Source of the DNA: Methyloversatilis sp. RAC08
Lineage (GTDB): Bacteria; Pseudomonadota; Gammaproteobacteria; Burkholderiales; Rhodocyclaceae
NCBI RefSeq assembly: GCF_001713355.1
Contig: NZ_CP016448.1
Location: forward strand, 1,426,001-1,490,000
Length of the DNA stretch: 64,000 bases
Reading direction: 5' to 3'
Position numbers and translations under genes: made by a program. Shown here one piece after another: positions 1-64,000 of the stretch. The notes under the pieces were generated by a model that was not told the origin of the DNA, ran no database searches, and worked only from the letters and a program-made list of their open reading frames with translations. The stretch's first letter is position 1. Every line of letters begins with the position of its first letter.

Positions 1-1890
1 GGCGAAGCGCAGCAACGGCTGGCCGGACTGGCGGCTGCCGATGAATTCGCCCGGTCCGCGCAGCTTCAGGTCTTCGGCGGCGATCATGAAGCCGTCGGTG
101 TAGGCATGGATGACGCGCAGCCGCTCGCGCGCGGTCTGCGAAAGCGGACCTTCGTACAGCAGCACGCAGGCCGATTCGCGGCTGCCGCGCCCGACCCGGC
201 CGCGCAACTGGTGCAGTTGCGACAGGCCGAAGCGCTCCGCGTGCTCGATCACCATCAGGCTGGCATTGGGCACGTCGACGCCGACCTCGATCACCGTCGT
301 CGCCACCAGCAGGTCGATGTCGCCGGCGACGAAGGCGGCCATCACCGCCGCCTTCTCGTCCGGCTTCATGCGGCCATGCACCAGGCCCACCTTCAGATCG
401 GCGCACGCGGCAACCAGCTGTTCATGGGTGTCGATCGCGGTCTGCAGCTGCAGGGTTTCCGACTCTTCGATCAGCGGACATACCCAGTAGGCCTGGGCAC
501 CGACCGCGCAGGCGTCGCGCACGCGGGCGATCACCTGTTCGCGCCGCGCCGCCGATATGAGCTTGGTCAGCACCGGCGTGCGGCCCGGCGGCAACTCGTC
601 GATGACCGATACATCGAGGTCAGCGTAGTAGCTCATGGCCAGCGTGCGCGGGATGGGTGTGGCGCTCATCATCAGCTGGTGCGGGCTGATGCCGCCGGCC
701 TTGGCGCGCAGCGCCAGGCGCTGGCGCACGCCGAAACGGTGCTGTTCGTCGACCACCGCCGCACCGAGGCGGGCGAAGTCGACCGCGTCCTCGATCAGCG
801 CATGCGTGCCGACCGCCACCGGCGCCTCGCCGCTGGCGATCAGCGCCTTCATCGCGCGCTTGTCGCGCACCTTCAGGCTGCCCGACAGCCAGGCCACGCG
901 GATACCGAGTGGCTCCAGCCAGCCGGCCAGCTTACGGTAGTGCTGTTCGGCGAGGATTTCGGTCGGCGCCATGAAGGCCGCCTGATAGCCGGCTTCGACG
1001 GCGCGCAGGCAGGCCAGCGCCGCCACCACCGTCTTGCCCGAGCCGACATCGCCCTGCAGCAGCCGCTGCATCGGAAAGGGCTGCGCCAGATCGGCGGAAA
1101 TCTCCTTCCAGGCGCGTGCCTGCGCACCGGTCAGGCGGAACGGCAGCGCGGCCATGAAGCGCTTGATCAGCGCACCCTTGCCGGCCAGTGACGGTGCGTC
1201 GCGGCTGCGCCGTGCGTCGTGCGCGCGCTTCAGGCTGATCTGCTGCGCCAGCAGTTCGTCGAACTTGATGCGCCGCCAGGCGGGTGCGAGCCGCTCATCC
1301 ATGTCGCGCAGCGATTCGCCCGGTCGCGGCCGGTGCAGCGCGTCCACCGCGTCGGCGAACGGCATCAATCCATAGTGCCGGCGCAGGGCGTCCGGCAGGC
1401 TGTCGTCAAGGCTGACGCGTGCCAGCGCATCATCGATGGCGCGTCGCAGGCTGGCCTGCGACAGGCCGGCCGTGGTCGGATAGACCGGCGTCAGGCGGTC
1501 GGGCAGCGGCGTGTCCTCACCCACGCTGCGCACGCGGGGGTGCAGCATTTCGGCGCCGAAGAAACCGGGGTTGATGTCGCCGAACAGGCGCACCCTGCGC
1601 CCTACGGCGAGCTGCTTCTGCTGCGACGGATAGAAATTGAAGAAGCGCAGCGTCACGGTGCCGCTGTCATCGAAGGCACTGACGATGAGCTGGCGGCGCG
1701 GTTTGAACTTCACCTCGCTTGCGCTCACCTCGACCTCAACCTGTACCGGCGCGCCGGCGCGCGCCTGCGCCAGCGGCGTCAGGCGGGTTTCGTCTTCGTA
1801 GCGCAGCGGAAAGTGCAGCACCAGCGCGGCGTCCGCGCCGAGGCCGAGCTTGTCCAGCGCCGCGGCGAGCGCTTCGCTCCGGGGACTCAC
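1..1890 (-). CDS. recG: ATP-dependent DNA helicase RecG (3' end cut by window)
   Basis: Superfamily 2 helicase that remodels stalled replication forks and Holliday junctions. The reverse strand is open across 630 codons to the window edge. The N-terminal wedge/OB region is followed by a Walker A motif read as LQGDVGSGKTVVAA (around 1021-1062) and a DEQHRFGVRQR box (around 720-760), the RecG version of DExH. RecG is usually about 690 residues, so some 50-60 C-terminal residues lie outside. No ATG fits the start; GTG at 1890 gives a normal N-terminus (VSPRSEALAAAL). The gene begins 28 bp after ridA ends, the ridA-recG order common in betaproteobacteria. Identification is firm; the start is moderately sure. 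Confidence 0.93.
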   Translation of the reverse strand, partial: MSPRSEALAAALDKLGLGADAALVLHFPLRYEDETRLTPLAQARAGAPVQVEVEVSASEVKFKPRRQLIVSAFDDSGTVTLRFFNFYPSQQKQLAVGRRVRLFGDINPGFFGAEMLHPRVRSVGEDTPLPDRLTPVYPTTAGLSQASLRRAIDDALARVSLDDSLPDALRRHYGLMPFADAVDALHRPRPGESLRDMDERLAPAWRRIKFDELLAQQISLKRAHDARRSRDAPSLAGKGALIKRFMAALPFRLTGAQARAWKEISADLAQPFPMQRLLQGDVGSGKTVVAALACLRAVEAGYQAAFMAPTEILAEQHYRKLAGWLEPLGIRVAWLSGSLKVRDKRAMKALIASGEAPVAVGTHALIEDAVDFARLGAAVVDEQHRFGVRQRLALRAKAGGISPHQLMMSATPIPRTLAMSYYADLDVSVIDELPPGRTPVLTKLISAARREQVIARVRDACAVGAQAYWVCPLIEESETLQLQTAIDTHEQLVAACADLKVGLVHGRMKPDEKAAVMAAFVAGDIDLLVATTVIEVGVDVPNASLMVIEHAERFGLSQLHQLRGRVGRGSRESACVLLYEGPLSQTARERLRVIHAYTDGFMIAAEDLKLRGPGEFIGSRQSGQPLLRFA

Positions 1891-1918
1891 CGCGCGGCCG
1901 ACAACAACCGGGGCCGGG

Positions 1919-2299
1919 TCAGTCGATCACCAGCACGCCGTCGATCTCGACCATCGCACCGCGCGGCAGCGCCGACACGCCGACCGCGGCGCGCGCCGGA
2001 TAGGGCTGCTTCAGATAGCGCGCCATGGCTTCATTCACCTTGACGAAATTGCCGAGATCGGTGAGGTAGACATTGAGCTTGACCGCGTCGTCGAGCGATC
2101 CGCCGGCCGCCTCTGCGACCGCCTTCAGATTGTCGAACACGCGGGCGATCTGGGCGTCGATGCCGTCGACCATGTCCATCTTGACAGGGTCGAGACCGAT
2201 CTGGCCCGACAGATAGACGGTGTTGCCGACCTTCACGGCCTGCGAATAGGTGCCGATGGCGGCCGGTGCGTCAGGGGTGGAAACGATGGTGCGCGACAT
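1919..2299 (-). CDS. ridA: RidA family reactive intermediate/imine deaminase
   Basis: Small cytosolic enzyme (126 residues, the usual family length) that hydrolyses reactive enamine/imine intermediates, such as 2-aminoacrylate released by PLP enzymes. The sequence has the family features GTYSQAV near residue 16, SGQIG near 31 and the C-terminal [20 protein letters not shown], in which the arginine after YPA is the conserved substrate carboxylate binder. GGAG lies at good spacing before the ATG. It precedes recG on the same strand and is probably co-transcribed with it. Confidence 0.93.
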
Positions 2300-2383
2300 G
2301 CGTATCTCCGGAAGTCAGCAGGGGGAATGCGGCGCGGCGACCTGATGGTCGCGCGCCGGACGACGCCGGATTATCGCGGATTC

Positions 2384-2414
2384 ACGGGCACACGGCGCGG
2401 CGCTGCGTGCCCGT
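2384..2414 (-). terminator. Hairpin after the chemoreceptor gene
   Basis: ACGGGCAC and GTGCCCGT form an 8-bp stem around a 15-nt loop just past the chemoreceptor stop codon. No clear T-run follows on the transcribed strand, so it is a possible weak or Rho-assisted terminator separating this gene from ridA. Confidence 0.45.
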
Positions 2415-2426
2415 CAGGCAAAACGC

Positions 2427-3542
2427 TCAGTGCGGATGCCGGTGATCGATCGATTCGCTCATGCGGTCGAGCTGGCTGATCACGTCGACGCTCAGGCTTT
2501 CCATGCGGGCGATGCCGCTCAGCGCGGCATCGAAACGCCCGGCCCGGGCATGTTCGAGCGCCTCGATGCCGACGCGGTGGAACGCCTCGTGCGGCCCTTC
2601 GAGTTCGCGGAACCCGTCCAGGTGGCTGTGGCAACGACGGCCCTCGCCCTCGTAGTACCACTTGCCCAGCCGGCACTGGACATGGCTGGCAAAACTGTCG
2701 GGCGTGAGGCCCGACTGGCCGGAAGCGGCCTGATACACATCCATCTTGTAGGCCAGATGATCGACCTTTGCCAGTTCGGCAAAGGTGCGCAGCGAGGTTG
2801 CGGCCATGTGCGCGCCATTGGCTCCGGCCTGGCTGCTGAGTGCATCCAGCTGAGAACTTGCCGACAGCCCCTGGGCCGAATACGCGTCGGCGTCGGCCGA
2901 ATTGGCCTGCATGCGCTCGGTCGCCTGCGCGGTGTCGTGCTGGATGCCATCGACCAGCCCGACGATTTCGGACGTGGCGGCACCGGTGCGTTCGGCCAGC
3001 TTGCGCACCTCGTCGGCCACGACCGCGAAGCCGCGACCCTGTTCGCCGGCGCGCGCTGCTTCGATGGCGGCGTTCAGCGCCAGCAGATTGGTCTGGTCGG
3101 CGATTTCTCGGATCAGACCCACGATGCCGCCGATCCGCTCGGCGCGTTCGCGCAGCGTGTCGACGCTCAGTGCGGTGTCCTTCAGCCGCGCCGAATAGCC
3201 CTCCAGGCCAGTTGCGATGACCCGGCTGCCTTCGGCCGTCTGCGATATGCGGGCTGCCGTGTCGGCGGCGCGCTCGGCTTCGCCGGTGACGATGTCGGCC
3301 AGCGATGCAAGCGTTGTCCGGAAACGCTGGAAGGAGCCGGCGTAAGCCGTCAGATTGGACAGCAGCCCGGCGTTGAAGCCGCACTGAGCGCGGATGTCCT
3401 CGTTGCTTCGCTGCAGTTCGGCCCGCTCGCTCTCAAGGCGTTCGATATCCACGCGCAAGGTGCCGACCTCCTGGCGCAGACGCTTTCCTTCATCCGCCAG
3501 TGCATCCAGCTCTGTCCTTTTCACCCAGCCCAGAAGCGCCAT
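2427..3542 (-). CDS. Soluble methyl-accepting chemotaxis protein with CZB domain
   Basis: A 371-residue cytoplasmic chemoreceptor. There is no membrane segment; residues about 5-50 form a coiled coil. The signalling hairpin is unmistakable around residues 144-175 ([21 protein letters not shown], then [16 protein letters not shown]). The C-terminal part (about 255-365) looks like a chemoreceptor zinc-binding (CZB) domain: an early His in the KVDHLAYK stretch, [12 protein letters not shown], and later H residues in [13 protein letters not shown] receptors such as TlpD sense zinc, hypochlorite or redox state. No che genes are adjacent, so it must feed an array encoded elsewhere. Confidence 0.9.
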
Positions 3543-3636
3543 CGCAGCCTCGCATGTTCTTGTCGATCGGGATCGTTATTACGTCCGGACCGAACACGGG
3601 CTTTAGAGTCTGTCGGGATTCACGGCGAGGCAGTTT

Positions 3637-4440
3637 TCACGGGTGGCCGGACGTGGCCCGCACGGGCGCCGGCGCGCCACTGTCCATGCCCAGTGCGCGC
3701 AGCCTCGCGCGCGCCTGATCGGCTTCTGCGCGCGTCTTGAACGGGCCGACGTGCACGCGCGCCTCGATCTGCGATGGAATGCCCTTGAGCGCCAGTTTCG
3801 CGCGCACGTCTTCCGCGTTGGCCACACTGCTGAACACGCCGACCTGCACCCGGTAACCGGTGATTTCGCCCTGACTGGCCGCCGCCGGCGGCGGCGTGCG
3901 CGTGAGCGGCTGGGCGGCTGGCGCGCGCGCTGCAGCCTGCGCCGGCGCCCGCTGCGTGGCTGCGGGCGCGCGAGGTTCACCGTCACCGATCACCAGGCGA
4001 CCGGGCGTAGCCGGTGCGGGAGCGGTGGGAGCGGGCTCCGCTTCGGCGGTTCCGGCGGGCGCTTCGGGACGTGCCGTGCCTTCGGGCAGCGGCGGCGGGG
4101 TATCCGGCAGATTGACGTTCCTTGTCTGTGCCGCGGTGTCGTCGGAGGCACCCGGATCGCTTGCGCCTTCATCGGCCGCTGGCAACGGTGGCAATGCAGT
4201 TTCTTCGGCCGGCGGCTCGGTTTCGGCGACGGCCGGCTCGGGCTGCACGCCGGCCATCGGTGGCGGCAAGGGCTCGGCCGGCTTGCGACTCACGTCGAAC
4301 AGTGCCAGGCCACCGATCAGCAGCGCGATCAGACCGCCTGCCACCACCACCCGGCGCAGCAGCGCAGTGCGCTGTTCCGCCGCCTGTTCTTCGGCGTCGC
4401 TTCTCACACCCAGACGCGCCCGCGCCACTGCCGCACTCAT
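3637..4440 (-). CDS. SPOR domain membrane protein
   Basis: A 267-residue protein with a short cytoplasmic N-terminus, one membrane helix (about residues 29-49), a long Pro/Ala/Glu-rich periplasmic linker (about 55-190) and a C-terminal SPOR domain (about 192-264, beginning GYRVQVGVFSSVANAEDVRAKL). SPOR domains bind denuded peptidoglycan at the division septum. The ATG overlaps the stop of the upstream DUF2802 gene by 4 bp (ATGA), so the two are translationally coupled. It resembles FtsN/DedD in architecture but is not clearly either. Confidence 0.85.
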   Translation of the reverse strand: MSAAVARARLGVRSDAEEQAAEQRTALLRRVVVAGGLIALLIGGLALFDVSRKPAEPLPPPMAGVQPEPAVAETEPPAEETALPPLPAADEGASDPGASDDTAAQTRNVNLPDTPPPLPEGTARPEAPAGTAEAEPAPTAPAPATPGRLVIGDGEPRAPAATQRAPAQAAARAPAAQPLTRTPPPAAASQGEITGYRVQVGVFSSVANAEDVRAKLALKGIPSQIEARVHVGPFKTRAEADQARARLRALGMDSGAPAPVRATSGHP

Positions 4441-4922
4441 GTTTCGTCTCCCCCGCCCATGCCGCGGCTTTTGGCCAGCGTCCGCACCAGTTCAGCTTCG
4501 CCGACCGACATTTCGCATTGGTCGGCAATGTCTTCGGCACTCAAGCCGCGTGCCGCCAGCGACAACGCCTCGCTGTACTGCGGCGCCACCGGCGGCAGTT
4601 GATTGACCGTTTCCACCCGGCGACCGAGTTCGTCGATGCGCAACTCGGCCTGATCAAGACGGATTTCCATCTGCTGCATCAGCGGCGCCAGCCGGCGGTC
4701 CAGCAGGGTGTCGAGCATCGCCTCGATCTGCTCCGGTTGCAGCGCCGGCGCAGTCGGCACGATGGTCGGCGGATCGGGGTCGGCAACCGGTTCCGGCTCA
4801 GGTTGCACGCGACGGGCGTTCAGGGTGGACAGGCGCATCAGTGCATAACCCATGTATGTGGCGAGGATGACCAGCGCAACGAGCGCCGCTTCCTTCCAGC
4901 CGATAGCCGATACATCGATCAA
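4437..4922 (-). CDS. DUF2802 family membrane-anchored protein
   Basis: The function is unknown. One N-terminal membrane helix (EAALVALVILATYMGYALM) is followed by a linker, a heptad-like segment (EAMLDTLLDRRLAPLMQQMEIRL) and a C-terminal helix-turn-helix-like module (AARGLSAEDIADQCEMSVGEAELV) typical of DUF2802. I place the start at TTG 4922, 7 nt after a GGAG; the frame also extends to a TTG at 4955 without a comparable ribosome site. It is coupled to the SPOR gene and may act with it at the envelope. Confidence 0.7.
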   Translation of the reverse strand: MIDVSAIGWKEAALVALVILATYMGYALMRLSTLNARRVQPEPEPVADPDPPTIVPTAPALQPEQIEAMLDTLLDRRLAPLMQQMEIRLDQAELRIDELGRRVETVNQLPPVAPQYSEALSLAARGLSAEDIADQCEMSVGEAELVRTLAKSRGMGGGDET

Positions 4923-5032
4923 GAGCACGCTCCGTTGAGGCGCCGTTCCGGGCAAGAGGGGCGCCGTGGTCTTCCCGTCGCCATGAGGCGCATTGGCCCG
5001 GATAATAAGTCTTTTTGCCCGGATAGGCGCCC

Positions 5033-5785
5033 ATGCTGGCTTCGCTGCTGTTCGCCCTGAAGAAGCTGCTGTCCACCGTGCTGCTGCCGCCGGTCAGTCC
5101 GCTGCTCGTCAGCACCTGTGGGCTGCTGCTGCGCCGGCGCCATCCGCGCACCGGCGCAGCGCTGGCGTGGAGCGGTCTGATCGCGCTGTGGCTGCTCGCC
5201 ACGCCGGTGGTATCGGGCTGGCTCGAGCGTTCGACCTATGCCACCGATGCCGTGGCCGACCTGTCGGAGGCCCAGGCCATCGTCATCCTCGGCGCCGGCA
5301 GCACCGACAATCTGGTGGATTACGACGGACAGACGGTAAATGGCTTCGCCCTTGAACGTCTGCGCGCCGGCGCCCGGCTGGCGCGCCAGACCGGCCTGCC
5401 GGTGCTGGTCAGCGGTGGCGTCGTGTGGCAGGGCAAACCGGAAGCAGACATGATGGCGGACGCGCTGCAGGAACAGAACGTACCGGTGCGCTGGATTGAG
5501 TCGGCATCGCGCGATACCGGCGACAACGCCGCACTGTCCGCTGCTGCGCTCGGCAGCGACGGCATCACCCGCGTGGCGCTGGTGACGCACGCCTTCCACA
5601 TGCGGCGCGCGATGGAACACTTCCGTCGCGCCGGGCTGACGCCGCTCGCCGCCCCCACACTGATCCGTCGCGAAGGCGGCGTGACGGCGGGCGATCTGGT
5701 GCCGACCATGCGCGCGCTGTCGCAATCATGGGTCGCGCTGCACGAATGGCTGGGCTGGATCGCGATGAACCTGCGCGTGGCGTAA
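5033..5785 (+). CDS. YdcF/ElyC family (DUF218) envelope protein
   Basis: A 250-residue protein with two N-terminal membrane segments (residues about 10-30 and 42-60), then a DUF218 domain: AIVILGAGS near 82, ERLRAGARLA near 107, VLVSGG near 123 and the strongly conserved TGDNA near 163, with THAFHMRRA near 188. E. coli ElyC has the same layout and affects undecaprenyl-phosphate use in peptidoglycan/ECA synthesis. It is divergent from the DUF2802/SPOR pair and ends 20 bp from the convergent SDR gene. Confidence 0.82.
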   Translation: MLASLLFALKKLLSTVLLPPVSPLLVSTCGLLLRRRHPRTGAALAWSGLIALWLLATPVVSGWLERSTYATDAVADLSEAQAIVILGAGSTDNLVDYDGQTVNGFALERLRAGARLARQTGLPVLVSGGVVWQGKPEADMMADALQEQNVPVRWIESASRDTGDNAALSAAALGSDGITRVALVTHAFHMRRAMEHFRRAGLTPLAAPTLIRREGGVTAGDLVPTMRALSQSWVALHEWLGWIAMNLRVA

Positions 5786-5805
5786 GCCGGCGCCAGCCAC
5801 AGCGC

Positions 5806-6546
5806 TCAGAGCTTGGTGCCACCGCTGACGTCGATCACCTGACCGGTCGTCCACCCGCCGTCCGCACCGGCGAGGAAGGCGACGATGCCGGCCACGCGAT
5901 CTGGCCCGGCGATGCCCGACAGCGCCTGGATGGACTGCACGGCCTCTGCGCCACCGCCCTCCAGCAGACGGGTGGTGAGGCGGGTTTCGATGACGCCCGG
6001 TGCCACGGCATTCACGGTGATGCCGCGCGGACCCAGTTCGGCCGCAAGGTGCAGCGTCAGCACATCGACGAAACCCTTGGTGGCCGAATAGGCAGGCATG
6101 CCGGGGAAGGCTGTGCGCGCCACCACGGACGACAGGTTGATGATGCGACCGCCGCTGCCCATGCGCGTCAACACCTTCTGCGTGACGAAGAACACCGACC
6201 GCATGTTGACCGCCGACAGCTCGTCGAAGCTGTCGACATCCATGTCGCTGATCGATGCAAACGGCGCGATGCCCGCGTTGTTCACCAGCACGTCGACCTG
6301 CTGTTCGGCCAGGCCGGCGAGCAGCTGGTCGGCGCCATCGCGCGCCGCCAGATCCGCCTGCACGACAGACGCACTGCCGCCCGCCTGCCGTATGCCTTCG
6401 CACACCGCCCGCGCCTCGTCCGCCCCGCGACCGTAGTGAACCACGACATGAAAGCCATCGCGTGCGAGCCGTCCGGCGACTGCTGCACCGATGCCGCGTG
6501 ATGCGCCGGTGACCAGTGCAACCTTGCGTGTTCCTGCTGAAGACAT
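5806..6546 (-). CDS. Short-chain dehydrogenase/reductase at the end of the aco locus
   Basis: NAD(P)-dependent oxidoreductase with a classical SDR fold, 246 residues. It shows the cofactor loop TGASRGIG (residues 14-21), NNAG near 88, the catalytic Ser in INLSSV near 137 and YSATKG near 152 (the Tyr-xxx-Lys pair). It resembles FabG-type ketoreductases. It starts 43 bp after thiG behind GGGAGGAA, as the last gene of the acoXABC-lipA-thiSG string. From context it could be an acetoin/diacetyl reductase or 2,3-butanediol dehydrogenase, but sequence alone cannot separate these from a 3-oxoacyl-ACP reductase. Confidence 0.85.
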   Translation of the reverse strand: MSSAGTRKVALVTGASRGIGAAVAGRLARDGFHVVVHYGRGADEARAVCEGIRQAGGSASVVQADLAARDGADQLLAGLAEQQVDVLVNNAGIAPFASISDMDVDSFDELSAVNMRSVFFVTQKVLTRMGSGGRIINLSSVVARTAFPGMPAYSATKGFVDVLTLHLAAELGPRGITVNAVAPGVIETRLTTRLLEGGGAEAVQSIQALSGIAGPDRVAGIVAFLAGADGGWTTGQVIDVSGGTKL

Positions 6547-6589
6547 CCGAATTCCTCCCTGTTTTTGTAGTGGGTGCTTCCTGCTGTAC

Positions 6590-7402
6590 TTACATCTGGG
6601 TGATCAATCCGACCTGCGGCGACGACGCCACGGCGCGGTACGGCACCGGGTCCATGCGCCCGGCCAGAAAGGCCTGGCGGCCGGCAGCGACGGCGTGGCG
6701 CATGGCGCTGGCCATCAGCACCGGATCGCGTGCGTGCGCGATGGCGGTATTCATCAGCACGCCGTCACAACCGAGTTCCATCGCCACGGCCGCATCCGAT
6801 GCGGTGCCGATGCCGGCATCGACGATGACCGGCACGCCGGCCTCGGCAATGATGATCTTGAGGTTCCACGGATTCAGGATGCCCATGCCCGAACCGATCA
6901 GGCTGGCCAGCGGCATCACCGCCACGCAGCCCATGCTCTCGAGCACGCGCGCCTGTATCGGGTCGTCCGAGCAGTACACCATCACGCGAAAGCCGTCGCG
7001 GATCAGCACTTCGGCCGCGCGCAGCGTTTCCGGCATGTCGGGGAACAGCGTCTTCGCGTCGCCCAGCACTTCGAGCTTCACCAGATCGTGGCCGTCGAGC
7101 AGTTCGCGCGCGAGCCGCAGCGTGCGTACCGCATCGTCTGCGGTGTAGCAGCCGGCGGAATTGGGCAGCAGTGTGTAGCGACCGACCGGCAGCGCGTCGA
7201 GCAGGCCGGGCGCGCCGTCGCGCGACGTCAGCGGCACGCGGCGGATCGCCACGGTGACGATTTCGGCGGCGCTGGCATCGAGCGCGCGCGCGGTTTCCGT
7301 CAGGTCCCGATACTTGCCGGTGCCCACCAGCAGGCGCGATTCGAAAGTCTGGCCGCCGATGACCAGCGAGTCGCTCAGACAGGGGCTCAATGGTGGATTC
7401 AC
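6590..7402 (-). CDS. thiG: Thiazole synthase ThiG
   Basis: Forms the thiazole phosphate half of thiamine from deoxyxylulose 5-phosphate, dehydroglycine and ThiS thiocarboxylate sulfur. The protein is a TIM barrel with [12 protein letters not shown] near the N-terminus, KLEVLGD near the middle (the Schiff-base lysine region), GSGMGILNP and the phosphate-binding [12 protein letters not shown]. The start is GTG 7402, 1 nt after the thiS stop; its ribosome site is GGAGGAGG, made by the last glycine codons of thiS. At 270 residues it is slightly longer than the usual 256-265. It supplies thiamine diphosphate, the cofactor of the AcoAB enzyme encoded upstream. Confidence 0.95.
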
Positions 7403-7403
7403 G

Positions 7404-7622
7404 TCAACCTCCTCCCACTGCGACGACGATTTCCACGCGGTCGCCGTGATTGAGCCAGGTGCAGTCGAATGCACTGCGCGGTACGATTTCGCCATTGCGC
7501 TCGACCGCGATGCGGCGTGTGCGCAAGGCCTTGCCGTCGAGCAGGCTGCCGACCGACATGACGGCGTCCAGCCGCTCGATCTGTCCATTGACGGTGACCA
7601 GCGAAGGGCGCGGGTCAGTCAT
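7404..7622 (-). CDS. thiS: Sulfur carrier protein ThiS
   Basis: Ubiquitin-like sulfur carrier for thiazole synthesis, 72 residues with the required C-terminal Gly-Gly (ends VVAVGGG). It overlaps lipA by 8 bp upstream and leaves 1 bp before thiG. Its terminal GGA GGA GGT codons also supply the Shine-Dalgarno sequence of thiG. The thiF/thiO partners are not in this cluster. Confidence 0.93.
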
Positions 7623-8565
7623 GATCGACGTGCGCCTGATGCAGTACGTCAGCGCGGTAGGACGAGCGCACCAGCGGGCCGGCTGCCACCTCGCTGAAAC
7701 CCAGTTCGAGCGCCTTCTCGCGCAGTGCGTCGAAGCGTGCCGGCGTGATGTACTCGATCACCGGCAGGTGCGCCGGCGACGGCCGCAGGTACTGGCCCAG
7801 CGTCAGCAGGTCGCAGCCGTGCGCGCGCAGGTCGCGCATCACCTCGACCACTTCGTCTTCGGTTTCGCCAAGACCGAGCATCAGGCCGGTCTTGGTCGGC
7901 ACACCGGGGAAACGCGCGCCGAAATCGCGGATCAGCTTCAACGAGCCTTCGTAGTTCGCGCCGGGCCTGACCTCGCGGTACAGGCGCGGCACGGTTTCCA
8001 TGTTGTGGTTGAACACGTCCGGCGGCGACACCGCCAGCGCGTCGAGTGCGGCCGCCTCGCGGCCACGGAAATCGGGGGTGAGCACCTCTATCGTGATGTC
8101 CGGACTCAGCGCCCGGATGTCGGCCATGCACTGCGCAAAGTGCGCCGCGCCGCCATCGCGCAGATCATCGCGATCGACCGAGGTGATGACCACATAGCGC
8201 AGCTTCATCGCCGCCACCGTGCGCGCCAGACGCTGCGGTTCGTCGGCATCGGGCGGCAGCGGCCGGCCGTGCGACACATCGCAGAACGGGCAGCGGCGCG
8301 TGCAGATGGCACCGAGGATCATGAAGGTCGCAGTGCCGCGACCGAAGCACTCGCCGATGTTCGGGCAGGCCGCTTCCTCGCACACCGTATGCAGTGCGTG
8401 GTCACGCAGCACGCCCTGCAGTGCGCGCACCGCCGGCGTGTCCTGATCGCGACCGCGCAGCCAGGCAGGTTTCGCCGGCGACGCCACGTCTTCGCGAACC
8501 TTGACCGGAATGCGGGCCAGCTTGTCGCGTCCGCGCAGTCCTTCCCCCACGACTGCTGTACTCAT
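7615..8565 (-). CDS. lipA: Lipoyl synthase LipA
   Basis: Radical SAM enzyme that inserts two sulfurs into protein-bound octanoate to make lipoate. The auxiliary cluster cysteines are [12 protein letters not shown] (about residues 63-74), the radical SAM cluster is CTRRCPFC (CxxxCxxC), and the C-terminal RSSYRAD carries the conserved serine ligand. The start MSTAVVGEG at 8565 gives 316 residues; the frame opens 14 codons further upstream. No lipB is adjacent, unlike the usual lipB-lipA pairing. It follows acoC by 141 bp on the same strand, so it may lipoylate the AcoC E2 domain. It overlaps thiS. Confidence 0.94.
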
Positions 8566-8585
8566 TTCTTGTCCTTCATCGGGTT

Positions 8586-8698
8586 GCTGCGGCGCATGCC
8601 GCAGCAAGGCGGAACACCCGCAACGGATGCTCCGCCCTGTCCATCACCTTTACAGGGCGGACGGTGTGACTGCTCAACCTGAGCCCGGATCGGGCTCA
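8586..8698 (-). terminator. Three hairpins between acoC and lipA
   Basis: Three inverted repeats lie in the acoC-lipA gap: TGAGCCC/GGGCTCA (8680-8698, 5-nt loop), a 10-bp stem TCCGCCCTGT/ACAGGGCGGA (8631-8661, 11-nt loop) and GCTGCGGC/GCCGCAGC (8586-8605, 4-nt loop). None is followed by a T-run. They could be partial termination or mRNA-stabilising structures that lower lipA-thiSG expression relative to acoXABC. No extra promoter was recognised here. Confidence 0.5.
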
Positions 8699-8706
8699 GT
8701 TCGTAC

Positions 8707-9816
8707 TCAGCTCGTGAACTCGCCGATCAGCTTGTTCACTTCACTGGCCGATTCCATCTGCACCATGTGACCCTGTGCCGGCAGCACGACCACCTTGGCC
8801 GACGGGATGGCCGAAGCATGCGCAACCGGAATGATCCGGTCGTTCTCGCCCCAGATCACCAGCACCGGCTTGCCGCTTGCCGCCGCGACATCGGCCAGCA
8901 GCGCAGACTGCCGGCCGCCGGGGAACAGCCCGCCGGCCAGCGTGGCCAGCGCCTCGTCCACACCTTCCAGCCGCTTGTACTTGAGCATGTCGTCGATCAG
9001 CTGACGCGTGACCAGACCGGCGTCCGAAAAGAGCTGCGCCAGCAGCGGCTTGAGTGCATTGCGCGTGTTGCCGGCGACGAAGCCGTCGATGTAGGCACCG
9101 TTGATGTCGCTGCCCAGACCGGCACTCGCGATCAGCGTCAGTGACTTGACCTTCTGCGGCGCGCGGCGGGTCAGTGCAAGACACACGCCGCCACCCATCG
9201 AATGGCCGACGACATCGGCGGACGCGATGCCGACAGCATCCATGAACCCGCTCACCGCATCGGCCAGATCGTCGAGCGACGCCGCGCCGGTGACCTTGGT
9301 CGAGGCGCCGTGACCCGGCAGGTCGATCGCATAGACGGCACGCGAAGCGGCCAGCGCTTCATGGTTGAACAGCCAGTTGTTCAGGTCGCCACCGAAGCCG
9401 TGGATCAGCAGGAGCGGCGTGCCGCCCTCGCCGCGCTTCAGATAGCGCAACTGCCGGCCATTGACCTGCACCGTCTGCGTCTGCGGTCCGGCGTCGGCCT
9501 CGTCGTCGGTCGGCGGCACGAATTCCGCCTGGAAACGGGCGATCAGATCATCGATCAGATCATCCGACACATCGGCGTCGGCAATCACGCCGAGCAACGC
9601 GCCGACCGGCAGCACCTCGTCCGGCTGGGCGACCTGCCGGCGCAGCACGCCGGTGACGGCCGCCTCGACGGCGCCGGAAATCTTCTCGCTCTCGACTTCG
9701 ACGATTTCCTCGCCCGGAGCGATCGTGTCACCGACTTCCTTCAGCCACAGGTTGACCTTGCCCTCCTGCATGGACAAGCCCCACTTGGGCATGGTGACAG
9801 TAAGAATCGAGGACAT
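8707..9816 (-). CDS. acoC: Acetoin dehydrogenase E2 (dihydrolipoyl acetyltransferase)
   Basis: The E2 component of the acetoin dehydrogenase complex transfers the acetyl group from acetoin cleavage to CoA. The N-terminal lipoyl domain (about 1-80) has the lipoylation lysine in VESEKISG (near residue 46). A peripheral-subunit-like linker follows, then an alpha/beta-hydrolase-type domain (about 118-365) with LIHGFGG, nucleophile elbow GHSMGGG and a late His in PAQGHMV. This hydrolase-type E2 is characteristic of AcoC, unlike pyruvate dehydrogenase E2. The start codon shares one base with the acoB stop. 369 residues, normal for the family. Confidence 0.94.
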   Translation of the reverse strand: MSSILTVTMPKWGLSMQEGKVNLWLKEVGDTIAPGEEIVEVESEKISGAVEAAVTGVLRRQVAQPDEVLPVGALLGVIADADVSDDLIDDLIARFQAEFVPPTDDEADAGPQTQTVQVNGRQLRYLKRGEGGTPLLLIHGFGGDLNNWLFNHEALAASRAVYAIDLPGHGASTKVTGAASLDDLADAVSGFMDAVGIASADVVGHSMGGGVCLALTRRAPQKVKSLTLIASAGLGSDINGAYIDGFVAGNTRNALKPLLAQLFSDAGLVTRQLIDDMLKYKRLEGVDEALATLAGGLFPGGRQSALLADVAAASGKPVLVIWGENDRIIPVAHASAIPSAKVVVLPAQGHMVQMESASEVNKLIGEFTS

Positions 9817-10826
9817 CAGCGGTACTCCTTGACGCGCATCACGGCTTCTTCGATGCGCGCCGGACTGGGAATGTAAAGATCTTCGAGCGACGCTGCGAAG
9901 GGCACGGGTACGTGCGGTGCGGTCACCATCTGGATCGGTGCCTTCAGCGCGCGGAATGCTTCCTGCGCGATGAAGCCCGACACGTCGGACGCCATGCTGC
10001 AGCGCGGATGCGATTCATCGACGATGACCAGACGGCCGGTACGCTCGACGCTTTCGAGAATGGTGTCGAAGTCCATCGGCGAAGTCGTGCGGGGATCGAT
10101 GATTTCGCACTGGACGCCCTTCTTGCGCAGGCTGGCACCCGCATCCTTGGCGTAATTCACCATGCGGCCGAAGGCCACGATGGTCACGTCGTCGCCTTCC
10201 TGCACCACGGCGGCTTCGCCGAACGGCACGATGTAGCTTTCTTCCGGTACGTCGCCTTCCATCGTGTAGAGGGCCTTGTGCTCGAGGAAGATCACCGGAT
10301 CGTTGTCGCGGATGGACTGGATCAGCAGGCCCTTCGCGTCATACGGATTCGACGGCAGCACCACCTTCAGCCCGGGGATGTGGGTGAAGATGTTGTACAG
10401 GCACTGCGAGTGCTGCGCGGCGGCGCGAAAGCCCGCACCGTACATCGCGCGGATGACCACCGGCGTCTTCGCCTTGCCGCCGAACATGTAGCGGAACTTG
10501 GCAGCCTGGTTGAATATCTGGTCGAAGCAGACGCCCATGAAATCGATGAACATCAGTTCTGCCACCGGACGCATGCCGTTGCAGGCTGCGCCGACCGCGG
10601 CACCGATGTAGCCGGATTCCGAGATCGGCGTGTCGAGCACGCGCCCAGGGTGCTTCGCATACAAGCCCTTGGTGACGCCGAGCACGCCGCCCCACGAGTC
10701 TTCCTCGCCCGGTGCGCCGGCGCCGCCGGCCACGTCTTCGCCCATGACGATGACGCTCGGGTCGCGTGCCATTTCCTGATCCAGCGCCTCGTTGATGGCT
10801 TGCTGGTAAGTGATCTTTCGTGCCAT
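9816..10826 (-). CDS. acoB: Acetoin dehydrogenase E1 beta subunit
   Basis: Beta chain of the thiamine-diphosphate E1 component, 336 residues. Typical transketolase-fold motifs are visible: ALDQEMARDPSVIVMGEDV near the N-terminus, DTPISESGYIGAAVGAA near 63, FIDFMGVCFDQIFNQAAKFRYMFGG near 93 and a C-terminal domain with IVDESHPRCSMASDV. Together with AcoA it cleaves acetoin to acetaldehyde and a lipoate-bound acetyl group. It lies 33 bp after acoA and abuts acoC. Confidence 0.94.
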   Translation of the reverse strand: MARKITYQQAINEALDQEMARDPSVIVMGEDVAGGAGAPGEEDSWGGVLGVTKGLYAKHPGRVLDTPISESGYIGAAVGAACNGMRPVAELMFIDFMGVCFDQIFNQAAKFRYMFGGKAKTPVVIRAMYGAGFRAAAQHSQCLYNIFTHIPGLKVVLPSNPYDAKGLLIQSIRDNDPVIFLEHKALYTMEGDVPEESYIVPFGEAAVVQEGDDVTIVAFGRMVNYAKDAGASLRKKGVQCEIIDPRTTSPMDFDTILESVERTGRLVIVDESHPRCSMASDVSGFIAQEAFRALKAPIQMVTAPHVPVPFAASLEDLYIPSPARIEEAVMRVKEYR

Positions 10827-10859
10827 CTGATATTTCTCCTGTCAGCGTGTGGCGTGGGT

Positions 10860-11834
10860 TCAGTAAGAGACGTAGACGTCTGCCATCAGGTCTTCGGGCA
10901 AGGGCAGCGGATCTGCCTTGGCCTTCACCACCGATGCTTCGATCAGGGTCTTCACCTCGACATCAATGGCTTCGAGCTCGGCCATCGACAGTTCGCCGCG
11001 AGACGTCACGCGACGTGCGAACTGCATCAGGCAGTCCTTGGTTTCGCGCAGCTTCTGCACTTCGCCCGGTGCGCGGTAGGTCTGCTGGTCGCCTTCGAAG
11101 TGGCCGTAGTAGCGCGACAGCTTCACTTCGAGCAGCGTCGGTCCGCCGCCTTCGCGGGCGCGCTTGACCGCTTCGCCGGCCGCTTCATGCACGGCGAAGA
11201 AATCGAAACCGTCGGCGATGACGCCCGGCATTCCGAAGGCTGAGGCACGGTCTGCGATGTTCTCGCAGGCGACCGAGAATTTGCTGGCGGTCGCTTCGGC
11301 ATAGCCGTTGTTCTCGCCGACGAAGATGACCGGCAGCTTCCACACGGCTGCCAGATTCATGGCCTCGAAAATCGTGCCCTGATTGGACGCGCCATCACCG
11401 AAGAAGCACACGCCGACGTTGTTGCTGCCGCGCAGCTTGGACGCCAGCGCGGTACCGCAGATCAGCGGGCCGCCGCCACCGACGATGCCATTGGCACCCA
11501 GCATGCCGACGTCAAGATCAGCGATGTGCATCGAGCCGCCCTTGCCCTTGCAGGTGCCGGTGCGCTTGCCCCAGATCTCGGCCATCATGCCGACAGGATC
11601 GACGCCCTTGGCGATGCAGTGGCCGTGGCCACGGTGGGTACTGGCGATGTAGTCGTCGCGGTTCAGGTGCATGCAGATGCCGGTCGCCGACGCTTCCTCA
11701 CCGGCATACAGGTGGACGAAGCCGGGGATTTCGCCAGTGGCGAAATCGACGTGCAGACGTTCCTCGAATTCCCGGATCGTGCGCATGGTCCGGTAAGCCT
11801 GCAGCAGGCCTTCCCTGGTCAATGAACTGCTCAT
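10860..11834 (-). CDS. acoA: Acetoin dehydrogenase E1 alpha subunit
   Basis: Alpha chain of the thiamine-diphosphate E1 component, 324 residues from MSSSLTREG. The ThDP motif is GDGASNQGTIFEAMNLAAVW with VGENNGYAEAT following; HRGHGHCIAKG (near residue 65) carries the conserved histidines, and the phosphorylation-loop-like SRYYGHFEGD is near the C-terminus. The start at 11834 follows GAGGAGC and overlaps the end of a small upstream ORF by 4 bp. It is the third reading frame of the acoX-led operon. Confidence 0.95.
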   Translation of the reverse strand: MSSSLTREGLLQAYRTMRTIREFEERLHVDFATGEIPGFVHLYAGEEASATGICMHLNRDDYIASTHRGHGHCIAKGVDPVGMMAEIWGKRTGTCKGKGGSMHIADLDVGMLGANGIVGGGGPLICGTALASKLRGSNNVGVCFFGDGASNQGTIFEAMNLAAVWKLPVIFVGENNGYAEATASKFSVACENIADRASAFGMPGVIADGFDFFAVHEAAGEAVKRAREGGGPTLLEVKLSRYYGHFEGDQQTYRAPGEVQKLRETKDCLMQFARRVTSRGELSMAELEAIDVEVKTLIEASVVKAKADPLPLPEDLMADVYVSY

Positions 11835-11980
11835 GGGTGCTCCTCGTTGTGGATGGAATGACAAGCCCGCTGATCTCCGGCAGCTGCGGGCGGTTGGCCG
11901 GACGAACCGGGCACGAAGGCGCTGGCGGCTGGCGCCGGCACCTCCGGGGAGAGACGGGACAGGGCGCGCACGCGGCTCAT
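11831..11980 (-). CDS. Possible 49-codon linker ORF between acoX and acoA
   Basis: An ORF of 49 codons (MSRVRALSRLSPEVPAPAAS at the start) fills the acoX-acoA gap. Its ATG overlaps the acoX stop by 4 bp (ATGA) and its TGA overlaps the acoA ATG by 4 bp. No domain is recognised and it is Pro/Ala-rich. It could be a real small protein, a translational-coupling leader for acoA, or chance in GC-rich DNA. Confidence 0.35.
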   Translation of the reverse strand: MSRVRALSRLSPEVPAPAASAFVPGSSGQPPAAAGDQRACHSIHNEEHP

Positions 11981-13020
11981 GCCGGGCTCCCTGCGTAGTG
12001 GCGCAGCACGCGTCGGCGCGCCGCGTTTTCGAGTACGGCGGCGACATCGATGGTCAGCGGGCCGTGCAGGTCGAGTTGGACGCTGATGCGGTTCGACGGA
12101 TCGAACTCGATCTCGCGCTCGCCATCGAGCGCGATGGTGCCGCTCTGCGGCGCGAGCTCGACCGGCTGCCCGGGCAACAGGCGGCCGTACTCGCGGATGC
12201 CGACCGCGCTGATCAGTCCCGGGGCAATCGGCACGATCACCTGCTGCGGCGTAAGCGTCGTGTCGGCGCAGCGCACATGCAGGCCGTGCGGCGCGCTGCG
12301 GGTGACCGGTTCGAGCTGGCCGGCGATCGCCGACAGACCGATCGCATCGGCCCCGGCGAAGGCGACGAACAGTTCTTCCAGCAGCGCGCTGTCCCACACG
12401 GCGCGCGAGCCGACGTAGTTGTGGCGCGTGACGCACACATCGACCAGAGCGATGTCCGTGCGGTCATCGCAGCGCACGCGCAGCAGCTTGTTGCGCCGCA
12501 CGCCGACATCGGCCGGCACGGCACCGGTGGCCAGCAGGCCGGCCGCCAGTCCGGCGACCGTGGCTTCGCGCATTTCGGGAAAGGCGTTGTTGGTGCCGGT
12601 GGACAGCGCCAGCAGCGGCACCTGGCCGCAGCGCGCCGCCACGGCGCGATGCGTGCCGTCGCCGCCGAGCACGATGATGGCGCCGGCACCCGCCTGACAC
12701 ATCAGCTCGGTCGCCAGCAGCGTATCTTCGGCCGAGCCGGTCACCGGCATGTCGATGAAGCGCGGCTGCACCGTGACCGGGGAACCGGTGGTCACCGACA
12801 GCGCGCGGAACAGCGGGCCGCAGATGCCGCCCGTGTCGGGCATGATCATCACGTCGCGCACGCCGGCCGCTTCCAGCCCGGCGATCGCCCGCACCATCAT
12901 GCTGGCCTTCTCGGCGTTCGGAAACACCGACGCCCGCGACGTCAGGCGGCGGATGTCCCGGCCCGATGCGGGATTCGCGATGATGCCGACGAGGGCGGGA
13001 CGGGGCGGGACGGACAGCAC
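11977..13020 (-). CDS. acoX: AcoX, ATP-NAD kinase-like protein of acetoin operons
   Basis: First gene of the acetoin operon; its family resembles NAD kinases but its exact role is unknown. Visible motifs are GIIANPASGRDIRRL near the start and the kinase-type IIVLGGDGTHRAV with STGTNNAFPE after it. An ATG at 13056 is in frame, but the sigma-54 promoter at 13057-13072 would start RNA near 13046, inside that reading frame. I therefore place the start at GTG 13020, about 10 nt after a GGAG, giving 347 residues and an N-terminus like other AcoX proteins (MLSVPPRPALVGIIANP). Confidence 0.88.
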   Translation of the reverse strand: MLSVPPRPALVGIIANPASGRDIRRLTSRASVFPNAEKASMMVRAIAGLEAAGVRDVMIMPDTGGICGPLFRALSVTTGSPVTVQPRFIDMPVTGSAEDTLLATELMCQAGAGAIIVLGGDGTHRAVAARCGQVPLLALSTGTNNAFPEMREATVAGLAAGLLATGAVPADVGVRRNKLLRVRCDDRTDIALVDVCVTRHNYVGSRAVWDSALLEELFVAFAGADAIGLSAIAGQLEPVTRSAPHGLHVRCADTTLTPQQVIVPIAPGLISAVGIREYGRLLPGQPVELAPQSGTIALDGEREIEFDPSNRISVQLDLHGPLTIDVAAVLENAARRRVLRHYAGSPA

Positions 13021-13056
13021 GGCGATGCGACTCCAGGCGTTGATTACCTGTGTCAT

Positions 13057-13072
13057 TGCATCGGCCGTGCCA
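13057..13072 (-). promoter_or_regulatory. Sigma-54 (RpoN) promoter of acoX operon
   Basis: On the reverse strand the sequence is TGGCACGGCCGATGCA: a full TGGCACG -24 element, exact GG-N10-GC spacing, and ATGCA against the TTGCW -12 consensus. The expected RNA start is near 13046. It lies beside a sigma-54 activator gene (acoR), as expected for acetoin operons. Confidence 0.85.
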
Positions 13073-13203
13073 GCGCCATCCCGCCAGCCTCGCCGGCGCT
13101 GACAAGCGGATGATTCTTAAGCGCTCTTCGGCACCTGGTCCGCGTCGACGCAACACGCGGCCACCCACCTGTCGCATCGCCGCCGGCTGCGACAACGGGT
13201 CAT

Positions 13204-13241
13204 TGAGACACCTGTCTCACTTTTCGGAGACATTCGTCGCG
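13204..13241. promoter_or_regulatory. Upstream activator sites of the aco operon
   Basis: TGAGACACCTGTCTCA (13204-13219) is a perfect 7+2+7 inverted repeat about 160-170 bp upstream of the predicted acoX RNA start. GGAGACATTCGTCGCG (13226-13241) keeps the GAC-N4-GTC core and is a likely second site. A further partial match (TGCGACAGGTGG on the reverse strand) lies near 13167-13178. Position and symmetry fit an enhancer for a sigma-54 activator. The same motif occurs upstream of both PQQ dehydrogenase transcription units. Confidence 0.7.
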
Positions 13242-13352
13242 TTGATTTCAGGCGGTTCAGGGCTTACCCTCAATTCACAAAAGTGAAACGCCGCGGCAGA
13301 CGCCGTCGCACGCGGTGTTTCGATAGTTGTACATATTCGTGAGGAGATGGAC

Positions 13353-15404
13353 ATGGACCGCGGACACACAATCTCGGAACACGTCGGCCGGGTACTCAAG
13401 GCCATCGAAGCACCCAGCCGATCCGCTCCGCTTCATGCGGAGCACGACCGGCTGACGCGCTCGTGGCACCGGTCGCTGAACAAGCACTCGATAGACCCCG
13501 GGCGGGCGACGACACCAAAGGTCGTCACCGCCTACGAACTGCGCGAACATCGCGACCGCCTCGAAACCTTCATGCGCATCGCGCGCGAAGGCGTCGAGCG
13601 ACTGCACCATCAGGTGCTGCTCGCCGACTACTGCGTGCTGCTGACCGACGCCCAGGGCGTGACGGTCGATTTCCGCACCGTGCCGCACCTCGAGCGAGAA
13701 CTGAAGGACGAAGGCTTTCGCAACGGCACCTGCTGGGCGGAAGAACACGAAGGTACCTGTGGCGTCGGCACCAGCCTGATCGACTGCCAGCCCACGCTGG
13801 TCCATCGCGGCGAACACTTCCGTGCCCACAACATCAGCTTCACCTGCAGTTCGGTGCCCATTGTCGGTCTTGAAGACGAGCCGATCGCCGTGCTCGATGC
13901 ATCGGCGCTGTACTCGCCTGAACAGCGCGAAAGCCAGCTGCTGATCTACCGCATGGTGCTCGACAAGGCGCGCCTGATCGAGGACGCCTACGCCCACTAC
14001 AGCCTGCGCAACCACTGGATACTGCAGCTCGGCCCGATCGCCGAATTCCTGCCGGTCGAAACCGACTACCTGATCGCGTTCGACGACAGCGGCCGCATCG
14101 TCGGCGGCAACCGGCGCGCCCGCCACGAACTGATCAACCACAACGGGCGCCGCGCCGAATACCTGCACGACCTGTTCGAATGCACCGCCAGCGGCATCAT
14201 GGCTGCTGCGCATGCCAGCCCGGGCGCACCGTTTCCGCTGCGCATGTTCGCCACCGGTCAGCGCCTGTTTGCCGTGCTGCGCGCGCCGCACGCCCGCACG
14301 TTGCCGCAGATTGCCGCCAAGCCGGTCGCCGAGGCGGAAGACCTGACGGCGCCACGCGGATTCCGCCACCTCGCGCTGGGCGACCCGCGCGTGAAGGCCA
14401 ATGTCGGCTGCGCGGTGCGCGTGGCCAACCGCGACATTCCGGTCATGCTGCTGGGCGAGACCGGCACCGGCAAGGAGGCGTTCGCGCGCGGCATCCACGA
14501 TTTCAGCGACCGCGCCAAACAGCCGTTCGTCGCGCTCAACTGCGCCGCGATCCCGGAAAGCCTGATCGAGAGCGAACTGTTCGGCTACCGCGACGGCGCC
14601 TTCACCGGTGCCCGCAACAAGGGCTCGAAGGGCAAGATCCTTCAGTCCGACGGCGGCACCCTGTTTCTCGACGAAATCGGCGACATGCCGTTGTCGCTGC
14701 AAAGCCGACTGCTGCGCGTGCTCGCCGAAGGCGAGGTGGTGCCGCTCGGCGCCGAACAGCCGACGCCGGTGCGCCTGCATGTGATCTGCGCGACCCATCA
14801 GGACCTGCCGGAACTGGTGCGCGAGGGGCGCTTCCGCGAAGACCTGTTCTACCGCCTCAACGGCGCCTCGTTCACGCTGCCGCCGCTGCGCGAGCGCGAG
14901 GACAAGCAGGCGCTGATCGAACAGGTGATGCTGGAAGAAAGCACCGCGATGGAACGCATCGGCATTTCGATCGAGGCACAGACCATGGACGTGCTGCTGG
15001 CCTACAGCTGGCCGGGCAACATCCGCCAGCTGCGGCACGCTGTTCGCTACGCCTGCGCCATTGCGGAAGGTCCGCAGGTGCGACTCGAACATTTCCCGCA
15101 TGAGCTGCGCGCCGGCAACAAGCCAGCGCGCGTCGCCCTTCCGCCACCGCCGGAGCAGCAGCCGGTGGTCGCAGCCATTGCGTATGACGCCTGCGAAGAC
15201 GACAGCGGCGAGCCATTGAGTGAAATGTGTCTGCAGCTGCGCCAGAAGATGCTCGAGGCATTGCGCCGCAATCACTGGAAGGTGACCGAAACGGCGCGTC
15301 AGCTCGGCATGTCGCGAGCCACCTTCTACCGCAAGATGGCACGTCTGCGCATCGTGGCGCCCAACTACCTCGACAGCGCCGAGCGGTCCGCCCAGCAGGG
15401 CTGA
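13353..15404 (+). CDS. acoR: Sigma-54-dependent activator AcoR
   Basis: Transcription activator of acetoin catabolism. The N-terminal sensory part (about 1-320) contains a GAF-like domain (GTCWAEEHEGTCGVGTSL, then HRGEHF). The AAA+ domain (about 335-560) has Walker A GETGTGKE, the sigma-54 contact loop GAFTGA, and TLFLDEIGDMP. The C-terminus has a Fis-type helix-turn-helix (KVTETARQLGMSRATFYRKM). GAGGAG touches the first ATG (13347) and is ideally spaced from the second (13353), which I choose, giving 683 residues. It is divergent from acoX. There is no receiver domain, so a ligand rather than phosphorylation probably controls it. Confidence 0.93.
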   Translation: MDRGHTISEHVGRVLKAIEAPSRSAPLHAEHDRLTRSWHRSLNKHSIDPGRATTPKVVTAYELREHRDRLETFMRIAREGVERLHHQVLLADYCVLLTDAQGVTVDFRTVPHLERELKDEGFRNGTCWAEEHEGTCGVGTSLIDCQPTLVHRGEHFRAHNISFTCSSVPIVGLEDEPIAVLDASALYSPEQRESQLLIYRMVLDKARLIEDAYAHYSLRNHWILQLGPIAEFLPVETDYLIAFDDSGRIVGGNRRARHELINHNGRRAEYLHDLFECTASGIMAAAHASPGAPFPLRMFATGQRLFAVLRAPHARTLPQIAAKPVAEAEDLTAPRGFRHLALGDPRVKANVGCAVRVANRDIPVMLLGETGTGKEAFARGIHDFSDRAKQPFVALNCAAIPESLIESELFGYRDGAFTGARNKGSKGKILQSDGGTLFLDEIGDMPLSLQSRLLRVLAEGEVVPLGAEQPTPVRLHVICATHQDLPELVREGRFREDLFYRLNGASFTLPPLREREDKQALIEQVMLEESTAMERIGISIEAQTMDVLLAYSWPGNIRQLRHAVRYACAIAEGPQVRLEHFPHELRAGNKPARVALPPPPEQQPVVAAIAYDACEDDSGEPLSEMCLQLRQKMLEALRRNHWKVTETARQLGMSRATFYRKMARLRIVAPNYLDSAERSAQQG

Positions 15405-15414
15405 ACCGTTGGCA

Positions 15415-15448
15415 TCCGTCCCGCTGCAGCCTCACGCTGCGGGACGGA
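15415..15448. terminator. Hairpin between acoR and the convergent cytochrome gene
   Basis: TCCGTCCCGC and GCGGGACGGA form a perfect 10-bp stem with a 14-nt loop in the 68-bp gap between two converging genes. There is no long T-run on either side. A bidirectional terminator is likely from its position. Confidence 0.6.
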
Positions 15449-15472
15449 CACCGCAGCCCTTCCGGCCACGTC

Positions 15473-15868
15473 CTACTGCGTGCCGAGAAACTTGATGTAA
15501 GCCACCAGTTCCCATATCTGATCGGTCGAAAACGCTGCGCCCCAGGGCGGCATGATGTCCGACGTGCGACGTCCGTGGAAGATCGTGCGGAAAGCCTCTT
15601 CGTCCGCCAGATCGGTGCGTCCCTTGAAATCGGGGGCGCGCCCGCCGACACCATCCGAACCATGGCAGTAGCCCGCGCAGGTCTTGTTGAAACGCTTCTT
15701 GCCGAGGGCGATCCGCTCCGGATCGGTCAGATCGAAGGATGGTGCAACAATCGGTTCTTCGGTTGCCATGGCGGGTGACGGCGCGGCCCAGATCATGCCC
15801 AGGGCAATCACCAGTGCGCTTACGGTCAGCCGGCCTGCGGCATTGCTGCGTGGAGTTTCATGAGTCAT
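15473..15868 (-). CDS. Periplasmic cytochrome c with CX3CH heme motif
   Basis: A small secreted class I-like cytochrome c, 131 residues from ATG 15868. The signal peptide is near residues 12-35 (hydrophobic LTVSALVIALGMIWA, cleavage after AMA). The heme site reads TCAGYCHG: C64, C68, H69, i.e. CxxxCH with three residues between the cysteines rather than CxxCH. A likely axial methionine is M106 in SDIMPPWG. It follows PQQ dehydrogenase 1 on the same strand, so it probably takes electrons from it. The upstream gap 15869-16054 holds a hairpin at 16017-16042 and no ORF I would call. Confidence 0.85.
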   Translation of the reverse strand: MTHETPRSNAAGRLTVSALVIALGMIWAAPSPAMATEEPIVAPSFDLTDPERIALGKKRFNKTCAGYCHGSDGVGGRAPDFKGRTDLADEEAFRTIFHGRRTSDIMPPWGAAFSTDQIWELVAYIKFLGTQ

Positions 15869-16016
15869 TGCTTGAAGTCCTCGTCGGGTTTCCCAATCAG
15901 GGTCTCGTGACATTCCATCACGATCCGATTGAATGTCAGCAGACCCCAGCAACAGTGTGAACGAAAAAAAACAGGCAGCAACATGAGTAACCGCCTGTGA
16001 ATGAGGAGACATGCCA

Positions 16017-16042
16017 CCCCGGCGCGGAGCCACGCGCCGGGG
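16017..16042 (-). terminator. GC-rich hairpin after PQQ dehydrogenase 1
   Basis: CCCCGGCGCG and CGCGCCGGGG form a perfect 10-bp stem with a 6-nt loop, starting 13 bp beyond the dehydrogenase stop. With no T-run it may be a partial terminator or 3'-end stabiliser that sets the dehydrogenase:cytochrome ratio. Confidence 0.55.
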
Positions 16043-16054
16043 GTTCCAACGTTG

Positions 16055-17737
16055 CTACTCCAACGTGAAAGCGATGATTGCAGCGCCGCCCGGCAGATCC
16101 TTGATCTGCGGGAATGCACCTGCGAGGAAGCCCGGAGCATGCGAGCCCAGACCGGTCGGGAACACGATGTACTGCTTGCCCTTCACCGAGTAGCTGACCG
16201 GCCCGCCACGCAGGCCCGAGCCCGAATTGAAGGACCACAGTTCCTTGCCGGTTTCAGCGTCGTAGCCGAAGATCTTGCCTTCCAGATCGCCGGTGAACAC
16301 CAGCCCGCCTGCCGTGGTGAGGACCGAAGACAGCGGCGGCATGTCGTACTTGATCGACCATTTGAGCTTGCCGGTCAGCGGATCACGTGCGTCCAGACGG
16401 CCATGCGGCTTGCTGTTGGGCGGCGCCACCAGCTTGATCGACTCGATGCCCAGCGACAGCGCCGAAACGGCCTTCAGGTTGTCCGGATCATCCTTGCCGG
16501 CCACCACCTCGTTGCAGACTTCCATCGCATGCGAGTACCACAGGCCGGTGCCCGGGTTGTAGGCGCCGTGATTCCAGCTGCGCGCACCGAGCAGGTTCGG
16601 ACAGAAGGTCTTCACCTTGTCGACTTCCGGGTAGATCGGATCGATCAGCGCACCGGTCTTCGGGTCGATGCCCTTGACCCAGTTCACGTTCTCGGAGAAC
16701 TGCCACACGTTTTCAAGTGCGCCATCCTTCTTGTCCATCACGAACACGAAGCCACCCTTGTTCAGGTGGACGATGACGTCCTTGCCGTCCTTCTGCACGA
16801 CCAGCGCTTCGTACGCCGAGTCGTAGTCCCACGAATCGTTCGGGACTTCCTGACGATGCCACTTCAGCTTGCCGGTCTTGCCTTCGATCGCGAGCAGCGA
16901 AGCCGTATAGAGGTTGTCGCCCTTGCGGTCGTAGTTGTAGTAGTCGGGGGCTGCGTTCGACGTACCGATGTAGATCGTGTCGGTCTTCGCGTCGTAGGTG
17001 CCCGGCATCCAGGCGCTGCCGCCACCGACCTTGCCGCTGTCGCCCGGCCAGCTCTTCGGATCATTCTTGATCACGTCGAAGGTCCACGCCGGCTTGCCGG
17101 TGTCGGCATTGACGGCGTAGATCTTGCCCGAGATCGGCTGATCGCCGCCGGTGGTGCCGCCAAACAGGATATTGCCGGCCAGCTGCGGCGGAGCGGAGAA
17201 CAACGCGCCGTACTGCGTCTTCGGATCGGTGAGCTGTGTCGACCACAATTGCTTGCCGGTCTTCTGGTCGAGCGCGATGAAGCGGCCATCCAGCGTACCC
17301 ACGAACACCTTGCCGCGACCCACGGTCACGCCGCGGCTGGCTGCGCCGTAGAACACCTGTTCGACGATCTTGTCGAGCTTCGGAGCGAACTGCCACAGCG
17401 TCTTGCCGGTGGCGGCATCGATCGCCCATACATTGTTGTTGGCCGAAATCGTGTACATCACGCCATCGATGACGATGGGCGTCGACTGCAGGCCGTGCGT
17501 GATGTTGCCCGGCTGGTGCACCCAGGCCACCTTCAGCTTCTTCACGTTTTCGCGCGTGATCTGGTTCAGCGGGCTGAAGCGCCAGGCATTGCTGGTGCGG
17601 TGATATTCGGGCCAGTTGTTCGGGTCTTCAAAGCCAGCCTTGCCCTGCGCCATGGCGGGTGCCGCGGTCAGGAAGGACAGCGCCGAGCCTGCCAGAAGGG
17701 CAGCCGACAGGCGGAACATCTTGCGTGAGGCGGTCAT
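16055..17737 (-). CDS. PQQ-dependent alcohol dehydrogenase 1 (lanthanide-type site, no vicinal Cys pair)
   Basis: Periplasmic quinoprotein of the methanol/ethanol dehydrogenase family, 560 residues. A signal peptide (about 1-30, ending APAMA) precedes an eight-bladed propeller with repeated AxDxxTGKxLW motifs. The catalytic segment is WDYD (D304, D306); the second Asp is the hallmark of lanthanide-dependent enzymes. Other probable metal ligands are D199 (GGD, where most relatives have GGE) and N261. The vicinal Cys-Cys next to PQQ in typical members is absent: the segment reads VFYGAASRGV. GGAG lies 8 nt before ATG. The substrate is unknown; it is probably in one unit with the porin gene upstream and the cytochrome gene downstream. 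Confidence 0.9.
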   Translation of the reverse strand: MTASRKMFRLSAALLAGSALSFLTAAPAMAQGKAGFEDPNNWPEYHRTSNAWRFSPLNQITRENVKKLKVAWVHQPGNITHGLQSTPIVIDGVMYTISANNNVWAIDAATGKTLWQFAPKLDKIVEQVFYGAASRGVTVGRGKVFVGTLDGRFIALDQKTGKQLWSTQLTDPKTQYGALFSAPPQLAGNILFGGTTGGDQPISGKIYAVNADTGKPAWTFDVIKNDPKSWPGDSGKVGGGSAWMPGTYDAKTDTIYIGTSNAAPDYYNYDRKGDNLYTASLLAIEGKTGKLKWHRQEVPNDSWDYDSAYEALVVQKDGKDVIVHLNKGGFVFVMDKKDGALENVWQFSENVNWVKGIDPKTGALIDPIYPEVDKVKTFCPNLLGARSWNHGAYNPGTGLWYSHAMEVCNEVVAGKDDPDNLKAVSALSLGIESIKLVAPPNSKPHGRLDARDPLTGKLKWSIKYDMPPLSSVLTTAGGLVFTGDLEGKIFGYDAETGKELWSFNSGSGLRGGPVSYSVKGKQYIVFPTGLGSHAPGFLAGAFPQIKDLPGGAAIIAFTLE

Positions 17738-17806
17738 CTATCAATCTCCATTCACTGGGTTCATTCACCCGGGTTCAGCCCCGGGTGTTCAGACAGTCGC
17801 GTTGCT

Positions 17807-18988
17807 TCAGAACATGAAATTCAGGCCGACATTGAGCAGCGTGCTCTTCTCGCCGGCGGTCACGCCTGCGGCGACGATGCTGGTGCGCAGCGTGGCACCC
17901 GCATCGGCATCGGCGTACGCGAACTGCACGTACAGCGTGGTGTCCGGCCGCCACTGGTAGTCATTGCTGATGACGAGGAACTTCGTTTCGTCGGTCTTGT
18001 TCCTGTCGTCCTTGTTGATGTAGTACGCAACGGTGGCCGAATTCTTGGCGTGCCACTTCCAGTCCAGGCCCGTGCCGAAGCCGTTGATGTCGGCCAGTTC
18101 GGCGCCGGTGCGCGCATCGTTCTTCGCGTTCATCCAGTTGTTCTTCCAGATGAAGTCGCCGAACGGAATCGCGAAGCCGAGCGACGTGTGCTCGATGTTG
18201 CTCTTGCCGGTCTGCTCGTCGTTCATCGCCTGGTAGGACGCGGACAGCGTGATCGGGCCGTTGTAGGTCGCACCCAGGGCATACGAGCTGTTGTCCTTGG
18301 CCGAACCGGGCTGACCGCCGAACGCGTACAGCACGCCGAAATTCACCGGGCCGACAGTATGTCTGTACTGCACGGCGTTGCTGAAGAAAATACCCACATC
18401 GTTGTTGGTGTTGCGGTCGCCGCCAGGTGCATTGGCGGTCGTGAACAACTGGCCGTAGGCCCACGCATACAGGTTGGAGAACTGTTCCTTGAAGGCACGC
18501 GGTTCGGTGCCGATGTGGGCCAGCAGTGCCGGGCCGTACTGACGGCCGACCGTCACGCTACCCCAGTCGCCGCGCACACCCAGATTCGCCTGACGCCGGA
18601 ACAGCGGCGTGTTGTTCGTACCCCCGCGCGGCGCATCACCGGTGCCGTGCAGGAAGCCGTCGTTGGTATCGAAGTGCGATTCGAGGTTGAAGAACGCGGT
18701 GAGATTCGGCTGCAGTTCGCGCTCGCCCTTGAAACCGATAACAGTCTGACGCAGACCGCTGGTTTCCATCGAAGTCTTGCTGTCACCGCTGGCGTTCGCC
18801 TTGCTGTTGTACAGCAGGCCAACGTCGATGATGCCGAACATCGACAGCTTGGTACCGGCCACTTCACCGATCACGATGTCGGCTTGCGCCGCACCGGGAA
18901 CCATCATCATTGCCGCAGCGACTGCCGCTGCCAGCGTGCATGCGTTGCGTGCGCCCTGCGCCGACGCGCCAGAGATCTTCTTTTTCAT
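17807..18988 (-). CDS. Gram-negative outer-membrane porin
   Basis: A trimeric-type general porin, 393 residues from MKKKISGASAQ (ATG 18988 behind GGAGGGGAG). The signal peptide ends near AAQA. The mature start DIVIGEVAGTKLSMFGIIDVGL is porin-like, and the protein ends in an outer-membrane phenylalanine (LLNVGLNFMF). It lies 69 bp upstream of PQQ dehydrogenase 1 on the same strand and has a sigma-54 promoter, so it may admit the alcohol that the dehydrogenase oxidises. The frame continues upstream to 19087, but without a ribosome site. Confidence 0.9.
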   Translation of the reverse strand: MKKKISGASAQGARNACTLAAAVAAAMMMVPGAAQADIVIGEVAGTKLSMFGIIDVGLLYNSKANASGDSKTSMETSGLRQTVIGFKGERELQPNLTAFFNLESHFDTNDGFLHGTGDAPRGGTNNTPLFRRQANLGVRGDWGSVTVGRQYGPALLAHIGTEPRAFKEQFSNLYAWAYGQLFTTANAPGGDRNTNNDVGIFFSNAVQYRHTVGPVNFGVLYAFGGQPGSAKDNSSYALGATYNGPITLSASYQAMNDEQTGKSNIEHTSLGFAIPFGDFIWKNNWMNAKNDARTGAELADINGFGTGLDWKWHAKNSATVAYYINKDDRNKTDETKFLVISNDYQWRPDTTLYVQFAYADADAGATLRTSIVAAGVTAGEKSTLLNVGLNFMF

Positions 18989-19070
18989 ACTCCCCTCCGA
19001 TTGTTGATGTCGAAACTTCGAGCTTCGACGCGGCGCCGCTTTCGGCGACACCTTCGTCGGAGAACACAAG

Positions 19071-19086
19071 GGCAGAATCCATGCCA
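19071..19086 (-). promoter_or_regulatory. Sigma-54 promoter of porin/PQQ dehydrogenase 1
   Basis: The reverse strand reads TGGCATGGATTCTGCC, with exact GG-N10-GC spacing and six of seven -24 bases. The predicted RNA start is near 19060, 72 nt before the porin ATG. The first 11 bases match those of the PQQ dehydrogenase 2 promoter (TGGCATGGATG). Confidence 0.7.
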
Positions 19087-19149
19087 ACGCTCACGGCATT
19101 GAATTGACTGGGTATTTTTCCCGGACCCTGAGAATCACCCGGAGAGACA

Positions 19150-19226
19150 TGCGACAGATGTCTTGGCAAAGGCCGAGAAACTGCGACATCTGTATCGACC
19201 GCGCGAAGGGCGTCGCAGGTGTCTCG
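19150..19226. promoter_or_regulatory. Cluster of activator-site copies upstream of the porin
   Basis: Three related 16-mers lie about 90-165 bp upstream of the predicted porin RNA start: TGCGACAGATGTCTTG (19150-19165), TGCGACATCTGTATCG (19182-19197) and, on the reverse strand, CGAGACACCTGCGACG (19211-19226). They share GACA-N2-TGT or GACACCTG cores with the aco and PQQ dehydrogenase 2 sites. The rest of the 469-bp gap 18989-19457 holds only the porin promoter and the thiC leader; no gene was seen. Confidence 0.6.
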
Positions 19227-19253
19227 CGAGACGCCTTGGCGTGCGTCCGATGA

Positions 19254-21407
<2,154 letters not shown>

Positions 21408-21442
21408 GGCGCGCAGCGGCGGCTCTCGCCGGAGCTGTTCCT

Positions 21443-21526
21443 GTGGGAGCGGTGCCCTCGCCGCGATCGGCGCATTGATCAACGATCATCACGGCATCCA
21501 TCGCGGCGAGGCCGCCGCTCCCACAG
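21443..21526. repeat. REP palindrome pair (BIME) downstream of thiC
   Basis: TGTGGGAGCGGTGCCCTCG and its near-inverse (GAGGCCGCCGCTCCCACA) face each other across about 35 bp. This is the GTGGGAGC-type REP found through this window. A spare CTGTTC remnant precedes it, like the 15-bp units at 27606. Confidence 0.8.
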
Positions 21527-21567
21527 TCCCTGCGCTGAAGGACGGGCCGTGGCGCCAGGGGCGCCTC
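21511..21567. repeat. 57-bp direct repeat, copy 1
   Basis: The segment from the REP arm through GTCCCTGCGCTGAAGGACGG to GGGGCGCCT is repeated at 22061-22117 with a few changes. The two copies bracket the minisatellite and the second REP pair. Copy 2 runs into the last codon of the lipoprotein gene, so copy 1 includes a duplicated gene end. Confidence 0.75.
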
Positions 21568-21570
21568 CCC

Positions 21571-21960
21571 TGTGGGAGCTTGCTGTGGGAGCTTGCTGTG
21601 GGAGCTTGCTGTGGGAGCTTGCTGTGGGAGCTTGCTGTGGGAGCTTGCTGTGGGAGCTTGCTGTGGGAGCTTGCTGTGGGAGCTTGCTGTGGGAGCTTGC
21701 TGTGGGAGCTTGCTGTGGGAGCTTGCTGTGGGAGCTTGCTGTGGGAGCTTGCTGTGGGAGCTTGCTGTGGGAGCTTGCTGTGGGAGCTTGCTGTGGGAGC
21801 TTGCTGTGGGAGCTTGCTGTGGGAGCTTGCTGTGGGAGCTTGCTGTGGGAGCTTGCTGTGGGAGCTTGCTGTGGGAGCTTGCTGTGGGAGCTTGCTGTGG
21901 GAGCTTGCTGTGGGAGCTTGCTGTGGGAGCTTGCTGTGGGAGCTTGCTGTGGGAGCTTGC
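21571..21960. repeat. Minisatellite: 30 exact copies of a 13-bp REP-head unit
   Basis: Thirty uninterrupted, identical copies of TGTGGGAGCTTGC fill 390 bp and run straight into TGTGGGAGCGG, the head of the next REP pair. The unit is the REP head GTGGGAGC plus TTGCT. Because 13 is not a multiple of three, all frames stay open and give spurious ORFs such as repeats of WELAVGACCGSLL. Perfect identity implies recent amplification, or active homogenisation by slippage. Confidence 0.97.
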
Positions 21961-22046
21961 TGTGGGAGCGGCGGCCTCGCCGCGATGCGCGCGCTGATCT
22001 TCGACCATCGCTGCACTGATCGCGGCGAGGCCGCCGCTCCCACAGC
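21961..22046. repeat. REP palindrome pair (BIME) after the minisatellite
   Basis: Two 26-bp arms, beginning TGTGGGAGCGGCGGCCTCG and ending in its exact inverse, flank a loop of about 32 bp. The arms are identical to those of the pair at 27652-27737. A lone half-copy (GCCGCCGCTCCCACAG) follows at 22061. The 21408-22115 interval holds no gene. Confidence 0.85.
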
Positions 22047-22060
22047 GGTCAACCCCTCAG

Positions 22061-22117
22061 GCCGCCGCTCCCACAGTCCCTGCGCTCAAGGACGGGCAAG
22101 TGGTTCAGGGGGCGCCT
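22061..22117. repeat. 57-bp direct repeat, copy 2
   Basis: This is the second copy of the segment at 21511-21567. It starts inside a half-REP and ends in the stop codon of the lipoprotein gene. Confidence 0.7.
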
Positions 22118-22727
22118 ATTGCAGCGCCTTGATCTGCTCCGGTGACAGACCCTTTACCGCTTTCGCCGCCGATTCACGGGCGCGGTCGCGGTCGGTTTCG
22201 ATGATGGCGTGCACCGAGTTCATCACCTTGTCGTACGCGGCAGCGGCTTCTTCCTTGCTGATCTGGCCGGCGGCGGCGCGCTCGCAGGTACGGTAGAGCG
22301 ACTCGCGCAGGAAGGACAGCATCTGCGTGCGTTCGGCCAGCCTGACGACCGACGCGTCGAGCTCCGCCGATCCGCCTTGCGACTTGCCCTGCGTCGCTTC
22401 CAGCCGTGCGATGAGTTTGAGGGTGGCGTCCGGCGCGGCTTCCGCGCAGCTGCGGACGGCAGGTGCCGGGGCAGCAGCGGGAACTGCCGCCGCCGCTGCA
22501 ACAGCGCCAGCCCCAGCACCCGTCGCAGGACGCGCGGGCTCGGCCATCCCGAGCTTTTCGCTGAGCGTGACCGCCGGTGTCACCGGCTTCAGTGAATGGT
22601 CGTACTTCGCCCAATACTGCTTGTGGCTGTCCGGCGCCTCATCACGCCCGGCACTTTTCGTCCCGAGACCGGCGCAGCCGGACAGGAACAGCGTGGCGAG
22701 CACGACGGATATCGGCAGGGATTTCAT
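22116..22727 (-). CDS. Hypothetical lipoprotein
   Basis: I do not recognise the family. The 203-residue protein has a lipoprotein signal with lipobox LSGC (Cys at about residue 18). An Ala/Pro-rich middle (about 70-92) leads into a helical C-terminal domain (about 95-203) with two further cysteines. The start follows AAAAGGAGCC. It is the last gene on this strand after the PQQ dehydrogenase 2 cluster, 105 bp beyond the HbpS-like gene, and may or may not belong to that unit. The stop codon touches a duplicated 57-bp repeat. Confidence 0.7.
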   Translation of the reverse strand: MKSLPISVVLATLFLSGCAGLGTKSAGRDEAPDSHKQYWAKYDHSLKPVTPAVTLSEKLGMAEPARPATGAGAGAVAAAAAVPAAAPAPAVRSCAEAAPDATLKLIARLEATQGKSQGGSAELDASVVRLAERTQMLSFLRESLYRTCERAAAGQISKEEAAAAYDKVMNSVHAIIETDRDRARESAAKAVKGLSPEQIKALQ

Positions 22728-22832
22728 TCTGGCTCCTTTTGAATTCTTGGTATGTGTTGTGCCGCGGCTCGGCGCCAGCGTGCATCCATCTTCTTAGCAA
22801 GAAAAAGGCCAGAGAGGTGCCGGCCCAATCCC

Positions 22833-23333
22833 TCACATCAGGTGCTTGACTGCGTCCAGCGCCTTCTGCGCGCACACCTCATCTTCCTCTTCCGAGCCGC
22901 CGCTGACACCGATGCTGCCGATATGCGCGCCCTTCGAGGTCACGATCGGCAGACCGCCTATTATGGTGGTGGTGTGAGGAATCAGCTCGGCGCCGATCAC
23001 CGTCTTCGACAATTCGCGGAACTGGCGCGTCGAAAACGGCGCGCCGGCCGACGTGTCGGCCTTCAGCTGCGCGACGCGGATGCTGATCAGGATGCTGCCA
23101 TCCATCCGGCTGAAATGCTTCGGATTGCCGGCTTCGTCGTTGATCGCGATGATCATGCGCCAGCCCTTTTCCTTCGCATGGCGTTCGCACGCGTCGGCCA
23201 TCAGACGGGCAGTGGCAAGGTCGAGCGTGGGGCGTGCCGACTGTGCCAGCGCGGGTGCGGCCATCAGTGCGCCTGCGCAGGCGAAGGCGGCAAGCAGGCC
23301 GCGTGATGCAGCCTTGAATCGTTCGTTGTTCAT
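22833..23333 (-). CDS. GlcG/HbpS family secreted protein
   Basis: A 166-residue protein with a signal peptide (cleavage near ALAQS, residue 31) and a GlcG/HbpS-type domain: LATARLMADACERHAKEKGW, then INDEAGNPKHFSRMDGS, and the Gly-rich IGSIGVSGGSEEEDE. Relatives bind heme or small cofactors; in alcohol-oxidation clusters their role is unsettled. It lies 33 bp after a cytochrome c gene and is probably co-transcribed with PQQ dehydrogenase 2. Confidence 0.83.
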   Translation of the reverse strand: MNNERFKAASRGLLAAFACAGALMAAPALAQSARPTLDLATARLMADACERHAKEKGWRMIIAINDEAGNPKHFSRMDGSILISIRVAQLKADTSAGAPFSTRQFRELSKTVIGAELIPHTTTIIGGLPIVTSKGAHIGSIGVSGGSEEEDEVCAQKALDAVKHLM

Positions 23334-23366
23334 CAGGTTCTTTCCGGTGAGTCGTGCTGGAGCGGT

Positions 23367-23780
23367 TCAGTAATACGGAATCTCGTCTTCATCCTTGGCG
23401 ATCTTGTCAGCCGCCTGCACGCGCAGCGCTTCCTCGCGCAGGAAGGCGATGATCTGCCAGATTTCCTCTTCCTTCAGCGAGTTGGCGAAGCCGCCCATCT
23501 GGGTACCGGCACGGCCGTGGGCGATCAGTTCGAACATCTGGCCATCACTGTTCGCGCCACCCGGGCCCCAGGCGCCCTTGACCAGCTGCGGCCCCTTGCC
23601 GCCCTTGCCGCGCGAGTTGTGGCACTGCTGGCAGTTGCGGCCGAACAGTTCTTCACCCTTGCCGGCCGCACTGCGATCACCCGCCATCGGATTATTGGCC
23701 GGCGCCTGGCCCGGGCCGAACGCCTGCACGCTGCCAGCCAGCGCCAGCAGCAGCACACACCGTGCTGTGTATCGAATCAT
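23367..23780 (-). CDS. Periplasmic cytochrome c (CxxCH)
   Basis: A 137-residue secreted monoheme cytochrome. The signal peptide ends near VQA (residue 20). The heme motif is CQQCH (C50, C53, H54) and a likely axial Met lies in QMGGFANSL. The ATG at 23780 follows AGGAAGGAG. It sits between the periplasmic binding protein and the HbpS-like gene and is the probable electron acceptor of PQQ dehydrogenase 2. Its normal CxxCH contrasts with the CxxxCH cytochrome at 15473. Confidence 0.88.
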   Translation of the reverse strand: MIRYTARCVLLLALAGSVQAFGPGQAPANNPMAGDRSAAGKGEELFGRNCQQCHNSRGKGGKGPQLVKGAWGPGGANSDGQMFELIAHGRAGTQMGGFANSLKEEEIWQIIAFLREEALRVQAADKIAKDEDEIPYY

Positions 23781-23842
23781 CTGCCACTCCTTCCTGTTGC
23801 AGCCCGCGGGCAGACAACGCCCGCGTGGCCAGTACATCTCCA

Positions 23843-24640
23843 TCATCTGCCGCCGTGCTGCTTGCCGGTCGGCAGTCCGTTCCGCGTGGCGATCGCGTCG
23901 AGCGAGCCATCGGCCTGCAGCGCGCCGAGTGCCGCCTCCACCGCCGCTGTCAACGCCGTGTCGCTGCGCCGGCTGACCATGACGAAGCGGGTCTGCAGTG
24001 CGGGCGCCTGCAGCGCTTCGCGCACGACCACACCTGCGGGCAATGCATCACCCGCCACCCGTCCTGCCCACAGCAGGCCGGCGCCGACCTGGCCCTTCGC
24101 CAGCGCGTCCAGAAGTGCCGCGCTGCCGGAGAACGGCGAGCGGTTGAAGCCGCCGGCCAGCAGGTACAGATCAGCCGGCGTGGCGGTGACCGCGCCGATC
24201 TTCTGCGCGCCCACCGCGGCCATCGATCCGATCGCGCTGGCCGCCGGCGTCAGCAGCACGTAGCCGACCGACACATAGGGCTGCGACGCCACCAGTCCGC
24301 GTGTCGAGAGGTCGTCATCGCTGCCTTCGGTCACCGGCATGCCGGCGAACAGCTCGCAACTGCCGGCCTGCACCGATTCCTTGAGTGCGCGACCCAGACC
24401 GCCGCGCTCCTGCAGCGTGATCCACTGCCAGTGCACCGCGCGGCCAAGACGCGCCGCGATGGCCTGGGCGACATCCACGTCGACACCCACCGGTGGGAGC
24501 GTGCGCGAAGAGAACGGCGGGTTCTGTTCGACCACGCACACGGCGAGCGCGGCGGGCGCCCCGCCCGCCGACATCGGCAGCGCGGCACACGCCAGCAACC
24601 CGAACAGGCATCGCAATGAACGTGCCGCGCTGCGCGTCAT
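23843..24640 (-). CDS. Quinoprotein-associated periplasmic binding protein (MxaJ/XoxJ-like)
   Basis: A 265-residue protein of the family-3 solute-binding fold with a signal peptide (hydrophobic LRCLFGLLACAALPMSA) and the typical start AVCVVEQNPPFSS. It lacks partner ABC permease genes. Proteins of this type beside PQQ alcohol dehydrogenases (MxaJ, XoxJ) are thought to help maturation or activation of the dehydrogenase rather than transport. I use ATG 24640, 4 nt past the dehydrogenase stop; an in-frame TTG at 24655 would overlap that gene. Confidence 0.78.
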   Translation of the reverse strand: MTRSAARSLRCLFGLLACAALPMSAGGAPAALAVCVVEQNPPFSSRTLPPVGVDVDVAQAIAARLGRAVHWQWITLQERGGLGRALKESVQAGSCELFAGMPVTEGSDDDLSTRGLVASQPYVSVGYVLLTPAASAIGSMAAVGAQKIGAVTATPADLYLLAGGFNRSPFSGSAALLDALAKGQVGAGLLWAGRVAGDALPAGVVVREALQAPALQTRFVMVSRRSDTALTAAVEAALGALQADGSLDAIATRNGLPTGKQHGGR

Positions 24641-24644
24641 GCGT

Positions 24645-26390
24645 TCAGTCCGCAAGACCGAACACCATCATTCCGCCGCCGCGGTTCTGCTGCTTGAACA
24701 GCTCGCCGTAGACCAGCGGCCACAGGCTGCCGCCGCCCGGGCCATACACGATGGCGACGTACTGCTTGCCGTCGACCGTGAAGGTGGTCGGGTTGCCGTG
24801 GATGCCGGTACCGACGTTGAAGCGCCACAGCGTTTCGCCCGAGTCATCGCGCATGGCCGAGAAGAAGCCTTCGGCATCACCCGAGAACACCAGACCGCCG
24901 GCGGTCGCCAGCAGGCCACTGGTGGCCGGCGTGCTCTGCGGACGCGACCACACCTGTTCGCCGGTGGTGGCGTTGAACGCCTTGATGCCGCCGGTGTACG
25001 GGTTGGCCTTCAGCACCCTGGACGACAGGAACCACTCGCCGCGCTTCCATTCCATCTTCTTGGCCTGGACGTCCATCGAGCTGTCGATGAAAGGTACATA
25101 CAGCAGCTTGGTCTGCGGGCTGTAGGCCGCCGGGTGCCATTCCTTGCCGCCGTCGAGAATCGGGGCGATGTCGGTGGCGATCTTGTCGTAGCCGGGCACC
25201 TTGTCCGGATTGACGATGGGGCGGCAGTTGTCCTTGAAGCCGGTCACCCAGTTCACGCGCGCAATCGGCACCACCCAGTTGCACTTGCCATTGGTGCGGT
25301 CGATCGAATACAGGTGGCCATTGCGGTCACCGTGCAGCCACACCTTGCGGCCCTTCTCGTCGTCGACCAGGATGGTTTCGTTGTTGCCGTCGTAATCCCA
25401 GGCATCGTTCGGCGTGTACTGGAAGTGGAACTTGATCTTGCCGGTCTTCGCGTCCATCGCCAGCGTCGAGTTGCTGTACAGGTTGTCGCCCTTGCGCACC
25501 GACGGATCGAAGTCGGGCGACGGATTGCCGACCCCCCAGTAGATCGTGTTGGTCTTGGCTTCGTAGTTGCCGGTCAGCCAGGCCGACGCGCCACCGGTGC
25601 GCCACGAATCGTTGGCCCAGGTGGCGGCGTGCGGGTCGCTCGGGCTGTTCGGCCGGGTCAGCGTCTGCCAGACGATTTCGCCGGTATCCGGATCGAGCGC
25701 AGTGATCTTGCCGACGTTGCCGCCGACATCACCGCCCGAATTGCCGACCACGATCTTGCCGTCGGCCACCAGCGGCATCGACGTGTAGATTTCGCCGCTG
25801 GTGTAGTCGCCCATCTTCTTTTCCCACACGACACGGCCGGTGGTGTTGTTCAGCGCGACGATGTGGGTATCGAGCGTGGCCATGTAGACCATGTCCTTGT
25901 ACACCGCGACACCGCGATTCACCGCTTCGCAGCACAGGCGCGGGCCGAGGTCACCCGGCAGCGAGCGCTCGTACTTCCAGATCATGCGTCCGGTCGAGCC
26001 ATCGAGCGAGAACACCTTGTTCTGGCTGGCGGTGACGTAGATGCGGCCATTCACCACCGTGGTCTGGCTGACCTGCGCGTCATTGACGCCGAACGACAGA
26101 TTCCACTTCGGCACCAGCTTCTTCACGTTGTCGCGCGTCACCTGACCGAGCTGCGAAAAGCGCCAGCCCTGATAGTCCTTGCCGTAGTGCAGCCAGTTGT
26201 TGGCGTCCTTGTCGGCGTGGATGAGCATGTCGTCGCTGACGTAGTTCGGACGCCACTTGAAGGTGGCTTCGAGCACGTTCACGCCGAGCGGCGGTTCCGG
26301 ATCTTCGGCCTGCACGGCGGCATTCAGGCCGAACATCGCGACCAGGCAGGTCAGGACAGGTCCGGCAAGGCGACCGGTTTGCTTGTTCAT
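24645..26390 (-). CDS. PQQ-dependent alcohol dehydrogenase 2 (lanthanide-type site)
   Basis: Periplasmic quinoprotein of the ExaA/PedH/XoxF superfamily, 581 residues from MNKQTGRLAG (ATG 26390 behind GGAGGAG). The signal peptide ends near VQAED. It has the vicinal cysteine pair C153-C154 in RLCCEAVNRG, probable metal ligands D221 (NSGGD, usually GGE), N289 (GVGNPSP), and D332/D334 in WDYD. The extra Asp334 indicates lanthanide rather than calcium use. Propeller repeats such as LDPDTGEIVW are clear. It heads a unit with the binding protein, cytochrome c and HbpS-like genes, controlled from a sigma-54 promoter. Ethanol or another short alcohol is the likely substrate. Confidence 0.93.
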   Translation of the reverse strand: MNKQTGRLAGPVLTCLVAMFGLNAAVQAEDPEPPLGVNVLEATFKWRPNYVSDDMLIHADKDANNWLHYGKDYQGWRFSQLGQVTRDNVKKLVPKWNLSFGVNDAQVSQTTVVNGRIYVTASQNKVFSLDGSTGRMIWKYERSLPGDLGPRLCCEAVNRGVAVYKDMVYMATLDTHIVALNNTTGRVVWEKKMGDYTSGEIYTSMPLVADGKIVVGNSGGDVGGNVGKITALDPDTGEIVWQTLTRPNSPSDPHAATWANDSWRTGGASAWLTGNYEAKTNTIYWGVGNPSPDFDPSVRKGDNLYSNSTLAMDAKTGKIKFHFQYTPNDAWDYDGNNETILVDDEKGRKVWLHGDRNGHLYSIDRTNGKCNWVVPIARVNWVTGFKDNCRPIVNPDKVPGYDKIATDIAPILDGGKEWHPAAYSPQTKLLYVPFIDSSMDVQAKKMEWKRGEWFLSSRVLKANPYTGGIKAFNATTGEQVWSRPQSTPATSGLLATAGGLVFSGDAEGFFSAMRDDSGETLWRFNVGTGIHGNPTTFTVDGKQYVAIVYGPGGGSLWPLVYGELFKQQNRGGGMMVFGLAD

Positions 26391-26455
26391 GGGTTCTCCT
26401 CCGTTTTTTTCGGATGCGCACAGCGGCATCCGGCGACAACGCGCGTGAGAATAAT

Positions 26456-26471
26456 TGCATCATCCATGCCA
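26456..26471 (-). promoter_or_regulatory. Sigma-54 promoter of PQQ dehydrogenase 2
   Basis: The reverse strand reads TGGCATGGATGATGCA, with exact GG-N10-GC spacing and ATGCA as in the acoX promoter. The predicted RNA start is near 26445, leaving a 55-nt leader before the ATG. Confidence 0.78.
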
Positions 26472-26589
26472 GAATCGAGCAGGCCGGGCACGACGGCGCC
26501 GTACGGGAAAAAATCCTTTGTGATCAATGCGGGTAAATTTCCCCAAACGAAACGGGGTTATTCCTGCAGCAGGCGGGCGCACAGCAGGA

Positions 26590-26630
26590 TGAGACGAACG
26601 TCTCAGCGCGCAGAGGCTACAGGTGTCTCA
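26590..26630. promoter_or_regulatory. Upstream activator sites of PQQ dehydrogenase 2
   Basis: TGAGACGAACGTCTCA (26590-26605) is a perfect 7+2+7 inverted repeat about 145-160 bp upstream of the predicted RNA start. A second copy on the reverse strand at 26615-26630 reads TGAGACACCTGTAGCC, sharing its first 12 bases exactly with the acoX upstream palindrome. Confidence 0.72.
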
Positions 26631-26658
26631 GGGATGCGGGCGCAGGCGCGCCCGCCGG

Positions 26659-27453
26659 TCAGCCCTTCGGACCAAGGCCGAAGAAGGTGCGGAAGCGGTC
26701 CCAGCGGCGCTTGAACCAGGCCTTGGGCGTGTCCTGCACATAGTAGGTCAGCATGAGGGTCCAGCGTTCGCCGTCGGCTTCGGTGGTGCGGCGCGCGCTG
26801 TGCCAGCTTTCCCGCTCCATCACGGCGAAGGCGTAGCCGCTGGCCGGCATGAAATCCATCGCGATGGTCTTCTCAGCCTCGGGCCCTGTGCGACCGTAGT
26901 GGAACACCGTGCCGATGTGGCGCTGCGAGGCGTCCTTCGGCAGATAGAACTGCACCGTGATGGCCTTGGCCATCACGTCGGCGTGGATGCCGATCTGGTA
27001 GCCAGGCAGGTCGCACACCAGGATGGGGATGGGGTACAGATCGATCTGGTCGATGCTGCGGCCGAAGCGGGTTTCGAGTGACTGTCTGAACTTGAGCTTG
27101 AATGCGTCCTGCATATCGCGCGAACGCAGCACGCGCGAGATCGAGCTCCACAGCGCGCGCTGTTCGGCCGGCAGCCGCCACAGATGTTCAGGGTACAGAT
27201 ACATGCGCCGCCGGGCGCTGCTGCCGTCGGCGCGCATCGCGTCCTTGTGGCGCAGATCGTGGAAGCGCTCGCGCGCCGGTATCAGCGCAAGCAGCCGCTC
27301 GTAGAAGACGGGCGAGAATACGTTCTGCATATAGATATGCTCGAACGGCGAAGTCTGCAGCGCGCTTGCTGTCACGGCACGCAGCATCGTGGCGTCGGGC
27401 GCGGGGTCGTTCGCAGCAGCGTCAACCGGAACGGACAGGGAAGGCTGGGACAT
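26659..27453 (-). CDS. Putative 2-oxoglutarate/Fe(II)-type oxygenase
   Basis: A 264-residue cytosolic protein. The double-stranded beta-helix iron site is suggested by HAD in GYQIGIHADVMAKAITVQFYL (HxD) and a distal His in ESWHSARRT, followed by an Arg suited to bind 2-oxoglutarate. The N-terminal half includes FEHIYMQNVFSPVFYERLL, typical of prolyl-hydroxylase-like proteins. The substrate is unknown. I use ATG 27453 (MSQPSLSV); the frame extends to 27543. It lies upstream of the PQQ dehydrogenase 2 control region on the same strand but is separated by 268 bp. Confidence 0.72.
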   Translation of the reverse strand: MSQPSLSVPVDAAANDPAPDATMLRAVTASALQTSPFEHIYMQNVFSPVFYERLLALIPARERFHDLRHKDAMRADGSSARRRMYLYPEHLWRLPAEQRALWSSISRVLRSRDMQDAFKLKFRQSLETRFGRSIDQIDLYPIPILVCDLPGYQIGIHADVMAKAITVQFYLPKDASQRHIGTVFHYGRTGPEAEKTIAMDFMPASGYAFAVMERESWHSARRTTEADGERWTLMLTYYVQDTPKAWFKRRWDRFRTFFGLGPKG

Positions 27454-27605
27454 GATCGATGGCCTGGCAGCAAAAACTGGCCGCAGGATAGCGCGATGCG
27501 CGGCGCCCGTCAGCGGGCTGGTGTTGCGCGGATGCTGCAGCATCGCCGGGGCGCAGCGTCATGAAGCTGCGGTACGCTCGGGGTGCGGCACGTGTGGCGC
27601 GGCGT

Positions 27606-27650
27606 CCTGTGGGAGCTGTTCCTGTGGGAGCTGTTCCTGTGGGAGCTGTT
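27606..27650. repeat. Three copies of a 15-bp REP-head unit
   Basis: CCTGTGGGAGCTGTT occurs three times in tandem and leads directly into the REP pair at 27652. This is the arrangement seen at 21571-21960, with a different tail on the same GTGGGAGC head. Confidence 0.9.
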
Positions 27651-27651
27651 C

Positions 27652-27737
27652 CTGTGGGAGCGGCGGCCTCGCCGCGATCGTGCCGCGACCATCGTTGTAC
27701 AGAGTGCGTATCGCGGCGAGGCCGCCGCTCCCACAGG
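27652..27737. repeat. REP palindrome pair (BIME) upstream of chrA
   Basis: Perfect 26-bp inverted arms, beginning CTGTGGGAGCGGCGGCC, flank a loop of about 34 bp and match the arms at 21961-22046. The 27454-27821 gap otherwise holds a half-arm (GCGCCGCTCCCGC) near 27738 and no gene. Confidence 0.85.
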
Positions 27738-27821
27738 GCGCCGCTCCCGCACGACCGCGATTAGCGTCCACACTCCCTGTCCAACCCTGCCGCCCGCACC
27801 ACCGCACTGATCAAGCTCACC

Positions 27822-29189
27822 ATGCCGCTGCCCGACACTGCCGACGCCGCCCGCCCCGCTCCGACCGTGCCTATCGGCGACGCCTTCCTGTTCTGGCTCA
27901 AGCTGGGCTTCATCAGCTTCGGCGGGCCGGCCGGGCAGATTTCCATCATGCATCAGGAGCTGGTCGAGAACCGGCGCTGGATTTCCGAGCGCCGCTTCCT
28001 GCATGCGCTCAACTACTGCATGTTGCTGCCCGGCCCCGAGGCCCAGCAGCTGGCGACCTACATCGGCTGGCTGATGCACCGAACCCGGGGCGGCATCATC
28101 GCCGGTGCGCTGTTCGTGCTGCCGTCGCTGTTCATCCTGATCGCACTGTCCTGGGTGTACATCGCTTTTGGCGACGTGCCGCTGGTGGCCGGTCTGTTCT
28201 ACGGCATCAAACCGGCGGTGACCGCCATCGTGCTGCAGGCGGCGCATCGCATCGGCTCGCGCGCACTGAAGAACAACTGGATGTGGGCGATCGCCGGCGC
28301 GTCCTTCTTAGCCATCTTTGCGCTCAACGTGCCCTTCCCGGCCATCGTCGCCGCGGCGGCGCTGATCGGCCATGTCGGCGGGCGCCTCGCGCCGGATACA
28401 TTCAGCGCAGGCGGCGGGAACGGCAAGGTGGTCAAGTCGTTCGGCCCGGCGCTGATCGACGACGACACCCCGACACCCGAGCACGCACGTTTCCGCTGGT
28501 CACGGCTGGCGCGCGTGGCGGCCATCGGTGCGCTGCTGTGGGTGATTCCGATGGCGCTGCTGACGCTGCATTTCGGTTGGGGCCACACGCTGACGCAGAT
28601 GGCGTGGTTCTTCACCAAGGCCGCGCTGCTCACCTTCGGCGGCGCCTATGCGGTGCTGCCCTATGTGTATCAGGGCGCGGTCGGACACTATGGCTGGCTC
28701 ACGCCGACGCAGATGATCGACGGCCTTGCGCTCGGCGAAACCACGCCCGGCCCGCTCATCATGGTGGTGGCCTTCGTCGCCTTCATCGGCGGCTACCTCA
28801 GTGCCGAAATGCGGGCGCTGTTCGGCCCGGACGGCCTGTTCCTCGCAGGCGCGGTGGCCGCAACACTGGTCACCTGGTTCACCTTCCTGCCGTCCTTCCT
28901 GTTCATCCTGGCCGGCGGCCCGCTGGTCGAATCGACGCACGACGACCTGAAATTCACCGCCCCGCTGACCGCCATCACCGCCGCGGTAGTCGGCGTCATC
29001 GTCAATCTGGCGCTGTTCTTCGGCTACCACGTGCTGTGGCCGGACGGCTTCGACGGCCGCTTCGACGCGCTGTCGGCGCTGATCGCGGCCGGCGCCGCGG
29101 TGGCACTGTTCCGCTACAAGCGCAACGTCATGCACGTGATCGCAGGCTGTGCGGTGGTCGGGCTGGTGGCGAAAACCCTGTTCGGATGA
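27822..29189 (+). CDS. chrA: Chromate transporter ChrA
   Basis: Inner-membrane efflux protein of the CHR family, 455 residues with two homologous halves. Each half begins with the family signature: FLFWLKLGFISFGGPAGQI (about residue 23) and WFFTKAALLTFGGAYAVLPYV (about 265), followed by a conserved PGP (LPGPEAQQ near 71; TPGPLIM near 307). It exports chromate; relatives may act on sulfate-like anions. The long two-domain form is usual in proteobacteria. No chrB regulator is adjacent. Confidence 0.93.
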   Translation: MPLPDTADAARPAPTVPIGDAFLFWLKLGFISFGGPAGQISIMHQELVENRRWISERRFLHALNYCMLLPGPEAQQLATYIGWLMHRTRGGIIAGALFVLPSLFILIALSWVYIAFGDVPLVAGLFYGIKPAVTAIVLQAAHRIGSRALKNNWMWAIAGASFLAIFALNVPFPAIVAAAALIGHVGGRLAPDTFSAGGGNGKVVKSFGPALIDDDTPTPEHARFRWSRLARVAAIGALLWVIPMALLTLHFGWGHTLTQMAWFFTKAALLTFGGAYAVLPYVYQGAVGHYGWLTPTQMIDGLALGETTPGPLIMVVAFVAFIGGYLSAEMRALFGPDGLFLAGAVAATLVTWFTFLPSFLFILAGGPLVESTHDDLKFTAPLTAITAAVVGVIVNLALFFGYHVLWPDGFDGRFDALSALIAAGAAVALFRYKRNVMHVIAGCAVVGLVAKTLFG

Positions 29190-29294
29190 GCGTCGGGTGC
29201 TGCGGCATCGGCATCGTTTGCGATGCATCAACCGCCGCTGCCGCGACCTTCCCTACAGTGCGACGCTGGGGTCTTACGGACGGAGCGGCACGGC

Positions 29295-30029
29295 ATGGCA
29301 CACGACGACGACAACCTGCGCTTCTTCCGCGCGCGGCATGCGGCCTTCGCGCAGATACTCGACGCGCACAACGACGATGAAGCGCTGCTGGCGCATCTGC
29401 TCGACGAGGCCTTCGACGGCTTCGACCAGGCGCTGCAGGCGCGGACCGATACCGGTGCACCACTCGCCTGCGACCGGGGGTGCGCCACTTGCTGCACGCT
29501 GCGCGTCACCGCCACAGCACCCGAAGTGCTGCACGTCGCACGTCATCTCATGGCCTGCGATCCGGCGGTCTGCCGGCGCGTCGTGCAGCGCATCGCCGAA
29601 GCCGACGCGCGCACGCGCTTCGAAGGCGAAGCGCAGCGGGTGGCGCAGCACAGCCCCTGTCCTTTTGTCGTCGACGACGACGGCGCCTGTGTCATCTACC
29701 CGGTGCGACCACTGGCCTGCCGCGGCCACGCCTCGCACGACCGCCATGCCTGTTCGCTCGCCGCCTGCGGGCAGGTCGACGACATCCCGTATTCCGTAGC
29801 CCACCGCATGGTGCGCAGCCTGGTGCAGAACGCGCTGCAGGCCGCGCTGCGCGACGCCGGCTACGCCTGGGGCGCCTACGAACTGAACCACGCGCTGATG
29901 CTGGCCATGTCGCAACCCGGAAGCGAGGCCGCCTGGCGCGCCGGGGAAGACGTATTCGCCGACGCCCAGATCGACGACGTCAGCCCGGCCGAAATGGCCA
30001 GCACCTTCGACTGGCTCAAAGGGGCGTAG
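29295..30029 (+). CDS. YkgJ-type cysteine-cluster protein
   Basis: A 244-residue protein with the YkgJ/UPF0153 cysteine arrangement, CDRGCATCC (near residue 58), then CPFVVDDDGACVIYPVRPLACRGH (near 125-150), likely binding zinc or an iron-sulfur cluster. The function is unknown. ATG 29295 is chosen; the frame runs upstream to 29223 with unrelated sequence. It lies about 100 bp after chrA on the same strand. Confidence 0.75.
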   Translation: MAHDDDNLRFFRARHAAFAQILDAHNDDEALLAHLLDEAFDGFDQALQARTDTGAPLACDRGCATCCTLRVTATAPEVLHVARHLMACDPAVCRRVVQRIAEADARTRFEGEAQRVAQHSPCPFVVDDDGACVIYPVRPLACRGHASHDRHACSLAACGQVDDIPYSVAHRMVRSLVQNALQAALRDAGYAWGAYELNHALMLAMSQPGSEAAWRAGEDVFADAQIDDVSPAEMASTFDWLKGA

Positions 30030-30047
30030 CGCCCGGGCAACGTCCGT

Positions 30048-30167
30048 TGTTGGGCATCGCTGCGCTCACCCCAACCTACGGATACGGCGCCACTGTAACG
30101 CACCACCCCACCCACACATCGCCGCCCCGCCCCCCGTAGGTTGGGGTGAGCGCAGCGATGCCCAACA
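30048..30167. repeat. 34-bp perfect inverted repeat
   Basis: TGTTGGGCATCGCTGCGCTC and 14 further bases at 30048-30081 are exactly repeated in inverse at 30134-30167, around a 52-bp spacer. A short direct repeat (ACCACCCCACCCACAC) occurs near 30101 and 30190. It resembles dispersed intergenic elements of the GTAGGTTGGG type in proteobacteria. The 30030-30285 gap has no gene. Confidence 0.9.
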
Positions 30168-30285
30168 TCCCCACCCAAAACCTCGCAACACCACCCCACC
30201 CACACGTCGCCCCCCCACCCAATCATCGCGGACATCGACCTCATATCGCGGCCATCCGACACGTGCCACGCCACCGTACGGCGAT

Positions 30286-32028
30286 TCAATTCACCCGCCG
30301 CGCCAGCACTTCGTCGCGCGGCCCCGCATCGACCACGCGCCCGGCATCCACCACGACGACGGTATCGAAGCGCGCGAGCAGGCTGGGGCGATGCACCGAG
30401 GCGACGATACAGGCCGACGGGAAGGCGGCGACGATGCGGTCGAATACGCGTGCTTCGGCCAGCGGATCGAGTGCGCTGGTCGGTTCGTCGAGCAGCAGCA
30501 GCGAGCTGCCCTGCGCCGCCAGCGCACCGCGGGACAGCGCCAGTCGCTGCCGCTGTCCGCCCGACAGATTGCCGCCGCGTTCGCTCAGGCCGCTGTGCAG
30601 CCCGTCGGGCAGGCGTTCGAGCACCTCGTCGAACACGCCGGTATGCATGGCCGATGTGAGCGCCGCGGCATCGGCCGGCTGGCCGAACGTGAGGTTCTCT
30701 TCCACGCTGGCTTCGAACACTTCGGCTTCCTGCGGGATCAGCGTGGCCAGCGAGCGCAACTCGGCCCACGGCACCGGCACGCCGTCGCGCAGCAGTTCGC
30801 CGTGCTGCGGCGGGTAGAGGCCGGCCAGCGTGCGCAGCAAGGTACTCTTGCCGCCGCCGCTCGGGCCGATCAGCGCGACGCGCGCACCGCGCCGCAATTC
30901 CAGATCCACGCCATGCAGTCCGCCGCGCGTGTCGTCCCCATAGCGCCAGGTGGCGCCGCGCAATGCCAGCGTCTGCCAGGGCGCATAGGGCAGCACGGCC
31001 GGCACGGTCGCGTCGGGGTCGGCCGGCGCCGCCCAGATCGGCTCAGCGCTGCCGTAGTCGGTGTGCATGCGCGCGAAGCTCTGGAAGTTCGACGCCATCG
31101 AGCCCACCACGCCGGCCGCCTGCTGCGCGTACTGATAGATCATGAACACCGTGCCCAGCAGCACCGCCTGACCCGGCTGGCGCGTCTGCACGACATAGAC
31201 CACCACCAGTATCCACGTGAGCCCCATGCCGAGCAGATCCACCGTGAACCACTTGCCTTCGTTCACCATCACGGCGCGGCGCAGCGGCGCCATCACCGCG
31301 TCCATGCGCCGGCCGAGCAGCGTGCGCGACGCCGCCTGCAGGCGCAGGCCGATCACCGTGCCGGCATTGCCGACGAAATCGAGCAGTGCCGCGGCATAGC
31401 GGCGCTCGGCGTCGTTCTCGGCACGGGCGAGCTGCATCAAGGTACGGTCGAAGCGCAGGATGATGAATGAGATGACGACATAGCCGGTGATCGCGATCGC
31501 CCCGCTGGTGCGCGACAGCAACGCCAGCGCGACCAGGGGACCCACGAAGTTGAAGGCGTTCTGCAGATAGCCGAACTGGTTCTGCGCGAAATCCGACAGC
31601 GCCCGGCTGGCCTGCATCACGCGGTGCTGCAGCTCGCCCGAATGCCGCCCGTCGCGCCAGGCCAGCGGCGCCGCGGCGATGCGCGCGTACAGCTGATCGG
31701 CCAGCCGAACGCGCACCCGCACCCCCACGTTGCGCTCCAGCACCCGACCCGGCCCGTGCAGCAACCACGACAGCAGATAGATGCCGATCAGATAGGCGAT
31801 CCAGCGCCCGGCCGTCGCCATGTCGCCCTGCTGCAGCGCATTGATCGCCTGCGCCGCAAGCCAGGGCATGGTGAGCCGCATCAGTTGCGCGCCGGACAGC
31901 AGCGCGGCTGCGCCCAGCATCTGCGGCCGCACGCCCTCGGCATGGCGCCACAGCGCGCGATACAGATCGCGGGCGGCGGTGGGGAGGCTGATGGCGGGCT
32001 GAAGAGGAACAGCGTTGGGTGAAGACAT
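30286..32028 (-). CDS. ABC exporter, fused membrane and ATPase domains
   Basis: A half-size ABC exporter, 580 residues from MSSPNAVPLQP. The N-terminal transmembrane domain has about six helices (residues 25-310). The C-terminal ATPase has Walker A GPSGGGKST, signature LSGGQRQRLALSRG, and LLLLDEPTSALDPLAE. It would act as a homodimer. The substrate is not evident; multidrug/lipid-type exporters share this layout. No partner gene is adjacent. The start lacks a clear ribosome site. Confidence 0.87.
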   Translation of the reverse strand: MSSPNAVPLQPAISLPTAARDLYRALWRHAEGVRPQMLGAAALLSGAQLMRLTMPWLAAQAINALQQGDMATAGRWIAYLIGIYLLSWLLHGPGRVLERNVGVRVRVRLADQLYARIAAAPLAWRDGRHSGELQHRVMQASRALSDFAQNQFGYLQNAFNFVGPLVALALLSRTSGAIAITGYVVISFIILRFDRTLMQLARAENDAERRYAAALLDFVGNAGTVIGLRLQAASRTLLGRRMDAVMAPLRRAVMVNEGKWFTVDLLGMGLTWILVVVYVVQTRQPGQAVLLGTVFMIYQYAQQAAGVVGSMASNFQSFARMHTDYGSAEPIWAAPADPDATVPAVLPYAPWQTLALRGATWRYGDDTRGGLHGVDLELRRGARVALIGPSGGGKSTLLRTLAGLYPPQHGELLRDGVPVPWAELRSLATLIPQEAEVFEASVEENLTFGQPADAAALTSAMHTGVFDEVLERLPDGLHSGLSERGGNLSGGQRQRLALSRGALAAQGSSLLLLDEPTSALDPLAEARVFDRIVAAFPSACIVASVHRPSLLARFDTVVVVDAGRVVDAGPRDEVLARRVN

Positions 32029-32293
32029 TCGGGAATTGTGACCTAGGCCGATTCCTCGGACCACGAATCACTTGAGAAGAAGAGCGTCGTAGCTGTTGTT
32101 TCAGAGACTCAGGACAACCGGTGCGTGGTTCTGCGCGTGAGGCCGCCCGCTAATCCTTTATCTTGCCGAGCGTCGACGGTGCACCTGCACCAGCCGCGCA
32201 ACTCGCTCGCAAACATCAAATGAGAACTTCCGTGATCTCTTCGTGGCTTCAACTTCTTCAAAGTCGAAGCCTCCGCGATAACAGGGGCGATTT

Positions 32294-32350
32294 AGCTTTT
32301 CGATTGACGCGTCGCTCGGCGCGATGGCGATGACCGGCATGTCGCGGTCG
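32294..32350 (-). pseudogene. Remnant of glmS (internal fragment)
   Basis: 57 bp match glmS positions 35692-35748 on the same strand with only five mismatches. Translated, it gives [19 protein letters not shown] against [19 protein letters not shown] in the intact gene. Similarity stops abruptly on both sides. The flanking 32029-32293 stretch shows no recognisable gene and is less GC-rich than its neighbours. The fragment marks the far edge of the ATPase/MBL segment lying between it and glmS. Confidence 0.8.
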
Positions 32351-32391
32351 CCCCTCGTCGGCGAGCAGTCGACACCTCAAACTATCGACTT

Positions 32392-32438
32392 TTATCTGAA
32401 ATAAGATAAATTATCCGAATTCAGATAATTTTGGATAA
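32392..32438. promoter_or_regulatory. AT-rich palindromic operator before the ATPase gene
   Basis: Two adjacent palindromes, TTATCTGAAATAAGATAA (32392-32409) and TTATCCGAATTCAGATAA (32411-32428), plus a half-site GGATAA (32433-32438), lie 6-52 bp before the ATPase start. Their TTATC/GATAA arms are centred 19 bp apart, as for cooperative repressor dimers. No regulator gene is adjacent. Confidence 0.65.
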
Positions 32439-32443
32439 TCGCG

Positions 32444-33628
32444 ATGATCGCCTTCCCCCGTACTGCGCTGGCCCAAGAGTTGGTGGCTGCATTGCAGGGC
32501 AAGACCCTGCTCGGCGATGCCCACAACGGGCTGTTTCTGGCCGCACCACGGCGCACCGGCAAATCCACCTTCCTGCAGGGTGACCTGCAACCGGCCCTGC
32601 AAGCGGTGGGCGTGGTGGTCGTCTATGTGGACTTGTGGGCGGATACGCGGCGCGACCCCGGCGCGCTGATCGCCGAAGCCATTGCCCGGGCACTGCAGCC
32701 TCAACTGAGCCTGGTGGCGCGCACGGCGAGGAAGGCGGGCCTGGACAAGGTGAAGGTCGGCGGGCTTGAGGTGGACACCAGCAGGATAGGCAAGGTCGAT
32801 GGCCTCACCTTGACCGACGCATTGCGACTGCTGCATGAAAGTGCGGGCCAACCGGTGGCGTTGATCATCGACGAAGCCCAGCATGCGCTGACCAGTGACG
32901 CGGGTGAGGCGGCGATGACGGCACTGAAATCCGCGCGTGACCAGCTCAACAAGCCGGGTGCCGTCAATCTGATGCTGGTCATGTCGGGCTCTGACCGCGA
33001 CAAGCTGCTGCGACTGGTCAACACCGCAGGCGCCCCGTTCTACGGTTCGCAAATACAGCGCATGCCGCCGCTGGGGCCGGACTTCATCGCTCACGTGGCA
33101 GGCCTGATCGAGGCGCAAAGACCTGAACTGGGGACGGTGGATCAGACCTTGCTGCAGCAGGCCTTCGAAATGTTCGGATTCAGGCCACAGTTTTTCATGG
33201 CGGCATTGGGTCAGGTGCTGAGCCCCCTCGCCGCCCTGAGCGGACGTTTCGAACCCGCCCTGCTTGAGGCGGCCATGCGGCAGCAAGCACAGGATGAAGC
33301 GCAGATGGAATCCGACTACCTGGGGCTCCGGCCTGTCGAGCAGGCGGTGCTCTGGCGCATGCTGGCGCAGGGGCCGATGTTTCGGCCTTACGACGCCGAG
33401 GCACTGCGCTTTTACCGCGACAAGTCAGGCCAGCCGGTCAGTGTGACGCAGGCACAGAAGGCACTGGAATCATTGCGCCAGCGCATGCCGGCACTGGTGT
33501 GGAAATCGGCACGCGGCGAATACGCTCTGGAAGATGCCGCCATGCACCGCTGGTTCGAAGCGCGTGTGGGCACCGAAACCTGGCCACCCAGCCCACCTCA
33601 GGGGATGCTTCCCCTGGAAGACGATTGA
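32444..33628 (+). CDS. AAA/STAND-like ATPase of unknown function
   Basis: A 394-residue P-loop ATPase. Walker A is APRRTGKST (residues 34-42) and Walker B VALIIDEAQH (138-147), followed by a sensor-like VMSGSDRDKL. The APRRTGKST/DEAQ pattern resembles archaeal-type ATPases and TniB/ExeA-like proteins. The C-terminal part (about 290-380) looks like a winged helix (LRPVEQAVLWRMLAQGP). It is preceded by a palindromic operator, unlike the surrounding housekeeping genes, and converges on the MBL-fold gene with a 21-bp gap. It may be part of a mobile or defence module; the function is not established. Confidence 0.75.
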   Translation: MIAFPRTALAQELVAALQGKTLLGDAHNGLFLAAPRRTGKSTFLQGDLQPALQAVGVVVVYVDLWADTRRDPGALIAEAIARALQPQLSLVARTARKAGLDKVKVGGLEVDTSRIGKVDGLTLTDALRLLHESAGQPVALIIDEAQHALTSDAGEAAMTALKSARDQLNKPGAVNLMLVMSGSDRDKLLRLVNTAGAPFYGSQIQRMPPLGPDFIAHVAGLIEAQRPELGTVDQTLLQQAFEMFGFRPQFFMAALGQVLSPLAALSGRFEPALLEAAMRQQAQDEAQMESDYLGLRPVEQAVLWRMLAQGPMFRPYDAEALRFYRDKSGQPVSVTQAQKALESLRQRMPALVWKSARGEYALEDAAMHRWFEARVGTETWPPSPPQGMLPLEDD

Positions 33629-33649
33629 CTGCTGCCGGTAGCGGTACGT

Positions 33650-35164
33650 CTAATCCGTCCGCACCAACTCCCCCTTCGCATTGAACGCATACCGAAACGA
33701 GAACCACTTTTCCAGCTCCGATCCGGTCTCGATGCGGAAGGCTGTCATCAGCCGCTCGCCGTCGGTCTTCAGGTAGATCGCGCCGTACACCTCCACATTG
33801 CTGCGCGCCAGTTCCTTCACGTCGAGCTTGATGGCGTCGAGCGCTTCGGATGACAGCGTGGTGGCCAGGGCGTCGATGCGGTCGAGCAGTTTCTGCACCT
33901 GCGCGCCGTCTTCGAGCGGGCGCGACGAGCGCTGCAGTTCGGTGGACAGGATGACGGGCGCGTCGCCGCGGCCGTAGCGGCCGAGGCGGCCCAGCAGGTC
34001 GGGGCGCGGATGGACGTGCCCTTCCTGATCGCCCGATGAAATGATGAAGGCGGCCGGATTGACTGCGGCGAGAAAGGCGTCGGTCACCTTCTCGGAGCCG
34101 TGGTGACAGGATTTCATCACCTCGGAGCGGAAGGTTTTCTGCGCCTCGGCCACCATGGCGTCGTGGTCGGGCGTGCCGGGTTTCGGGAACGTGGCGCGGC
34201 CGGTGTAGTGCTGCAGCAGGAACTTCTCAGCCGGCTCGTTCAGGTCGCCGCCGAACAGCACGGAAAACTGGCCGTACTGCAGCCTGAGCAGCACCGAATG
34301 ACCGTTCTTCGTTTCGCCGTAGCTCTTCAGGCGGCGCAGGGCAGGCTTGCCGCCGGGCCCTTTTTCGACCACCGGCCCGAGCACTCGGATGGTGTAGCCG
34401 CGCCGGTTCGACGGCGCGAAGTCAGGCATCCACGCGATGCCGCCTTCGCGTTTGGCATGATCGGTCGACAGCATGCGCAGGGTGCCGATCTTCGGGTTCT
34501 GCAGCGCCGCCTGCATCAGCTTAGGAAACTCGTAGCGGGTGTTGGCCGGCAGCGCACCGAACAGGCGCGTCAGGTCGGCCTTGTCGACCGCGAGCGCGGT
34601 CACGTACGACACGCCGCTTGCCGGGTCACGCACCGGTTCGCCGCCGAGCTTGGCCCAGGTGCCGGTGACGGCGCGTTCGACCAGGCCGTTGTGATAGACC
34701 GTTTTGAAGCCGATCTTGTGGTCGCTGAACAGCGCCTGGAAGCCGAGATAGTGGTCGTTGTCGGGATGCGTCACGACCGCCGCGTGGAAGTTGAAGCCGC
34801 GGTAGCTCTTGAACCGTGCGTTCAGGAAGGCGCGCATATTGCCCTCCTTGCCGGCGTCGATGACGATGATGCGTTCGTCCTTGCCGGTTTCGGGCGAGAT
34901 GAGCACCGCGCCGTCGCCCTGCCCCACGTCGACGAACACGATTTCGAGCGGGCGCCGCTCGACGGTGTCTTCGGCCGCGATGTACAGCGTGCGGCGCTTG
35001 TCGGGCGAGCGCGCCGCCCAGTCGATCTCGAGCCGGCCGTCATCCAGCGTGCGCTTCACCGTGAGGTAGTCGCCCCAGATGACTTCGCGCACCTTGCGGC
35101 CGGCCTCGTCATGGAGCCAGGTCTTCTTGCCGTCCTTGCGCAACGCGACGAACCGGTGTGCCAT
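33650..35164 (-). CDS. ComEC-like metallo-beta-lactamase-fold protein (soluble)
   Basis: A 504-residue protein with no membrane segments. An N-terminal module of about 70 residues (beta-rich, KKTWLHDEAGRKV) precedes an MBL domain: FVDVGQGDGAVLI (near 77), metal motif THPDNDHYLG (HxDxDH, near 132), FGGDLN (near 310) and SCHHGS (near 356). This motif set is that of the ComEC C-terminal hydrolase rather than beta-lactamases, so a phosphodiesterase or nuclease is plausible. About 110 residues of unknown type follow. It lies between the convergent ATPase and glmS. Confidence 0.8.
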   Translation of the reverse strand: MAHRFVALRKDGKKTWLHDEAGRKVREVIWGDYLTVKRTLDDGRLEIDWAARSPDKRRTLYIAAEDTVERRPLEIVFVDVGQGDGAVLISPETGKDERIIVIDAGKEGNMRAFLNARFKSYRGFNFHAAVVTHPDNDHYLGFQALFSDHKIGFKTVYHNGLVERAVTGTWAKLGGEPVRDPASGVSYVTALAVDKADLTRLFGALPANTRYEFPKLMQAALQNPKIGTLRMLSTDHAKREGGIAWMPDFAPSNRRGYTIRVLGPVVEKGPGGKPALRRLKSYGETKNGHSVLLRLQYGQFSVLFGGDLNEPAEKFLLQHYTGRATFPKPGTPDHDAMVAEAQKTFRSEVMKSCHHGSEKVTDAFLAAVNPAAFIISSGDQEGHVHPRPDLLGRLGRYGRGDAPVILSTELQRSSRPLEDGAQVQKLLDRIDALATTLSSEALDAIKLDVKELARSNVEVYGAIYLKTDGERLMTAFRIETGSELEKWFSFRYAFNAKGELVRTD

Positions 35165-35359
35165 GGCATTCCCCTGCGGAGTCAGGTGCGAGTGAAATGA
35201 AGCCGCGGCGTGGCCCCGGGACGCGGATCGGGTGCGCCAGGCGGACTCGTGTGGTCAAAACTAGCACAAGGACAACGGCGTAGCCTGAACCGCACGCGAT
35301 ACGACGGGCTTTGGCGGACTTGTCCACACGGCAGGGTTCGCCCGCCGCTTAGTTTCAGG

Positions 35360-35390
35360 CAGCAATCGCGAGCAAGCTCGCTCCCACAAA
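35360..35390. repeat. Single REP element upstream of the MBL gene
   Basis: GCGAGCAAGCTCGCTCCCAC is the Pseudomonas-style REP form, read on the other strand as GTGGGAGCGAGCTTGC. Removing GCGA from it gives the 13-bp minisatellite unit. The 35165-35450 gap shows nothing else recognisable. Confidence 0.75.
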
Positions 35391-35450
35391 AGACCCGGCT
35401 GCGATTGCGGTTCGGGGAATCGGCTCAGGCGAGCCGCCGCCCCTTCGGCT

Positions 35451-37289
35451 TCACTCCACCGTCACGCTCTTCGCCAGATTGCGCGGCTTGTCCACATCGG
35501 TGCCCTTCACCAGTGCCGCGTGATAGGCCAGCAGCTGAAGCGGGATGACGTGCAGCACCGGTGACAGCAGGCCGTAGTTCTCCGGCATGTTCAGGATGTG
35601 CAGGCCTTCGCCTTCGACCATTTCGGTGCCGGCGTCGGCGATGACGTACAGTTCGCCGCCGCGCGCGCGCACTTCCTGGATATTGCTTTTCAGCTTCTCG
35701 ATCAGCGCGTCGTTCGGCGCGATGGCGATGACCGGCATGTCGCGGTCGACCAGCGCCAGCGGGCCGTGCTTCAGTTCGCCGGCCGGGTAGGCCTCGGCGT
35801 GGATGTAGGAAATTTCCTTCAGCTTCAGCGCGCCTTCGAGCGCGATCGGGTAGTGCTGGCCGCGACCGAGGAACAGCGCGTGCTGCTTCATTGCGAAGCG
35901 TTCGGCCCAGGCCTGGATCTGCGGCTCGAGTTCGAGCACGCGGGTGACCGCGCTGGGCAGATGGCGCAGCGCCTTCAGGTATTTCTCTTCCTGCGCGACG
36001 CTGAGCGTGCCGCGCGTCTTGGCGACCGCGAGCGTCAGCAGCGCAAGTGCAGCGAGCTGGGTGGTGTAGGCCTTGGTCGAGGCGACACCGATTTCCGGGC
36101 CGGCGCGGGTGATGAAGCGGAGCGACGACTCTCGCACGATGGCCGATTCGGGCACGTTGCAGATCGACAGCGTGTGCAGCATGCCGAGCGACTTGGCGTA
36201 CTTCAGCGCGGCCAGCGTATCGGCGGTTTCGCCCGACTGCGAAATGGTGACGACCAGCGTATCCGGGTCGGCGACCGGCTTGCGGTAGCGGTATTCGCTG
36301 GCGATTTCGACGCTGCATTCGATGCCGGCGACGTCTTCGAGCCAGTAACGGGCGACCAGACCGGCGTGGTAGCTGGTGCCGCAGGCGAGCACGAGCACGC
36401 GGCGCACCGAGCGGAACACATTGTCGGCCTCGGCGCCGAACAGATTGGGCGTGATCGAGCGCGCCTGGGCGAGCATTTCCAGCGTGTTCGACAGCGCGGC
36501 CGGCTGTTCGAAAATCTCTTTCTGCATGTAGTGGCGGAAGTTGCCCAGTTCGACCGCGTCGGCCGACAGCTGGCTCACCTGCACCGCGCGCTCGACCGGC
36601 GTACCGTCGAGCCGGAACACGCGCATCGAGGTGCGCGTGAGTTCGGCCATGTCGCCGTCTTCCAGATAGACCATGTTGCGCGTGACCTGCAGCAGCGCCG
36701 ACGTGTCGGACGCGGCGTAGTTGCCGTTGTCCGACAGGCCGAGCACCAGCGGTGAGCCGTGGCGCGACACGACGATGCGCGAATCTTCGCCCTCGGTGAC
36801 GATGGCGATGGCGTAAGCGCCGATCAGTTCGTTGCAGGTGGCGCGCACGGCGTCGATCAGATCAGGCGTGGTCTTCAGGTGGTGACGCACCAGGTGGGCG
36901 ATCACTTCGGTGTCGGTTTCCGAAGTGAAGGTGTAGCCCAGCCCGGTCAGGCGGGCGCGCAGCGGCTCGAAGTTTTCGATGATGCCGTTGTGCACCACGG
37001 CCAGACCCTCACTGATGTGCGGGTGGGCATTGCGCTCCGACGGCACGCCATGCGTTGCCCAGCGCGTGTGGGCGATGCCGATCGATGCTTCGAGCTTCTG
37101 TTCGTCGGCCTGGGCGGCCAGTTCGGCGACACGGCCGACCGAGCGCAGGCGGCGCAGTTGCGTGCCCTGGGCGCCGTTGAGCACGGCCAGCCCGGCCGAG
37201 TCATAGCCGCGGTATTCGAGTTTGCGCAGTCCTTCGAGCAGGACAGGGACGATATTCTGGCCGGAGATGGCCGCGACGATGCCGCACAT
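35451..37289 (-). CDS. glmS: Glutamine-fructose-6-phosphate aminotransferase GlmS
   Basis: Makes glucosamine 6-phosphate for peptidoglycan and LPS. 612 residues, family length. The N-terminal glutaminase begins with the catalytic Cys ([10 protein letters not shown]) and has HTRWATHG near 75. Two SIS sugar-isomerase domains follow (ACGTSYHAG near 302; SQSGETADT near 349; [23 protein letters not shown] near 470), and the C-terminus [12 protein letters not shown] is canonical. It is 49 bp downstream of glmU on the same strand. Its downstream side carries the inserted ATPase/MBL segment. Confidence 0.97.
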
Positions 37290-37338
37290 GGGTCAATCCT
37301 TTAAGCAGAGCTGCGCAAGATTCGGGTAGGGAAAAGCC

Positions 37339-38697
37339 TTACTTCTTCTTCACCGGCCGGGTCCAGCCGGTGATCGTGATCTGGCGGGCGCGGGCAATCG
37401 TGAGCTGGCCCGGCGGTGCGTCCTGGGTCAGCGTGGTGCCGGCGCCCAGCGTGGCGCCACGGCCGACGGTGACCGGCGCCACAAGCTGGGTATCGGAGCC
37501 GATGAACACGTCGTCTTCGATCACGGTACGGAATTTGTTCGCGCCATCGTAATTGCAGCAGATGGTGCCGGCACCGATGTTCACGCGGCTGCCCACGGTG
37601 GCGTCGCCAACGTAGGCCAGGTGGTTGGCCTTGCTGTGGGCGGCGATGTCGCTGTTTTTCACTTCGACGAAATTGCCGATGTGCACATCTTCGGCCAGTC
37701 TGGCGCCGGGGCGCAGGCGGGCGTACGGGCCGAGCTGGCAGCCGGCGCCGACTGTGGCGTCATCGAAGTGGCAGAACGGCGCGATGCGCGTGCCGGCGGC
37801 GATGGTGACGTTGCGCAGCACCGAGTGGGCACCGACGACAACGCCGTCGCCCAGTTCGACGCGACCTTCGAAGATGCAGCCGATGTCGATCTCGACGTCA
37901 CGCCCGCAGATGAGCTCGCCGCGCACGTCGATGCGCGCCGGGTCGCGCAGCGTGACGCCCTCATTCAGCAGGCGCTCGGCGTTCTCGCGCTGATGGGTGC
38001 GTTCAAGGTCGGCAAGTTGCGCCTTGTCGTTCACGCCGAGCGTTTCCGAAACCCGCGCCGGTTGCGTGCTCACCACCGGCACGCCGTCGCGCACCGCGGC
38101 GGCAACCACGTCGGTCAGGTAGTACTCGCGCTGCGCGTTGTCGTTCGACAGGTGCGTCAGCCAGCCGGCCAGCCGTGCGCCAGGCACCACCATGATGCCG
38201 GTGTTCACTTCATGGATCTTGCGCTCGCCCTCGGTCGCGTCCTTCTGCTCGACGATGCGCACGATGCGCCCGGCGGCGTCGCGCACGATGCGACCGTAGC
38301 CGGTGGGGTCGTCAAGGGTGACGGTCAGGATGCCGAGCTTGTCGTCGCTGGCCGCTTCGGCCAGCTTGACCAGCGTGTCGGCGCGCAGCAACGGCACGTC
38401 GCCATAAAGAATGAGCACTGGTTCTTCGCGCGAGAGCGCCGGCATCGCCTGCATCACCGCATGGCCGGTACCCAGTTGTTCGGCCTGCAGCGCCCAGTCG
38501 ACCTGCAGATCGGAGAAGGCGGCCCGTACGGCATCGCCGCCATGGCCATACACCACACAGGTGCGCGAGGGATTCAGCGAAGCCGCGGTACGCAGCACAT
38601 GCCCGAGCAGCGGGCGGTCGGAAAGCGGTTGCAATACCTTGGGCAGCGCGGAACGCATGCGCTTGCCCTGACCGGCGGCGAGGATAACAATCTGCAT
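37339..38697 (-). CDS. glmU: Bifunctional GlmU (GlcNAc-1-P uridyltransferase/GlcN-1-P acetyltransferase)
   Basis: Final two steps of UDP-GlcNAc synthesis, 452 residues from [14 protein letters not shown]. The N-terminal nucleotidyltransferase has [16 protein letters not shown] and YGDVPLL; the C-terminal left-handed beta helix shows hexapeptide repeats and the acetyl-CoA site [14 protein letters not shown]. It lies directly upstream of glmS, an arrangement that links consecutive pathway steps. Confidence 0.96.
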
Positions 38698-38853
38698 CGG
38701 ACACCCTGTAGCGGAAAACCGCATCAACTCTAGCATTGGGGGACATTGGCCTGCTGCGCAGCAGTTCTCGCACAGCCGGGAAAGTGGTCCGACAATGCAA
38801 CCTGAGCCCGCGCGTGCGGACCAATGAAGGCTATGGCTTCGAGTACTTACGAC

Positions 38854-39369
38854 ATGAGATACGTATCGCTTTACATCGCCGCGCTGATTTCTTTCAGCAC
38901 GATCGCGACCGCCGACACGGTGCATCGCTGGAAGGACGAGAACGGCGTGATCAACTACGGCTACACGCCGCCGGCCGGCGTGCGCTCGACGCCGGTGCCG
39001 ACGGTGGATCCGCTGAAAGTGACGCGGCCGCCGGGCGCGACGGCCGATGTACAGGCTGCGCCCGTGTCACCGGCGAATCTTGATCGAAGCGCGGTACGCG
39101 ATGAAGTCGAACAGGCGCTGCGCCAGCAGTCAGCCAACCAGGCCGCGGAAGCCCGCGAGCAGGAAGAAAACGCCCGCCTCGCGGCGCGAAAGCGCTGTGA
39201 AGCGCAGCGCAGGGTGGATTGCGACGATCCGGCGGTGCTCGACGACAGTCTGTACGGCGTGCCGCCACGCATCGTGCGGCGCCATTTCCCGACCCAGCCG
39301 CTGTACCCGCCGATCCGCCCCCCCGCGCAACCGGCCGAGCGGCCCATGTTGATGCGGAAGTTGCCGTAA
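38854..39369 (+). CDS. Secreted DUF4124 domain protein
   Basis: A 171-residue protein, divergent from glmU. From ATG 38854 it has a signal peptide ([20 protein letters not shown]) followed by the DUF4124 core [21 protein letters not shown] Gln/Ala/Arg-rich helical segment (about 80-130) has two cysteines ([12 protein letters not shown]), and the tail is proline-rich. An in-frame ATG at 38824 is an alternative start but spoils the signal peptide. The function is unknown; such proteins are envelope-associated in betaproteobacteria. Confidence 0.75.
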
Positions 39370-39466
39370 CGAGAAGCGTCGTGCGTCCATGTCGCAAGCG
39401 TCTGCCAAGGCTGGATGCCGGGGTACCGGCTTTTCGTGGGCGTGGCGTTAGTGTGAGAGCGGCGGC

Positions 39467-39546
39467 GTGTGGGAGAGCCTCGCCGCGATCATGCAGCGAT
39501 TACCGTTGATCGACGCGCCGATCGTGGCGGGGCCGCCACTCCCACA
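39467..39546. repeat. REP palindrome pair (degenerate)
   Basis: GTGTGGGAGAGCCTCGCCGC at 39467 faces GGCGGGGCCGCCACTCCCAC ending near 39545. This is a diverged version of the REP pairs at 21443, 21961 and 27652. Confidence 0.75.
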
Positions 39547-39594
39547 AATCCCTGCGTTTAAAGCCTCGCTGTGGTCACCGGAGGAACGCTGCGC

Positions 39595-39680
39595 CTGTGG
39601 GAGCGGCGGCCTCGCCGCGATCTTTCCGCGATGGTCGCAGATCGAAGTGAGGATCGTGGCGGGGCCGCCGCTCCCACAAG
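39595..39680. repeat. REP palindrome pair
   Basis: CTGTGGGAGCGGCGGCCTCG at 39595 faces GGCGGGGCCGCCGCTCCCAC ending near 39678. Together with the pair at 39467 and the gltD-tail copies it fills the 39370-39993 gap, which has no gene. Confidence 0.8.
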
Positions 39681-39733
39681 TGCCGCGCCCAGATCCCTTT
39701 TCACCCGCAGGGCGAAAAGGGACGGGCGAGCGA

Positions 39734-39993
39734 TCAGCGTGGCAGGGTCGACGAGCCCATCAGGAATTGATCCACTTCTCGGTCGCATTGACGACCCTCT
39801 CCACGCCGGCCGGTCGGCCGGCGTCCCTTTTCGCCCGCAGGGCGATCCGGGAAGGGCGAGCGATCAGCGTGGTAGGGTCGACTCACCCATGAGGAAGGCA
39901 TCAACTTCGCGGGCGCACTGACGACGTTCGCCACGCCGGCCGGTCGGCCGGCGTCCCTTTTCGCCCGCAGGGCGATCCGGGAAGGGCGGGCAA
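39734..39993 (-). repeat. Two extra copies of the gltD 3' end, 130-bp period
   Basis: Stop codons of gltD and two copies lie at 39994, 39864 and 39734, exactly 130 bp apart. The encoded tails are [19 protein letters not shown] (gltD), [19 protein letters not shown] (middle) and [19 protein letters not shown] (distal), all in the gltD reading direction. Each tail is followed by a hairpin of the CCCTTTTCGCCC/GGGCGA...AAGGG type (39701-39728, 39824-39855, 39954-39985), and the two copies are linked by CACGCCGGCCGGTCGGCCGG. The coding tail and its terminator were therefore multiplied together. Confidence 0.88.
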
Positions 39994-41460
39994 TCAGCGT
40001 GGCAGGGTCGATGAACCCATCAGGAACTGGTCTACTTCGCGGGCGCACTGACGACCTTCACGGATCGCCCACACGACGAGCGACTGGCCGCGACGCATGT
40101 CGCCGGCGGCGAACACCTTGGGCACGCTGGTCGCGTAGCAGCCGTCACCGTCGGTCGTGGCCCTGGCGTTGCCACGGCTGTCCTTCTCGACGCCGAAGCT
40201 GTCGAGGATGCTGGCGGCCGGGCTGACGAAACCCATCGCAAGCAGCACGAGATCGGCGTCCATCAGGGTTTCCGAGCCGGGCACTTCCTGCATGCGGCCG
40301 TCTTTCCACTCGACGCGCACGGCCTTGAGCTTCTTGACCTTGCCGTTCTCGCCGATGAATTCCTTGGTCGCGACCGCCCAGTCACGCTCGCAGCCTTCTT
40401 CGTGGCTCGAGGATGTACGCAGCTTGACCGGCCAGTACGGCCACACCAGCGGCTTGTTTTCGGTTTCCGGCGGCTGCGGCAGCAGTTCGAACTGGCTGAC
40501 GCTGGCTGCGCCGTGGCGGTTCGACGTGCCGACGCAGTCCGAACCGGTGTCGCCGCCGCCGATCACGACCACGTGCTTGCCGGTTGCCATGATCTGGTTC
40601 GGTACGGTGTCGCCGGCGACCACGCGGTTCTGCAGCGGCAGGAAGTCCATCGCGAAATGCACGCCATCGAGGTCGCGCCCCGGCACCGGCAGATCGCGCG
40701 GCTGCTCGGCACCGCCGGCCAGCACGACGGCGTCGAACTCGGCGTTCAACTGCGCCGGGCTGATGACGGTTGCGGCGTCGCTGTGCACCGGCGAACCTTC
40801 AGGCAGATCACCGATGCGCACGCCGGTGCGGAAGGTGACGCCCTCGGCTTCCATCTGCGCGACGCGACGGTCGATGTGCGACTTTTCCATCTTGAAGTCG
40901 GGGATGCCGTAACGCAGCAGGCCGCCGACGCGATTGTTCTTCTCGAACACGGTCACGTCGTGACCGACACGCGCCAGTTGCTGCGCCACCGCCAGACCCG
41001 CCGGGCCGGAACCCACGACAGCCACCTTCCTGCCGGTCTTGACGGCCGGCGGCTGCGGCACGACCCAGCCCATTTCCCAGGCCTTGTCGATGATGGCGTG
41101 CTCGATCGACTTGATGCCCACCGCGTCGCTGTTGATGGTCAGCGTACAGGCGGCTTCGCACGGCGCCGGGCAGATGCGGCCGGTGAATTCCGGGAAGTTG
41201 TTGGTCGAATGCAGCACATCGATCGCCTGCTTCCAGTCCTGGCGATACACCAGGTCATTGAAGTCGGGAATGATGTTGTTGACCGGGCAGCCGCTGTTGC
41301 AGAACGGGATGCCGCAATCCATGCAGCGTGCCCCCTGAACCTTGGCTTCTTCGTCGCTCAGGTGGAGCACGAATTCGCGGTAGTTGTGGACGCGCTCGGC
41401 GACCGGCAGCGACGCCTCGGACAGGCGCTGGAATTCAAGAAAACCGGTGGACTTTCCCAT
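39994..41460 (-). CDS. gltD: Glutamate synthase small subunit GltD
   Basis: NADPH-dependent beta subunit of glutamate synthase, 488 residues from [11 protein letters not shown]-terminal iron-sulfur cysteines lie in [17 protein letters not shown] and [12 protein letters not shown]; the FAD site is [15 protein letters not shown] (near 152) and the NADPH site [11 protein letters not shown] (near 290). It delivers electrons from NADPH to GltB. It starts 14 bp after gltB. The 3' end is followed by two partial copies of itself. Confidence 0.96.
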
Positions 41461-41474
41461 GACTCGTGTTCCTG

Positions 41475-46142
<4,668 letters not shown>

Positions 46143-46348
46143 TGCATTCGTCCTCGGAACTCGTTTGCCAACCGCGCACGGAACCGGCCCTGCGGCCTGT
46201 CGCACTGCGGGAATTCGCACCTCCAAGCCCGTGAAAAAGCCGGCTTCCACGATCATCGCCTGACGGCGGGACGATGTGGGCACCGGCTCGGGTGGCCTGG
46301 CCGCTTCAACGCTGAAGCCGCTCCGGGCACTTTTGGGGTGGACGACGG

Positions 46349-46377
46349 AGTATACGGACATGCACGGCCGCAGACAA
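46349..46377 (-). promoter_or_regulatory. Sigma-70-type promoter for gltBD
   Basis: The reverse strand has TTGTCT (46372-46377), a 17-bp spacer and TATACT (46349-46354). The predicted RNA start near 46341 leaves a leader of about 200 nt before gltB. Within it, GCTTCA-GCG-TTGAAGC can form a small hairpin; I do not recognise a known riboswitch. The remainder of the 301-bp gap 46143-46443 holds nothing else. Confidence 0.65.
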
Positions 46378-46443
46378 TACTCGTTCCGCGGTGCATCAAA
46401 ACGTGACGGGATCTGGCGTGAGGCGCGGCGTGCGGAGGTCGCT

Positions 46444-47565
46444 TCAGATGTCGCCGACGGCGAACAGCCGGCGATGTTCGCGCATGGCGTAACGGTCGGT
46501 CATGCCGGCGATGTAATCGGCGATGGCACGCGCGCGGTCATCCTTCGCCATGGACTGGTACTGCGGCGGCAGCAACTTCGGATCACCGTGGAAAGCGCCG
46601 AACAGTTCGGCCACGATGCGTCGCGCCTTGGCCGTCATGCGCAGCACCTGATAATGGCGGTACAGCTCGTCGCGCAGGAAGTGCTTCAGGGTGCGCTGTT
46701 CCGCTCGCATCGCGTCACTGTAGGCGACGAGCTCCGGCCCGCCGCGCACGTCCTCGATCGACTCCGGCGCTGCCGCTGCGATGCGCGCACGGGATTCCGC
46801 CACCAGATCAACCACTTGCGCATTGATCATGCGCCGGATCGTTTCATGGATCATGCGCCGCCCGGTGATCTGCGGGTACAGCGCGAGCACTTCGCGCCGG
46901 TAGCGCGCAAACACCGGCACGTCTTCCAGCTGTTCGAGCGTGATCAGGCCGGAGCGCAGACCGTCGTCGACGTCGTGGTTGTTATAGGCGATTTCATCGG
47001 CCAGATTGCAGATCTGCGCCTCGATGGTCGGCTGGGTGCGCTCGATGAAGCGCCGACCCAGATCGCCGAGGTCTCGCGCGCGGGCCGGCGAGCAGTGTTT
47101 CAGGATGCCTTCGCGCGTTTCGAACGTGAGGTTCAGCCCGTCGAAGGCGCCGTAGCGCTCCTCCAGCAGATCGACCGTGCGCAGACTCTGCAGGTTGTGC
47201 TCGAAACCGCCGTGTTCGCGCATGCACTCGTTCAGTGCGTCCTGGCCGGCGTGGCCGAATGGCGTATGGCCGAGGTCATGCGATAGCGAGATCGCTTCGA
47301 CCAGGTCCTCATTCACCCGCAGCGCGCGTGCGATCGAGCGGGCGATCTGCGCCACTTCGATGCTGTGCGTCAGCCGCGTCCGGAAGAGGTCACCCTCGTG
47401 ATTGACGAACACCTGCGTCTTGTATTCAAGGCGGCGGAACGCAGTGCTGTGGATGATGCGGTCGCGGTCGCGCTGGAACTGGCTGCGCTCGGACGGTGCG
47501 TCTTCGGCATGCACACGGCCCCGCGAGTTGCCTTCGCATGCGGCGTACGGCGCCAGTTCAGACAT
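46444..47565 (-). CDS. dgt: dGTPase-type deoxynucleoside triphosphohydrolase
   Basis: HD-domain enzyme that removes triphosphate from dGTP (and perhaps other dNTPs), 373 residues from [12 protein letters not shown]. The metal residues are visible as [10 protein letters not shown] (H) and [16 protein letters not shown] (HD), with a later Asp in [33 protein letters not shown] is a Dgt signature. It is the short, non-E. coli type. The start overlaps the end of aroB by 8 bp. Confidence 0.92.
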
Positions 47566-48646
47566 CGGCGCAGCACTGTTCGATCGCCGATGCGACGTCG
47601 AGCCTTGTCGCCTCACCCCACACCACTGCATCGCCGATGGCGCGCAGCAGCACCAGCCGCAGCTTGCCGGCTTCGACCTTCTTGTCGTGCGACATCAGTT
47701 CCAGATAGCGGTCGACGCCCAGGCGCGGGCCGCGCAGCGCCAGGCCGGCGGCTTCGTGAATGCCGCGGATGCGCGCGATATCGGCGTCGCCCAGCCAGCC
47801 CAGCCGGCGCGACAGCTCGGCCGCCATCAACGTGCCGGCCGCCACGGCTTCGCCGTGCAGCCATTCGCCGTAGCCCAGACCCGTTTCGATCGCATGGCCG
47901 AAGGTGTGACCCAGATTGAGAAGCGCCCGCACACCGGTTTCGGTTTCGTCCTCGATCACCACCTCGGCCTTGTTTCGGCAGGACCGTTCGATGGCAAAAG
48001 CCAGTGCGTCGGCGTCGCGCGCCAGCAGCCGCGGCATGTTGATTTCCAGCCAGTCGAAGAATTCGCGGTCGCGAATCAGGCCGTACTTGATCACTTCGGC
48101 CAGGCCGGCCTTCAGTTCGCGCTCCGGCAGGGTATCGAGCGTGTCGATGTCGGCCAGCACCAGCTTCGGCTGATGGAAGGCGCCGATCATGTTCTTGCCC
48201 AGCGGGTGATTGATGGCGGTCTTGCCGCCGACGCTGGAATCCACCTGCGACAGCAGCGTGGTCGGCACCTGGATGAAGGGCACACCGCGCTGATAGGTGG
48301 CCGCGGCGAAACCGACCATGTCGCCGATGACGCCGCCGCCCAGTGCGATTAGCGTGGTCGAACGTTCGACCCGGGCGCCCAGCAGCGCATCGAAAATGAG
48401 ATTCAGCGTCGGCCAATCCTTGTGCGCCTCGCCATCGGGCAGCACCACCAGCTGATGGGCGACATCGACCGAATCGAGGGCCGCAAGCACGCGCGCGGCG
48501 TACAGCGGCGCCACCACCTCATTGCTGATGACGACCGCGCGCTTGCGTTTGAGCACCGACGCAAACAGGTCGCCACGATCGATCAGGCCGCGACCGATAT
48601 GGATGTCGTAGGCACGCTCATCGAGGGCGACATTCAGGCTGCGCAT
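47558..48646 (-). CDS. aroB: 3-Dehydroquinate synthase AroB
   Basis: Second shikimate pathway step, 362 residues. NAD-binding [19 protein letters not shown] (near residue 103), [19 protein letters not shown] (near 130) and the zinc ligands in [12 protein letters not shown] (near 247) and HGEAVAAG are present. It overlaps aroK by 13 bp upstream and dgt downstream. Confidence 0.96.
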
Positions 48647-49161
48647 CGGCTCAGGTATTCCCGTTCAAGTTGACGAACGATGGTCAGGGGACTGCCCAGC
48701 CCGCTTTCGACAATGAAATCCGCGACCTCGCGGTACAGTGGATCGCGGATGCCGTGCAGTTCGCGCACCCGGGCACGCGGATCCTGGACCTGCAGCAGCG
48801 GCCGGTTGCGGTCGCCGCGCGTACGATGCCAGAGCACGTCGGGCGGCACGTCGAGATAGACAACCCAGCCACCGGCCTGCAGGTGCTTCCGGTTCATCGG
48901 GTCGAGTACGGCGCCACCGCCGGTAGCCAGTACCAGCCCCGATTCCTGGGCGAGCGCCTCGATCACCGCGCTTTCGCGCCGGCGAAAGCCCGCTTCACCC
49001 TCGATTTCGAAGATGGTCGGAATGCTGACGCCGGTGCGCGCTTCGATCTCGTGATCGCAGTCGACGAAGCGCTTGCGCAGGCGTCGCGCAAGCTGCCGTC
49101 CGACCGTGGTTTTGCCGGCGCCCATCAGGCCGACGAGAATGATGTTGTCGCTGTGTTCCAC
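48634..49161 (-). CDS. aroK: Shikimate kinase AroK
   Basis: Phosphorylates shikimate, 175 residues. Walker A is [14 protein letters not shown] (residues 12-25); [18 protein letters not shown] and the GGGAVL loop bind substrate; the lid arginine region [11 protein letters not shown] follows. It comes 77 bp after pilQ and overlaps aroB, the widely conserved pilQ-aroK-aroB order. Confidence 0.96.
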
Positions 49162-49238
49162 GGGCCGGATTCTAGCAGTGCCGGCCCGCCCCGGCTGACG
49201 GCCTCATTTTTGGGGCCGCCCGACCGGTGGATTCAGGA

Positions 49239-51359
49239 TCAGCGCAACGTGAGGTTGTCGCTGACGATGCGCGGTGTCACGAAGATGAGCAGCTCGGCGC
49301 GGTTGTCGCGGGTTTCCGTGTTGCGGAACAGGAAGCCGACATACGGCAGGTCGCCGAGGAAGGGTACGCGCGTCTGGCTGCGGCGCTCTTCCTGGGTGTA
49401 GATACCGCCAATCACCACCGTGCCGCCATTTTCGACCAGCACATCGGTCTTGACGTGCTTGGTGTCGATGGCCACACCGGCACCGGTGGCCAGCTGGGTG
49501 TTCGGCGTGTCCTTGTTGATGTCGAGTGCCATCTGTACGCGTCCGTCCGGCGTGATCTGCGGCTTCACCTTCAGCATCAGGTTGGCCTTGCGGAAGGAAA
49601 TGCTGGTCGCGCCTGAGCTGGTGGCCTGCTGATACGGAATTTCAACACCCTGTTCGATCAGTGCCTCGTTCTGGTCCGATGTCATGACACGCGGGCTCGA
49701 AATCACCTTGCCCTTGCCGTCCTGTTCGAGGGCGGACAATTCCAGATTCAGGAAACGCGTCGCTGCCGAGTTGAACAGCACGAAGGACAGCTGGCCCGGC
49801 GAGCGGCCGCTGATGTTCGATGCACGCAGATTGACCCCGAGCGAATCCGTAGTGAAGTTGGGCTGGCTCTGTACCTGACCGGTCTGGAAGCCGGTCGCCA
49901 GTGAAGAACCCCCGATGTTCAAACCGGCCCGTCCAAGCTGCACCGATCCGGACTGTGCCTGGTTCAGACCCAGACGCGCGCCCAGGTTCTTGGCGAAGTC
50001 TTCGTTCGCTTCGACGATGCGCGCTTCGATCAGCACCTGACGGGTTGCGATATCGAGTTCGCTCAGGATGCGGCGGATGTCCTCAAGGCGGCTGGGGATG
50101 TCGGTCACGATCAGCTTGTTGGTGCGCACGTCCATCACGATCGAACCCCGCTTGGACAGGAAACGCTTGTCCTTGTCGTCGGTGATCGCCTTGTGCAGCA
50201 CATCGGCCTTGTGATAATTCAACTGAAAGGTTTCGGTACGCAGCGGCTCGAGTTCGCTCACCTGCTGCTGGCTTTCCAGAGCAAGCTTTTCCTTGGCCGA
50301 CAGCTCGTCGCGCGGCGCGATCCAGATCACATTGCCGGTCTTGCGCTTGTCGAGGCCCTTGGCGTCGAGAATGATGTCGAGCGCCTGATCCCACGGCACA
50401 TCCTTCAGACGCAGGGTGAGCGAACCGCCCACCGTGTCCGACGTGATGATGTTGTTGTCGGTGAAGTCGGCAATGACCTGAAGCACGGAACGGACGTCGA
50501 TGTTCTGGAAATTCAGCGACAGCTTTTCGCCCTGGTAGCCGGGTTTGCTGCCCTGAACCAGCTTGTTCGGATCTTCGACCAGCCGCTTCACTTCGAGGAT
50601 GAACTGATTCTCGCTCTGGTAGGCGTTGTGCTCCCACAGGCCGGTCGGCGTCACGGTGAGGCGCGTGTTGGCGCCCGAGCGCACGACTTCCATCTGGGTG
50701 ATCGGCGTGCCGAAATCGGTCACGTCGTAGCGCTTCAGGAATTCGTCGGCCACCGAAGCGCGCAGGAACTCGACCACCAGCTTGGAACCTTGCTGACGGA
50801 TGTCGATGCCGGTATTCGGGTCGGACAGTTCGACCACCACGCGGCCTTCGCCATCCTTGCCGCGACGGAACCCCACGTTGCGCAGCATCTGCGCGTCCTG
50901 CGACACACCCGGCTCGGCAAAGCGCGACACGTTGTCGGACTGGGCAACTGCCTCGGAACTGGCCGGCATCGCGAGACTGATGTAGAGATCACGCCCGGAA
51001 ATGCGGGTATTGAACGGCGACAGCTTGTTCAGATTCAGCACCAGACGAGTGCGATCGCCGACTTCGACGATGTTGTAGCTGCGCAGATGCGCCTCATTCA
51101 CGGTCTGCGAGTTGCGCCCCACGGCATTGCCGGTGGCGGGGAAATCGAACGCCACGCGTGCGGGCGATGCGACGCTGAAGTTGGCCGGAACCGCAGGCAG
51201 TTCGGTCTTGGTGGTGACCTTGATCAGCACCTCGCCGCCTTGCTGCGACACCAGAATGGATTCGATGCTGTTGGGCTGGCTCTGGGCAAGCGCCGTAACG
51301 GGTATCAGGCTTGCGCCAAGGGCCACGATCAGGCACGCGATCTTGCGGACGAAATTCAT
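49239..51359 (-). CDS. pilQ: Type IV pilus secretin PilQ
   Basis: Outer-membrane secretin through which the type IV pilus exits, 706 residues from MNFVRKIACL. It has a signal peptide (ending ALAQ), one or two AMIN domains (about 25-230), an STN/N0 domain (KLSLNFQNIDVRSVLQVIAD), an N1 domain and the secretin core ending in NRAELLIFVTPRIV. A single N-terminal AMIN-rich part of this length matches betaproteobacterial PilQ. The start overlaps pilP by 4 bp (ATGA). Confidence 0.95.
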   Translation of the reverse strand: MNFVRKIACLIVALGASLIPVTALAQSQPNSIESILVSQQGGEVLIKVTTKTELPAVPANFSVASPARVAFDFPATGNAVGRNSQTVNEAHLRSYNIVEVGDRTRLVLNLNKLSPFNTRISGRDLYISLAMPASSEAVAQSDNVSRFAEPGVSQDAQMLRNVGFRRGKDGEGRVVVELSDPNTGIDIRQQGSKLVVEFLRASVADEFLKRYDVTDFGTPITQMEVVRSGANTRLTVTPTGLWEHNAYQSENQFILEVKRLVEDPNKLVQGSKPGYQGEKLSLNFQNIDVRSVLQVIADFTDNNIITSDTVGGSLTLRLKDVPWDQALDIILDAKGLDKRKTGNVIWIAPRDELSAKEKLALESQQQVSELEPLRTETFQLNYHKADVLHKAITDDKDKRFLSKRGSIVMDVRTNKLIVTDIPSRLEDIRRILSELDIATRQVLIEARIVEANEDFAKNLGARLGLNQAQSGSVQLGRAGLNIGGSSLATGFQTGQVQSQPNFTTDSLGVNLRASNISGRSPGQLSFVLFNSAATRFLNLELSALEQDGKGKVISSPRVMTSDQNEALIEQGVEIPYQQATSSGATSISFRKANLMLKVKPQITPDGRVQMALDINKDTPNTQLATGAGVAIDTKHVKTDVLVENGGTVVIGGIYTQEERRSQTRVPFLGDLPYVGFLFRNTETRDNRAELLIFVTPRIVSDNLTLR

Positions 51360-51883
51360 TTGTTTGTCTCCTGCTCCAGCAACTGGAGCGTACTGGTACG
51401 TTCGACCCATTCGCCGTCCGCGTCCTGAACGATTTCCTTGAGGGTGATGCCGTCATCCGCAATGGCCGTGATGACACCGAAATTCTGACCCATGTAATTC
51501 CCTGACCTGACCCGGTGCAATGTCGTGTCGGCCTTGATCAGCGCATACGCGACCTTGCCTTGCTGCAGCACGCCCACCATGGCAAGCGAATCGAGCGGGT
51601 ACTGTTCGAGTGGTTCCTTGCGGCGATCCAGATCCGGACCCACACCGCCACCGCCGCCACCCTTCTTGCGCTCGGGTTCGATCTTGGCCGCGCTGAACGG
51701 GTCGATCAGCGACTCGGTTTCATAGGCGACGATGATCGAAGGCTTGATTTCGGGCAGTGGCTTGACCTGTCCCTTCAGCCCCTGGGTGCTCTGTTCCATC
51801 CATGCGCGCAGGTCTTGATGGTCCTCCGAACCGCAGGCCACCAGACCGCTGCACAGCATGGCGAGGGTCAATGCGCGCCTCAC
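51356..51883 (-). CDS. pilP: Type IV pilus inner-membrane lipoprotein PilP
   Basis: 175 residues with a lipobox ending LVAC (Cys17). The linker contains YETESLIDPFSAAKIEP, and the C-terminal beta domain has LEQYPLDSLAMVGVLQQGKVAYALI, the conserved PilP motif that contacts PilQ. It links the PilMNO platform to the secretin. Both ends overlap neighbours by 4 bp. Confidence 0.94.
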   Translation of the reverse strand: MRRALTLAMLCSGLVACGSEDHQDLRAWMEQSTQGLKGQVKPLPEIKPSIIVAYETESLIDPFSAAKIEPERKKGGGGGGVGPDLDRRKEPLEQYPLDSLAMVGVLQQGKVAYALIKADTTLHRVRSGNYMGQNFGVITAIADDGITLKEIVQDADGEWVERTSTLQLLEQETNK

Positions 51884-52548
51884 TTCTTGTTCCCCTTTTC
51901 GCGCTCTGCCTTTTCGCGCTTCACGCGGGCCAGTTCTTCCTCGTCCAGGTAGCGGTAAGTGGTCGCCACCGCATCCATCTTCAACAATCCATCCTTGCCC
52001 GACTCGATGCCGATCGAGCCGATCGTTACGATGCGCGACAGCTTGGCCACGTCACCCGCGAAACTGCCGAGATCGTGGTATCCGCCGGTCACCCGCAGCG
52101 TGATTGGAAGTTCGGCGTAGAAATCCTTGACCGCTTCGCTGCCCGGACGCCAGATCTCGAACTGCAGGCCACGGCTCAGGCCGGCCTGGCTGATGTCCAC
52201 CAGCAGCGATTCCATTTCCGCCTTGTTCGGCAGCTGCTTCAGCAGGGCCCCGAAAGACCGGTCGATATCGCTCAACTGCTGCTGATACTGTTCGAGATTG
52301 ACTGCTTCACCCTTCTTCTGCAGCCACTGCTCCTTGAGCGTCTGCTCTTCGGCGCGCTTCTGTTCCAGTTCCACCATCAGCGGTTCCCACAGGAACCACC
52401 AGCCGGCAGCGACTGCGGCGATCAGCAGGCCGAGCAGCACTGCCAGTTTCGGCAGGATCGCCCAGTTGCCGACATCCTTCGGGTCGAGGTTCCTGAAATC
52501 ATCCCCGATGCGCGACAGATCGATCTTCGGAAGCTGGATGTCCTTCAT
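51880..52548 (-). CDS. pilO: Type IV pilus assembly protein PilO
   Basis: 222 residues: a short cytoplasmic N-terminus, one membrane helix (WAILPKLAVLLGLLIAAVAA), a coiled coil and a ferredoxin-like periplasmic domain (LLVDISQAGLSRGLQFEIWRP, LRVTGGYHDLGSF). It pairs with PilN in the alignment complex. It overlaps pilN and pilP by 4 bp each. A Lys/Glu-rich tail ends the protein. Confidence 0.94.
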   Translation of the reverse strand: MKDIQLPKIDLSRIGDDFRNLDPKDVGNWAILPKLAVLLGLLIAAVAAGWWFLWEPLMVELEQKRAEEQTLKEQWLQKKGEAVNLEQYQQQLSDIDRSFGALLKQLPNKAEMESLLVDISQAGLSRGLQFEIWRPGSEAVKDFYAELPITLRVTGGYHDLGSFAGDVAKLSRIVTIGSIGIESGKDGLLKMDAVATTYRYLDEEELARVKREKAEREKGNKK

Positions 52549-53120
52549 GTCTTCCTGCCTTTGGCGACGGTTTCGTCCGCGGCCCGCGTGATGTGCAGAT
52601 CGAGGTTGAATTCGTTCATGCGACGCTTGTCGACGTTCGACCCCTTGATTTCCACCAGTGTCGGCCGCTCGAGCAGGGGCGACGATTCGAGGTTGCGCAT
52701 CAGGCTGGATACGCGGGCGTTCGACTGCGCGTAACCGATCAGGTTGATCTTTCCACCCTGCTGCGACACCTTCCGGATGTAAACACCTTCCGGCACATTC
52801 TTGGCGAGTTCGTTGAACAGGCCGACCGCTTCGGACCGGTTGCCCTGCAAGGACTCGATGACCTGCTTGCGCTGGATCAGCGCGTCGGTCTGCTCGCGCA
52901 GACGCTTGATCTCGTCGATCGACTTGTCGAGCACCGCGATCTCGGTCTTGAGGAAGGCGTTCTTTTCATCCTGCGCCGACACGTAACCATTTATCACGCC
53001 ATTGACCAGACCGACGATGAGTGCGCCGAACAGCAGTGTCGCGCCGGAAAATGCCACGAACTGCTGGCGTCTTGCTTTGCGTTTTTCCTCGCGGTGAGGA
53101 AGCAGGTTGATCCGTATCAT
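52545..53120 (-). CDS. pilN: Type IV pilus assembly protein PilN
   Basis: 191 residues beginning with the PilM-binding motif INLLPHRE (residues 3-10), then a membrane helix (about 24-45), a coiled coil (KNAFLKTEIAVLDKSIDEI) and a periplasmic domain with VPEGVYIRKVSQQGGKINLIG. It partners PilO and recruits PilM. Overlaps of 4 bp join it to pilM and pilO. Confidence 0.95.
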   Translation of the reverse strand: MIRINLLPHREEKRKARRQQFVAFSGATLLFGALIVGLVNGVINGYVSAQDEKNAFLKTEIAVLDKSIDEIKRLREQTDALIQRKQVIESLQGNRSEAVGLFNELAKNVPEGVYIRKVSQQGGKINLIGYAQSNARVSSLMRNLESSPLLERPTLVEIKGSNVDKRRMNEFNLDLHITRAADETVAKGRKT

Positions 53121-54196
53121 GCGTCGAACCTCCTCAAGGCGAGGCCGCAGGCGACAAGCAGCGACGGCGCATCCTGACTCAGGCGCTTTGCGGTGACCGC
53201 GGAAGACAGCTGCATATCAACAAATGGATTGGCGATGCGTGTTTCCACCTGCGTGCGGTTGGCCACCACTTCATCGAGCCCCGGAATGACTGCGCAGCCT
53301 CCAGCGAGCACGATGTGATCGACGCTGTTGTATTGCGTCGAGGTGAAGAAGAACTGAAGCGCGCGTGACACCTCGAGCGCCAGGTTGTCCATGAAGGGGC
53401 GCAGCAGATCGTTCTCGAAGTTTTCCGGCAGCGTATTGGTGCGCTTCGCCGCCTCCGCTTCTTCCGGGCTCATGCCGTAGTTGCGCATGATGTCCTGCGT
53501 CAGCTGATAACCGCCGAAAGCCTGTTCACGGGAATACACCGGCTGGTCGTTGCGCAGGATGATCACGTTCATCACGTTGGCACCGACATCGACCAGCACG
53601 ATGTTGGTGTCCTTGCCGCCGTCGGGCAGCTGCTTCTCGACCAGTTCGAATGCCGCCTGTGCGGCGTAGGACTCGACATCAACGACCACCGCGCGCAGGC
53701 CGGCCGCTTCGGCGATGGCCACGCGGTCTTCCACCTTTTCCTTGCGCGATGCGGCGATCAGCACCTCGACTTCATCCGGGCTGCCCGGCGCCGGGCCGAC
53801 CACCTGAAAGTCGAGATTCACTTCATCGAGCTGGAAAGGGATGTACTGATTGGCTTCCGACTCGACCAGCACTTCGAGCTCCTGCTCGCGCTGATTGGCC
53901 GGAACGATGATCTTCTTGGTGATGACCGCCGCTGCGGGCAACGCCAGCGCGACATTGCGCGTCGACGTACCCATGCGCTTCCAGGCGCGGCGGACCGCAT
54001 CGGCCACGTCATCGAGCTTGGCGATGTTGCCATCCACCACCGAATCGCGCGGCAGATTTTCCGTGGCATAGCGCTCGATGCGGTGCTCGCCTTTCGCTGT
54101 CCGTGACAGCTCGACCAGCTTGACCGCCGAGGACGACACATCCAACCCCAGTAAAGGGCGCGCTCCCGGGTTAAAAATCGACAGGTCGAAGGCCAA
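53117..54196 (-). CDS. pilM: Type IV pilus assembly ATPase PilM
   Basis: Cytoplasmic actin-like protein of 359 residues; binds the PilN N-terminus. Motifs include LLGLDVSSSAVKLVELSR (phosphate 1), VDVGANVMNVIIL (phosphate 2) and VLAGGCAVIPGLDEVV (adenosine). The start is TTG 54196, 8 nt after AAGGA; no ATG fits. It leads the pilMNOPQ operon, divergent from ponA across 54 bp. Confidence 0.95.
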   Translation of the reverse strand: MAFDLSIFNPGARPLLGLDVSSSAVKLVELSRTAKGEHRIERYATENLPRDSVVDGNIAKLDDVADAVRRAWKRMGTSTRNVALALPAAAVITKKIIVPANQREQELEVLVESEANQYIPFQLDEVNLDFQVVGPAPGSPDEVEVLIAASRKEKVEDRVAIAEAAGLRAVVVDVESYAAQAAFELVEKQLPDGGKDTNIVLVDVGANVMNVIILRNDQPVYSREQAFGGYQLTQDIMRNYGMSPEEAEAAKRTNTLPENFENDLLRPFMDNLALEVSRALQFFFTSTQYNSVDHIVLAGGCAVIPGLDEVVANRTQVETRIANPFVDMQLSSAVTAKRLSQDAPSLLVACGLALRRFDA

Positions 54197-54250
54197 GCTT
54201 TTTCCTTTTAAGACAGTGAATTAGACCCAATACTCACAATTTACATTAAG

Positions 54251-56800
54251 ATGCTAGCAGCAAGGTATCGACAAGTAAACAAATTTTGGGTAAGCGCGAG
54301 GCGGGGCTTCTTCGGGTCCGCCAGCTATAATTCGCGCTTGTTGCCTGTCCGGAAATCCGTCCTCTTGCCCCCCGTCCTTCGCTGGCTCCTCTACCCGTTG
54401 GCTGCTCTAGCGGGCTTGCTGCTCATCGGCGCCGCACTTGCGTTGATCGTCGTTCTGCTTGCCTACCCGCAACTGCCGTCGCTCGACATCCTCACCGACT
54501 ACCGGCCCAAGATCCCGCTGCGCGTCTACAGCGCCGACGGGCATCTGATCGGCGAGTTCGGTGAAGAGCGGCGATCGGTCGTTCCGATCGCCCAGGTTCC
54601 CGATTCGCTGAAGCAGGCCATCATCGCTGCCGAGGACGAGCGCTTCTACCAGCATTACGGCATCGACTACGTGGGCATCGCCCGTGCCGCCCTGTCCAAC
54701 ATGACCACCTCCGGACGGAGTCAGGGCGCAAGCACCATCACCATGCAGGTGGCGCGCAACTTCTTCCTGTCCAGCGAGCGCACCTTGCGCCGCAAAGTCT
54801 ATGAAGCCCTGCTCGCATTCAAAATCGAGAACAGCCTGACAAAAGACCAGATACTCGAGCTCTACATCAATCAGATCTATCTGGGGCAGCGGGCCTACGG
54901 CTTCGCTGCCGCGTCCAGAGCCTATTTCGGCAAAAACCTCGCAGACCTTAGCGTGGCAGAATCAGCGATGCTGGCCGGGCTGCCCAAGGCACCGTCAAAA
55001 TACAACCCGGTCGTCAATCCCAAGCGCGCCGCGCTGCGTCAGGCCTACGTGCTGCGCCGCATGAAGGACCTCGGGTACATCGACGACGCCACGCGGACGG
55101 CCGCGGTCGAACAGCAGCTGCCGGTGCGCCGCGACGGCGCCCAGTCCGAACAGCGCGCGGACTTCGTGGCCGAGATGGCGCGCCAGATCGCAGTGGAGAA
55201 ATTTGGCGAGAATGCCTACGGACTCGGGCTGCGCGTCGTCACGACGATACGCCGCACCGATCAGGCAGCGGCGATCGAAGCGGTGCGCAAGGGCGTGCTC
55301 GATTACGACCGCCGGCACGGCTATCGGGGCGCGGAGGCCTTCATCGACCTGAAGGACGTAGTCGCTGATGACGATGAAATGCTCGATGACCTGCTGCAGG
55401 ACGAGCCGGACGCCGCCGGCCTGCACGCGGCGGTCGTTCTTGAAGCCAGCCCGACCGCGATCAAGGTCTACAAACGCGGTGGCGAGGTGCTCAAGCTCGG
55501 CGCCGACGCCATCCGCTTCGCCCGCTCGATGCTTGACGACAAGGCCCCGCCGGCAAGACGGCTGCGTCGCGGTGCCCTGGTTCGCGTGATGCCGGATGCC
55601 AAGCTGGGCTGGGTGATCGCCCAGATGCCGGAGGTCGAGGCGGCGCTGGTGTCGATCGACAGCGCCGATGGTGCCGTGCGTGCGCTGGTCGGCGGCTTCG
55701 ACTTCAACCGCAGCAAGTTCAACCACGTGACCCAGGGCTGGCGTCAGCCGGGGTCGAGCTTCAAGCCCTTCATCTATTCGGCCGCGCTCGAAAAAGGCTA
55801 CTCACCGTCGACGGTCGAGGAAGACACGCCGCTCGTCGTGTCGGCAGGAGAAACCGGCAGCCAGAGCTGGCAGCCCAAGAACTACGACGGCAAGTACGAT
55901 GGACCGATCTCGCTGAGAACGGCGCTGGCCAAGTCGAAGAACATGGTGTCGATCCGCGTGCTGCGTTCGATCGGGCCGCGCTACGCGCAGGACTACATCA
56001 CGCGCTTCGGGTTCGATGCGGCGCGTCACCCGCCGTATCTGACGATGGCGCTCGGCGCCGGGTCGGTGACGCCATGGCAGATGGCGTCCGGCTACGCGGT
56101 ATTCGCCAACGGCGGCTTCCGGGTCGAGCCTTACGTGGTGCGAGAAATTCAGGACGGAAGCGGCAAGGTGCTCGCACGTTTCACGCCGACCGCGCCGCGT
56201 GACGAATCACAGCGCGTGATCGACGCGCGCAATGCCTACCTGATGGATAGCCTGATGCAGGATGTGGTGCGCCGTGGCACCGCAACGCGCGCACTGCAGC
56301 TCAAGCGCAGCGATCTTGCCGGCAAGACGGGCACCACGAACGAATACCTCGATGCGTGGTTCTGCGGTTATCAGCCGTCGCATGTCACGGTTGCGTGGAT
56401 CGGTTTCGACACGCCGCGCTCGCTAGGCCGAGGCGAAACCGGTGGTTCTGCCGCGCTGCCGATGTGGGTGGACTACATGCGCCACGCGCTGAAGGACGTT
56501 CCGGAGGAGCGACTGCCCCTGCCCGATGGTCTGATCAGCATCAACGCCGGTGAGGACGCGCGGGGCAATCCGCGCACCGATCTGATGTACGAGGAACACA
56601 TGCCGCCCGCACCGGAGTCGATTCCCGACGAACCCGAAGGACCGGCGTCCGAAGGGGAAATCGTGCCGGATGCGCCGCCGACACCTGTACCGCCTTCCGG
56701 ACCGTCGCCCTCGGGCCACATCGTTCCCGGGTCTGCAGGGATCGGCGGCGCAGCCGACTTCAGGGCATCAGGCGCACCGGTTCGCCGGCCTGCTGGCTGA
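54251..56800 (+). CDS. mrcA: Penicillin-binding protein 1A
   Basis: Bifunctional peptidoglycan glycosyltransferase/transpeptidase anchored in the inner membrane. It has an N-terminal membrane helix (about residues 46-70), a GT51 domain with EDERFYQHYGIDYVG and QGASTITMQVARNFF, an OB-like insert, and a transpeptidase with SSFK (GSSFKPFIYS), SKN and KTGTTNEYLDAWFCG; the tail is proline-rich. The start is uncertain. ATG 54251 has no ribosome site, and TTG codons at 54338, 54341 and 54365 come closer to the usual N-terminus. The 3' end overlaps cyaY by 41 bp, convergent. Confidence 0.92.
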   Translation: MLAARYRQVNKFWVSARRGFFGSASYNSRLLPVRKSVLLPPVLRWLLYPLAALAGLLLIGAALALIVVLLAYPQLPSLDILTDYRPKIPLRVYSADGHLIGEFGEERRSVVPIAQVPDSLKQAIIAAEDERFYQHYGIDYVGIARAALSNMTTSGRSQGASTITMQVARNFFLSSERTLRRKVYEALLAFKIENSLTKDQILELYINQIYLGQRAYGFAAASRAYFGKNLADLSVAESAMLAGLPKAPSKYNPVVNPKRAALRQAYVLRRMKDLGYIDDATRTAAVEQQLPVRRDGAQSEQRADFVAEMARQIAVEKFGENAYGLGLRVVTTIRRTDQAAAIEAVRKGVLDYDRRHGYRGAEAFIDLKDVVADDDEMLDDLLQDEPDAAGLHAAVVLEASPTAIKVYKRGGEVLKLGADAIRFARSMLDDKAPPARRLRRGALVRVMPDAKLGWVIAQMPEVEAALVSIDSADGAVRALVGGFDFNRSKFNHVTQGWRQPGSSFKPFIYSAALEKGYSPSTVEEDTPLVVSAGETGSQSWQPKNYDGKYDGPISLRTALAKSKNMVSIRVLRSIGPRYAQDYITRFGFDAARHPPYLTMALGAGSVTPWQMASGYAVFANGGFRVEPYVVREIQDGSGKVLARFTPTAPRDESQRVIDARNAYLMDSLMQDVVRRGTATRALQLKRSDLAGKTGTTNEYLDAWFCGYQPSHVTVAWIGFDTPRSLGRGETGGSAALPMWVDYMRHALKDVPEERLPLPDGLISINAGEDARGNPRTDLMYEEHMPPAPESIPDEPEGPASEGEIVPDAPPTPVPPSGPSPSGHIVPGSAGIGGAADFRASGAPVRRPAG

Positions 56801-57080
56801 GCAGGGTTTCCAGTGCCTGCATCAACTCGGCCCCGTCGCGCGTCCCGATCCAGCGACCATCTTCCGGCCGGAAATGAAAGCCGCCGGAGCGCGCCGCCAC
56901 CCAGATTTCCTGGGCCACGCCATGCCGGTTGATCACCATTTTCGAGCCGTTGGCGAATTCGAGTTCAAGAACGCCGCCGGCCTGCAGTTCATAGTCGATG
57001 TCGGCACCGCTGCGTTCCACGGCCTGCTCGATCTTGGCCAGCGTTGCATCGGCCAATTTGTTAAATTCGTTCTCGTTCAT
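56760..57080 (-). CDS. cyaY: Iron-sulfur assembly protein CyaY (frataxin)
   Basis: 106-residue frataxin homologue that modulates IscS and binds iron. The acidic first helix (NENEFNKLADATLAKIEQAVE) and the beta-sheet core with NRHGVAQEIWVAARSGGFHF and WIGTRDGAEL are typical. Its end overlaps the mrcA 3' end; its start is 15 bp from the divergent lptM. Confidence 0.95.
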   Translation of the reverse strand: MNENEFNKLADATLAKIEQAVERSGADIDYELQAGGVLELEFANGSKMVINRHGVAQEIWVAARSGGFHFRPEDGRWIGTRDGAELMQALETLLSQQAGEPVRLMP

Positions 57081-57095
57081 TACCGGCTACCTGAC

Positions 57096-57281
57096 ATGTT
57101 TTCCAGCACGCTCGTGCGCATTGCCGCACTGACCCTGATCCTCGCCGGTTGCGGCACCAAGGGCCCCCTGACGCTGCCGCCGAAAGACACGGTGCGGCCA
57201 CCGGCAGCCGCAGCCCCTGCCACGCCGAAGACGGCTCCGGCAGCACCTTCCCGGGATGATAGCAAGGTGCCCGCGCAATGA
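57096..57281 (+). CDS. lptM: Small lipoprotein LptM (YifL-like)
   Basis: 61-residue lipoprotein with lipobox LAGC (Cys19) followed at once by GTKGPLTLPP, the family signature, and a Pro/Ala-rich tail. LptM helps maturation of the LptDE LPS translocon. It overlaps lysA by 4 bp (ATGA), and the cyaY-lptM-lysA order is widely conserved. Confidence 0.9.
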   Translation: MFSSTLVRIAALTLILAGCGTKGPLTLPPKDTVRPPAAAAPATPKTAPAAPSRDDSKVPAQ

Positions 57282-58519
57282 AGCACTTCGAATCCCGCGA
57301 CGGCAGCCTGTTTGCTGAAGGTGTTTCGCTCGAACGCATCGCCGCCGAGTTCGGCACCCCGACCTTCGTCTATTCCCGCGCCGCGCTGACCGACGCCCAT
57401 GCGGCCTACGCCGAGGCGCTGACCGGGCGCGACGCCATGCTGTGCTACGCGGTGAAATCGAATTCGAACCTCGCCATCCTGAATCTGTTCGCGCGCCTCG
57501 GTACCGGCTTCGACATCGTGTCCGGCGGCGAACTGGCACGCGTCCTCGCCGCAGGCGGTGATCCGGCCAGGGTCGTCTTTTCCGGTGTCGGCAAGACGCG
57601 CGACGAAATGCGCGCGGCGCTCGAACACGGCATCTACTGTTTCAACGTCGAATCCGAACCCGAGCTCCACCGCCTCGCCGAAGTCGCCGGCAGTCTTGGC
57701 AAGCGCGCCCCGATCGCGCTGCGCGTGAATCCGGACGTCGATCCGAAGACGCATCCCTACATCTCCACCGGCCTGAAGTGCAACAAGTTCGGCGTGCCGA
57801 TCACCGATGCACACGCGCTCTATCTGACCGCGGCCGAGATGCCGCAGCTGGACATCCGCGGCATCGCCTGTCACATCGGCTCCCAGCTGCTGGATCCGGC
57901 ACCGGTCGCCGAAGCCGCCGCCAAGGTGGTCGCGCTGGCCGAAGCACTGAACCGCGACGGCATCGAGTTGCATCACCTCGATCTGGGCGGCGGTCTCGGC
58001 ATCCGCTACGACGACGAGGCGGTACCCGCTACGCGCGACTATCTCGCCCCCTTGCTGTCCGTGATCGCGGGCCGCAAGGAGAGGCTGCTGCTCGAACCCG
58101 GCCGCTCGCTGGTCGGCAACGCCGGCGTGCTGCTGTCGAAGGTCGAGTACCTGAAGCGCGGGGAGGACCGCAACTTCGCCATCATCGACGCGGCGATGAA
58201 CGACCTCGCCCGCCCGGCTCTGTACGACGCCTTCCACCGCATCGCCGAAGTGCGTCCGCACGGCGCGCCCGACACCTACGACGTGGTCGGTCCGGTGTGC
58301 GAAAGCGGCGACTTCCTGGGCCGCGCGCGCCAACTGGCGGTCGAGCCGGAAGACCTGGTGGTGATCTTTTCCGCCGGCGCCTACGGCATGACCATGAGTT
58401 CGAACTACAACACGCGCGCGCGCGCAGCCGAAGTGATGGTGGAGGGCGACACCTGCCACCTGATCCGCGCCCGCGAGCGCATCGAAGACCTTTACGCGGG
58501 CGAGCGCCTGCTGCCGTGA
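57278..58519 (+). CDS. lysA: Diaminopimelate decarboxylase LysA
   Basis: PLP enzyme for the last lysine step, 413 residues of fold III. The PLP lysine lies in LCYAVKSNSN (near residue 62); HIGSQL, GGGLGI (near 236) and EPGRSLVGNAG (near 274) bind the cofactor; CESGDFLGRAR carries the active-site Cys. It is translationally coupled to lptM and followed 4 bp later by hslR. Confidence 0.96.
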   Translation: MKHFESRDGSLFAEGVSLERIAAEFGTPTFVYSRAALTDAHAAYAEALTGRDAMLCYAVKSNSNLAILNLFARLGTGFDIVSGGELARVLAAGGDPARVVFSGVGKTRDEMRAALEHGIYCFNVESEPELHRLAEVAGSLGKRAPIALRVNPDVDPKTHPYISTGLKCNKFGVPITDAHALYLTAAEMPQLDIRGIACHIGSQLLDPAPVAEAAAKVVALAEALNRDGIELHHLDLGGGLGIRYDDEAVPATRDYLAPLLSVIAGRKERLLLEPGRSLVGNAGVLLSKVEYLKRGEDRNFAIIDAAMNDLARPALYDAFHRIAEVRPHGAPDTYDVVGPVCESGDFLGRARQLAVEPEDLVVIFSAGAYGMTMSSNYNTRARAAEVMVEGDTCHLIRARERIEDLYAGERLLP

Positions 58520-58523
58520 TGCG

Positions 58524-58937
58524 ATGAGCGGGCAGAACGACGACACGCGCGAGCGGCTGCGGCTGGACAAGTGGCTGTGGGCGGCCCGTTTCTTCAAGAC
58601 ACGCACGCTGGCGGCGGACGCGATCGACGCCGGCCGCATCCAGCTCAACGAGGCGCGCGCCAAACCGTCGCGTGAAGTGCGCATCGGCGACCGTCTGGAC
58701 ATCCAGACCGGCGAAGTGCGCTACACGGTGATCGTGCAGGCGCTGTCGGGCAAGCGCGGCCCGGCCGAGGTCGCCCGCACGCTGTATGAAGAGACGGCCG
58801 AAAGCATGGCCGCGCGCGAGGCGGCCCGCGAACTGCGCCGGCTTCAGCCTGAACCTTCGGTCGGCCTGCACGGCCGGCCGACCAAGACACAGCGGCGCGA
58901 GATCGACCGCCTGCGCGCTAGAATTCGTGGTGAATGA
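58524..58937 (+). CDS. hslR: Hsp15-type S4 RNA-binding protein
   Basis: 137 residues with an S4 domain (RLDKWLWAARFFKTRTLAADAI, IQLNEARAKPSREVRIGD). E. coli Hsp15 binds 50S subunits carrying stalled nascent chains. The C-terminus is Arg-rich. It follows lysA by 4 bp, so it is probably in the lptM-lysA unit. Confidence 0.9.
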   Translation: MSGQNDDTRERLRLDKWLWAARFFKTRTLAADAIDAGRIQLNEARAKPSREVRIGDRLDIQTGEVRYTVIVQALSGKRGPAEVARTLYEETAESMAAREAARELRRLQPEPSVGLHGRPTKTQRREIDRLRARIRGE

Positions 58938-58998
58938 GCTGCGGCCCGAAGCGGGTTTCGCGGCGACCGAATTTTTAATCTGTTGAAAAGGAAGCAAT

Positions 58999-59535
58999 AT
59001 GTCCGAACGCATCGTGATGAAGATCGGTGAAGCCACCGTCTTCGCCAAGGAAGGCCAGTTCACCGACGCCATGCCGGAAATCGTCATCGGTTCCATCGAC
59101 GGCCCGGTTGGCCAGGCCTTCGCCCAGATGATGGGCCAGACCGCCGGCCACACACGCATGCTCGCCGTGCGCGACTGCAACCAGATGGCCAAGCCGGCGA
59201 CCATGATGGTGCCCAAGGTGACGATCAAGAATTCGCGCACGGTCGAACTGCTGGGCGGCGTGGTGCAGTCGGCCACTGCCGATGCCGTCGTCGACAGCGT
59301 TGCAGAGGGCGTCATCCCGAAGGAACTGGTGGATGAACTCGTCATCATCGATCTGGTGTGGCTGGATCCGAATGCGGTCAAGGACCCCAATCTCGACATG
59401 AAGGACCTGTACCGCACCAACTATGAAGCGATGAAGCTGGCCATCCAGCGCGCGATGACCGGCAAGCCGACGATGGAAGAACTGATCGCCAACCGCCACA
59501 AGATCAAGCACTGCATGTACGACCCGGACGCCTGA
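58999..59535 (+). CDS. Formaldehyde-activating enzyme paralogue lacking the usual His
   Basis: 178-residue member of the Fae family, which condenses formaldehyde with tetrahydromethanopterin. Family features include VMKIGEATV, PATMMVPKVTIKNSR, VVDSVAEGVIPKEL and NYEAMKLAIQRAMTGKP. The catalytic histidine of canonical Fae (in the segment VAHIDLIIG) is replaced: here DAMPEIVIG, Met25. Such Fae2-type paralogues occur in methylotrophs with unclear roles. A strong AAAGGAAG ribosome site precedes the ATG, and a rho-independent terminator follows directly. It may be monocistronic; 58938-58998 is its leader. Confidence 0.85.
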   Translation: MSERIVMKIGEATVFAKEGQFTDAMPEIVIGSIDGPVGQAFAQMMGQTAGHTRMLAVRDCNQMAKPATMMVPKVTIKNSRTVELLGGVVQSATADAVVDSVAEGVIPKELVDELVIIDLVWLDPNAVKDPNLDMKDLYRTNYEAMKLAIQRAMTGKPTMEELIANRHKIKHCMYDPDA

Positions 59536-59556
59536 ACGAGCTGCGTCACTCAAGCG

Positions 59557-59588
59557 AAAGCCCCTGCCCTGTGCAGGGGCTTTTTTTT
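59557..59588 (+). terminator. Rho-independent terminator of the fae paralogue
   Basis: AAAGCCCCTGC and GCAGGGGCTTT form an 11-bp stem with a 5-nt loop, followed by an unbroken T-run. This is the only textbook terminator seen in the window. Confidence 0.95.
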
Positions 59589-59683
59589 GCGGCCTGACCG
59601 CTTGTAGGACAACCTTGTTTTGATCTCCATCGGCATCCAGAATGAATGAAGCTTGGCTGTTGGCCGGGCAGGGAGGAATGCCG

Positions 59684-60763
59684 ATGGACGTTCGGGGCGA
59701 CGCCACACCGCGGCGCGAGAATGCGGCCATGCCGCAAATGAGTGACGACGCGTTCCGGCGCGTAGTCGAATACGCCCCGAGTGCAATGGTGCTGGTCGAT
59801 GACCAAGGCATGATCGTGCTGGTCAATGAACAGACGGAGAGGCTGTTCGGCTATCCACGCGCCGAACTCATAGGATGCTCGGTCGACATGCTGGTGCCCT
59901 TCGCTACGCGTGCGCATCACGCCGACTTCCGCCGCAGCTTCCTTTCATCACCCAGCCCACGACCGATGGGTGGTGGGCGCGACCTGTTCGCCTGCCGCGC
60001 CGACGGCAGCGAGTTCCCGGTCGAGATCGGTCTCAATCCGATGGACACGGGCAATGGCGTCATGGTGCTGGCGTCCATCGTCGACATCACCGAACGACGC
60101 CGCGCGCAGCAGGTGCTGGAACAGGCCCTGCTCGAGAAGACGGTGCTGCTCAACGAGGTACACCACCGGGTCAAGAACAATCTCCAGGTCATCAGCAGCC
60201 TGCTGAACCTGCAGGCCAACAACGTCGGCGATTCGCGCGTGCGCGACATCCTGAACGAGAGCCAGAACCGCGTGCGCGCCATGGCACTTACCCACCAGCT
60301 GCTGTACGAGCGCAAGGACTTCTCGCGCATGGACCTGGGCGACTACCTCGATAGGCTGGCCCAGCTGTTGCGCGGCACCTATCGCAGCGGCTCGAACGGC
60401 GTCGAACTGCAGCTCGAACGGCCGGAGCAGCCGGTGTACCTCGATCTGGAACGCGCCATCCCCTGCGGACTGATGGTCAACGAGCTGGTCACCAACGCGT
60501 TCAAGCACGCCTTTCCGGACCAGCGCCGCGGCGACATCACCATCACGTTGTCCGGCGACAGCCAGCGGCTGACACTGGCTGTGCGCGATGACGGCGTCGG
60601 CCTGCCGGAGAATTTCGATTTCGAAGCGGTCAAGTCGCTCGGGCTTCAGCTGGTCCCGCTGCTGATAGACCAGCTGCACGGCGAGCTGCAGATACTGCCC
60701 GGGGGCGGCGCCCATTACCGCATCACCTTCCCGGCCGCCCTTTCGATACGAGGTACGCCATGA
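59684..60763 (+). CDS. PAS-domain histidine kinase (HisKA_2 type)
   Basis: Soluble sensor kinase, 359 residues. A PAS domain (about 20-140; [27 protein letters not shown]) is followed by a HisKA_2 phosphoacceptor ([23 protein letters not shown], His near 158) and an HATPase domain ([15 protein letters not shown]-box, [10 protein letters not shown]). There are no membrane segments. I choose ATG 59684 because GGGAGGA lies 7 nt before it; in-frame ATGs at 59642 and 59678 are less well placed. It overlaps the response-regulator gene by 4 bp, so the two form a coupled pair. Confidence 0.88.
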
Positions 60764-63183
60764 ACGCCCCGCTTCCGATCAATCTGATGCTGGTCGAAGA
60801 CGAACGGGTGATCGCGTTCGACCTGAAGAACCAGCTGCAGTCATTCGGCTACAGAGTCGGCGCCGTGCTGGCCAGCGGCGAACAGGCCGTCGATCGCGTC
60901 ACCGACGTGGCGCCCGATCTGGTGCTGATGGATATTCATCTGGACGGCGCTCTCGACGGCATCGATGCCGCGCTGCAGATACAGGCCCGCTTCCGGGTAC
61001 CGGTGGTGTTCCTGACGGCCTACGCCGAGGACGACACGCTCAAGCGGGCGATGGAATGCCGGCCGTTCGGTTATCTGGTGAAACCATGCGAGGCGCGCGA
61101 ACTGCACGCGACGATACAGATGGCCCTTGCCCGTCGTGAAGTCGAAGCGCACGTCGAACGCAGCGAACAACTGTTCAAGCTGGCGCTGGATGCGGCCTCG
61201 CTCGGCGTGCTGGAGTGGCAGGGCGATTCGATGCGGCTGCACGGCGATGGTCATCTGCGCGGCCTGTTCGGTGACCGGCCCGTACCGCTGGACGAAAACT
61301 GGGACATCTTTCTGTCACGGATCGATCCGGACGACCGGGCGCGCATCACCGAAGCGCTTGACTCAGCGCTGGAACGTGGCGACCCTGTGCGCATCGAGTT
61401 CCGCACCGCGGGCAATGGCGGCGCATGCAGCCTTGAAGCACACGCCCGCGCATATGGTGAGTCGCACAGCGAACGGCGCCTCGTCGGCATCCTGCAGGAC
61501 GTCACCCAGCGACGTTGCGACGAAGCGGCCCTGCGCCAGTCCAGCGTGGTGTTCCACACGGCCGCGGAAGCCTTCGTCATCAGCGATCTGCAGCGGCGCA
61601 TCGTTGCGGTGAATGCCGCGTACACCCGCATTACCGGGCATGCCGAGTGCGACGTGATCGCGCTCGACCCCGAGCAGGTACTCGGCACAGGTCACGACGA
61701 CGCCTTCTACAGCGCACTCGCCGCCTCCGCCGGTGCGGGCTACTGGCAGGGCGAGGTGCAGTGCCGCCGCGCGTCCGGCGACAGTTTTCCCGCGTGGGAG
61801 AGCATCAGTGCGGTGCGCAGCGAAAGTGGCGAAGTCACCCATTTTGTCGCAGCACTGTCGGACTTCACGGCCATCCACCAGATCGAAGCCAAGCTCAACC
61901 ATCTCGCACATCACGACGCGCTGACCGATCTGCCCAACCGGCTGCTGTTCGACGACCGCTTCGAACAGGCGATCGAACAGGCGCGTCGCCTGGAGCATCG
62001 CTGCATCCTTCTGTTCCTCGATCTGGACGGCTTCAAGGGCGTCAATGACACGCTGGGACACGCTGTCGGCGACGACCTTCTGCGCACTGTGGCGCAGCGC
62101 CTGCGTGCGGCGTTGCGCCGCAGCGATACGCTGGCCCGTCTGGGCGGGGACGAGTTCGTCGTGCTGACCGGCAGCGTCCAGCCGGAAGAAGCTTCCCGTC
62201 TCGCACTCAAGCTTCTCGATGCGCTGAACGAGCCGTTCGAACTGGGCAAGGAGCAGATCCGGATCTCGGCCAGCATCGGCATCGCGGTGTTCCCTGACCA
62301 CGGGATCGACCGCAATGTACTGATGCGTGCTGCGGACATCGCGATGTATTCCGCCAAGTCGCAGGGCCGCAATCGCTACCAGTTCTTTTCAGAGGACATG
62401 TCGGAGCGCACGCATGAACGCATGCAGATGGAGCAGGGTCTGCGGCGCGCCATTGAAGCCGATGCGCTGCAGGTGCATTACCAGCCGCAGCTGCGTCTGG
62501 GCGACCGTCACATCGTGGGCGTGGAAGCGCTGGTGCGCTGGCCACATCCGGAATGGGGCATGGTGTCGCCGTCGCGCTTCGTGCCGGTGGCGGAGGAAAG
62601 CGGCATCATCGAGGCGATGGGACGGTGGGTGCTGCGCCGCGCATGCCATGACATCGTCGGCCTGGCGGACAGCGAGGGCCAGCAGATGCGGCTGGCGGTG
62701 AATGTGTCGGTACGTCAGTTCCTGCACGACGACTTCGTCGGCCAGGTACTCGAAGTACTGGCAGAAACCGGCTTTCCCGCCGCATCGCTGGAACTGGAAA
62801 TCACCGAATCCACGCTGCAGGTCATTGAACGCACTGCCGGCATACTCGATGCCCTGAAGCGGCTTGGCGTATCCATCAGCATTGACGATTTCGGCACCGG
62901 CTACTCGTCGCTCAGCGTGCTGCGCGGCTTGCCGATCGACCGCATAAAGATTGACCGCTCCTTCATCATCGACCTCACTGAAAGCGACGATGCACGTGCC
63001 ATGATCGATGCCATGCTCACGCTGGGCAGGTCGCTGCGCATGATCACCATTGCCGAAGGAATAGAGCTGGATGCCCAGGCCGAACTGCTGGGCCGTCTCG
63101 GCTGCGCCGAAGGACAGGGCTTCCTGTTTGCACGGCCGATGCCGCTCGACTCACTGCGCAAGCTGCTCGCCGGACGGCATTGA
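60760..63183 (+). CDS. Response regulator with PAS, GGDEF and EAL domains
   Basis: 807 residues. The N-terminal receiver has phospho-acceptor Asp58 ([10 protein letters not shown]) and switch residues LTAYAE and YLVKP. Two PAS-like regions follow (about 133-250, 255-370), then a diguanylate cyclase domain with intact GGDEF ([11 protein letters not shown]) and a phosphodiesterase domain with an intact EAL motif (VEALVRW), [18 protein letters not shown] and KIDRSF. Both catalytic signatures look complete, so net activity on cyclic-di-GMP cannot be told from sequence. It is translationally coupled to the HisKA_2 kinase. Confidence 0.92.
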
Positions 63184-63250
63184 GCGCAGCGGTGCCAGGC
63201 GATTGGACAGCGCAGGAGGTCGTCGGGCGCCAACCGACAACGGCACCGGG

Positions 63251-64000
63251 CTATGCCGGCTCGACCGCCTCGACCGGCAGTGTCTCCAGGTGGCGCCGCA
63301 GGATGCGGTAGTGGTCGTAGTCGAAGCGTGCGACGACCCCTGCGGGCAAGGCACTCGCTTCTTCAGCTGCGCTGCCCAGGTAGCACCAATGGGACAGCCA
63401 GTGGCGGTCGCCACGCAGTGCGCTGGGTCGTCGTTCGCGCACCACCACCCGGCCCGGCCAGGGCCAGTCCGGTACCCGCAGGCCGTCCAGCGCACTCATC
63501 ATCCGCAGATCGTGCTGCCGCACATCCTCGCGCCCGCAGCACACGCCGCGGCAGCGCTTGATCTGCACATTCACACAGGCGGCAGTGCGTCTTTCGTGCC
63601 CCTGCAGGCCGATGCGTTTCGGGCACAACTGCCACGCTGTCGCCATTTCGCGCAACGCCGCCATGCAGTCGCGGCGCGAGCGGAACGGACCATACAGACC
63701 GCTCAGCTGCTGCGGCGCGACGCGGTCTAGATCGACCACAACCAGCGCCGCCTCGCCAGCAGCGACCTCGTTGCCCAAACCACCCAGCAAGTGCAACGCC
63801 ACGGCCGGACCGGCGGCGCGTGGCGGCTTGTTGTAGGGCGGCTGCAACTGTTTCACGAGCTTCGCTTCGAGCAGCAGCGCACCCAGTTCGCCGGCGGTCT
63901 CGGTCCATTCGACGCGCCGCGTCTCGCGCGCGAGCCGTGCCGCCAGACCTGCCTTCTGCGGACCGCTGAAGTGGGACAGCACACGCGCTCGCAGATTGCG
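63251..64000 (-). CDS. GIY-YIG nuclease domain protein (5' part outside window)
   Basis: The reverse strand is open from the window edge, starting in RNLRARVLSHFSGPQKAG, the second half of a GIY-YIG nuclease domain (the NLRxRVxSHF motif). Next come VEWTETAGELGALLLEAKLVKQLQPPYN (UvrC-like, with the catalytic Glu region) and Cys residues in CVNVQIKRCRGVCCG, as in UvrC/Cho and in DnaQ-GIY-YIG fusions. The missing N-terminus decides whether this is Cho or an exonuclease fusion. The gap to the EAL gene (67 bp) holds nothing evident. Confidence 0.8.
   Translation of the reverse strand, partial: RNLRARVLSHFSGPQKAGLAARLARETRRVEWTETAGELGALLLEAKLVKQLQPPYNKPPRAAGPAVALHLLGGLGNEVAAGEAALVVVDLDRVAPQQLSGLYGPFRSRRDCMAALREMATAWQLCPKRIGLQGHERRTAACVNVQIKRCRGVCCGREDVRQHDLRMMSALDGLRVPDWPWPGRVVVRERRPSALRGDRHWLSHWCYLGSAAEEASALPAGVVARFDYDHYRILRRHLETLPVEAVEPA

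Follow-up and report, generated by a model that had tools for sequence, protein, structure and literature searches.

A predicted AcoR/sigma-54 regulon for acetoin cleavage and two PQQ alcohol dehydrogenase units in Methyloversatilis sp. RAC08

INTRODUCTION

The acetoin operon of Cupriavidus necator has the layout acoXABC and depends on sigma-54. AcoR of this species is described as responding to acetoin, with an acetoin-inducible promoter (PMC7057948). In Pseudomonas putida KT2440, PQQ dehydrogenases supply acetoin to an acetoin dehydrogenase system, PedE and PedH producing it from (2S,3S)-2,3-butanediol; the passages on regulation state that aco "might be regulated by AcoR" and place pedE/pedH under a lanthanide switch (PMC8427195). 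The words AcoR and acetoin do not occur in the searched text of a 2026 paper on ped regulation (PMC12997753). An AcoR homologue of Ralstonia solanacearum, Rsc3129, is tied to ethanol catabolism and RpoN, with ExaC rather than PQQ dehydrogenases as the predicted target in the sections consulted (PMC4676750), while Pelobacter carbinolicus is described as possessing three AcoR paralogues, located beside dehydrogenase/oxidoreductase genes, and butanediol dehydrogenases of the MDR/SDR type (PMC3543383). Searches of the open-access literature turned up no report in which PQQ dehydrogenases are AcoR targets.

Here, a 64,000-nucleotide stretch of the Methyloversatilis sp. RAC08 genome (the window) was analyzed. 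As in C. necator, it encodes an AcoR-type activator and an acoXABC cluster; in contrast to C. necator, the predicted AcoR site also occurs at two PQQ dehydrogenase units, one of them including a porin gene. It differs likewise from P. putida, R. solanacearum, and P. carbinolicus in placing PQQ dehydrogenases under what appears to be a single AcoR.

RESULTS

Three units with a common promoter architecture

Three minus-strand transcription units (acoXABC, porin-PQQ dehydrogenase 1, and PQQ dehydrogenase 2) are each preceded by a sigma-54-type promoter and two upstream copies of a palindrome, the form common to the three regions approximating TGMGACRNNYGTCKCA (Table 1). All promoters and sites quoted in a first-pass annotation of this DNA were located at their coordinates in the window. 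The GG-N10-GC element is present at all three promoters in the context TGGCAYG-N5-TGC and is kept in every genome read; a sigma-54-like pattern allowing up to two mismatches is no more frequent in the window than expected (56 matches versus 62.6). The acoX gene probably starts at the GTG at 13020, because the ATG at 13056 would precede the point where transcription is expected to start (~13046).

Spacing within the site pairs varies by promoter (22 bp for aco, 32 bp for the porin, and 25 bp for pqq2), and both porin sites as well as the second pqq2 site are imperfect, observations that count against a common regulon. Site B of the aco promoter matches TGAGACANNTGTCTCA at 10 of 14 positions and is aligned in 12/12 genomes. 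Three variants of the motif had initially been recognized before the porin gene: those at 19150 and 19182 are kept in all 11 relatives read, while the third shows no conservation there and was dropped as an AcoR site. An Rfam scan of the window gave no family at threshold.

Table 1. Genes, predicted promoters, and predicted AcoR sites in the window (matrix ranks refer to the acetoin-operon matrix, with ranks from its stricter version in parentheses)
Feature	Position	Strand	Basis and remarks
thiG-like thiazole synthase, downstream of lipA	6590..7399	-	Putative operon member
Lipoyl synthase (lipA/acoS-like), downstream of acoC	7615..8568	-	TIGR00510, 420.8 bits; putative operon member
acoC, acetoin dehydrogenase dihydrolipoyllysine acetyltransferase	8707..9816	-	NF011457, 495 bits (cut-off 307)
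acoB, E1 beta	9816..10826	-	
acoA, E1 alpha	10860..11834	-	
acoX	11977..13020	-	Probable GTG start; NAD-kinase-like domain, position, sequence
Predicted sigma-54 promoter of acoX, TGGCACGGCCGATGCA	13057..13072	-	Pattern search; 12/12 genomes
Predicted AcoR site A, aco promoter, TGAGACACCTGTCTCA	13204..13219	.	Kept in 12/12 genomes
Predicted AcoR site B, aco promoter, GGAGACATTCGTCGCG	13226..13241	.	Matrix rank 3 (8)
acoR, sigma-54 enhancer-binding protein (GAFTGA; AAA+; Fis-type HTH)	13347..15404	+	Pfam Sigma54_activat 2.4e-63, HTH_8 2e-9
c-type cytochrome after pqq1	15473..15865	-	Start approximate; Pfam Cytochrome_CBB3 1.3e-14
PQQ alcohol dehydrogenase 1 (pqq1)	16055..17737	-	WDYD at metal site; solved relatives
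Outer-membrane porin	17807..18988	-	Pfam Porin_4 6e-40
Predicted sigma-54 promoter of porin-pqq1 unit, TGGCATGGATTCTGCC	19071..19086	-	Pattern search; 12/12 genomes
Predicted AcoR site, porin promoter, proximal	19150..19165	.	Aligned in 12/12, 10-13 of 14 matches; matrix rank 4 (2)
Predicted AcoR site, porin promoter, distal	19182..19197	.	Aligned in 12/12, 12-13 of 14 matches; matrix rank 5 (3)
Lipoprotein	22116..22727	-	No Pfam match; putative member of pqq2 operon
HbpS-like protein of pqq2 unit	22833..23333	-	PF03928 1.3e-28
c-type cytochrome of pqq2 unit	23367..23780	-	Pfam
Periplasmic solute-binding protein (weakly MoxJ-like)	23843..24640	-	SBP_bac_3 1.2e-12; TIGR03871 39.8 bits, below cut-off
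PQQ alcohol dehydrogenase 2 (pqq2)	24645..26390	-	WDYD at metal site; TIGR03075 549.5 bits (cut-off 480)
Predicted sigma-54 promoter of pqq2 unit, TGGCATGGATGATGCA	26456..26471	-	Pattern search; 11/11 orthologues
Predicted AcoR site, pqq2 promoter, TGAGACGAACGTCTCA	26590..26605	.	Matrix rank 2 (4)
Predicted AcoR site, pqq2 promoter, TGAGACACCTGTAGCC	26615..26630	-	Matrix rank 6 (6)

Predictability of the operator from acetoin promoters of other genomes

Within the three promoter regions, together 890 bp, seven sites match the consensus at 11 or more of 14 positions. First-order Markov resamples average 0.61 such sites, and none of 5000 reached seven; the remaining 63,110 bp of the window contain 30. 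Because this consensus was itself shaped by the window's promoter sites, more weight is given to the genome comparisons and to a matrix whose 13 training sites were chosen by hand at aco promoters of other genomes. A matrix scan had been proposed in the first-pass annotation; run on the window, it favours shared sites, with the six promoter sites at ranks 1-6. Five of the 13 training strings also occur in the window, one from a Paraburkholderia acetoin promoter being identical to a pqq2 site; with such strings removed, the stricter matrix places the six at ranks 1-4, 6, and 8. The porin and pqq2 sites occupy ranks 2 and 4-6 (2, 3, 4, and 6 with the stricter matrix), and an operator common to all three units can be predicted from the aco promoters of other genomes.

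Within the 3.94-Mb genome, TGNGACNNNNGTCNCA occurs at three places, two being window promoter sites and the third (L001) having a sigma-54-like match of 10 some 320 bp away. At two places elsewhere in the genome where the palindrome carries one mismatch (L034 and L035), no sigma-54-like match of at least 10 was found within 500 bp. A motif common throughout the genome would have spoken against the initial proposal; the strong motif is not, while the looser one is common and not enriched by itself, palindromes with up to two mismatches occurring at 86 places versus 63 for the reversed control. Similarly, TGAGACNNNNGTCTCA with up to three mismatches shows no enrichment in the window (10 matches, shuffles averaging 22.6). 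When GTCKCA was required to precede a sigma-54 promoter, using three gap ranges, five places were retrieved in the genome, four of them at the three promoters, versus two for the reversed control. The aco match in this search runs via a GTCGCA that lies between the palindrome and the promoter; the GTCTCA of the aco palindrome also fits the pattern, at 131 bases.

Conservation in the genus and beyond

Two aligned sites and a sigma-54 promoter precede both acoX and the porin gene in 12/12 genomes read, four of them having just 10 matching positions out of 14 at the second porin site, and the site pair with its promoter is present at 11/11 pqq2 orthologues. Three genomes (G001, G011, and G005) have pqq2 and acoR on one contig but widely separated. 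The acoR gene adjoins acoXABC in divergent orientation in the window and in 11/11 relatives read, and the lipA/acoS-like gene adjoins acoC equally often (11/11). Across 13 genomes of the genus, exact TGAGACNNNNGTCTCA was found at 18 places, namely, 12 acoX and six pqq2 promoters, and its reversed control at none. The sole genome lacking it, G002, also lacks orthologues of AcoR and pqq2 (best match for the latter 44%) as well as acoB, for which no match was obtained at E 1e-60; this joint absence represents a single loss event. The absence of pqq2 from G008 counts against the regulon; in this genome, the lipoprotein gene lies directly behind a pqq2-type promoter. The site pair is not kept at the pqq2 co-orthologues L079 and L080 (74-77%).

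Among 399 genomes of the order, TGAGACNNNNGTCTCA stands at background (29 places, two of them in the RAC08 genome, versus 25 control places), and of 26 palindrome loci read outside the genus, only L243 (acoX/acoR) and L244 and L250 (AcoR-like genes) tie to the system. The same palindrome is present at acetoin operons of Zoogloea, Paraburkholderia, and Pseudomonas. Forty of 80 fetched AcoR-like loci were read; for the eight linked to aco genes, the palindrome before aco is perfect in five, near-perfect in one, and missing in two (L098 and L108), while none of the other 32 has a perfect palindrome. Other PQQ dehydrogenases (37-40% identity) with a preceding sigma-54 match were considered as regulon members and ruled out, the site being missing: 12 of 17 paralogue loci have a sigma-54-like match of at least 10, and only L089 has an 11/14 site.

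DISCUSSION

A probable regulon for 2,3-butanediol and acetoin use

These results very probably reflect an AcoR/sigma-54 regulon for 2,3-butanediol/acetoin use, in which the PQQ dehydrogenases feed acetoin to AcoABC. That the PQQ dehydrogenases and the porin answer to the same factor as aco had been inferred in the first-pass annotation, and it is supported by the matrix ranks and by the restriction of exact palindromes to acoX and pqq2 promoters in the 13 genomes. The sites, promoters, conservation, and linkage to an aco-type AcoR were established computationally, and operon extents past the first genes follow strand and spacing. AcoR would bind palindrome pairs some 70-165 bp upstream of the three sigma-54 promoters and activate, as one regulon, acoXABC (with lipA and thiG downstream), porin-pqq1-cytochrome, and pqq2-solute-binding protein-cytochrome-HbpS-lipoprotein. 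Judging from the known families, the porin may let alcohols in, the periplasmic dehydrogenases would produce acetoin by oxidizing 2,3-butanediol and acetaldehyde by oxidizing ethanol, and AcoABC would cleave acetoin to acetyl-CoA and acetaldehyde. Acetoin is also the presumed signal, so that the product of the first step would turn on the entire route.

The nature of the signal is the point at which another reading fares best. It is possible, if rather unlikely, that the regulon is real but responds to acetaldehyde or an alcohol, serving mainly ethanol oxidation and including acetoin cleavage. PQQ dehydrogenases as a family oxidize ethanol, and for R. solanacearum the AcoR homologue has a predicted role in ethanol use through control of the acetaldehyde dehydrogenase ExaC (PMC4676750); however, the C. 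necator AcoR system is described as acetoin-inducible (PMC7057948), and the P. aeruginosa acoR promoter is described as responding to acetoin and 2,3-butanediol (PMC9249247).

It is distinctly improbable that AcoR controls only aco while another sigma-54 activator, similar to AcoR and with the same DNA preference, recognizes the palindromes upstream of the PQQ units. AcoR had been singled out as the only sigma-54 activator encoded here, and indeed a six-frame translation of the window shows GAFTGA or ESELFG in no other protein; this is weak evidence, because the genome holds 17 AcoR-like matches, and any of the 16 besides AcoR could share the site. At other loci (L060-L065, L105, L109, L111, and L118-L121), a PQQ dehydrogenase gene likewise has an AcoR-like activator gene less than 10 kb away. 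Nevertheless, the motif is gone together with AcoR in G002, although AcoR-like activators at 34-49% remain there; a search at class level gave 19 AcoR-like loci with no aco genes in view, and the palindrome is absent from every one; and pqq1-porin adjoins acoR in 11/11 relatives read.

Chance or shared descent of intergenic DNA is hardly credible as the source of the similar sites: close relatives (97-98% AcoR) are near-identical across the region and loose patterns lack enrichment in the window, but the sites stand out against diverged flanks in relatives with 76-88% AcoR identity, pqq2 retains its sites where neighboring genes differ, and the resamples never reached seven sites.

Implications and further observations on the gene products

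If the AcoR regulon is real, a whole alcohol-to-energy pathway is tied to a single signal, with PQQ alcohol oxidation and acetoin cleavage joined in one circuit. The analysis supplies a predicted AcoR recognition motif for Beta- and Gammaproteobacteria and, for a porin and two dehydrogenases that would otherwise stay anonymous, suggests a substrate class (2,3-butanediol, acetoin, and short alcohols). For the genus as a whole, the evidence is evenly balanced on a broader proposal, namely, that AcoR might have become the master regulator of the complete 2,3-butanediol/acetoin pathway from periplasm to cytoplasm, with an alcohol porin and both PQQ dehydrogenases, these being of the lanthanide type, answering to an internal metabolite (acetoin) and sigma-54 instead of lanthanide/alcohol two-component systems of the Pseudomonas type. 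This bears on whether a cytoplasmic metabolite can control lanthanide-type PQQ dehydrogenases.

An Asp two residues after the catalytic Asp marks lanthanide-type PQQ dehydrogenases, and the sequences of both pqq1 and pqq2 appear to carry it. The best solved relatives of pqq2 are 6zcv/6zcw, which we take to be PedH, and its WDYD aligns with their WDFD; the WDYD of pqq1 aligns with WDFT of 1kv9, and the best family match of pqq1, TIGR03075, scores 441.2 bits, under the cut-off of 480.

The nearest named AcoR matches are from Zoogloea oleivorans and an Azoarcus MAG (both 64%). Locus L103, from an Azoarcus MAG, has a further AcoR-like gene immediately upstream of pqq1, which counts against the regulon. 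The name of the thiG-like gene is our presumption from its sequence, an NCBIfam search of the product having given no thiG match and no clear family name; a thiG-like gene also follows lipA in L096 (Zoogloea) and L103.

Conservation of the predicted AcoR sites

The window belongs to a 3.94-Mb genome on a single contig and contains three transcription units (acoXABC, porin–PQQ dehydrogenase 1, and PQQ dehydrogenase 2), each having a sigma-54-type promoter and a pair of palindromic sites, the predicted operators of the sigma-54 activator AcoR. The first-pass annotation had proposed that they form one AcoR/sigma-54 regulon joining acetoin cleavage to the PQQ dehydrogenases. The closest named matches of AcoR are from Zoogloea oleivorans and an Azoarcus metagenome-assembled genome (MAG), each with 64% identity.

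Features of the window (PQQ, pyrroloquinoline quinone)
Feature	Position	Strand	Context
Lipoyl synthase and thiG-like gene	6590-8568	minus	follow acoC on the same strand
acoX-acoA-acoB-acoC		minus	divergent from acoR
acoR	13347-15404	plus	divergent from acoX-acoA-acoB-acoC
Porin, PQQ dehydrogenase 1, c-type cytochrome		minus	on the other side of acoR
PQQ dehydrogenase 1 (pqq1)	16055-17737	minus	
thiC	19458-21407	plus	beyond the porin unit, beside the porin
Tandem repeat	21373-22008	minus	translates to PTASSHSKLPQQA units; between thiC and a lipoprotein gene
PQQ dehydrogenase 2 (pqq2)	24645-26390	minus	followed by genes for a solute-binding protein, cytochrome, HbpS-like protein and lipoprotein

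All 11 same-genus relatives with an AcoR orthologue share the gene order lipA-acoCBAX / acoR / cytochrome-pqq1-porin / thiC. In these 11 genomes and the window, TGGCACG-N5-TGCA is retained at the acoX promoter, together with a perfect site and, 22 bp from it, one with 10 of 14 matches; the porin promoter retains a TGGCAYG-type sequence and an aligned pair of sites spaced 32-33 bp. Matches at the distal porin site number 12-13 of 14 in each of the 12 genomes; the proximal site reaches 12-13 in eight of them and 10 in the other four (L055, L056, L058, and L059). The strings quoted in the first-pass annotation are present where it placed them, and two of its three porin variants are these conserved sites; the third is not conserved. 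Orthologues of pqq2 (87-100% identity) occur in 11 genomes, counting the window, and every one is preceded by a sigma-54 promoter and a pair of sites at 25-bp spacing; in three genomes (G001, G011, and G005) the gene is distant from acoR on the same contig. The genome G008 is without a pqq2 orthologue and has a pqq2-type sigma-54 promoter with the AcoR-like site CGAGACACCTGTCTCG, then TGGCATGGATGCTGCA, directly before a lipoprotein gene (L057, 5950-6814) whose counterpart in the window lies behind the pqq2 genes. The dehydrogenase part seems to have been deleted and its promoter retained.

Specificity of the site

Strong forms of the site are rare in the organism's own genome: TGNGACNNNNGTCNCA occurs at three places, two of them the aco and pqq2 sites. 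The combined pattern GTCKCA, a spacer of 50-80, 81-104, or 105-135 bases, and TGGCAYGNNNNNTGC occurs at five, four being the aco, pqq2, and porin (twice) promoters and the fifth (1385906) unrelated, against two for the reversed control. Among the matches listed for the GTCKCA-spacer-sigma-54 pattern (51 loci), the aco, pqq2, and porin promoters account for 38, and 13 lie elsewhere. A search of the genus (13 whole genomes) found TGAGACNNNNGTCTCA at 18 places, namely 12 acoX and six pqq2 promoters, and its reversed control at none. The relaxed pattern TGMGACRNNYGTCKCA gave the same 18 and three others: a string common to G011 and G004 (L288, which was read, and L290) and a place within a recQ-like frame of G002. 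The G002 genome yielded no TGAGACNNNNGTCTCA and no orthologue of AcoR (best match 49%) or pqq2 (best 44%), nor any acoB match at E 1e-60; it retains several AcoR-like activators.

Loose patterns show no enrichment. With up to two mismatches, the palindrome occurs at 86 places in the whole genome versus 63 for the control; with up to three, at 10 in the window versus 22.6 in shuffles. The sigma-54-like pattern, with up to two mismatches, has 56 matches in the window versus 62.6. In the order as a whole (399 genomes), the palindrome does not rise above background, with 29 places (two in the own genome) versus 25 for the control by hand count. The three promoter regions (890 bp) contain seven sites that match the symmetric consensus TGMGACRNNYGTCKCA at 11 or more of 14 positions (first-order Markov mean 0.61; seven reached in none of 5,000 resamples), and the remaining 63,110 bp of the window contain 30; because the consensus was partly shaped by the same sites and one of the seven is the unconserved third porin site, this count is supporting evidence only.

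A matrix was also built from 13 hand-picked acetoin-promoter sites of other genomes (relatives with AcoR of 76-88% identity, Zoogloea, two Paraburkholderia, and the Azoarcus MAG). Over the window, its six top-ranked sites are the aco, porin, and pqq2 pairs, with rank 7 elsewhere (score 10.9 versus 12.25 at rank 6). Since five of the 13 training strings also occur in the window, the matrix was rerun with the other eight; ranks 1-4 then go to both porin sites and one site each of aco and pqq2, the remaining two promoter sites come at ranks 6 and 8, and positions elsewhere in the window take ranks 5 and 7. On 13 relatives' loci, the top match of the 13-site matrix is at an aco or pqq2 promoter in each; seven of these loci (L053-L059) supplied training sites and the six pqq2 loci (L071-L076) did not.

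Identity of the activator

From named genomes, 80 AcoR-like loci were fetched and 40 read (L096-L135), eight of which have aco genes near acoR. A perfect palindrome precedes the aco genes in Zoogloea (L096) and Paraburkholderia (L097 and L099), a perfect one with a five-base centre in Pseudomonas (L100 and L102), and a near-perfect one in the Azoarcus MAG (L103); it is absent before the aco genes of L098 and L108. None of the other 32 loci read has a perfect palindrome. L243, in which acoX adjoins acoR, adds another case. The palindrome was found at none of 19 AcoR-like loci of a class-level search, none of which has aco genes in its 1.5-kb flanks. In the Azoarcus MAG, sites of the same kind also precede pqq1, with a second AcoR-like gene just upstream of it.

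Of 17 loci encoding further PQQ dehydrogenases from the genus, with 37-40% identity to pqq2, 12 show a sigma-54-like match of at least 10 but only one a site of 11/14, an indication that membership of the group depends on the site and not just on sigma-54.

Six genomes of the genus (L060-L065) have another PQQ dehydrogenase with a second AcoR-like gene (47-48% identical) less than 5 kb away; one strong sigma-54-like match occurs at each of these loci, and none has a palindrome with at least 12 matches. In P. pisciculturae (L111, 13796-15700), a PQQ dehydrogenase with an AcoR-like gene nearby has a pair of TGCGAC-type sites in its promoter as well as a strong sigma-54-like match, suggesting that the AcoR-PQQ coupling may extend further. 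Both Pseudomonas loci have a second palindrome, TGAGAC-N5-GTCTCA (L100, 12767; L102, 12679), before a short-chain dehydrogenase gene adjoining acoR, perhaps a butanediol dehydrogenase under AcoR control.

Proposed mechanism

The sites are centred 72-163 bp upstream of the -24 G, the usual range for sites of sigma-54 activators. The solved structures closest to pqq2 are 6zcv and 6zcw, which we take to be PedH, and both dehydrogenases carry WDYD at the metal site, with an Asp two residues past the catalytic Asp, the lanthanide-type signature. AcoR of C. necator is acetoin-responsive (PMC7057948), the P. aeruginosa acoR promoter responds to acetoin and 2,3-butanediol (PMC9249247), and P. putida PedE/PedH convert (2S,3S)-2,3-butanediol to acetoin for cleavage by the acetoin dehydrogenase system (PMC8427195). 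The simplest reading is a regulon induced by the product of the first oxidation, which would thus switch on both oxidation and cleavage; acetoin as the signal of this AcoR and 2,3-butanediol as a substrate of both dehydrogenases are inferred. No report of AcoR controlling PQQ dehydrogenases or a porin was found in the open-access literature searched; the system would be a known activator with an enlarged regulon.

Lipoyl synthase and a thiG-like gene follow acoC in Zoogloea (L096) and the Azoarcus MAG (L103) as they do in the window; with thiC beside the porin, lipoate and thiamine genes are thus grouped around an enzyme complex that requires both cofactors.
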